A stretch of 32,792 nucleotides of DNA from an uncultured Bacteroides sp. (GTDB lineage: Bacteria > Bacteroidota > Bacteroidia > Bacteroidales > Bacteroidaceae), in the NCBI GenBank assembly GCA_949300425.1, contig CASGED010000139.1, forward strand, positions 1 to 32,792. Direction: 5' to 3'. Each line of letters starts with the position of its first letter. Within the stretch, counting starts at the first letter, position 1. A program made the position numbers and the translations under genes. Below, in pieces: positions 1 through 32,792 of this stretch. The notes beneath the pieces are model-generated. The model did not search any database and was not told the origin of the DNA. It saw nothing but the letters and a program-made list of their open reading frames with translations.

Positions 1-218
1 CGCTCAGCCTTGATTTTCCCTGCCACCTGCATGGCGTGGGCGTTCTGTTGCTTGTCAATCGGTGTCTGTTCCGGCACAAGGTACAATCCGAGGGATTCAA
101 CCTTGCGTACCCCTTTCACATAGACATCGAGATACAGGCTCATGTTTCCGTTTGCCAACTTGCGCTTGCGGATGCGCACAGGCTCTTTTACCTTTTGTAC
201 TTTCTTCGGTCGTGCCAT
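1..218 (-). CDS. Tyrosine recombinase/integrase, N-terminal fragment cut by window edge
   Basis: Seen: reading leftward from ATG at 218, 72 codons stay open to base 1. The protein begins MARPKKVQKVKEPVRIRKR and continues with a basic, beta-rich stretch (MSLYLDVYVKGVRKVE, around residues 26-41, then LGLYLVPEQTP). This is the arm-type DNA-binding domain found at the N-terminus of Bacteroides site-specific integrases; the SAM-like and catalytic domains (R...HxxR...Y) would lie outside the window. Such enzymes integrate and excise conjugative or mobilizable elements, and usually sit at one end of the element near its attachment site. A matching promoter lies upstream at 279-313. The family call rests on the N-terminal domain only. 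Whether the gene is intact cannot be seen. Confidence 0.75.
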   Translation of the reverse strand, partial: MARPKKVQKVKEPVRIRKRKLANGNMSLYLDVYVKGVRKVESLGLYLVPEQTPIDKQQNAHAMQVAGKIKAE

Positions 219-278
219 GCTCTTTTCCCTTTCTTTGATTTGGTTTCAACAGGAGGATTTTCCTCTGTCTTGCGAGGG

Positions 279-313
279 CAAAATTAACAATTAAATCTGT
301 TACGCGCAACAAA
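279..313 (-). promoter_or_regulatory. Predicted promoter of the integrase
   Basis: On the minus strand TAATTTTG (279-286) fits the Bacteroides -7 consensus TAnnTTTG exactly. A TTTGTTG stretch at 307-313 lies 20 bases upstream, close to the usual 19-base spacing of the -33 box. The predicted transcript starts near 272, giving a leader of about 55 bases before the ATG at 218. Confidence 0.45.
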
Positions 314-328
314 TATGCAACAAAATAT
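306..328. repeat. Tandem direct repeat upstream of the integrase
   Basis: GCAACAAATAT (306-316) is followed directly by GCAACAAAATAT (317-328), two copies that differ by one A. It overlaps the integrase -33 region. It could be a binding site for the integrase or an excisionase, or part of an attachment region, but nothing here proves that. The rest of 219-528 holds only promoter-like A/T-rich sequence and no gene. Confidence 0.4.
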
Positions 329-478
329 CGTTAAAACTATGGCATTCTATGCTATTTAGGCCAAAACAGGAAAATTATATAAGAACCTAATATAATGCGC
401 TTTATATTGATTTCCTTTCCGATTTTATGCCTTTATTTTCACTATTAGAACCCTATACTTCGTACTTTTGCATTTTTC

Positions 479-511
479 GTTTAGAGTTCCTAAGTGTATT
501 TTATATTTTTG
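479..511 (+). promoter_or_regulatory. Candidate promoter of the AAA ATPase remnant
   Basis: TATTTTTG at 504-511 matches TAnnTTTG, with a weak TTTA element at about 480-483 in the -33 position. The ATG at 529 lies 17 bases downstream. A second exact -7 match (TACTTTTG, 463-470) lies upstream. The promoter has probably outlived the gene. Confidence 0.35.
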
Positions 512-528
512 CAGAAAATAGCTTGTCT

Positions 529-1042
529 ATGGAAATAATCGAACGCCCCAAGTATCTCAACCATATCCTATCTTTGTTGGGTAGAGATATGATAATCATC
601 CTTGTCGGCCAGCACCGTGTCGGCAAAAGTTATATGCTCAAACAATTGCAAAATTGGCTTCAAACCCATAGAAGCACAGCCAATGTCGTATATATCAATA
701 AGGAACTCCATGCGTTCAAGAGTATTCTCTCGACCGATGATTTAACAGAACTATAAATACTATTTTGCGGATCACGGCCTGCGCAACCTGCTTTGCGGGT
801 TTAATCTGCGTGGCAGTATCGAGAAAGTGATGGAGAATGTCATCTTTCACCACCTTGTTACGCAAGGATTCAAGGTGACGATCGGCATCCTCCGAAGTGG
901 TGAAATAGACTTCGTAGCCACACGTGGAGAACAGACACTCTATGTACAGGCTGTGTATCTGCTCGCTTCCGAAGATACCATCACAAGAATATTCGGCAAC
1001 CTGCGCGGCATACGGGACAACGGGGACGTGAAACATCCGTGA
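529..1042 (+). pseudogene. AAA-family ATPase with DUF4143 domain, internally deleted
   Basis: Two pieces of one protein lie in different frames. The first (529-756, 75 codons plus stop, from MEIIERPKYL) has a Walker A motif GQHRVGKS at about residues 22-29 and ends at TAA 754-756. The second runs in frame 2 from about 752 to 1042 (YKYYFADHGLRNLLCG onward) and is the C-terminal nuclease-like DUF4143 part, with GEIDFVATRGEQTLYVQ. Walker B and the rest of the ATPase domain are absent, so I infer a deletion of about 200 or more codons at 745-757 that also shifted the frame. The extreme C-terminus is also replaced after IRDN. The longer open frame from 427 has an unlikely N-terminal extension; 529 is the family-like start. 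Intact relatives are putative ATPases of unknown role, common and decaying in Bacteroides. Confidence 0.8.
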
Positions 1043-1446
1043 AGGATGTACCTTTCACAGCATTCAATTCAAAATCAAGCGGTTGGGGATGCCGTGAAGG
1101 CGTGAAACTTACATCGGAGAGATTGGTGTAGAGGGTGAAACACACAGTCTTTCCGGTACAGACACGGCTTGTTATCAAGCGGCCAAATTACGTTTAATCA
1201 GAAGGCCGCTCCCATTTAATGGGACGGGACGGCACATTAAATGAGAAGTGATGGGAGATTAAATGATAATTCAGCGGGATGATTTCAGTCCCCCGAAGGG
1301 GTCTTTCGTGCTCATTTATCACATAAATTTAGAATGCGACAAAGAATTAAGAATAAAGTTTTGTTATTTGATCTATTTTTTGTAAATTGCGCACATAAAA
1401 AGTAATTATTTTACCTATAATTAACCAATTAATAATCTTGTGAACC
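1043..1446. other. Non-coding stretch with several short repeat families
   Basis: No supportable gene. GTGAAAC or CCGTGAAGG words recur at 1028-1034, 1037-1045, 1092-1100, 1102-1108 and 1135-1141. A second family follows: GTTTAAT 1192-1198, CCCATTTAATGGG (near-palindrome) 1211-1223, CATTAAATG 1235-1243 and GATTAAATGA 1257-1266. A small C5-GAA-G4 hairpin (1290-1301) followed by TCTTT could be a weak terminator for rightward transcription. The A/T-rich end (1321-1446) carries the promoter of the protease gene. The stretch looks like the junction of a mobile element or its remains. Confidence 0.55.
1359..1390 (+). promoter_or_regulatory. Candidate promoter of the protease-serpin operon
   Basis: TTTTG (1359-1363), then exactly 19 bases, then TAAATTGC (1383-1390). 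The -33 box and spacing fit the Bacteroides consensus; the -7 box is imperfect. The start of transcription would be near 1396, leaving a leader of about 50 bases before ATG 1447. No promoter is visible in the 39 bases between the two genes, so both are probably transcribed from here. Confidence 0.45.
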
Positions 1447-2751
1447 ATGAAAAAGTTTTTCTTGGGTGCAATATCGTTGCTGATAGCAAGCGCATGTACA
1501 AATGACGAGTATGTAATGGAAAACATTAGTAACTCTTCTACAGAGACTTGCATGACAAGAAGCATGAATGAAGTATTGCAGATTGCGAGCAATGCTACCC
1601 AACTTCTTCAGAATGCTAACACTCGATCGGTGACTCGTACCGTAGACCCGACTGCGACACAATATGTTATTGCTCCAAGTACCAGAAGTTCCGGAGGGAA
1701 TGATACCTTATTATATATAGTGAACTATGCGGATGGGCAAGGCTTTGCCGTGGTGGCAGCCAATAAGCAAGCAGAAGGACTGTTAGCGGTAGTCGAAAAA
1801 GGTTCATACGGAATGGATGGGGAATATTATACGGAAAATCCCGGATTTACAGTCTTTATGGAACAAGCTCAGGAGTATGCGAAAACACTATCGCTTAAGA
1901 CGGGAAATAATTCGGGTGGTGAATTAGTATTAACTGAACATAAATTGGTACGTGATACTACATATTTAAATAAAATAGAGCCAATGGTAAACGTACGTTG
2001 GGGACAAACTGGTATTGAAGGGAAATATTGCCCGAATAAAGTTGCGGGATGTTCGAATGTCGCAATGGCACAAATTATGTCTTATTTTCAATATCCTCTT
2101 AGTATAAATATTAATTATCCAGATGCTTCTGTAACATCGCAATATCTAAATTGGTCAGCTATCAAGGAACATGAAGTTGTTGATATATACCAAGAATGTA
2201 ATGCAACGTATGACACCCACGAGGCAATTAGCCAACTTTTGCGCCAATTAGGATATATGAATAATAGTTCTTATATAACAAATCCTAATAAAACTATGAC
2301 TTATGATAATAATGTAAGAATTAGTTTTTCTCAGTTAGGGTATAATGTCTCCAGTAGTTTAATTAGTTATAATAATCAAGATATAGAAACGCTTTTAGCT
2401 AATGGAAGTCTGTTATACATGCGAGGCAATCACAAAGATAAAGAAACTGGAGAAGAAATGGGACATGCATGGGTTGCGGATGGCATACATAAAGTAAGTG
2501 TTCATTCTACGGAATGGACTCGCCCGATGGGACAATTAGGCTGGACATTAACAATAGATTACGGAACTCAAACTACTGAATATTTGCATTATAATTGGGG
2601 ATGGGATGGTAATTGTAATGGTTTCTTCGTAGCAGGTATTTTCAATCCTAACAGCGGTAGTAACTATGACAACAATAAGAATTGGTTTTACCGCAATACT
2701 TCCGATTACAATTTCACAACAAGCATACAGTATTTTACTGTAAGTAGATAG
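1447..2751 (+). CDS. C10-family (streptopain-like) cysteine protease, lipoprotein
   Basis: 434 residues. A lipoprotein signal peptide ends in the lipobox IASAC, so Cys17 should be lipidated; the mature N-terminus CTNDEY has the acidic patch that marks surface lipoproteins in Bacteroidetes. Residues about 35-135 look like the Spi/propeptide domain of C10 zymogens (TLLYIVNYADGQGFAVVAANK). The catalytic domain follows, with nucleophile Cys202 in VAGCSNVAMAQIMSYFQYP, general base His340 in MGHAWVADG, and Asn383-Trp384 in HYNWGWDGNCNG. This is the full C10 set, so the enzyme should be active after removal of the propeptide. The domain from about 1900 on is visibly richer in A/T than the genes to the right, suggesting transfer. 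C10 enzymes (SpeB, Bfp of B. fragilis) cut host proteins and are often on mobile DNA with an inhibitor gene alongside; here that neighbour is a serpin. Confidence 0.9.
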   Translation: MKKFFLGAISLLIASACTNDEYVMENISNSSTETCMTRSMNEVLQIASNATQLLQNANTRSVTRTVDPTATQYVIAPSTRSSGGNDTLLYIVNYADGQGFAVVAANKQAEGLLAVVEKGSYGMDGEYYTENPGFTVFMEQAQEYAKTLSLKTGNNSGGELVLTEHKLVRDTTYLNKIEPMVNVRWGQTGIEGKYCPNKVAGCSNVAMAQIMSYFQYPLSININYPDASVTSQYLNWSAIKEHEVVDIYQECNATYDTHEAISQLLRQLGYMNNSSYITNPNKTMTYDNNVRISFSQLGYNVSSSLISYNNQDIETLLANGSLLYMRGNHKDKETGEEMGHAWVADGIHKVSVHSTEWTRPMGQLGWTLTIDYGTQTTEYLHYNWGWDGNCNGFFVAGIFNPNSGSNYDNNKNWFYRNTSDYNFTTSIQYFTVSR

Positions 2752-2790
2752 AGACAATACTCTTATCACTAATCATTAAATAGTAGAATT

Positions 2791-4032
2791 ATGAAAAAAT
2801 TAATGTTCGCATGTGCCGCTACGCTAAGTATGGTAGCGGCCTGCCAGAATGACGAAGGGGTAAACAACAAGGTACCGAAAGAGTACAAGCCCATTGAACT
2901 GACAGAAGCGCAAACCCGCATGGCTTCCGAGAGCACGGACTTCGCTTTTCGCTTTTTCCAAACAGCCAGTGAGGTATTGGGGAAAGAAGAACAGAACAAG
3001 AATAAGCTGATACTGTCGCCCGTCAGTGCATCGTATGCACTCTCCATGGCAGCCAACGGAGCAGAGGGGGCGACACTGACCGAACTGATCGAAGTGCTTG
3101 GCTTTTCCGGTTTCAGCATTGACGAAATCAACGCTTACAACCAAAAGTTGGTGCAGGAACTGGTGCAACAGGACAATACAACCCTGCTTAGCATGGCCAA
3201 CTCATTGTGGCTGTTAGATGATTTCCAAGTGCTAAGCACTTACCGGAATGCCTTGAAAAAGAACTACGATGCCGAGGTACGGAGAGAGGAACGAGCAAAA
3301 GCTAAAGATGCCATCAATGCTTGGTGTGCCGACAAAACGAACGGCTGCATTCCGGATTTTTTGAAAGATGACCCGGAAGGGAAAGCCCTGTTGCTGAATG
3401 CGCTTTACTTCAAAGGATTATGGGCAGAACCTTTTGATAAAGGTCTGACCCAGAACGAACTGTTTACCAACGAAGACGGTACGCAAACGGAAGTCGCCAT
3501 GTTGAACCGGCAATCCGGTTACTTACTTGCGCAAAACGACTTGTATGCCACGGTGCGCCTACCCTACGGTAATGGTGCGTTCGCCTTGCAGGTGATATTA
3601 CCGCAGGAAGGTGTGTCGTTGGCGCAATGTATCGAAGCCTTGAACGGTGCAAGTTGGAAAGCCTTGCAGGAAAGCATGATGTGGAAAGAAGTGGACGTGA
3701 AACTTCCTAAATTTACCATTGAAGATTACCAAAACAGCTTGATTAGGGTGCTGATGGCTATGGGCGTTCAAGAAGCGTTCCGTAATTCAGCCGATTTCAG
3801 TAAAATGGCGAATAAGGATTTGATGATAAGTTCCGTGGATCAATCTGTCTATTTCAGGCTGGATGAAGAAGGAACGGAAGCGGCTGCGGTAACAGGAATA
3901 GGAATGTCACAAGCGCTTCCCCAAAACCCCTATGGTGTGTATGAATTCCACGTTGACCGTCCTTTCCTCTTCCTGTTGACGGAGAAGAGCACGGATAGTG
4001 TACTGTTTATGGGGCAGGTTACGGGATTCTGA
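2791..4032 (+). CDS. Serpin-family protease inhibitor, lipoprotein
   Basis: 413 residues, full serpin length. The signal peptide ends in lipobox VAAC with lipidated Cys18; the mature start CQNDEG resembles that of the protease upstream. Serpin landmarks: LILSPVSASYALSMAANGA (s6B/hB), LLNALYFKGLWAEPF (s3A), and the C-terminal FHVDRPFLFLL. The reactive-centre hinge, residues 359-367 (EEGTEAAAV), fits the inhibitory consensus, so the protein should trap proteases by loop insertion. Counting as in alpha-1-antitrypsin, P17 is Glu359 and P1-P1' is Ala375-Leu376. Serpins usually inhibit serine proteases, though some inhibit cysteine proteases. The gene is 39 bases after the protease and most likely co-transcribed, which suggests control of the partner, protection of the producer from it, or defence against host proteases. 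It ends in tandem stops TGA TAA. Confidence 0.92.
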   Translation: MKKLMFACAATLSMVAACQNDEGVNNKVPKEYKPIELTEAQTRMASESTDFAFRFFQTASEVLGKEEQNKNKLILSPVSASYALSMAANGAEGATLTELIEVLGFSGFSIDEINAYNQKLVQELVQQDNTTLLSMANSLWLLDDFQVLSTYRNALKKNYDAEVRREERAKAKDAINAWCADKTNGCIPDFLKDDPEGKALLLNALYFKGLWAEPFDKGLTQNELFTNEDGTQTEVAMLNRQSGYLLAQNDLYATVRLPYGNGAFALQVILPQEGVSLAQCIEALNGASWKALQESMMWKEVDVKLPKFTIEDYQNSLIRVLMAMGVQEAFRNSADFSKMANKDLMISSVDQSVYFRLDEEGTEAAAVTGIGMSQALPQNPYGVYEFHVDRPFLFLLTEKSTDSVLFMGQVTGF

Positions 4033-4062
4033 TAATGTGTGCCCCTAAAAAGGAAATAAAAG

Positions 4063-4104
4063 AACCGCCTGCCTTCTGCGAATGTTCCGCAAAGACAGGC
4101 GGTT
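4063..4104 (-). terminator. Terminator between convergent serpin and aminotransferase genes
   Basis: AACCGCCTG (4063-4071) pairs perfectly with CAGGCGGTT (4096-4104), with a further short pairing inside the loop. Leftward transcripts leave the hairpin into a T-rich run (complement of 4045-4062), so it fits best as the terminator of the aminotransferase operon. It may also serve the serpin operon, although the sequence on that side is less T-rich. Confidence 0.7.
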
Positions 4105-4140
4105 GGTATATAAAACAGGAAAAGACTTCAAAAAGAGGTC

Positions 4141-5334
4141 TTACTTCAGGGCGGCCAAAGCCTCCTTGATGCGGCGGATGGCCTCAACAATGTTTTCATC
4201 GCTCGTGGCGTAACTCATGCGGATGCAGTCGGGCGCGCCGAAAGACGTACCGCCTACGCAAGCCACATGACCGACTTCAAGCAGATACATGGCCAGGTCG
4301 TCCGATGTATTGATGACACGGTCGCCGGCACGCTTACCGAAGTAGTAGCTGCATTTTGGGAAGAGGTAGAAGGCTCCTTCGGGCACGTTCACTTCCAGAC
4401 CGGGAACTTCCTTGGCTAACTTCACGATGAGGTCGCGGCGGCGTTGGAAGGCCTGACGCATTTCTTCCACCGGAACCTGGGTACCGGTGTAGGCAGCTTC
4501 GGCGGCTTTCTGCGATACGGAGCAGGGACCGGACGTGTATTGACCTTGCAGCTTGTTCACGCCTTTCACAATCCACTCGGGCGCGGCAATGAAACCAATG
4601 CGCCAGCCCGTCATGGCATACGCTTTGGACACGCCGTTGACAATAACCGTGCGCTCTTTCATCGCAGGAATCTGGGCAATGCTGTGATGACGGCCTATAT
4701 AATTAATGTGCTCGTAGATTTCATCGGCAATGACAATGACCTGCGGATGCTTCTCCAATACGGCGGCGAGGCCGGCCAATTCTTCGGCACTGTAGACGGA
4801 GCCGGTCGGGTTGGACGGAGAGCAAAGAATCAACGCTTTGGTCTTAGGCGTGATGGCGGCCTCCAGCTGGTCGGGCGTTATCTTGAAGTCTTGCTCGATG
4901 CCGGCGGTTACAATGACCGGTTTGCCTTCGGCCAACTTCACCATTTCCGGATAGCTCACCCAATAGGGAGCAGGCACGATGACTTCATCGCCCGGATTGA
5001 CAAGTGCCAAGATGGTGTTGCACACCGACTGCTTGGCACCGTTGGCACAGGAGATTTGAGCGGCTGTATAGTCCAGACCGTTTTCATTCTTCAGTTTCGC
5101 TACAATGGCGTTGCGCAACGCGGGATAACCGGCCACGGGCGAATAGCGCGAATAGTTTTCGTCGATGGCTTTCTTGGCCGCTTCTTTGATGTGGTCGGGC
5201 GTGTTGAAGTCCGGCTCACCCACACTCAGGTTAATTACATCCACGCCCTGTGCCTTCAGTTCGGCACTCTTTTGGGACATGGCCAGCGTCGCGGACGGCG
5301 ACAGGCTGTTCAAACGATCGGATAATTGGTTCAT
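4141..5334 (-). CDS. aspC: Class I aminotransferase, aspartate aminotransferase type
   Basis: 397 residues, a normal length for the subgroup Ib aspartate aminotransferases. PLP-binding residues are all visible: Asn175 in SPSNPTG, Asp204 and Tyr207 in ADEIYEH, the Schiff-base Lys237 in NGVSKAYAMTGWRIG, and Arg245 in the same motif. It should move the amino group between aspartate (or a related amino acid) and 2-oxoglutarate, in the cytoplasm. Exact substrate range cannot be read from sequence; related enzymes also act on prephenate or aromatic amino acids. It is the last gene of a leftward operon after the permease and ribBA, with a 40-base gap to ribBA that contains a duplicated 13-base sequence. 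Confidence 0.88.
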   Translation of the reverse strand: MNQLSDRLNSLSPSATLAMSQKSAELKAQGVDVINLSVGEPDFNTPDHIKEAAKKAIDENYSRYSPVAGYPALRNAIVAKLKNENGLDYTAAQISCANGAKQSVCNTILALVNPGDEVIVPAPYWVSYPEMVKLAEGKPVIVTAGIEQDFKITPDQLEAAITPKTKALILCSPSNPTGSVYSAEELAGLAAVLEKHPQVIVIADEIYEHINYIGRHHSIAQIPAMKERTVIVNGVSKAYAMTGWRIGFIAAPEWIVKGVNKLQGQYTSGPCSVSQKAAEAAYTGTQVPVEEMRQAFQRRRDLIVKLAKEVPGLEVNVPEGAFYLFPKCSYYFGKRAGDRVINTSDDLAMYLLEVGHVACVGGTSFGAPDCIRMSYATSDENIVEAIRRIKEALAALK

Positions 5335-5343
5335 CTTTCTATT

Positions 5344-5370
5344 ATTTACAAATTACCATTTACAAATTAC
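5344..5370. repeat. Tandem A/T-rich repeat in the aminotransferase leader
   Basis: ATTTACAAATTAC occurs perfectly at 5344-5356 and 5358-5370, a period of 14 bases. It belongs to a family of 7-base-period repeats found in leaders of several genes in this window (12964, 14433, 19159, 21824). Confidence 0.7.
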
Positions 5371-5374
5371 TTAT

Positions 5375-6589
5375 TCATTTGTTGAAGTGCAACGTGTGTC
5401 CCATACGCTCCTTCTTGGTGCGCAGGTAGCGTTCATTATACGGATTGGGAGTGATTTCAATGGGCACGTTTTCGGTGATTTCCAATCCGTAGGCCTCCAG
5501 CCCCACACGCTTCACGGGATTGTTGGTCAGCAGGCGCATCTTGTGTACGCCCAACTCACGAAGGATTTGCGCCCCTACGCCATAATCGCGCTCGTCCGCC
5601 AAATGTCCCAAGCAGATGTTGGCGTCTACGGTGTCCATGCCGTCCTCCTGCAGCTTATAGGCTTTCATCTTCTCCATCAGTCCGATGCCGCGGCCTTCCT
5701 GATTCAGGTAGACCACCACTCCTTTGCCCGCCTGTTCAATCATCTGCATGGCCTTGTGCAACTGTTCTCCACAATCGCAACGCATGGAGCCGAGAATGTC
5801 GCCTGTAGCGCACGAAGAGTGGACACGCACCAAGATAGGCTCATCCGGCTCCCACGAACCTTTGAAGAGAGCCATGTGCTCCAGTCCGTTGGACTTCTGG
5901 CGGAATGCTATCAGGCGGAAATCACCGTAGGCGGTAGGCATGTGTACTTCTACCCCTTTCTCTACGATGGATTCTTGTTTTAAACGGTAGGCTATCAGGT
6001 CGCGGATGGAAATGAGTTTCAGCCCGTACTTGTCTGCCATCTGGCGTAACTCGGGCAGACGGGCCATGGTGCCGTCCTCGTTCATAATCTCCATCAGCGC
6101 ACCTGCGGGATAAAGTCCGGCCAAACGGCAGAGGTCAATCGTAGCCTCCGTATGTCCGGCACGGCGCAGCACGCCTTTCTCTTGGGCATAGAGCGGGTTG
6201 ATGTGTCCCGGACGGCCAAAGGTAGAGGGCGTTGAGGCCGGGTCGGCCAATGCCTGAATGGTAGCGGCACGGTCGGCGGCAGACACACCGGTGGTACATC
6301 CTTCCAGTTTGTCTATCGTGACGGTGAAAGGAGTGCCAAGTACGGAGGTGTTGTCCATCACCTGATGCGGCAAGTCCAGCTCCTTGCAGCGTGAGACGGT
6401 AATGGGTGCGCACAATACGCCACGGGCATGTATCAGCATGAAGTTCACTTTCTCAGGGGTGATTTTCTCGGCAGCGATAATCAGGTCGCCCTCATTCTCG
6501 CGGTCTTCGTCATCCACCACTATCACAAAGTTGCCGGCCTTGAATTCCTCAATGGCCTCTTCAATCGTATTTAGTCTTACGTTCTCCAT
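5375..6589 (-). CDS. ribBA: Bifunctional DHBP synthase / GTP cyclohydrolase II
   Basis: 404 residues with two fused enzymes of riboflavin synthesis. The N-terminal half (about 1-205) is 3,4-dihydroxy-2-butanone-4-phosphate synthase: [12 protein letters not shown] with Arg30, Glu31, Glu33 and Asp35, and AGHTEA with His146. The C-terminal half (about 210-404) is GTP cyclohydrolase II: zinc ligands Cys260, Cys271 and Cys273 in [15 protein letters not shown], and the active-site stretch [14 protein letters not shown]. Both active sites look complete, so the protein should make both riboflavin precursors, from ribulose 5-phosphate and from GTP. It starts 13 bases after the permease stop codon, so the two are co-transcribed. 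No FMN riboswitch is seen. Confidence 0.96.
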
Positions 6590-6602
6590 ACATTATAGGG
6601 TT

Positions 6603-8504
6603 TTATAAGTTTTTGTCTTTCTCTATTACGGTTATCACATCGTTGTTTGTCTTGACGATTCGTTCCAGATCCTTGTACAGGCGCAAGCGGAAAATCCAGA
6701 TGCGGAAGTACAGGAACAGCCCGATGGGGAATACAATGCCGCATGCCAGGTTCAGCCAATACGTGCGGAAAGGACGGGTGTGCGCCCGGGTCGGAATAAT
6801 GGGGTAGTTGTTCAGCACATTAAGCAGAGTTGCCGAACGGGAGTTGGACATCTCTTCTACCAGTGCTTCCAGCCGGTAGTGTATGTGCTCCACTTCTTCG
6901 TCTTGCGCGTCCTTCATCCATAGCCTGAAGTAGTTGGGGGCACGCTTCAAGTTGCGCTCTTGCATGTAGCGCAGGCAATGTTCGCTGAGTTGCCGCAGGT
7001 CGCCGGGCAGGCGTGCGTAGTCGGGGTCGTTGATGATGACTTCCTTACGGGACAGGTGGCGCACGCTGCGTATGCCTATTATCTTTTTAATCCAATGCAG
7101 ATAGGCGTCGGCGTTGAGCACCACTGAGTCGTTGTTGGACTTGTAAGTGAGGAACGCTCCGAGCGGAGCCAGCACAGCCGTACTGGTCCACATGCCCATC
7201 CAGACAATCCACTTACCGTCACGGGCCATTTTGTAACCTGTATTATTAATAATGTAGTAGACGATGAATATCATTACGGAGACTACTACCGGCATGCCCA
7301 AACCACCTTTGCGGATGATGCCTCCCAAGGGAGCGCCGATGAAGAAAAAGATGAGGCAGGCCAGCGAGAGAGTCAGCTTTTCGTGCCAGGCGGTCATGTG
7401 GCGGCGCATGTTGTTGTCGGTTTGAGTGATGTTGAAACTCTTGAAGTTCCAATCGCTTGCCGAACTTTCAGCCCTGCTTACGGCCGACTTGATGATTTTC
7501 TCCTTCACGGAGAGCGTTTGCACACTATATAGGCTGTCCACATTGTAATAGGCCCGGTTGGCTTCTTCGATGCGGGCGGTATCTCTTTTGGAAAGCGAGG
7601 ATACTACAGAATAAGCGCCAGACATGGCTTCGGTGAAGTAGGTACGCCCGATACTGTCGTTGCGCACCGCCATGGAGTCAATGTCCGCCTGCAAGGTAGC
7701 CATATCCTTGCTATTGGACTGACCGCTCATGATACCTTCGTCCGCCATATTGAAATCGGAGTCGAATTCAATGATGGCATGCTTCTCCCGGAAAGTCTCA
7801 CGCCGGTAGGGCACGTTGCGCTGATTCATGTTTTGCGATTTCAGGTTTTCAAACTGCTCCCCGCTGTACAGGTGCAGGTAGAGGTGTTGCTTGTCGGCCG
7901 TCATTTCCAGCCGTCCGGAATCTGCCTTGATGATTTGCGCATTCTCGAATCCCTTTTCAAAGTTATATATCAGCACGTCATACAGCATGCCCGTATCGCG
8001 GTCTTTGTGTTTAACGTACAGGTTGTAGCCGTCTATCTCGTCGTAGAACACGCCTTCGGGGATATCCAGCTCGGGCGACTTTTGCCGCATGGATATCAGC
8101 AGCGTCCAAAGTTTCGTCTGCGCCTTGGGGCCGATGACATTCTGAAAGTAGAAGGAGACACAACAGATAAGACACGTGAAAACTATTAGCGGACGCATAA
8201 TCTTTATTAAAGAGATGCCGGCGGCCTTCATGGCCAGCAACTCGAAGCGTTCGCCAAAGTTTCCGAATGTAATCAGCGCCGCCAACAGAACCGCCAAAGG
8301 CAACGACACCGGCACTAACGTCAACGCCGAATAGAAGAAGAATTGGGCGAGCACACTCATCTCCAGCCCTTTGCCCACCATCTCATCTACGTATTTCCAT
8401 AAGAATTGCATCATAAAGATGAACAGGCAGATGAAGAAAGTCCCGGCAAAAAGCCAGCAATAACTTTTCAAGATGAATCTATCTAATTTTTTTATGCGCA
8501 GCAT
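6603..8504 (-). CDS. LptF/LptG-family (YjgP/YjgQ) permease
   Basis: 633 residues from ATG 8504. An N-terminal pair of membrane segments (about residues 13-35 and 55-85) is followed by the family stretch FGNFGERFELLAMKAAGISL. A large soluble beta-rich part follows, then a second membrane block with GAPLGGIIRKGGLG, a further soluble segment and a last hydrophobic helix near residues 580-605. LptF and LptG form the membrane part of the ABC machine that extracts lipopolysaccharide from the inner membrane for transport to the outer membrane; which one this is cannot be decided. It is nearly twice the length of the E. coli proteins, as I recall for Bacteroides homologues. The frame opens further to a GTG at 8531, but that codon lies inside the predicted -7 box, so 8504 is preferred. 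First gene of the operon with ribBA and the aminotransferase. Confidence 0.88.
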   Translation of the reverse strand: MLRIKKLDRFILKSYCWLFAGTFFICLFIFMMQFLWKYVDEMVGKGLEMSVLAQFFFYSALTLVPVSLPLAVLLAALITFGNFGERFELLAMKAAGISLIKIMRPLIVFTCLICCVSFYFQNVIGPKAQTKLWTLLISMRQKSPELDIPEGVFYDEIDGYNLYVKHKDRDTGMLYDVLIYNFEKGFENAQIIKADSGRLEMTADKQHLYLHLYSGEQFENLKSQNMNQRNVPYRRETFREKHAIIEFDSDFNMADEGIMSGQSNSKDMATLQADIDSMAVRNDSIGRTYFTEAMSGAYSVVSSLSKRDTARIEEANRAYYNVDSLYSVQTLSVKEKIIKSAVSRAESSASDWNFKSFNITQTDNNMRRHMTAWHEKLTLSLACLIFFFIGAPLGGIIRKGGLGMPVVVSVMIFIVYYIINNTGYKMARDGKWIVWMGMWTSTAVLAPLGAFLTYKSNNDSVVLNADAYLHWIKKIIGIRSVRHLSRKEVIINDPDYARLPGDLRQLSEHCLRYMQERNLKRAPNYFRLWMKDAQDEEVEHIHYRLEALVEEMSNSRSATLLNVLNNYPIIPTRAHTRPFRTYWLNLACGIVFPIGLFLYFRIWIFRLRLYKDLERIVKTNNDVITVIEKDKNL

Positions 8505-8530
8505 TTTACTCGTTTCATGCAATGAGAGCA

Positions 8531-8538
8531 CAAAAGTA
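8531..8538 (-). promoter_or_regulatory. -7 box of the permease-ribBA-aminotransferase operon
   Basis: TACTTTTG on the minus strand is an exact TAnnTTTG match. Transcription would begin near 8524, about 20 bases before the ATG at 8504. The -33 region is only T-rich. The box decides the permease start, since a start at 8531 could not be in the transcript. Confidence 0.5.
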
Positions 8539-8580
8539 GTACAAAAAAAGAAGTGCGTAAAATTTTTAATTGAAAGTTAA

Positions 8581-8967
8581 CTAAAATCCGCATTTCCTAC
8601 GTAAAGTTTCCACTTCCGAGTTCCATAATTCGCAGGAATCATCCACCTCGTCCGCATCAGCGAAGTCGGTTATTTCCAAAGTGAAATCATTGGTCAGTTC
8701 GCTATTTGTCATTCTTATCTCGAAATATTCGCGGTCGTTATCGCCATCCAGCCAACGGAATCGGATAAACGAATAAACCCGCATGGCAATGATGGAAGCA
8801 CTCCTCGATTCCGTTTTTCCCCAATAGAAGGTAACGGTCTTGTTGTCAGACTGCACCCTGTCCGCAAACCAGTCTTCCAGTCCACTCGGAGTACTGATGG
8901 CATTCCAAAGAAGCGTTTTCGACGTAGCGTTCAACGAATATTGTAAATGAATTTTTTGTCTTTCCAT
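8581..8967 (-). CDS. START-like (SRPBCC fold) domain protein
   Basis: 128 residues, acidic. The sequence has the pattern of AHSA1/SRPBCC proteins: an N-terminal beta strand with MERQKIHLQYSLN, then a helix with LLWNAISTPSGLEDWFADRV, beta strands with VTFYWG and FIRFRWLDGD, FTLEITDFAD, and a C-terminal helix with LWNSEVETLRRKCGF. This corresponds to the START-like family conserved as a single gene in Bacteroidetes. The fold binds a hydrophobic ligand; the ligand and role are not known. It has its own candidate promoter and is separated from the permease by the permease promoter. Confidence 0.8.
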   Translation of the reverse strand: MERQKIHLQYSLNATSKTLLWNAISTPSGLEDWFADRVQSDNKTVTFYWGKTESRSASIIAMRVYSFIRFRWLDGDNDREYFEIRMTNSELTNDFTLEITDFADADEVDDSCELWNSEVETLRRKCGF

Positions 8968-8989
8968 AGTCTTTCTACTCTAACGGCCG

Positions 8990-9022
8990 CCAAGATAGAC
9001 ACTTTATTTCTAATAACAAAAA
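8990..9022 (-). promoter_or_regulatory. Candidate promoter of the START-like gene
   Basis: On the minus strand TTTTTG (9017-9022), a 19-base spacer, and TATCTTGG (8990-8997), which differs from TAnnTTTG at one position. The start codon is at 8967. Confidence 0.5.
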
Positions 9023-9176
9023 GCATCGGCATATTTTTAACGAAAAAGATGCGTAGCCTTACCTATGAGAAAGCGAAACTTTGTCCAAAGCACCGCGGTG
9101 TTTTGCCCGAAGCTATGCGATACTTTGCCAACGGAGGAAGAAAGGAAAAGAAAAATGAAAAGAAAAATGCGTTTTC

Positions 9177-9208
9177 TTTTGGTAATTCAAATAAAAGCCG
9201 TATCTTTG
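9177..9208 (+). promoter_or_regulatory. Promoter of tRNA-Met
   Basis: TTTTG (9177-9181), exactly 19 bases, then TATCTTTG (9201-9208): a perfect match to the Bacteroides housekeeping promoter, 21 bases before the mature tRNA begins at 9230. Confidence 0.8.
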
Positions 9209-9229
9209 CACCCGCAATCGAGAAACGAT

Positions 9230-9303
9230 GGCGGGATAGCTCAGCTGGTTAGAGCGCATGATTCATAATCATGAGGTCCCCGGTTCAATCCCGGGTCCCG
9301 CTA
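9230..9303 (+). tRNA. tRNA-Met (anticodon CAT)
   Basis: A full cloverleaf can be drawn. Acceptor GGCGGGA pairs with TCCCGCT (one G-T at the end), D stem GCTC/GAGC, anticodon stem CATGA/TCATG with loop TTCATAA, and T stem CCCGG/CCGGG with loop TTCAATC. The discriminator is A and no CCA is encoded. The paired first acceptor base and the lack of three G-C pairs in the anticodon stem exclude the initiator form. A CAT anticodon could also belong to the tRNA-Ile whose C34 is modified to lysidine; the stem resembles elongator tRNA-Met, so Met is preferred. Confidence 0.93.
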
Positions 9304-9316
9304 CTACTAAAGACGT

Positions 9317-9357
9317 AAGACTGTTGAGTGGCTTCCACACTTGGCGGTCTTTTTTTA
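9317..9357 (+). terminator. Terminator of the tRNA
   Basis: A hairpin of about 13 pairs (left arm from AGAC at 9318, right arm ending GTCT at 9350, some G-T pairs) is followed by a run of seven T (9350-9356). It also lies just past the 3' end of the convergent VOC gene and could act in both directions. Confidence 0.75.
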
Positions 9358-9361
9358 TAAA

Positions 9362-9763
9362 TCACTTTTCCACCAACTCTATGTACCCGATTTCGGATTT
9401 ATAGAAATAGCAGATTCGTCTCCCTCCCAACACTTCGACGGAGGCGGGAGTAAACAAAGCCTCATAACCCAATGCGATGAGTTCAGAGCAGTCTTTGTCA
9501 AAGTCTTCCGATTCAAGCCCTAAATGATAAGGCATGACATCGTGGGCGCGCAACAATTTCGCCTCCAACGAATCTTCTTGCAATTGATGTACTAATTCGA
9601 TAGTTGCGCTACCGACCTTCGTCAGATAGCAAAGTTCTACTTGCAGCCCTTTGTCATAAAGGATTCCGTCCGCTTGATAACCCAATGCGACAAATTGCTC
9701 TGCCGTTGTTTTTATATCGGCTACCACATAACCGATATGATGTAAGGTACAGTTCTTTATCAT
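9362..9763 (-). CDS. VOC-superfamily (glyoxalase/bleomycin-resistance fold) protein
   Basis: 133 residues with two beta-alpha-beta-beta-beta modules. The first opens with LHHIGYVVADI (His9 a likely metal ligand), the second centres on MPYHLGLESED, and the C-terminus ends with YFYKSEIGYIELVEK, which supplies the usual Glu ligand. This resembles methylmalonyl-CoA epimerase/glyoxalase-like members. The substrate cannot be assigned. It starts 12 bases after the nitroreductase stop, so they are co-transcribed. Confidence 0.8.
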   Translation of the reverse strand: MIKNCTLHHIGYVVADIKTTAEQFVALGYQADGILYDKGLQVELCYLTKVGSATIELVHQLQEDSLEAKLLRAHDVMPYHLGLESEDFDKDCSELIALGYEALFTPASVEVLGGRRICYFYKSEIGYIELVEK

Positions 9764-9775
9764 GTATTTACATAT

Positions 9776-10318
9776 TTAGAATTTGTCATTATGAATTTTC
9801 CCTTCATTCCACTTATTCTTAGGCAAGGAGGACGCTACGGGATGACCCACTAAAATAAGATTTAAGGGTACTATATAATCCGGGATGGAAAGTAACGCGC
9901 GTAGTTTCCCGAACCGGCTTTCCAATGGATAAACACCTGTCCACACGGCTCCCAGCCCTATGGCATGAGCCGCCAACAACAGGTTTTCGGAAGCGGCCGA
10001 ACAATCCTGCACCCAATAAAGAGTATTATCCTCTTTATCAATATGGTTAATCCGTTCATACAGAGAAATGTCGCCACACACTACGATGCCGGTGCATCCC
10101 TTGTTTATCATCTTAGCATAAGGCAAAGCGGCTTTTAATTGCCGCTTCAGGCCTTCGTCTTTAATCACAATAAAGTGCCACGGTTGCAGATTCATGGAAC
10201 TGGGCGCAGCCATAGCCGCCTGCAACAATAAACGAATGTCTTCATCGCTTACAGGCTCTTCCGTAAAATTGCGGATGGTGACGCGGGTCAGGATGTTGGT
10301 GATGGTTTCATTAAGCAT
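9776..10318 (-). CDS. Nitroreductase-family protein
   Basis: 180 residues from ATG 10318. FMN-binding hallmarks of the nitroreductase family are present: RVTIRNF near the N-terminus, MAAPSSMNLQPWHFIVI, and the C-terminal LLLAAHAIGLGAVWTGVYP. The enzyme should be a homodimeric NAD(P)H-dependent FMN oxidoreductase in the cytoplasm with an unknown electron acceptor. The frame extends 10 codons further to a TTG at 10348 that overlaps the stop of the gene upstream; the family-like start (MLNETITNILTRVTIRNF) supports 10318. It sits between the broken TPR gene and the VOC gene. Confidence 0.87.
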   Translation of the reverse strand: MLNETITNILTRVTIRNFTEEPVSDEDIRLLLQAAMAAPSSMNLQPWHFIVIKDEGLKRQLKAALPYAKMINKGCTGIVVCGDISLYERINHIDKEDNTLYWVQDCSAASENLLLAAHAIGLGAVWTGVYPLESRFGKLRALLSIPDYIVPLNLILVGHPVASSLPKNKWNEGKIHNDKF

Positions 10319-10344
10319 TATAAAAGCATTTTTAATTTGTACGG

Positions 10345-11616
10345 TCAAATGGAATGAATGGTGCTGTTCACCTTCCGTATATGTCCTATATATATAATGG
10401 CCAAGGCAAGAATGAGTGAAAAACCGACCATATAAATGTTCCGCTTTTGTATGGAGGTGGCCTGTTGCGTTATTTGTTGCGCCTGTTCGTTGGTTTTGTA
10501 AATCTCGGCAAGTTCTAATGCGTCCTCGCTCCTTTCGCGTTTACGGAGCGAATCGGCCAAGGCAAGCATGGTGGCCTGCACGCGCGAAGCCGACCGCCAT
10601 TTCCCCTTCCCGCAATAGGCTTCATACTCCATGCGAAGATGCGGATCGATATAATCCCAATTGACAGTATCGGTGGTCTCCTGCAGAAACCGCTTTTGCC
10701 GATGCAGGTAATAAAGGGCTTCATCATAACGCTTTGCCGGAAGTAAACAAATGGCGCGAAAGTTCTCACCCTCGGGCGTAAGAGAAAAAGGATTGGACAC
10801 CACGCTTTGATACAAACTGTCGCCCTTCGCCTTATTGCCAACAGCATACGCCATAAGACTATAGCACGCGTCCATCTCACACCGGCGTCTGTCCACGACT
10901 CCGTCCGGGGTGTCGGCAGCCTTTCGCAACTCGTTCAGGGCCTCAGCAAGAAGCGGGTGCATGGCATCGGCGTCAGCGTAACGTTTTTCGTCGATTAGCA
11001 AAGACAGTTTCATGCCTAAAGCGTAAAACAAGTCATCCCAGGTTTGGTAGCAAGGATTCTTGCGAGCTTCTTTCTCCAAGATGCCAATGGCCATATCTAT
11101 GTGCCTGAACGCTTCGTCAAGTTGCTCCATCTCAAACAGATTCATGCTCCAAGTGACATGCAGATTCGCTTCCTGGTTGATATTCCCCACTTGCTGTGCC
11201 AGTTCCAACCCTTCGGCGCAATAATTCACGCTGGAAGCATAGTCTCCGGTGTTGTGACATCCGTCCGCCAATAACGATAACAGCGACATCAACATTTGCG
11301 GATTGTGGCGTGCCTCAGGATCGGCATAAGCCTTGCGCGCATATAGCAGAGCCGTTTTATAATGTGATTAGCCATTATAATAAACCGCTCCACGCAGATA
11401 GTTTGACTCGAAAGAATTGAAGATTTTCAAGTTTTCCGCTGTGTCAAGCAAAGCAAGAGCCTCTCCCGGTCGGGTAATGGCCAAGTCCAATATATAGTCA
11501 GTCGTGTACAGGCTGTCCCTTCCGCTCAAGTCTCTGCTACCGCCTCCAAAGTTGCAGCTACAAAGCAGAAGGAACGTTGACGCAATAAGGCAATATGTTT
11601 GAATGAAATGTTTCAT
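10345..11616 (-). pseudogene. TPR-repeat lipoprotein/regulator-like gene with an in-frame stop
   Basis: A single reading frame of 423 codons runs from ATG 11616 to TGA 10345, broken only by TAA at 11368-11370 (codon 83). The translation matches across it (VYYNG, stop, SHYKTALLYARKAYAD), so this looks like a nonsense change. The protein has a lipobox-like N-terminus (LLLCSC), tetratricopeptide-type helices through the middle and one membrane segment near the end (IYMVGFSLILALAIIYIGHI). The ending 12 residues later is early: Bacteroides relatives of this design usually continue after the membrane helix with a DNA-binding or kinase-like domain, so the 3' part may also be lost. The downstream piece could restart at ATG 11295. 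It lies 38 bases after ftsZ. Confidence 0.7.
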
Positions 11617-11654
11617 GCTATTTTATTCTGGTTCCCGATAATATGGAACAAGGG

Positions 11655-12956
11655 CTACGTGAAACTGATAATTCCGTCCTCGCCGTCTTTGGTCTCATCG
11701 CCCGTGTACGCCTGGCGATCCCGCTCCGCCCGGTCACGTATGGCGTTCAGCGTAGCCTTGTCACGCAGGTAAGTCGGCGAGTTTTCCATCATGGACACGA
11801 CATCGGCATGATCGAGATCGGCGGAACTGAAGAGATAAAGGTGACGCCGACGGGTACGGTGCGCGCGCCCATTGGCATCGGGACCATAATAGCGCTCACG
11901 ACGCAGGCGACGACGTTCCTCCTCTTCGGCTTGTTGTTCCATCTCTTCTTCCGTACGGGCGGCCAAACGTTCATCCATTTCCTTCATGTGGATGTCCTGA
12001 ATGCCGAAACCGGTGGCAAGCAACGTGACTTTCACTTTGGATCCCAACGTCTCGTCACGCTCGACACCGTGTTTGGTAGTGATGTCACGGTTGAAGCGAT
12101 TCATGAACTCGGTCACTTCGTCCAGTTCGCTCATAATAAGTTCGCTCTCGGAACTGTAGGAAATGCAAATGACGACTTTCTTGGCATTAAACACGTTGTT
12201 CTCGTTGAGCAAAGGGGAATTCTGGGCATCATCGAAAGCCTTGGTCAGACGCCCTTCGCCTTCGCCGTAGCCGGTACCGATGATGGCCACGCCGCCGTCT
12301 TGAAGCACCATGCGGACATCGTTGAAGTCGAGGTTGATTTTGCCGTGCATGGTGATGATGTCCGAGATGCTCTTAGCGGCCACCAGAGCGACATCGTCGG
12401 CACGGGCATAGCCTTCTTCAAACTTCAGGTCTCCATATATTTTCAGTATATTATCGTTCTTTACCACGATAAGCGCGTCTACATAACGGCTTATTTCCTC
12501 TACGCCATCCAAGGCTTGGTCTATTTTGCGATCTGCCTCCCAACTATAAGGAATGGTCACGATGCCAACCGACAAGATGCCCATTTCCCGCGCGACTTTT
12601 GCCACAACGGGAGCGGCTCCGGTACCGGTACCTCCGCCCATACCGGCTGTAATAAAGACCATGCGGGTACCGTCATCAAGCTTTTCACGTATCTGGTCAA
12701 CGCAGGATTCCGCTTTTCTGCGCCCTTCCTCCGGATCGTTGCCCGCGCCTAAGCCTTCGCCTAACAAGAGTTTGTCACGTACAGGAGAATCGTTGACGGA
12801 TTTCATGTCGGTGTTACATACCATAAAAGAAACACCGTCGATGCCTTCGCGATACATGTGGCTGACGGCATTGCAACCGCCACCGCCTACACCGATGACT
12901 TTGATAATCCGGGGTATGTCTGTGGCGAATTTGAAGTCTTTGATTATTTCGTCCAT
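11655..12956 (-). CDS. ftsZ: Cell-division protein FtsZ
   Basis: 433 residues. GTPase core: GVGGGGCNAV at 22-31, the tubulin signature GGGTGTG at 107-113, and the T7 loop NLDFND at 208-213, whose aspartates act in GTP hydrolysis. Polymers form the Z ring at mid-cell. After the core (about residue 320) there is a charged linker rich in Glu and Arg. PTYLRD at 394-399 resembles the conserved C-terminal peptide that binds FtsA (PAFLRK in E. coli), but here it is followed by 34 more residues instead of ending the protein. Last gene of the dcw run, 57 bases after ftsA. Confidence 0.98.
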   Translation of the reverse strand: MDEIIKDFKFATDIPRIIKVIGVGGGGCNAVSHMYREGIDGVSFMVCNTDMKSVNDSPVRDKLLLGEGLGAGNDPEEGRRKAESCVDQIREKLDDGTRMVFITAGMGGGTGTGAAPVVAKVAREMGILSVGIVTIPYSWEADRKIDQALDGVEEISRYVDALIVVKNDNILKIYGDLKFEEGYARADDVALVAAKSISDIITMHGKINLDFNDVRMVLQDGGVAIIGTGYGEGEGRLTKAFDDAQNSPLLNENNVFNAKKVVICISYSSESELIMSELDEVTEFMNRFNRDITTKHGVERDETLGSKVKVTLLATGFGIQDIHMKEMDERLAARTEEEMEQQAEEEERRRLRRERYYGPDANGRAHRTRRRHLYLFSSADLDHADVVSMMENSPTYLRDKATLNAIRDRAERDRQAYTGDETKDGEDGIISFT

Positions 12957-12963
12957 CTTTCTA

Positions 12964-12984
12964 ATTTACTATTTACAATTTACA
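12964..12984. repeat. 7-base tandem repeat in the ftsZ leader
   Basis: ATTTACT, ATTTACA, ATTTACA lie head to tail, ending 8 bases before the ftsZ start codon (minus-strand units TGTAAAT). Confidence 0.7.
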
Positions 12985-13013
12985 ATCTAATTATTCACTA
13001 TCGGCACATTGAA

Positions 13014-14426
13014 TCAAGACATTTTCTCGTCATTGTCGCCGAAGAGTTCTTCCGTGACGTTGCCCGCCAAGCGCTGGAACCAATTGGGCTTGCCGTCTTT
13101 CTCCTTTTTCTTTTTCTTCTCTTCCTCTTTACGACGTTTTTCTTCTTCTTTACGACGCCGGTCTTCTTCCTCTTTCTTGCGGCGGTTCTCTTCTTCCTGC
13201 GCTTTCAAATCCTCATCGTCACGGAACATGTCAACCGGTTTCCCCGGCTCGATGTGAGGGATTTTCGGCTCTTCCGGCTGGCGACAATCTTCCTTGCCCG
13301 CTAAGAGCAAAGCCAGGAGGGTGTTCCGTGTGCCATCCTGCGGCATTTCCGTCTGATAGCCGCGAACAGTATCTTGCACAAAGCGTGCCGTGCGGATTTT
13401 CCTCTGCTTACTCAGCCGGAGCAGGGCTTCGTCTATGTGGCGCAGATTGGAGGCACCGCCCGTCAGAACGATGCCGGCCAATAGCTTGTCCTCGTAACCT
13501 GAGAGCTTAATTTGATTCCATACGTTGGCTAAGATTTCCTCAGCACGTGCGCCGACGACATCGTTCAGTTCGCTCAACCGAATCGGACGCCCGTCTTCTG
13601 TCATCACCGTGGTGGATGCTTCACCGTCTTCAGTCTCTTCCTGATAGAGGGCGTCGCCGTAGTGCAGTTTCAACCGTTCGGCTTCGTCTTCTTCCAATTG
13701 CAGGCTGGTGATGTCGCGCGTGATGTTGCTTCCTCCCAAAGGCAGGACGCAAAGGTAGCGCAAGAGGTTGTTTTTATACACCATGACAGTAGTGGTGTCC
13801 GCGCCCAAGTCGACAAGTGCGCAGCCTGAGCGCAATTCAGTTTCTGTCAGCACAGCGTGAGCCAAACACAGAGGAGCGGTCAGCAAATCAGCGATTTCCG
13901 TCTTCGCCTGGGAGAAACTCATTTCAAGATTCTTCTTGAGTGACGGGGACGCCACGATATTCAGGAACTTGCCCGTAACAGATGTGCCGGTGACACCTAC
14001 AGGGTCGGCATACAAGTGGTTGTCTATTTCATATTCCTGCGGAACTACCTCCAGGATATCCATGTTGACAATCGGATAGGTCAGGTTCTCATCGTTCATG
14101 CTGTCTATCAGCTCCTGAGAGATGACTTCCGTGTCCGACATCCGGCCTATCTTGTTCACAACCGTGCGCATGGACTGTCCGCCGATGCCTACATACACTT
14201 TAGCAATCGTACACTTCAGCTGTTCTTCCAGCTTGTTGACGATGGATGTCAGTCCTTGAGCGGCTTTCCCTATGTTGTAAACGGTTCCCTTGCGGACAAA
14301 GGAGGCCGAGGGTTCTGTGGCGTAAGCCAATATCTGCATGCTGCCATCACTGTTTCGATGCCCGGCAATGCCGGACAACTTTGACGAGCTCAGCTCAATA
14401 GCGGCTATAAAATCTGTTGTTGCCAT
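13014..14426 (-). CDS. ftsA: Cell-division protein FtsA
   Basis: 470 residues, actin-like ATPase that ties FtsZ to the membrane. Visible parts: phosphate-1 loop region FIAAIELSSSKLSGIAG at the N-terminus, LVDLGADTTTVMVY (phosphate 2), and GIVLTGGASNLRHID (adenosine). After the actin fold comes an unusually long basic/acidic stretch of Arg-Lys-Glu repeats (roughly residues 405-450), then NWFQRLAGNVTEELFG, a likely amphipathic membrane-binding helix. The charged spacer makes it some 50 residues longer than E. coli FtsA. It lies between ftsQ and ftsZ, as usual. Confidence 0.97.
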   Translation of the reverse strand: MATTDFIAAIELSSSKLSGIAGHRNSDGSMQILAYATEPSASFVRKGTVYNIGKAAQGLTSIVNKLEEQLKCTIAKVYVGIGGQSMRTVVNKIGRMSDTEVISQELIDSMNDENLTYPIVNMDILEVVPQEYEIDNHLYADPVGVTGTSVTGKFLNIVASPSLKKNLEMSFSQAKTEIADLLTAPLCLAHAVLTETELRSGCALVDLGADTTTVMVYKNNLLRYLCVLPLGGSNITRDITSLQLEEDEAERLKLHYGDALYQEETEDGEASTTVMTEDGRPIRLSELNDVVGARAEEILANVWNQIKLSGYEDKLLAGIVLTGGASNLRHIDEALLRLSKQRKIRTARFVQDTVRGYQTEMPQDGTRNTLLALLLAGKEDCRQPEEPKIPHIEPGKPVDMFRDDEDLKAQEEENRRKKEEEDRRRKEEEKRRKEEEKKKKKEKDGKPNWFQRLAGNVTEELFGDNDEKMS

Positions 14427-14432
14427 ATTTTT

Positions 14433-14460
14433 ATTTACTATTAACCAATTACAATTTACA
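14433..14460. repeat. 7-base tandem repeat in the ftsA leader
   Basis: Four imperfect 7-base units (ATTTACT, ATTAACC, AATTACA, ATTTACA) end 6 bases before the ftsA start codon. Confidence 0.55.
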
Positions 14461-14479
14461 TATACTTATAATGTGTCTG

Positions 14480-15217
14480 TCAATCTATTCGGGTACAGAT
14501 GATTTGGTTGCTAAACTCTACGTTGATGCGTCCGTATTTGTTCCATCCTACCTTGTTCAGTGCCTTGCGGTAGAACTTCTTAACGCGGCTCAACTTCCGT
14601 TCATAATCTTCCGCTTTTCCCAAATAGATAATATGGTCACCTACACGAGGAACCAGCTCGATGGAACGGTCGGGCAGGACATGTATTTGTTCTATCTGGG
14701 CTTCCCAAAACGGGTCATTCTGTAGGTACATGCCGAACGGGTATAAACCGGAAACGGCAAACGTCTTGTCAATGAAACCTGTGGCCAATGGTACCAAGGC
14801 CGTACATTTGGCATCGGAGGGCATGACAGTTCCCTTATTGTCCAAATAGTAATTCTCGCCCCGACTGTTGATGACGTGCAGGATGGGGATGCGCTGAGTG
14901 ACTTCTACGCATATCTTGTGGCTGGGCGTCTTATAGCACTCCACACGGTCAATAAGTGGCTGGGTGGCTAATGCTTCTTCTAATTCAGCGGTGCGTATCT
15001 CGTCCATATTCTTTCCTACCGGATTGAGTTTCTTCTTCGTAAGGATAGCAGCTATCTCCTTGGTCGTGACAAAACCGGCGTAGGCCGTGTCTTTGATTAC
15101 CAACTCAATATCGGTGCAAGTAGCTCCGGCCGGCTTCCGGTTGAAGGCGGTGATTGCTACCAGCAGATAAGCGGTAATGAGCAGCAGGACGATGGTCAGT
15201 AGAATTTTCTTCAGCAT
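14480..15217 (-). CDS. ftsQ: Cell-division protein FtsQ (POTRA domain)
   Basis: 245 residues. A single membrane helix (about 5-25) is followed by a periplasmic POTRA-like domain (CTDIELVIKDTAYAGFVTTKEI, about 34-100) and a beta domain with VEVTQRIPILHVINSRGENYYLDNKG, the typical FtsQ/DivIB core. The protein links the cytoplasmic division ring with FtsL and FtsI outside. Sequence conservation in this family is low, so position between murC and ftsA supports the call. 12 bases separate it from murC. Confidence 0.9.
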   Translation of the reverse strand: MLKKILLTIVLLLITAYLLVAITAFNRKPAGATCTDIELVIKDTAYAGFVTTKEIAAILTKKKLNPVGKNMDEIRTAELEEALATQPLIDRVECYKTPSHKICVEVTQRIPILHVINSRGENYYLDNKGTVMPSDAKCTALVPLATGFIDKTFAVSGLYPFGMYLQNDPFWEAQIEQIHVLPDRSIELVPRVGDHIIYLGKAEDYERKLSRVKKFYRKALNKVGWNKYGRINVEFSNQIICTRID

Positions 15218-15229
15218 GATGACAACACG

Positions 15230-16648
15230 TTAAGTGGTTTCACAAGAAGCGTCATTCTTCAAGCGCTTTTGTAGCAGCTGGGTGATTGCAGGCGCGTAGT
15301 TGTCCAGGTCGCCCGCTCCTAGCACGATCAACACTTCCACCGGCTTGCGGGCGAGGAGATTCAGCACGTCTTCTTTCCGGCAGAGTGTCTTCTCAATGCC
15401 CGGGCGCAAGTGGTCATATATCAGTTGGCTGGTTACACCGGGGATGGGTTGTTCGCGCGCCGGATATATCTCCGTCAAGATGACTTCGTCCAGCAGGGAA
15501 AGGCTGTCAGCAAACTCCTGATAGAAGTCACGGGTACGAGTGTACAAGTGAGGTTGGAAAATGCCGGTCAGTTTCCTGTCGTTATACAACTCGCGCATGG
15601 AGCGGACGCATTGGGCTATCTCGGCCGGATGATGGGCGTAGTCGCTGAGAAAGACGATACGGTCGGTCTTCAACTTGAAATCGAACCTGCGGTCAACACC
15701 ACGGAAGCTATCCATGCCACGGCGGATTTCTTCATCGGTCGCTCCATTCAGATGGGCCAATGCCATAGCCGCCACTCCATTCTCGATGTTAATGCTGACG
15801 GGCACACCCAAACGGATGTCGTTAATGCGTGCATCGGGAGCTACGAAGTCAATGTAGATTTCACCGCCGCCGATACGTATGTTCTCTGCATGGAAGTCAC
15901 CTTCATCCCGACTATACGTGTAGACACGGACGCCGGTTTGTACATCGGGTTGCAGACTTAATCCTGTATGCAGAATCAAAGCTCCCCCCGGTTGAATCAG
16001 GGAAGTGTAGTGACGAAAACTCTCCAAATAAGCTTCGTAAGTGCCGTAGATGTCGAGGTGGTCGGGGTCTGTAGCCGTAATGACACTCATATAAGGCGAC
16101 AACTGGTGGAAGGAACGGTCGAACTCATCGGCCTCAATCACCGTGTAGGGGCTGTCTTGCGAAAGCAACAGGTTGGTGCCGTAGTTCTTGGAGATGCCTC
16201 CTAAGAAAGCGGTGCATCCTATGGCCGACTGATGCAGTAGGTGAGCCGTCAGGGTGCTGGTTGTGGTCTTGCCATGGGTACCGGCCACACAAAGCGCTTT
16301 GCTGCTGCGGGTGATGAGCCCCAATACCTGAGCACGTTTGTGCACTTCAAAGCCGTGCTCGCGGAAGTAGACAAGTTCGACATGCGTAGCGGGTACGGCG
16401 GGTGTATAGACTACTAACGTGGTGGCCGGATTCTTGCATTCGTCAGGAATTAGGGCGACATCCTCCTCGTAATGTATTTGCGCTCCTTCGGCCATGAGGC
16501 GTGCGGTCAGTTCGCTGGGCGTACGGTCATAGCCGGCCACCCGCTTCCCTTTCGAAAGGAAGTAGCGCACCAACGCACTCATGCCGATGCCACCGGCACC
16601 TACGAAATATACGGATTGTATAGTATGTATCTCCATTGTTTCTTTCAT
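15230..16648 (-). CDS. murC: UDP-N-acetylmuramate--L-alanine ligase
   Basis: 472 residues. Mur ligase three-domain layout: N-terminal UDP-binding motif VYFVGAGGIGMSALVRYF at about 13-30, ATP-binding loop GTHGKTTTSTLTAHLL, EADEFDRSF, and the C-terminal YAHHPAEI. It adds L-alanine to UDP-MurNAc in the cytoplasm, the first amino acid of the peptide stem. The ATG at 16648 is 4 bases from the murG stop; an ATG four codons on (MEIHTIQS) is an equally possible start. Confidence 0.97.
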   Translation of the reverse strand: MKETMEIHTIQSVYFVGAGGIGMSALVRYFLSKGKRVAGYDRTPSELTARLMAEGAQIHYEEDVALIPDECKNPATTLVVYTPAVPATHVELVYFREHGFEVHKRAQVLGLITRSSKALCVAGTHGKTTTSTLTAHLLHQSAIGCTAFLGGISKNYGTNLLLSQDSPYTVIEADEFDRSFHQLSPYMSVITATDPDHLDIYGTYEAYLESFRHYTSLIQPGGALILHTGLSLQPDVQTGVRVYTYSRDEGDFHAENIRIGGGEIYIDFVAPDARINDIRLGVPVSINIENGVAAMALAHLNGATDEEIRRGMDSFRGVDRRFDFKLKTDRIVFLSDYAHHPAEIAQCVRSMRELYNDRKLTGIFQPHLYTRTRDFYQEFADSLSLLDEVILTEIYPAREQPIPGVTSQLIYDHLRPGIEKTLCRKEDVLNLLARKPVEVLIVLGAGDLDNYAPAITQLLQKRLKNDASCETT

Positions 16649-16652
16649 CTCA

Positions 16653-17819
16653 TTATCTGTTATCTATCAGTTTTAATACTTCTTCGGCAATGTCGCGGGC
16701 GGCGTTCGGACGAGCCAGCCGACTGATGTTGTTTCTTAGCTCAGCCAGCTTCTCATTATCAGCTAATGCTTCCAGTGCGACATTCAACAGACAATCCTTG
16801 GCTTCGGCATCCTTTACGCAAAGGGCAGCATGCTTCTCCACCAAGGCTAAGGCGTTCTTCGTCTGATGGTCTTCGGCCACATTGGGTGAAGGCACTAAGA
16901 TACAAGGCTTTCCCAACAGGCAAAGTTCGGAAATGGAACCGGCTCCGGCGCGCGAGATGACCAAATCGGCCAAGGCATAGGCGCAGTCCATGTGTTTGAT
17001 AAAATCGGTCACATACAGGTTGGGCAAACTGCTGACGCGAGAACTCCGCACCGGTTCTCCCGTAAAAGTGGTAATGGCCTCCTTCACCTGGTCGATGTAA
17101 ATCTTGCCCGTCTGCCAAATGAACTGCACATCCGGATGAGCCTTGATGAGCGGCAAGCCCGCCATCAGCGTCTGGTTGATGGTGCGCGCCCCCAAGCTAC
17201 CCCCTATGACGAGGACGGTCTTCTTATTTGCATCAAAGCCGAAGAATTTGGCAGCTTCTTCACGATTGGTTGAATCGGTAAGCAATGCTTGACGCACAGG
17301 ATTGCCGGTCTGCACAATGCGGTCGGCAGGAAAGAAACGTTCCATTCCGTCGTAAGCCACGCAAATGCGCGAAGCTTTCTTTGCCAGCAGTTTATTGGTG
17401 ACCCCGGCGTAAGAGTTTTGTTCTTGTATCAAAGTGGGAATGCCCATCATGGATGCAGTCTTCAACGTAGGGCCACTGGCATAGCCGCCCACGCCCACCG
17501 CCACCTGCGGACGGAAGCCGCGGATGATTTTGCGGGCTTTCCATTGGCTGCGCAATAATTTCAGGATTACCGCAAAGTTCTTCCACAAGTGTTGGCGGTC
17601 GAATCCGGCTACGGGCAATCCGATGATGCGATAGCCTGCATCGGGCACACGTTGCATTTCCATGCGCCCCTCCGCACCGACAAAAAGAATCTCGGCTTGC
17701 GGACGAAGCTCGCGGATGGCATTGGCAATGGAGATGGCCGGAAAGATGTGTCCTCCGGTTCCTCCGCCACTGATGATGACGCGCGGCTTCGTGTTTTTAT
17801 TGCTCACGTTCTCTTTCAT
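16653..17819 (-). CDS. murG: UDP-GlcNAc:lipid I transferase MurG
   Basis: 388 residues, GT28 glycosyltransferase. The N-terminal glycine-rich loop is SGGGTGGHIFPAISIANA at about 18-35; VGVGGYASGP and LIQEQNSYAGVTN follow, and the C-terminal domain has VIGGSLGARTINQ and LVISRAGAGSISELCLLGKPCILVPSP, where the donor binds. It adds GlcNAc to lipid I at the inner face of the membrane to give lipid II. Located between ftsW and murC in the usual order, with a 20-base gap to ftsW. Confidence 0.98.
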   Translation of the reverse strand: MKENVSNKNTKPRVIISGGGTGGHIFPAISIANAIRELRPQAEILFVGAEGRMEMQRVPDAGYRIIGLPVAGFDRQHLWKNFAVILKLLRSQWKARKIIRGFRPQVAVGVGGYASGPTLKTASMMGIPTLIQEQNSYAGVTNKLLAKKASRICVAYDGMERFFPADRIVQTGNPVRQALLTDSTNREEAAKFFGFDANKKTVLVIGGSLGARTINQTLMAGLPLIKAHPDVQFIWQTGKIYIDQVKEAITTFTGEPVRSSRVSSLPNLYVTDFIKHMDCAYALADLVISRAGAGSISELCLLGKPCILVPSPNVAEDHQTKNALALVEKHAALCVKDAEAKDCLLNVALEALADNEKLAELRNNISRLARPNAARDIAEEVLKLIDNR

Positions 17820-17839
17820 GCTATTGTTCTTTATATCGT

Positions 17840-19153
17840 TTATTTAAATTCACTATCACTATTCAGCAGGGGCGATGTCGGCTCGGCTGCCACTTCACTC
17901 TCGGGAGGAGGAGGAACGTCAGGCATGTTCATCGGCTCGGCTTGAACCGCCAACAATGCGGCATCCTGTTTCTGCTGTTCTTCCAATTTGGCGGTATAGC
18001 GGCTCACACTCAGTATCATGCCGATGTAGGCGCAATTGATGAATGTCGATGTTCCGCCTTTGCTGATAAGTGGCAAAGGCTGACCCGTAACGGGCGCCAA
18101 TCCCACGGCCACCATCATGTTGAACAACGCTTGCGTGACCAGCAGCAAAGCGATGCCTATCACCAGAAAGGCCGGGAACGTCCGGTCGCACTTGCAGGCT
18201 ATCCGTCCTGCTTGAATCAGCAGCCAAATATAAAGAAAAACTACGATAATACCACCAATAAGTCCCAATTCTTCAATGATTATGGCATAAATAAAGTCCG
18301 AATAGGCTTGGCTGAGGAAATCGCGTTGCACGGAGTTGCCCGGTCCTTTGCCTAAGACATGGCTCGTAGCCACCGCTATACGGGCATGAGCCACCTGGGC
18401 ATCCCCGTCGATGTCGAACTTAGCAGGCGGCACTTCCTTGGCATAGGCAAAGTCGGCGATGCGCGCCTTTACGGTGGTGAAGCGGTGTCCCATGGGGATT
18501 TTCTCCAGCGTTTCATTGGGTGTAGCCAAGAGGAATGCCACAAACAAAGCGGCCGCTCCCGCCAGTCCTCCACCCAACAACACCAACTTCCGCGTCTGCA
18601 CCCGCCCGATAATCATCATCAGGAAAACGGTGCCGAATAACAAAACACCGGTGGAATAATTCTCCGGAAGGATTAGTCCGCAGACAATACAGGTCATAAT
18701 CATAATGCGCTTGAAAGCCTTGGGCGAAGCTCCGTGTTCATCTTGGCCCCTCGAAAGAATGACCGCCGTACCCATAATTACTCCCATCTTGGCCAACTCT
18801 GACGGTTGAAATTGGATACCCATGAACGTCATCCAACGTGCCGCCCCATTGATGCGGTCGCCCGTAACGAAACCTGTAATCATGACAAAAGCCAACAACA
18901 CGACCGACACCAACAACAACGGATAAGGAAACATCTGAAACCATTTGTAGGGTATGTTGTGTACCAGCACCACAATCAGTGCTCCGATGGAGAGCAGGAT
19001 GGTGTGTTGGGTGATGGGTCCCCAATGGTCGCCGCTCTTGTAGGTCAGCGTGGAAGCTGCCGAGAACACCTCTATAATAGAGATGAGACAGAGCGCCAGG
19101 AAGATAATCCATATCACTTTGTTGCCTTTAAATATGCTGCGTAGTAAATCCAC
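17840..19153 (-). CDS. ftsW: Septal peptidoglycan polymerase FtsW (SEDS family)
   Basis: 437 residues with about ten membrane segments. SEDS signatures: LAFVMITGFVTGDRINGAARWM, the GHRFTTVKARIADF loop, SDFIYAIIIEELGLIGG, and near the end VTGQPLPLISKGGTSTFINCAYIGMILSVSR. It polymerises glycan strands at the septum together with the FtsI transpeptidase encoded upstream. The start codon is GTG (19151-19153), directly after a 7-base tandem repeat. A Pro/Glu-rich cytoplasmic tail of about 35 residues ends the protein. Confidence 0.97.
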   Translation of the reverse strand: MDLLRSIFKGNKVIWIIFLALCLISIIEVFSAASTLTYKSGDHWGPITQHTILLSIGALIVVLVHNIPYKWFQMFPYPLLLVSVVLLAFVMITGFVTGDRINGAARWMTFMGIQFQPSELAKMGVIMGTAVILSRGQDEHGASPKAFKRIMIMTCIVCGLILPENYSTGVLLFGTVFLMMIIGRVQTRKLVLLGGGLAGAAALFVAFLLATPNETLEKIPMGHRFTTVKARIADFAYAKEVPPAKFDIDGDAQVAHARIAVATSHVLGKGPGNSVQRDFLSQAYSDFIYAIIIEELGLIGGIIVVFLYIWLLIQAGRIACKCDRTFPAFLVIGIALLLVTQALFNMMVAVGLAPVTGQPLPLISKGGTSTFINCAYIGMILSVSRYTAKLEEQQKQDAALLAVQAEPMNMPDVPPPPESEVAAEPTSPLLNSDSEFK

Positions 19154-19158
19154 TTTTC

Positions 19159-19186
19159 TAATGGTTAATGGTTAATGATTAATGGG
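19159..19186. repeat. 7-base tandem repeat in the ftsW leader
   Basis: TAATGGT, TAATGGT, TAATGAT, TAATGGG: four head-to-tail units filling the gap between the murD stop codon and the ftsW start. Confidence 0.75.
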
Positions 19187-19187
19187 G

Positions 19188-20522
19188 TTATAAAGCTCTC
19201 ACGCATTCCTTGAACTGGTCGCCCCGGTCTTCGTAACTCTTGAAAAGGTCAAACGAGGCGCAACAGGGACTTAGTAACACGGTCTCGCCTTTCTTCGCCA
19301 AACGGTAGGCAGCGTCCACCGCATCCTTCATGCCCGTCTGCACATCGGCCACGGGCAAGCCCAAGCGGTCGAAGAAATCGTGCAGCTTTTCGTTGTGCAG
19401 ACCTAAGTAAACCAAAGCGGAGCACTTTTGGCGCACCAAATCTTCTATCTCGCTATAGTCATTCCCTTTGTCCTTTCCCCCTAAGATAAGCACCACCTTG
19501 GTGGTCATGCTCTGTAAGGCATACCAACAGGAATTGACGTTGGTGGCTTTCGAGTCGTTGATGAAATGCACGCCTCGCACATCGCATACCCGCTCCAGCC
19601 GATGGGGAACGCCCTGAAAGTCGCTCAACGCCTTGCGAATATCTTCGTTTTTGACGCCTGCCAAGTTGGCCGATATGCCCGCCGCCAACGAGTTATAAAG
19701 GTTATGCGTGCCACGCAAGGCCAATTCTTCCTGCTCCATGTTGAAAGCGATGGGCGTATTGATTTCCACTTCTCCGTCCTCCACGTAAGCGATGGCTCCG
19801 TCTTCTTTGACAGCGGAGAAAGGATAAAGATGCGCCTTCAGTCCGTGTTTGGCCAATTCGCGACGGATGATGGGATCATCGTTCCAAAAGATGAAAGCAT
19901 CGTCCGGAGTCTGATTTTGCGTGATGCGGAACTTGGCATCCACATAGTTCTGCATGCAATGGTCGTAACGGTCTAAATGGTCAGGCGTGATGTTCATCAG
20001 CACGGCTATGTTGGCGCGGAAGTCATACATGTTGTCCAATTGAAAGGAACTAAGTTCGATAACGTAATAATCGTGCTGCTCGGTGGCCACTTGCAGCGCG
20101 AGACTGTTGCCAATGTTACCGGCTAGCCCCACGTTCTTCCCGGCACTCTTCAAGATGTGATAGATGAGCGAGGTGGTGGTCGTCTTGCCGTTGGAACCGG
20201 TGATACATATCATCATGGCGCTCGTATAGCGTCCTGCGAACTCTATTTCGGAGATAATAGGCGTACCTTGCGCCTTGAGTTTCAGGATTAACGGAGCGTC
20301 ATTGGGAATGCCGGGGCTTTTGATGACTTCATCGGCATTCAGAATCTTCGTTTCCGTATGTCCATTCTCTTCCCAAGGAATGTCATAATGTTCCAGCAGT
20401 TCTTTGTACTTGCTTTTAATGGCTCCCATGTCAGAAACAAAGGTGTCAAAGCCTTTCACTTTAGCCAGTACAGCGGCTCCCGCACCGCTCTCTCCTGCAC
20501 CTAAAACAACAATTCTCTTCAT
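19188..20522 (-). CDS. murD: UDP-MurNAc-L-Ala--D-glutamate ligase
   Basis: 444 residues. N-terminal Rossmann-like VVLGAGESGAGAAVLAK, ATP loop ITGSNGKTTTTSLIYHIL, the MNITPDHLDRY motif, FINDSKATNVNSCWYAL and the C-terminal LLSPCCASFDLFKSYEDRG mark it as MurD. It adds D-glutamate to UDP-MurNAc-L-Ala in the cytoplasm. It sits 25 bases after mraY and ends at the repeat before ftsW. Confidence 0.97.
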   Translation of the reverse strand: MKRIVVLGAGESGAGAAVLAKVKGFDTFVSDMGAIKSKYKELLEHYDIPWEENGHTETKILNADEVIKSPGIPNDAPLILKLKAQGTPIISEIEFAGRYTSAMMICITGSNGKTTTTSLIYHILKSAGKNVGLAGNIGNSLALQVATEQHDYYVIELSSFQLDNMYDFRANIAVLMNITPDHLDRYDHCMQNYVDAKFRITQNQTPDDAFIFWNDDPIIRRELAKHGLKAHLYPFSAVKEDGAIAYVEDGEVEINTPIAFNMEQEELALRGTHNLYNSLAAGISANLAGVKNEDIRKALSDFQGVPHRLERVCDVRGVHFINDSKATNVNSCWYALQSMTTKVVLILGGKDKGNDYSEIEDLVRQKCSALVYLGLHNEKLHDFFDRLGLPVADVQTGMKDAVDAAYRLAKKGETVLLSPCCASFDLFKSYEDRGDQFKECVRAL

Positions 20523-20547
20523 CCTATATTCTATTTAATAAGTTCTT

Positions 20548-21816
20548 TTATCTAATCTTCAATGTTATAATGGTTATCGCTGCCAGTATGATAGTGATAA
20601 TCCAGAAACGGACGGTTATCTTAGACTCGTGGAACAGTTGGTCGGGCTTGGTGAACACAACCCTGCATCCCGGTTCCACCAGGTTCATACTCGTGCGGAA
20701 GTGGTCGTGTATGGGCGTACGCTTGAAGAGACGTTGTTTCACTCCGCGCCGTTTGCCCGCCTTGTAGTAGACCCGTTGCAGAATGACCGACAAATTCTCC
20801 ACCAGGAACACGCCGCACAGGATGGGTATGAGCAACTCTTTGTGGATGATGATGGCCAGCACGGCGATGATGCCGCCGATGGTCAGACTGCCCGTATCAC
20901 CCATGAACACTTGTGCCGGATAAGCGTTGTACCACAGGAAGCCGATGAGCGCACCGATGAACGCACAGACAAAGACCACCAGCTCCTGCGAGCCGGGGAT
21001 GTACATGATGTTCAAGTAACCGGCATACTCAATGTGGCTGGAAACGTAAGCCAGTATACCAAGCGTAACGCCCATGATGGCAGAGTTTCCTGCCGCCATG
21101 CCGTCCATGCCGTCGTTCAGGTTGGCACCGTTGCTCACGGCCGTCACTACGAAGATGGTCACTAACACGAAGAGTATCCAGCCGGCCGTCTGCGCATGTT
21201 CGCCCAGAAAGCCCATGATGTCAGCATAGTCCAAGTTGTTGCTCTTGAAGAAAGGAATGGTGGTTTGTGTCGCTTTGATTTCCTTGGCGGCATGCACTAC
21301 CTCGATTTGCCCATTGGGGCGTTCTACCTCAATGTTCTCGCGAATGACCACTTGCGGACTAAGGTATAACGTAAGGCCCACAATCAGTCCCAAACCCACC
21401 TGTCCTATAATCTTAAACTTGCCGTGCAGTCCCTCCTTGTCCCGCTTGAATATCTTGATATAGTCGTCGGCAAATCCCAATGAACCGAGCCACACGATGG
21501 TGATGAGCATCAATATCATATAGATGTTACCCAACCGTCCTAACAGCAGGCAGGGAATCAGCGTAGCGAATATAATGATGACTCCCCCCATGCTGGGCAC
21601 ACCCACTTTCTTCACGCCAAAGGGGTCGATGGAAGCGTCACGCTGGGTCTCGGTGATTTGTTTTCTCTTCAACAGATTGATGAAACGGTCGCCCCATATC
21701 GTCGAGATAAGCAGCGCCAGAATGACTGCCACCAACGCCCTGAACGAAGTGTAGGCAAACATGCCTGCACCTGGGAAATCGTATTGATCAAGCCAACGGA
21801 ATAAATAGTATAACAT
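20548..21816 (-). CDS. mraY: Phospho-MurNAc-pentapeptide transferase MraY
   Basis: 422 residues with about ten membrane helices. Catalytic motifs: PSMGGVIIIFATL, GFADDYIKIF with the paired aspartates, NGANLNDGMDGMAAGN, and the C-terminal FKRTPIHDHFRTSMNLVEPG. It forms lipid I from UDP-MurNAc-pentapeptide and undecaprenyl phosphate. It is about 60 residues longer than E. coli MraY, mainly through a polar insertion (VIRENIEVERPNGQIE and on, about residues 156-200) between membrane segments, which I take to be a Bacteroidetes trait. Confidence 0.97.
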   Translation of the reverse strand: MLYYLFRWLDQYDFPGAGMFAYTSFRALVAVILALLISTIWGDRFINLLKRKQITETQRDASIDPFGVKKVGVPSMGGVIIIFATLIPCLLLGRLGNIYMILMLITIVWLGSLGFADDYIKIFKRDKEGLHGKFKIIGQVGLGLIVGLTLYLSPQVVIRENIEVERPNGQIEVVHAAKEIKATQTTIPFFKSNNLDYADIMGFLGEHAQTAGWILFVLVTIFVVTAVSNGANLNDGMDGMAAGNSAIMGVTLGILAYVSSHIEYAGYLNIMYIPGSQELVVFVCAFIGALIGFLWYNAYPAQVFMGDTGSLTIGGIIAVLAIIIHKELLIPILCGVFLVENLSVILQRVYYKAGKRRGVKQRLFKRTPIHDHFRTSMNLVEPGCRVVFTKPDQLFHESKITVRFWIITIILAAITIITLKIR

Positions 21817-21823
21817 CTTTCTA

Positions 21824-21858
21824 ATTTACGGTTTACTAAATTACTAATTTACGATTTA
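21824..21858. repeat. 7-base-period repeat in the mraY leader
   Basis: ATTTACG, GTTTACT, AAATTACT, then ATTTACG and ATTTAT fill the gap between the murE stop and the mraY start (minus-strand units CGTAAAT). Confidence 0.6.
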
Positions 21859-23331
21859 TCAGCTTACGGAACTGGCTATCTGGTTCTTGGTAAATGCAAT
21901 AGCTTCTTCTTTGTCATCGAAGTGATGTTTCACTCCTTTTATTTCCTGATAGCTCTCATGTCCCTTGCCAGCTATGAGCACCACATCTCCTTTCTGGGCC
22001 ATCATGCAAGCGGCACGGATGGCTTCGCGACGGTCGGCGATACTCAATGTTTTCTGCATATCGTTAGAATCGAGTCCAGCCAGCATATCGTTGATGATGT
22101 CCTGCGGCTCTTCAAAACGAGGATTGTCGCTGGTGATGATGAGGCGGTCACTTTGGCGCGCGGCTTCCTTGGCCATAAGGGGACGTTTGCCTTTATCGCG
22201 GTTGCCTCCGGCTCCCACCACGGTAATGACTTTACCTTTGCCTTCCAGCACGTCGTGAATAGCGTTCAGCACATTAGTCAGCGCATCGGGCGTGTGGGCA
22301 TAATCTATGATAATTGTAAAGCCTTTTGGTGAGCGAACAGTGTCCAAGCGTCCTGCCACCGGGCGCAAAGTGCTGAGTGCGACCAACACATCTTCTTCTT
22401 TTTTGCCTAACAGCACTGCGGCCCCAAATACGGCCAAGAGGTTGGAAGCGTTGAAACGTCCGATGAACTGCACGGCCACTTCATGATTATTGAAGTCGAG
22501 CAACATGCCTTCAAAATGGGATTCCAACACTTTCCCTTTGAAGTCGGCTAAGCTGCGCAAGGAATAGGTGCAGACCTTTGCACGGGAATTTTGCGCCATC
22601 ACCATTCCGTTCTTATCATCCAAGTTGGTCAGAAAGAAGGCACTTTTAGGCAAGTCATCGAAGAATCTTTTCTTGGCGCGCAAGTAATTCTCCACGGTTT
22701 TATGATAGTCTAAATGGTCGCGCGTCAGATTGGTAAAGATACCTCCGGCAAAACGCAGCCCGCTAATGCGCTTTTGGGCAACGGCGTGCGAGCTTACCTC
22801 CATGAAGGCGTACTTGCAGCCCTCATCGGCCATCTGCCCTAATAAACGATTCAATGTGATGGGGTCGGGCGTAGTATGTTCGGTAGGGACGGGCTTATCA
22901 TCAATATAGTTACACACTGTGGATATCAATCCTACCTTATAGCCGAAATAACGGAATATATTATATAATAAGGTGGCGATAGTGGTTTTCCCGTTAGTGC
23001 CCGTCACGCCTACCAATTCCATCTTCGAAGTAGGGTCACCGTAAAATGCGGTGGCTACTTTCCCGGCGGCGTCTTCACTATCCTTTACCTGTATATAGGT
23101 CACATGGTCTTGCAATGACTCCGGGAAATCTTCGCAAAGGATAGCAATAGCACCTTTGCCAAGAGCTGCGGGGATATAAACATGCCCATCAGCCTGTGTT
23201 CCCCGCATGGCTATGAACAGATTGCCAGTCTCCACTTGACGAGAGTCGATGTTGATGCCGGTTATTTCAATATCCGTACTTCCAACGACCTGTATCGGAT
23301 GTACGGCTTTTAATAATTCGTTCAGTTTCAT
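21859..23331 (-). CDS. murE: UDP-MurNAc-L-Ala-D-Glu--2,6-diaminopimelate ligase
   Basis: 490 residues from ATG 23331 ([12 protein letters not shown]); an ATG five codons upstream at 23346 is also open. Mur ligase motifs: [33 protein letters not shown] and DYAHTPDAL. The specificity loop reads DNPR (in [11 protein letters not shown]), the form found in enzymes that add meso-diaminopimelate rather than lysine, so this organism should have DAP-type peptidoglycan. It is flanked by ftsI and mraY; murF, often next, is absent here. Confidence 0.96.
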
Positions 23332-23374
23332 ATTGTCATTTACCATTTTACTGATTTATAATCGAATTTTACTA

Positions 23375-25495
23375 CTAACGCAGTTGTAGTCCGATAGTCT
23401 GTCCTTTTACCAATCGGCTTCCGGGCGTAATGGATTGTCTGCGAACCTTGCCCACTCCACTGAGCCGTACTTTTAATCCCTTGCTTTCCAGTAAGTAAAC
23501 AGCATCTTTGGCTCCCATGCCTATTACGCTGGGAACAAGATTGGCTGTAAATTCTTGCTTTTGTAGGACTATGGCATCGGGTGTGTGGTCGGCCTGCCCC
23601 CAAACATCTTTGCCCTTTGGACTGTTAAAATCCTGTCGGGTAGGTATGTTCAATTCATCTAACACAAAGAGTGTTTCGTTCAAATTACCGGTCTTAACAG
23701 AGGGAATGACGTTGGATGTGCTATCTATCGCATTGGCCAAATCCAACCGCAGGTCTTTCGCATAAACTCGCTCAGCGATTTTACCGAATACACTACCGGC
23801 CATGCCGCCTCCTGAAGGAATGCCACGATCTATCTGTATGGACACGATGCAGCTGTACTTGGGGGCTTCCGAAGGGAAATAGCCACAGAAGCTGACTAAA
23901 TGATTGCGTTTCCCTGTTTTGTAACCTCCCACTTGCGCCACTTGTGCTGTTCCGGTTTTACCGGAAACGTTGAACTGCTTGCTACCTGCGGGCTTAGCTA
24001 AGCCATGACTTACCACCCGTTGAAGAATAGTTCGCATCTCTTCCAAAGTTTTCTCCGAACAAATCTTGGGGTTGATGATTTCTACGGGGAACTCTTCTAC
24101 TGTTTTGTCATCTTTAACCGCTTTGGTCACAAAACGCGGCTTCACCATTGTACCGTTGTTGGCGATGGCATTGTAGAATGTCAGCACATTAATGGGGGGC
24201 AGTTGCACCTCGTACCCGATGCTCATCCAAGGCAGGCTGGTCTTCCAAAAAGTGGGGTCATCGGCATTCTTTATGTAAGGCTTTCCTTCACCCGGTATTT
24301 GTAGATGCAACGGCTGGTCGAGGCTCATGCGTTTTAGCCCGTCTATAAATTTTTGTGGGTCATCCTTATAGTTTTGGTCAATGAGGTAGGATACACCGAT
24401 ATTGGACGAGACTTCCACGATTCGGGTGACATCTATCACTCCATAACCGCCACGATGCCAATTGTGGTCGCGCATCAGGCTACCGTGCATCTTCATCACG
24501 CCATTTCCTGTATCTACGGTCGTGTGAGGCGTAATCTTTCCGTCTTCTAAGGCGACCATGATGGAGGCGGTCTTGAACGTTGAGCCAGGTTCCATCAAAG
24601 CATTGATGGCAAGGTTTTGCCGTTCGCGATAGTTTCCGTCCGCGCAACGTGACAGATTGACTATCGCTTTTACGTCTCCCGTCTGCACATCCATCAATAC
24701 CGCCACGCCCCATACAGCCTCTATTTCTTTCAGTTTATCCATTAAGGCTTTCTCACAGATATCCTGCATGTCTACGTCAATGGTTGTAATGATATCGCAT
24801 CCGTCTACCGCCGGCTTGTCTACAATGTTCAGATACTTGTTCATTACTTTTTGGCGATGCGTGATGCCTTCTTTCCCTTTCAACAAGGTATCAAAAGCCA
24901 ATTCGATACCATTCTTTGCTCCTTGGGCAGCGTCCGCATATACATCCCCCAGCGTACGTTCTGCCAACGAGCCAAAGGGCTTCTTACGCTGGTTATAAGC
25001 CAATTCGTGAAAGCCTCCCCGGTATTTATTCAGACAAAACACCGGCAACTGCTTCACTTCCTTGTATTGAATGTACGAAATTCGCTTGGGATAGAGCAGA
25101 TAATTCCTGCTTCCCCGTTTGCGTCCTTCCAACAACCGTGCCCTGAACCACGCAGCACTGCGGTCCGGCAATATCCGGTGCAATCCCTTGCAAATCTCCG
25201 TCAGGTGGTTCATCAGCATCGTGTCTTTCCGGTAACCTCCCGCCTTGAAGTCCATATAGATGCGGTATTCCGGCAGCGAGCTTGCCATCAGTTTTCCGTC
25301 TGCCGAAAGTATGTTACCCCGGTTGGGCTTCACCGGTACACCCTCACGTACAAAGCGGTCGGCTACATCTTTCCAATATTGCTGCTCGGCAAACATGATG
25401 ACACCTGCTTTCACCACGATAGCAATGCCTACCAATGACAACAATAACACTACAAAGAAGTAGCGGGTCATTATATTTTTCTTGTTTACTGCCAT
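23375..25495 (-). CDS. ftsI: Septal penicillin-binding protein (FtsI/PBP3 type) with PASTA domain
   Basis: 706 residues, class B transpeptidase. One membrane helix (about 11-33), a dimerisation/pedestal domain to about 240, then the transpeptidase with Ser305 in STFK, Ser363-Ser-Asn365, and Lys513-Thr-Gly. The C-terminal 55-60 residues (VPSVIGMGAKDAVYLLESKG and on) form one PASTA domain, a module found on Bacteroidetes and Gram-positive division PBPs but not on E. coli FtsI. It crosslinks septal peptidoglycan with FtsW and is a beta-lactam target. Confidence 0.96.
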   Translation of the reverse strand: MAVNKKNIMTRYFFVVLLLSLVGIAIVVKAGVIMFAEQQYWKDVADRFVREGVPVKPNRGNILSADGKLMASSLPEYRIYMDFKAGGYRKDTMLMNHLTEICKGLHRILPDRSAAWFRARLLEGRKRGSRNYLLYPKRISYIQYKEVKQLPVFCLNKYRGGFHELAYNQRKKPFGSLAERTLGDVYADAAQGAKNGIELAFDTLLKGKEGITHRQKVMNKYLNIVDKPAVDGCDIITTIDVDMQDICEKALMDKLKEIEAVWGVAVLMDVQTGDVKAIVNLSRCADGNYRERQNLAINALMEPGSTFKTASIMVALEDGKITPHTTVDTGNGVMKMHGSLMRDHNWHRGGYGVIDVTRIVEVSSNIGVSYLIDQNYKDDPQKFIDGLKRMSLDQPLHLQIPGEGKPYIKNADDPTFWKTSLPWMSIGYEVQLPPINVLTFYNAIANNGTMVKPRFVTKAVKDDKTVEEFPVEIINPKICSEKTLEEMRTILQRVVSHGLAKPAGSKQFNVSGKTGTAQVAQVGGYKTGKRNHLVSFCGYFPSEAPKYSCIVSIQIDRGIPSGGGMAGSVFGKIAERVYAKDLRLDLANAIDSTSNVIPSVKTGNLNETLFVLDELNIPTRQDFNSPKGKDVWGQADHTPDAIVLQKQEFTANLVPSVIGMGAKDAVYLLESKGLKVRLSGVGKVRRQSITPGSRLVKGQTIGLQLR

Positions 25496-25530
25496 CTGTT
25501 CATTTTCCGTTTACATTTATCAGCGCATTC

Positions 25531-25875
25531 TTATTTTATCACATACGGAGGCTTCGTGGCTGTTTGCAGTTCGCTTTCGCCAACCGAGATATACTCCTCC
25601 ACGCGCGACTGGCGACTGCGTTCCATCCATTCCGAACTTCGCGTCAGCGCATCATACCGGATATCCGTCAGTTCCTTTTTCAAGCGGTCCATCTCTATCA
25701 GTTGCCGCTGGCACGCATAACGGTTATGAATATAGAAAATAATCATTGCCATAACCAGCACCAACAGCTTCGTCTGTCGACGAAAGAAGTCCGTGGCCAG
25801 GATGTCTCCACCCACGATTCCCTTCCACGAAGTCCGTTTCCTCGTTTTCCCGTCGTTTCCCAGCTTATTTTCCAT
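25531..25875 (-). CDS. FtsL-like division protein
   Basis: 114 residues: a basic N-terminus, one membrane helix (about 36-50, LLVLVMAMIIFYI) and a following heptad-like helix (RQLIEMDRLKKELTDIRYDALTRSSEW) that should form a coiled coil outside the membrane. No strong motif exists for this family; size, topology and position between rsmH and ftsI identify it as FtsL-like, the partner of FtsQ in activating FtsW/FtsI. It overlaps the end of rsmH by 11 bases, so translation is probably coupled. Confidence 0.85.
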   Translation of the reverse strand: MENKLGNDGKTRKRTSWKGIVGGDILATDFFRRQTKLLVLVMAMIIFYIHNRYACQRQLIEMDRLKKELTDIRYDALTRSSEWMERSRQSRVEEYISVGESELQTATKPPYVIK

Positions 25876-26803
25876 CCTCTGCGCCTCCTTCCACTTTTTC
25901 CGCTATTCTCAGTTTGGCGCTGCGCGAGCGCGGGTTTCGCTCCACCTCTCCATCATCGGGCACGATGACCTTGCCGTTCACCGCTTTAAGCGGCGCATGC
26001 AGCCGTCCGTAGAAATCCCGTTCCTCCTTTCCGGCCACGTTTCCCGTTTTCACTATATTCTTCACCATGCGGTCCTCCAGCGAGTGGTACGTAATGACCA
26101 CCAGCCTTCCGCCCGGCTTCAATGCCCGTATGGCGGCTTGCAACATTTCTTTCAGTGCGTCCATTTCCTGGTTCACCTCTATGCGCAAAGCCTGGAACAC
26201 CCTGGCCAATTCCTTTTTTTCCCGTCCACGACTTAAGAGCGGTTCTACGACGTTTGCCAGTTGTCCTGTCGTCATTATTCTCTCCGTGCTCCGGGCCTTG
26301 ACCAGCGCGGCCGCCAACCTGCGGCTGTTCTTCAGTTCCCCATAAAGGTAAAAGATGTCGGCCAACCGCCCCTCATCATAATCGTTCACCACGTCCGCGG
26401 CAGTCTTTCCGTTCCGTTTATTCATGCGCATGTCCAATGCCCCGTCCAGCCGGAAGGAGAAGCCCCGCTCTCCCTCGTCCAAATGATGGGACGACACGCC
26501 CAAATCCGCCAAGACACCGTCCACCCGCTCCGCGCCGTAATAGCGCAGGAAGTTGCGCAGGTATCGGAAGTTACTCCTGACGAAAGTAAAACGGGGGTCA
26601 CTGACAATGTTTCGTTCCGCGTCCCCATCTTGGTCAAAGCCAAGCAGGCGCCCGCGTTCTCCCAGTCGGGAGAGTATCTCCCGCGAGTGTCCTCCGCCTC
26701 CGAAGGTGACATCTACGTAGGTGCCATCCGGGTGAATATTCAAACCGTCCACACTGGGAGTCAACAAGACCGGGATGTGATATGTGGTTCCTTCTGCGCT
26801 CAT
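25865..26803 (-). CDS. rsmH: 16S rRNA (cytosine-1402 N4)-methyltransferase RsmH
   Basis: 312 residues, normal length. SAM-binding motif VTFGGGGHSREILSRLG near 30-46, GFDQDGDAERN at about 55-65, LADLGVSSHHLD, and the C-terminal RLVVITYHSLEDRMVKN. The enzyme methylates C1402 in the ribosomal P site and is the customary first or second gene of the dcw cluster. Here it is first: no mraZ lies upstream. A candidate promoter precedes it. Confidence 0.97.
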   Translation of the reverse strand: MSAEGTTYHIPVLLTPSVDGLNIHPDGTYVDVTFGGGGHSREILSRLGERGRLLGFDQDGDAERNIVSDPRFTFVRSNFRYLRNFLRYYGAERVDGVLADLGVSSHHLDEGERGFSFRLDGALDMRMNKRNGKTAADVVNDYDEGRLADIFYLYGELKNSRRLAAALVKARSTERIMTTGQLANVVEPLLSRGREKKELARVFQALRIEVNQEMDALKEMLQAAIRALKPGGRLVVITYHSLEDRMVKNIVKTGNVAGKEERDFYGRLHAPLKAVNGKVIVPDDGEVERNPRSRSAKLRIAEKVEGGAEDGK

Positions 26804-26828
26804 GTTTACCTCTTTATGAAATCGAGCG

Positions 26829-26836
26829 TAAAAGTA
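26829..26836 (-). promoter_or_regulatory. Candidate -7 box of the dcw operon
   Basis: TACTTTTA on the minus strand matches TAnnTTTG at all but the last position, 26 bases before the rsmH ATG. A CTTG lies about 22 bases upstream as a poor -33 box. It is the only promoter-like site I see before the long run. Confidence 0.35.
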
Positions 26837-26967
26837 CGCATTTCTTTTCGATAACCTGCAAGGATTCCAAGAAAAATCGCGAACAAGTTTTCAACAGTCT
26901 TAATGCGCTTGTTTGCAGGACGTTCTGAGAACTTGTGAAAACAACACTTTAAGTGGCATTTCTCTTT

Positions 26968-27864
26968 TTACCCCTCTTTGCCTATCGGATGTTGCTTTCG
27001 CGCTTCTTCCCGGTAGGCCCGGGGAGATACGCCCAAATGCTGACGGACATACTTGCCGAAAAAAGAAAGAGTAGGAAAATCCAATTCAATGGCTATTTCC
27101 TTGATGCTTCTTGAAGTATGTGTCAGCAGATATTCAATGTCTTTCACCATGTAGAGATCAATGATGTGGGAAGGGGTTTGCCTCACAACATTCTTGCATA
27201 CGGCGGCCAAGTATTTAGGAGTGACATGCAGGCGATCGGCATAATAATCCACTCGCCGGTTTTTGGGATACATGGAGATAAGCAGGTCGATGAAGTTCTT
27301 GAAAAGGTGCTCTCCCGAAGTGAAAGGGCGCGGGGTGGTTTGTATCAGCCTGTCCATGGCGCTGCGCATGTCATAGAAGAAGGCGGTTATGAGGCCGTCA
27401 ATAATTTCCCTGCGATACTTAGAGGGCTGTACGGCTTTACGGCACAACATATTATAATAGCGGCAAAACTCGTTGACCTCATCAGGAGTAAGCGACATAA
27501 AGGGATGTTTTTCGAAAAAAAGCCGAACGTTCCAATTGTTATTGGTCATCATCACAATGCGCTGGATGTAGTCTGCCGTAATGCCGATACAATGGCATTG
27601 GAAGTCAGCGCTTATCAGTGCGTCGTTCAATATGGCGTCCGGTGTGCAGACAAACATGTCACCCGGCTCGGCCACATAGGGATTACCGTCAATATAAACC
27701 GACGCTTTTCCTTGCGTACACAGCACGATGGCGAAAAAATCCGTCCGGATTGTCCGGTTTAGTTTGATGTCACTAAAGTCATCCCACAGGGCCAGATTGC
27801 CATCATTATACGTGGCCACGTTCACTATCTCGGGGGCATTCAGGTTCTTTTTCTCGCCAATCAT
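26968..27864 (-). CDS. AraC-family transcriptional regulator
   Basis: 298 residues. The N-terminal half (about 30-120) has a cupin-type sensor pattern (GKASVYIDGNPYVAEPGDMFVCTPD). The C-terminal 100 residues are the double helix-turn-helix: YYADRLHVTPKYLAAVCKNV (first), then SIKEIAIELDFPTLSFFGKY and QHLGVSPRAYREEARKQ (second, the family signature). It should bind DNA as a ligand-responsive activator or repressor; ligand and targets are unknown. A 13-base palindrome lies 68 bases upstream. Confidence 0.9.
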   Translation of the reverse strand: MIGEKKNLNAPEIVNVATYNDGNLALWDDFSDIKLNRTIRTDFFAIVLCTQGKASVYIDGNPYVAEPGDMFVCTPDAILNDALISADFQCHCIGITADYIQRIVMMTNNNWNVRLFFEKHPFMSLTPDEVNEFCRYYNMLCRKAVQPSKYRREIIDGLITAFFYDMRSAMDRLIQTTPRPFTSGEHLFKNFIDLLISMYPKNRRVDYYADRLHVTPKYLAAVCKNVVRQTPSHIIDLYMVKDIEYLLTHTSRSIKEIAIELDFPTLSFFGKYVRQHLGVSPRAYREEARKQHPIGKEG

Positions 27865-27931
27865 GTTCTTTACGTTTTAAGTTGAGGCTGCAAATTAAGC
27901 CTTTTTTTCTTAGAAAAGCATACTCTACGGG

Positions 27932-27944
27932 ACACTAATAGTGT
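27932..27944. promoter_or_regulatory. Palindrome upstream of the AraC-type gene
   Basis: ACACTA-A-TAGTGT is a perfect odd palindrome, extended by imperfect GG/CC flanks (27929-27947). Its place about 68 bases before the start codon suits an operator. Confidence 0.35.
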
Positions 27945-28132
27945 TCCATTCCTCTTCTCCACCGGGCAAAATATGAATGAGGTCGATAAAACAGGAACAG
28001 GCAAACGTCATACCTGAAAGAGCCTGAATACAGAAAGCGATTGACATGTTGCGCAAAGTCCCGTCAACAATCATAAAGATTCACGGGCAACAGAGCATCC
28101 CCGGTCCAAAACATTCTCTGACAAGGGCAAGG

Positions 28133-28171
28133 GAATGTTAGAAACATAGGGGGCGAATGTTTCTAACATTC
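28133..28171. repeat. Perfect 15-base inverted repeat built from nested palindromes
   Basis: GAATGTTAGAAACAT (28133-28147) and ATGTTTCTAACATTC (28157-28171) are exact reverse complements around a 9-base loop. Each arm is itself a dyad of the form AATGTT-N3-AACATT. Flanking AAGGG and CCCTT could extend the stem with a bulge. No T-run follows, so it is not an obvious terminator. Confidence 0.7.
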
Positions 28172-28351
28172 GGCCCTTAACTTAGAAACCTTCAGCCTTC
28201 GTGTTAGTAGCATTCTGACCGGATGCAAATCCGAGACTTCATACTTGTAGTTCATTTTAACCAAGACAAATCAGAAAATATCTCACAACCATTTATCCAT
28301 TGAACAATTAGGCATCTGCCGTATGATGCCTGCCAATACAAGAAAAACAAG

Positions 28352-28396
28352 AGAGGCGTATCCAAGGAGTATTGATACCCCCCCGGATACGCCTCT
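28352..28396 (-). terminator. Terminator of the tricorn-like peptidase gene
   Basis: AGAGGCGTATCC (28352-28363) pairs perfectly with GGATACGCCTCT (28385-28396). Leftward transcripts leave it into a T-rich tract (complement of 28339-28351), about 40 bases after the peptidase stop codon. Confidence 0.85.
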
Positions 28397-28436
28397 TAAT
28401 CATAATATAGCAGCTAAGGGAATCGTCAGAATCCCC

Positions 28437-31400
28437 TTATTCTTCCACTCCCAAGTCCTTCAATGTGCGCGGAGCAGGTACGCCCGGCAAAGGTTTGCGG
28501 TCTTTCAATTGTTGAAGAGCCACTTCGATGGCTTTCTCCAGCTGTTGGTCTACGCCAGCTTGCTCCTGAATGGGATCATTGTCTATCAGGATGTCCGGGT
28601 CTACACCGTGGTTCTCCACAATCCAACGGCCGGTCTTAGCGTCATAGTTGGTGAAGAAAGGCACGCGGATATCCGTTCCATCCATGTAGGGCAGAGAACC
28701 ACTGATACCCACAATACCACCCCAGGTGCGTGTTCCGATAACCGTTCCAAGGTTATTTGCCTTGAAACTCCAGGGGAAGAGGTCGCCGTCCGAAGCCGAA
28801 TACTTGTTGATGAGCAATATCTTCGGTCCGTATTGGGTGGCATCCGGGATAGTCCCCACCTGGGTCGACACGCGCGACATGGTCATGCGATAAGGCTTGC
28901 GCAAAAGGCGTTCGATAATCATCGGGGAAACATTGCCCCCGCCATTGGCACGGTCATCAATGATTAACGCTTCCTTGTCCAATTGGGGATAGAAGTAACG
29001 GGCGAACTCGTTGAGGCCTTCCGGACCCATGTCGGGGATGTAGATATAACCGACACGTCCGTTGGTGGCTTCTTCCACTCGGCGGATGTTGTTTTGCACC
29101 CAATTATAATGGTAAAGCGGATATTCGTTGTCCGTAGGTTCTACAACCACCTTGCGGGCGCCTTCGGCAGAGGCTTTCGTGTTCACGCTCAGTTCGGTCA
29201 GCACCCCGGCCTTGCCGATAAGCAATTGGTAGATATTATCCACCGTAGCCGTAGATACGCCATCAATGGCCGTGATGTAATCGCCTTCTTTCACGTTCAT
29301 ACCCGGCTCGGTAAGCGGAGAACGAAGTTTCTCGCTATAAGGTGCGCCGGGGATTATCTTGTCAATGCGGTAGAATCCGCTCTTGTCACGGCTCAACTCA
29401 GCGCCTAACAATCCCATCGGAACGCGTTCAGGCTTTGGATAATCGCCCGGATTAACGTAAGCGTGCCCGCAAGCCAATTCACTAATCATCTCGCCGATGA
29501 CATAATTCAGGTCGAGACGGGTCTTGACGTACGGAAGTAATACGGCATATTTCTCCTTGACGGCTTTCCAATCTACCCCGTGCATATTCTCTACATAGAA
29601 ACCGTCGCGATAGGCACGCCAAGCCTCATCGAATATCTGCGCCCACTCTTGCTCATAGTCGACAGGGGCTACCATGTCTGAGAGGTCTACGGCTTTCTCT
29701 AATGAGGCTTTGCCCGTGCCCAATGTACCGATGTAGAAGCTGTTTCCTTTCCAATACATCACTTTGTCCGTGCCCATAGCAGCCAGCATCATGGCACCTT
29801 CGGCCACGGTATGGTCTTCTTGCGCTTCCAGGTCGTAGGCGTGGGTAGAGCCATTGTTGTAATACCATACGCATTTCCCGTTGCTGAACAGGTTGTAATA
29901 GTTTCCTGCGGAGAGCGGAAGCTTTACAATACGGGCCAGGATGCCTTCAGGGTCAATCTTTACGGTCTTCTGTTCTTCCTTCTGAGAGGTTTCGGCTTTC
30001 TTGTCTGCTTTGCTCTCGTCTTTGCCAAGCTTTGTGGCGGTCACCGCTTCGTCTTGTGGCAGGAAAGGCGAAGGCGTGTCCGCCTGCAACATAGCCAGGT
30101 AAATGCCGCCCATACGGGTATAGACATGATTCCACTCTAAGCGTCCGTAGATAGGGTTGAAGTCGCGGTCGGACTCAAACACCAGATACTTGCCGTCCGT
30201 ACTGAAAGCAGGCGAAGAAGAGTTATACCACTTTTCGGTGATGGGATATTCCTTTCCCTCCGCCAAGTTGTAGACATAGACTACGGAGAATTGGTTGGAC
30301 GCCGGCTTGGTGTAGGTTATCCAACGGCTATCCGGCGAAAAAGCCACTTCGTAGAACTCACTCTCAGGATTTTGCATCACGGTTTTCTTAGTCTTTGTAG
30401 CCACGTCCACGGTCACGATGCGGTTCTTCCGGTCGGTGTAGAGCACGGTCTTGCTATCCGGACTCCATTGGATCTGGCGGATGTAGGTGTCGTTTCCGGT
30501 GGTCAGCTGGACGGGTTCTCCTCCCGCGGCGGGTTGCAGATAGATTTCCGTCTCGCCCGTACGGTCGGAAATGTAGGCGATGTATTGGCCATTAGGACTC
30601 CAGTCGGCGCCCCGCTCATTGGCGCCCGGCGTGCGGCTGACGTTTCTGGTTACGCCTTTTTCTACCGGCACATCGAACACTTCACCCCGGGCGGAAATGG
30701 CCAACCGTTTGCCGTCGGCCGAGAAGCCGGCTGAACGAATGTCATCCGCCACATGCTTCTGCACGGTGCGAGCATACACGTTTTCAGCGTTAAGCGTAAT
30801 GTGGATTTGCTCGGCACGGCGTGTTTTCGGGTCGAGTTTATAGAGATATCCGGCCTGTTCGTACACAATGATGTTTCCGTCCGTGCTGGGGAATTTCACG
30901 TCATAGTCCGTGTAGTTCGTCACCTTTTCGGTGGCCTTTGTACGGGTGTTGTAGACGAAGATGTTCATCGTCTTGTCACGGTCGGAGATGAAGAAGATTT
31001 CTTCGCCTATCCACATGGGCATGATGTCCTGCGCCACGTTGTCCGTGATGTTTTCCACCTTTTTCTGAGCAGGGTCATAGAGCCAGATGTCATCGGCCAT
31101 GCCGCCCTTATAGTATTTCCAGGTACGGAATTCGCGGAATACACGGTTGTAGGCCAATCGTTTGCCATCCGGCGAATAGCTACAAAAGCCTCCTTCGGGC
31201 AAGGGCAGAGCTTCGGGCATGCCGCCTTGAGGCGAAACCGTCCAAAGTTTACCTTGGAAGCCGTCACTGATGCGGTTCCGGTAAACCACCCGTCCGTCTT
31301 TTGTCCATGTCAGCACCACATTATTGGGGCCCATGCGGTCGCCCACATCGTCACGCTCATTGGTCGAGGTGTAAGTCAAGCGTTGAGGCTCGCCACCTTC

Positions 31401-31688
31401 CGAGGACATGAGATATACCTCACGGTTTCCGTCATACTCGCCCGTAAAAGCGATGGATTTTCCGTCCGGCGAGAAGCGCGGAAAGATTTCATAGCCGATG
31501 TGTGAGGTCAGCCGTTGCGCCTCGCCTCCCGCCAGGGGAACTTTGTAAAGATCGCCGGCATAGGAAAAGACCACTTCCGTTCCGTTTGTTGCCGGGAAAC
31601 GAAGCAAGCGGGCTTCGCCGGCATTTGCTCCCGCCAGTCCACCCAGGGCCAACAGGGAGATAAGCAATTGTTTCTTCATTGGATTCAT
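28437..31688 (-). CDS. Tricorn-like S41-family peptidase with beta-propeller and PDZ domain
   Basis: 1083 residues. A signal peptide (cleavage near ANA-GEA, residue 23) sends it out of the cytoplasm. Beta-propeller repeats of the TolB/WD40-like type follow to about 560 (IFPRFSPDGKSIAFTGEYDG, VAFSPDSRWITY and others), then a Lys/Glu-rich spacer, a helical part with ELACGHAYVNPGDYP (likely catalytic His), a PDZ domain (GMNVKEGDYITAIDGVST) and the S41 core with IIDDRANGGGN and YSASDGDLFPW (nucleophile probably Ser966). The order matches archaeal tricorn protease, which cuts short peptides made by the proteasome. The bacterial secreted forms probably degrade peptides in the periplasm; the natural substrate is unknown. 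A start three codons later (MKKQLLIS) is equally plausible. Confidence 0.92.
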   Translation of the reverse strand: MNPMKKQLLISLLALGGLAGANAGEARLLRFPATNGTEVVFSYAGDLYKVPLAGGEAQRLTSHIGYEIFPRFSPDGKSIAFTGEYDGNREVYLMSSEGGEPQRLTYTSTNERDDVGDRMGPNNVVLTWTKDGRVVYRNRISDGFQGKLWTVSPQGGMPEALPLPEGGFCSYSPDGKRLAYNRVFREFRTWKYYKGGMADDIWLYDPAQKKVENITDNVAQDIMPMWIGEEIFFISDRDKTMNIFVYNTRTKATEKVTNYTDYDVKFPSTDGNIIVYEQAGYLYKLDPKTRRAEQIHITLNAENVYARTVQKHVADDIRSAGFSADGKRLAISARGEVFDVPVEKGVTRNVSRTPGANERGADWSPNGQYIAYISDRTGETEIYLQPAAGGEPVQLTTGNDTYIRQIQWSPDSKTVLYTDRKNRIVTVDVATKTKKTVMQNPESEFYEVAFSPDSRWITYTKPASNQFSVVYVYNLAEGKEYPITEKWYNSSSPAFSTDGKYLVFESDRDFNPIYGRLEWNHVYTRMGGIYLAMLQADTPSPFLPQDEAVTATKLGKDESKADKKAETSQKEEQKTVKIDPEGILARIVKLPLSAGNYYNLFSNGKCVWYYNNGSTHAYDLEAQEDHTVAEGAMMLAAMGTDKVMYWKGNSFYIGTLGTGKASLEKAVDLSDMVAPVDYEQEWAQIFDEAWRAYRDGFYVENMHGVDWKAVKEKYAVLLPYVKTRLDLNYVIGEMISELACGHAYVNPGDYPKPERVPMGLLGAELSRDKSGFYRIDKIIPGAPYSEKLRSPLTEPGMNVKEGDYITAIDGVSTATVDNIYQLLIGKAGVLTELSVNTKASAEGARKVVVEPTDNEYPLYHYNWVQNNIRRVEEATNGRVGYIYIPDMGPEGLNEFARYFYPQLDKEALIIDDRANGGGNVSPMIIERLLRKPYRMTMSRVSTQVGTIPDATQYGPKILLINKYSASDGDLFPWSFKANNLGTVIGTRTWGGIVGISGSLPYMDGTDIRVPFFTNYDAKTGRWIVENHGVDPDILIDNDPIQEQAGVDQQLEKAIEVALQQLKDRKPLPGVPAPRTLKDLGVEE

Positions 31689-31811
31689 ATATGATAAAAT
31701 CTATCTTTAATTATCGGATGCGAATATAGCTATTTTTCATTGGATTATCATGTAGATGAAATGTTATCGCAAAAAAAGATGCATTCCTTCTCATTTTATA
31801 AATTATATTTT

Positions 31812-31819
31812 TACCTTTG
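31812..31819 (+). promoter_or_regulatory. -7 box of the outer-membrane barrel gene
   Basis: TACCTTTG is an exact TAnnTTTG match; the -33 position is only T/C-rich. The predicted transcript starts near 31826, giving a leader of almost 100 bases before ATG 31923. Confidence 0.5.
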
Positions 31820-31922
31820 TTCTTACCAAACGCCTATTAAATCACATGAAGCGTCGCATTTCAACGTGATTGATGGCGGAAACATAATTATCATAATATT
31901 CATTTTAAAAAACAAAAGCATT

Positions 31923-32384
31923 ATGAAGAAGTTTTTTGTGACATTGCTGGTTTGCCTCATGACATCAGCATCCCTGTGGGCACAGGATAGCAAATGGGGC
32001 GTTGGTTTGAACTTGGGTTATGGGACAGATCTTTCCCAAGCATTTTTAGGCGGACGTGTGTTGTATGACATTGACGACCGCTTTGATGTAGTAGGTAGTT
32101 TCAACCGTTATTTCAAGGATCATGGGTTGAAGTCTTGGGACATTAATGCAGATTTCCACTGGAATGTTTATCACCATGAATATTTCGAAGTATATCCATT
32201 GGTTGGTCTTAGCTTCTTGCATCAAAAATGGGGTGATTGGGATGATTCATTCTTTGGTGTAAACATCGGTGGCGGTATTATGTTCAACATCACTGACGCC
32301 TGGAAAATAGGAGCCGAACTGAAGGGGCAGATTATGAGCGATAGCCAGTTCGTTCCGCTTGTCACGGCCATGTATCGTTTCTAA
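31923..32384 (+). CDS. Small outer-membrane beta-barrel protein
   Basis: 153 residues from ATG 31923. Signal peptide MKKFFVTLLVCLMTSASLWA, then Gln-Asp. The mature part is made of alternating amphipathic strands (WGVGLNLGYGTD, FLGGRVLYDIDDRFDVVGSFNRYF, FEVYPLVGLSFLHQK, FFGVNIGGGIMFNITDAWKIGAELKGQ) and ends in Tyr-Arg-Phe, the aromatic end that outer-membrane barrels use for insertion. It resembles OmpX/OprF-like eight-strand barrels; the function is not known. The frame is open back to ATG 31740, but that start would place the signal peptide 61 residues inside and upstream of the predicted promoter, so it is rejected. Confidence 0.82.
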   Translation: MKKFFVTLLVCLMTSASLWAQDSKWGVGLNLGYGTDLSQAFLGGRVLYDIDDRFDVVGSFNRYFKDHGLKSWDINADFHWNVYHHEYFEVYPLVGLSFLHQKWGDWDDSFFGVNIGGGIMFNITDAWKIGAELKGQIMSDSQFVPLVTAMYRF

Positions 32385-32410
32385 ACAAGAAGAATACAAC
32401 TTAATATTAT

Positions 32411-32454
32411 CAACGGCTGCTCCATATATCTTATATATATAAGAGCAGCCGTTG
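32411..32454 (+). terminator. Bidirectional terminator between barrel and PHP genes
   Basis: CAACGGCTGCTC (32411-32422) pairs perfectly with GAGCAGCCGTTG (32443-32454), with more A/T pairing in the loop. It lies between two convergent genes. T-runs on both sides are weak. Confidence 0.7.
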
Positions 32455-32464
32455 TTGTATGATG

Positions 32465-32792
32465 TCAAAGGGACGTGCGATATGAACGGTGCTCTATATA
32501 TCTTTTAAATTGTCTCACATCCGTGTTCACTATGAAGGCTTCAGGGAACTCGACTTCGTTTATCAACTCGAGCGCATAATCGTAACGGGCGATATCGAAA
32601 GAGATGTGGGCGTCGCTGCCAAGGATGATGGGGACTTCGTATTGTTTGCACAAGCGGAGAATCTCCAGATTGTTGGGACGGGCTTCCTCTTTGTGGCGAC
32701 AAGGGCGTAGGGAGCTGTTGTTGATTTCCAGTAAGGTATGATGCTCTTTGGCGGCACGCACAAGCGGTTCGAAGTGGAGTTGGGCGGTGCCG
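32465..32792 (-). CDS. PHP-domain phosphoesterase, C-terminal part (cut by window edge)
   Basis: The frame stays open to the window end, 109 codons; the apparent GTG start at 32761 is internal because the sequence continues upstream (GTAQLHFEPLVRAAKEH). Family motifs: LLEINNSSL, a Cys/His/Asn-containing stretch, and IILGSDAHISFDI, where Asp and His bind metal in PHP phosphatases such as E. coli YcdX and histidinol phosphatases. It is probably a metal-dependent phosphatase; the substrate is not known. The N-terminal HxH motif lies outside the window. Confidence 0.8.
   Translation of the reverse strand, partial: GTAQLHFEPLVRAAKEHHTLLEINNSSLRPCRHKEEARPNNLEILRLCKQYEVPIILGSDAHISFDIARYDYALELINEVEFPEAFIVNTDVRQFKRYIEHRSYRTSL

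Follow-up and report, generated by a model that had tools for sequence, protein, structure and literature searches.

Among the closest described counterparts of the locus studied here are the genes for the staphostatin-like inhibitors Bfi and Bti, which are reported to be co-transcribed with C10 protease genes in B. fragilis and B. thetaiotaomicron (PMC2873492, PMC3462683). The word serpin is absent from the main text of both papers (PMC2873492, PMC3462683). The initial annotation of our locus had held that C10 genes sit beside inhibitor genes whose products resemble the C10 propeptide. It is correct that other partner proteins occupy this place, but the resemblance does not hold for Bacteroides, whose C10 partners are described as staphostatin-like and without significant identity to propeptides or to Spi (PMC2873492). 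SpeB and Spi of Streptococcus pyogenes also represent a C10 protease with an adjacent partner gene, and there Spi is described as an analogue of the propeptide.

In T. forsythia, the KLIKK proteases belong to the metallo- and serine protease classes rather than to C10. They are preceded by genes for small lipoproteins, the potempins (PMC7296668, PMC4404884), which are stated to inhibit the protease expressed with them, a result given there as awaiting publication (PMC7296668). The same organism encodes miropin, a serpin reported to inhibit serine as well as cysteine proteases, which the available text of its reports does not describe as paired with a C10 gene. Across strains, the reactive loop of miropin is reported to be identical (PMC7296668), whereas the loops of the C10-paired serpins described below vary. 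The accessible reports treat bacterial serpins chiefly as defences against host proteases; for few of them is a natural target known.

A C10 protease gene followed by a serpin gene

The window analysed here is a whole stretch of 32,792 nucleotides, contig C139 of an uncultured Bacteroides sp. genome of 3.34 Mb (142 contigs, 83.6% complete). By Pfam, this genome contains two C10 and two serpin genes. One C10 gene of the window is followed on the same strand, 39 bp from stop to start, by a serpin gene. The parts of the pair are as follows.

1447-2751, + strand: C10 (streptopain-type) cysteine protease gene, 434 aa, zymogen lipoprotein (sequence and Pfam)
1447-1497, + strand: putative lipoprotein signal peptide of the protease, ending IASA-C (Cys17) and followed by TNDEY (pattern match by eye)
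1558-1878, + strand: I69 (Spi-type) propeptide domain of the protease, residues 38-144 (PF13734, Inhibitor_I69, 45 bits, cut-off 25)
2017-2628, + strand: C10 catalytic domain, residues 191-394, with Cys202, His340, Asn383 and Trp384 (PF01640, Peptidase_C10, 88 bits, cut-off 26; alignments)
2752-2790, + strand: 39-bp gap with no promoter-like or terminator-like site (site search of 1200-4200)
2791-4032, + strand: serpin gene, 413 aa, lipoprotein (PF00079, residues 48-411, 310 bits, cut-off 27)
2791-2844, + strand: putative lipoprotein signal peptide of the serpin, ending MVAA-C (Cys18) and followed by QNDEG (pattern match)
3865-3957, + strand: hinge and reactive centre loop of the serpin, residues 359-389 (alignments; low DNA identity to solo copies)

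As in the Bfp-Bfi and Btp-Bti pairs, a C10 gene lies directly beside a gene for an exported, often lipoprotein, partner in the same genus, and the same-strand adjacency of C10 protease-inhibitor operons is found here as well. Unlike Bfi, which is described as a staphostatin-like protein of 116-138 aa encoded before or after its protease, the partner in the window is a 413-aa serpin encoded after it, and thus not the small staphostatin-like protein that defines Bfi and Bti. In contrast to SpeB-Spi, the I69 domain here belongs to the protease itself, as its propeptide, and a serpin takes the partner's place. The KLIKK-potempin operons as reported share with our locus a secreted protease with an adjacent small lipoprotein, the lipoproteins being mutually dissimilar, but potempins precede the protease and the available text describes no serpin in that place. 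As far as its accessible text goes, the open-licence literature contained no description of a C10-serpin gene pair, in agreement with the initial annotation, to whose author no such pairing was known. Systems in which a protease gene adjoins that of a partner or inhibitor are known; a serpin in that place, recruited repeatedly, is a new form of them.

The protease carries the marks of family C10, namely a catalytic domain with the Cys/His dyad and the Asn-Trp motif and an N-terminal propeptide of the I69 type. Among solved structures, SpeB (1PVJ) and interpain A (3BB7) are closest to it in sequence, with E about 1e-5. The four catalytic residues, which the initial annotation had listed as intact in a complete enzyme, were confirmed by Pfam and by alignments: among 14 C10 proteases with a serpin downstream (alignment A1), Cys202, His340 and Asn383 are invariant and Trp384 is nearly so, and among all 43 pooled serpin-slot C10s Cys202 is kept in 42 (one gap), His340 in 43, and Asn383 and Trp384 in 42 each. 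The serpin-paired proteases thus look active, as predicted from these residues, which 78 to 82 of the 85 C10s lacking a serpin keep as well. The serpin is likewise complete, as had been claimed, covering model positions 3-368 of 370 of PF00079; its hinge (EEGTEAAAVT, residues 359-368) is of the canonical inhibitory type. Its nearest solved relative by sequence is miropin (5NCS, E 8e-62).

The site search of 1200-4200 found promoter-like and terminator-like sites only outside the 39-bp gap, and the longest frames of C10 and serpin overlap by 4 bases in 4 of the 41 pairs measured, where the true serpin starts may be further in. For both reasons the two genes probably form one operon, with predicted co-transcription. 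Gaps in the 41 measured pairs range from -4 to 189 bp with a median of 36, C10-first order and a common strand being part of the selection rule. The reverse gene order was seen in one genome only (G500), among the matches listed. Acidic residues after the lipobox cysteine are lipoprotein export signals in Bacteroides. Since both proteins have a lipobox, read by eye, followed by such residues, both are probably located at the surface.

Distribution of the pair

In the genus (149 genomes), a serpin match was found in 63 genomes and a C10 match in at least 86. Serpin neighbourhoods placed a C10 gene directly before a same-strand serpin in 16/149 genomes, a count that includes the window's genome, G038 (a broken serpin about 190 bp away) and G109 (the serpin frame-split and the C10 gene cut by the contig start). 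In 16 of 81 serpin rows the first ORF upstream on the same strand was a C10 gene, compared with 3 members for the next non-serpin cluster. Because the pair recurs in 16/149 genomes and C10 so exceeds any other non-serpin upstream neighbour, the pairing is more frequent than chance would give. The 80 full-length serpins examined in the genus, counted without short fragments (e.g., those of G003, G011, G029, G043, G065, G067 and G101), comprise 17 paired ones, 58 without a C10 beside them (three of which have less than 600 bp of upstream sequence) and 5 left unclassified. The pairing is therefore real and conserved, but most of the examined full-length serpins of the genus (58/80, against 17 paired) stand without it.

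In the family (301 genomes), direct pairs were found in at least 3 genomes (G229, G396 and G353). In a further one, G151, two genes lie between C10 and a serpin that is cut by the contig end, and one of the intervening genes falls just short of the score required for a barrel protein. When 198 genomes of 150 genera were drawn from the whole order, the pair appeared in at least 2/198, with one further pair, that of G532, among the matches listed. Searching named genomes with a profile built on the C10 clade yielded 332 confirmed relatives, the best 80 loci of which were used; their 85 short-class C10 ORFs include 33 with a serpin downstream, 31 by rule and 2 by eye (L181, with the serpin about 200 bp on, and L208, with overlapping longest frames). 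The titles of the paired loci in the best 80 of 332 name Bacteroides, Bacteroidaceae, Prevotella, Muribaculaceae, Duncaniella, Porphyromonadaceae and Candidatus Equimonas, and many of the named loci are metagenome assemblies from rumen, rectum, colon or caecum. Restriction of the pair to this strain, which the initial annotation had named as an outcome that would speak against it, is thus refuted, as conservation extends well beyond one strain (16/149 genus genomes; 33/85 C10 ORFs of the best 80 of 332 loci). Among large-class C10s (mostly 800-900 aa, some about 600) a serpin was present in 0/30 loci, yet 23/30 loci end at the 3' end of the C10 gene, which makes this a weak control.

The downstream partner slot

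The short lipoprotein C10 genes share a downstream partner slot, which is filled by a serpin or by unrelated lipobox proteins. For 128 distinct short-class C10 ORFs, drawn from a biased sample (loci picked around serpins or through profiles built from paired C10s), the direct downstream neighbour was a serpin in 43 cases and a different lipobox protein in 58; a further 14 had some other ORF there, 11 had nothing in range and 2 reached a contig end. These counts exclude 12 loci that were re-fetched larger or are identical to the window, as well as C10 ORFs outside 225-600 aa or below 80 bits (one set) or outside 200-620 aa or below 50 bits (the named-loci set), with identical sequences pooled out. 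The lipobox class rests on a lenient text pattern, which L150, a barrel protein by kinship to L163, also passes. The class of other ORFs includes sure non-partners, e.g., a transposase-like ORF (L234) and further C10 genes (L235), and of the 11 cases with nothing in range three (L145, L152 and L164) end within 200 bp and one (L073) has a broken serpin about 190 bp on.

The non-serpin occupants are diverse, with 71 distinct ORFs falling into 43 phmmer clusters, and among 20 of them compared with Pfam only one exceeded a curated cut-off, the outer-membrane barrel of L163. One slot lipoprotein was modelled with an all-beta fold. Its best structural match is 2MW1 (B. thetaiotaomicron, same family) and its second is a cysteine-protease inhibitor, at a score not clear of unrelated folds. 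By position and by precedent, the slot may be read as an inhibitor slot.

Exchange of slot contents

Two trees, both built quickly, with one support value, several flagged long branches and solo serpins from one genus, suggest repeated entry or loss. In the C10 tree (124 rows: 43 serpin, 77 other, 4 unclassified) the serpin label changes 19 times, at least 11 of these being forced by starred branches, and in the serpin tree (110 rows: 45 paired, 58 solo, 7 unclassified) the paired label changes 15 times, at least 7 of them forced. Distances between C10s and between their slot serpins are correlated (Mantel r 0.60, 42 pairs, 0/2000 permutations as high), and the nearest neighbours of C10 and serpin agree in 21/42 pairs; therefore many pairs travel together. 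The Mantel correlation is equally expected from co-inheritance, which alone would yield it.

The clearest case of exchange is offered by L213 and L216. Over 3.9 kb running through the C10 gene their DNA sequences share 90.6% identity; homology stops where the serpin starts and returns after it, with 89% identity between the C10s and about 42% between the serpins. This is best read as replacement of the whole serpin beside a conserved C10 gene. In L213 the serpin is followed by a lipoprotein related to slot proteins of other loci. As a pattern, the comparisons point to a slot that is open to exchange, which solo serpins and other lipoproteins would enter in turn while the protease stays.

Origin and reactive loop of the window serpin

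The window C10 groups with serpin-paired C10s, and the window serpin nests among solo serpins (SH-aLRT 99-100), its closest relatives being a serpin of G038 and the solo serpin of its own genome, which is 88% identical and has no C10 adjoining. DNA homology of the window serpin to the solo copies begins 22 bp upstream of the start codon and ends at about the stop codon, and the two solo copies share longer flanks with each other than with the window serpin. This is most simply explained by the move of a stand-alone serpin, as a bare ORF, to a place behind the C10 gene. Transfer from solo to slot is favoured over the reverse by parsimony only, because the nesting inside solo serpins then requires fewer events.

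The reactive loop of the window serpin has strongly diverged, its loop and body having changed at unequal rates. Compared with the G038 copy, the window serpin is 90% identical in the body and 41% identical in the loop, and the values for the own-genome solo copy are 87% and 50%, whereas 21 solo-solo pairs at 80-90% body identity have a mean loop identity of 63%. Columns that set the paired copy apart from both solo sisters make up 8/21 of the loop compared with 16/374 of the body (Fisher p 7e-6), and the loop region is a low point of DNA identity to the solo copies, other lows being one indel region and the 3' end. Positive selection on the loop was considered and dropped: synonymous change is likewise high there, and outgroup polarisation by eye places about half of the loop replacements on the solo branch, the solo copies having thus changed too. 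We therefore claim divergence and not selection.

Across the slot serpins, the reactive loop sequence differs between pairs, and no common loop motif and no conserved P1 motif were seen in the alignment by eye. The strict hinge pattern is found in 7/21 slot serpins compared with 51/58 solo serpins in the genus-and-family set, whose rows are related by descent so that a Fisher test of the difference is not fair, and in 16/33 slot-serpin rows of set A6. The hinge is lost in the second serpin of L125 and in the serpin of L205.

Possible roles of the paired serpin

Our favoured reading, to which we give a probability of about 0.45, is that the paired serpin acts as a surface-anchored inhibitor of its partner C10 protease, in the manner of the published Bfi/Bti and potempin neighbours. 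In this mechanism a zymogen C10 and a serpin, seen in the sequence to be encoded back to back with lipoprotein-type signals, would both reach the outer surface, where the propeptide would be removed and the active protease would leave its lipid anchor. The anchored serpin would then capture C10 enzyme attacking the surface of its own cell or sister cells, either through loop insertion triggered by cleavage or, where the hinge is altered, perhaps through slower, substrate-like trapping. The pattern seen suggests exchange in the slot, with solo serpins and other lipoproteins in turn and the protease kept. This reading is supported by the position of the serpin in the slot (43/128), the Bfi/Bti and potempin precedent, the recurrence of the pair with repeated entry or loss, the kept catalytic residues of the C10s, the Mantel r of 0.60 and the distinct loop of the window serpin (8/21 vs 16/374 columns). 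Several observations stand against it: no common loop motif was seen across the pairs, the hinge departs from the strict pattern in 14/21 slot serpins, an 88%-identical solo serpin exists in the same genome without a C10 neighbour, and in the order-wide draw the pair was found in at least 2/198 genomes, among the matches listed. The L213 and L216 serpins, about 42% identical beside C10s of 89% identity, also sit badly with a finely matched inhibitor.

This last difference, together with the diversity of loops, would fit a changing target outside the cell, as would be expected if the two proteins formed an outward team, with the C10 enzyme cutting host or competitor proteins and the serpin blocking host or competitor proteases at the surface, the partner not being its target. 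Solo serpins are common (63/149 genomes with a serpin, 58/80 full-length ones without a C10 neighbour), and miropin is reported as an inhibitor of neutrophil elastase, cathepsin G and plasmin. But such a team leaves unexplained why serpins repeatedly use a slot in which other C10s carry unrelated lipoproteins, and we regard it as somewhat less likely than the favoured reading, whose main rival it is. The great diversity of slot proteins (71 ORFs in 43 clusters, with 1/20 over a Pfam cut-off, the barrel of L163) and the loss of the hinge in some slot serpins would also suit a chaperone, export partner or docking protein of the protease, for which the serpin scaffold was co-opted. The strict canonical hinge of the window serpin and of about half of the A6 slot serpins argues against this role, as does the description of published neighbours of this type as inhibitors in the reports found, and it appears quite improbable. 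The apparent movement of the window serpin as a bare ORF (homology from -22 to the stop codon only) and the frequent changes of the slot label on both trees are what a genomic accident might leave, mobile serpin and C10 lipoprotein genes having landed side by side with no functional link. Such an accident is very unlikely given that the C10 gene comes first, on the same strand and with gaps of -4 to 189 bp, in 41 pairs (order and strand being in the rule, and the reverse order seen in G500 only, among the matches listed), and that the pair recurs under several family names.

A serpin encoded immediately after a single type of protease gene in dozens of genomes of Bacteroidales provides a named candidate target. 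If the paired serpin is indeed an inhibitor of its C10 partner, bacteria would use serpins for the self-control of a cysteine protease. A slot accepting unrelated scaffolds would also explain why C10 neighbours resist classification. A broader and doubtful extension is that the short lipoprotein C10s of Bacteroidales constitute a polymorphic protease-immunity system, in which the protease would be aimed at neighbours or hosts and the slot would hold an exchangeable immunity protein, with serpins, Ig-fold lipoproteins and barrel proteins each having been drawn repeatedly from solo genes and redirected against the partner.

Mobile elements and other observations

When viral contigs were scanned with the window C10, 10 pattern stretches but no relative came up, thus no phage link was found in them. 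Of two plasmid C10 regions opened, H1 has no serpin in its stretch and the stretch of H2 ends inside the C10 gene. Altogether, 72,556 plasmid records contained 7 C10 matches and 107 serpin matches (87 of them from Rhizobium), all below 60% identity. The motif TANNTTTG is a Bacteroides-type promoter motif; in L002 it matched 2 times compared with 3.5 expected by chance, and it was discarded as evidence. The protease gene and the serpin gene of the window have G+C contents of 37% and 48%, respectively.

Probable serpin exchange and unusual serpins downstream of C10 genes

The C10-serpin loci of two near relatives carry an almost identical C10 gene, whereas the serpins at the same position are about 42% identical:
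L213, 6001-8768, C10-serpin locus
L216, 6001-8767, C10-serpin locus
Homologous DNA flanks the differing serpins on both sides, and from these sequences the difference is best read as whole-gene replacement.

Four serpins in the partner slot downstream of short-class C10 genes depart from the usual form:
L204, 7264-9276, 671-aa frame with N-terminal extension
L206, 7251-8903, 551-aa frame with N-terminal extension
L125, 4469-5761, hinge lost
L205, 3353-4588, hinge lost
The two that have lost the hinge are probably not classical inhibitors. The opposite gene order is found in genome G500, where a large-class C10 gene (831-aa frame) has a serpin just upstream:
G500:C32:18478-20925, serpin and large-class C10, same strand

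Other neighbouring genes

Homologues of 2MW1, a solved B. thetaiotaomicron protein, parallel the serpins in occurring with or without an adjoining C10. At L255 the homologue lies immediately 3' of C10, and at L248, L251 and L250 (G000:C125, in the window's own genome) the homologues are single or tandem lipoprotein genes without C10 within the stretches examined.

Small outer-membrane barrel-like proteins are also encoded near C10 or serpin genes: between the two at L135 (Pfam score just below cut-off), immediately 3' of C10 at L163 and at L150 (the latter assigned through its kinship to L163), and between two serpins at L069.

In the window, the protease-serpin pair lies near one contig end, outside the fts/mur cluster:
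427-756, upstream of the pair, ORF (apparently what is left of a broken gene) that matches the front part of AAA ATPase domains only weakly and below the cut-off
11655-25495, minus strand, fts/mur cluster (cell division and cell wall)
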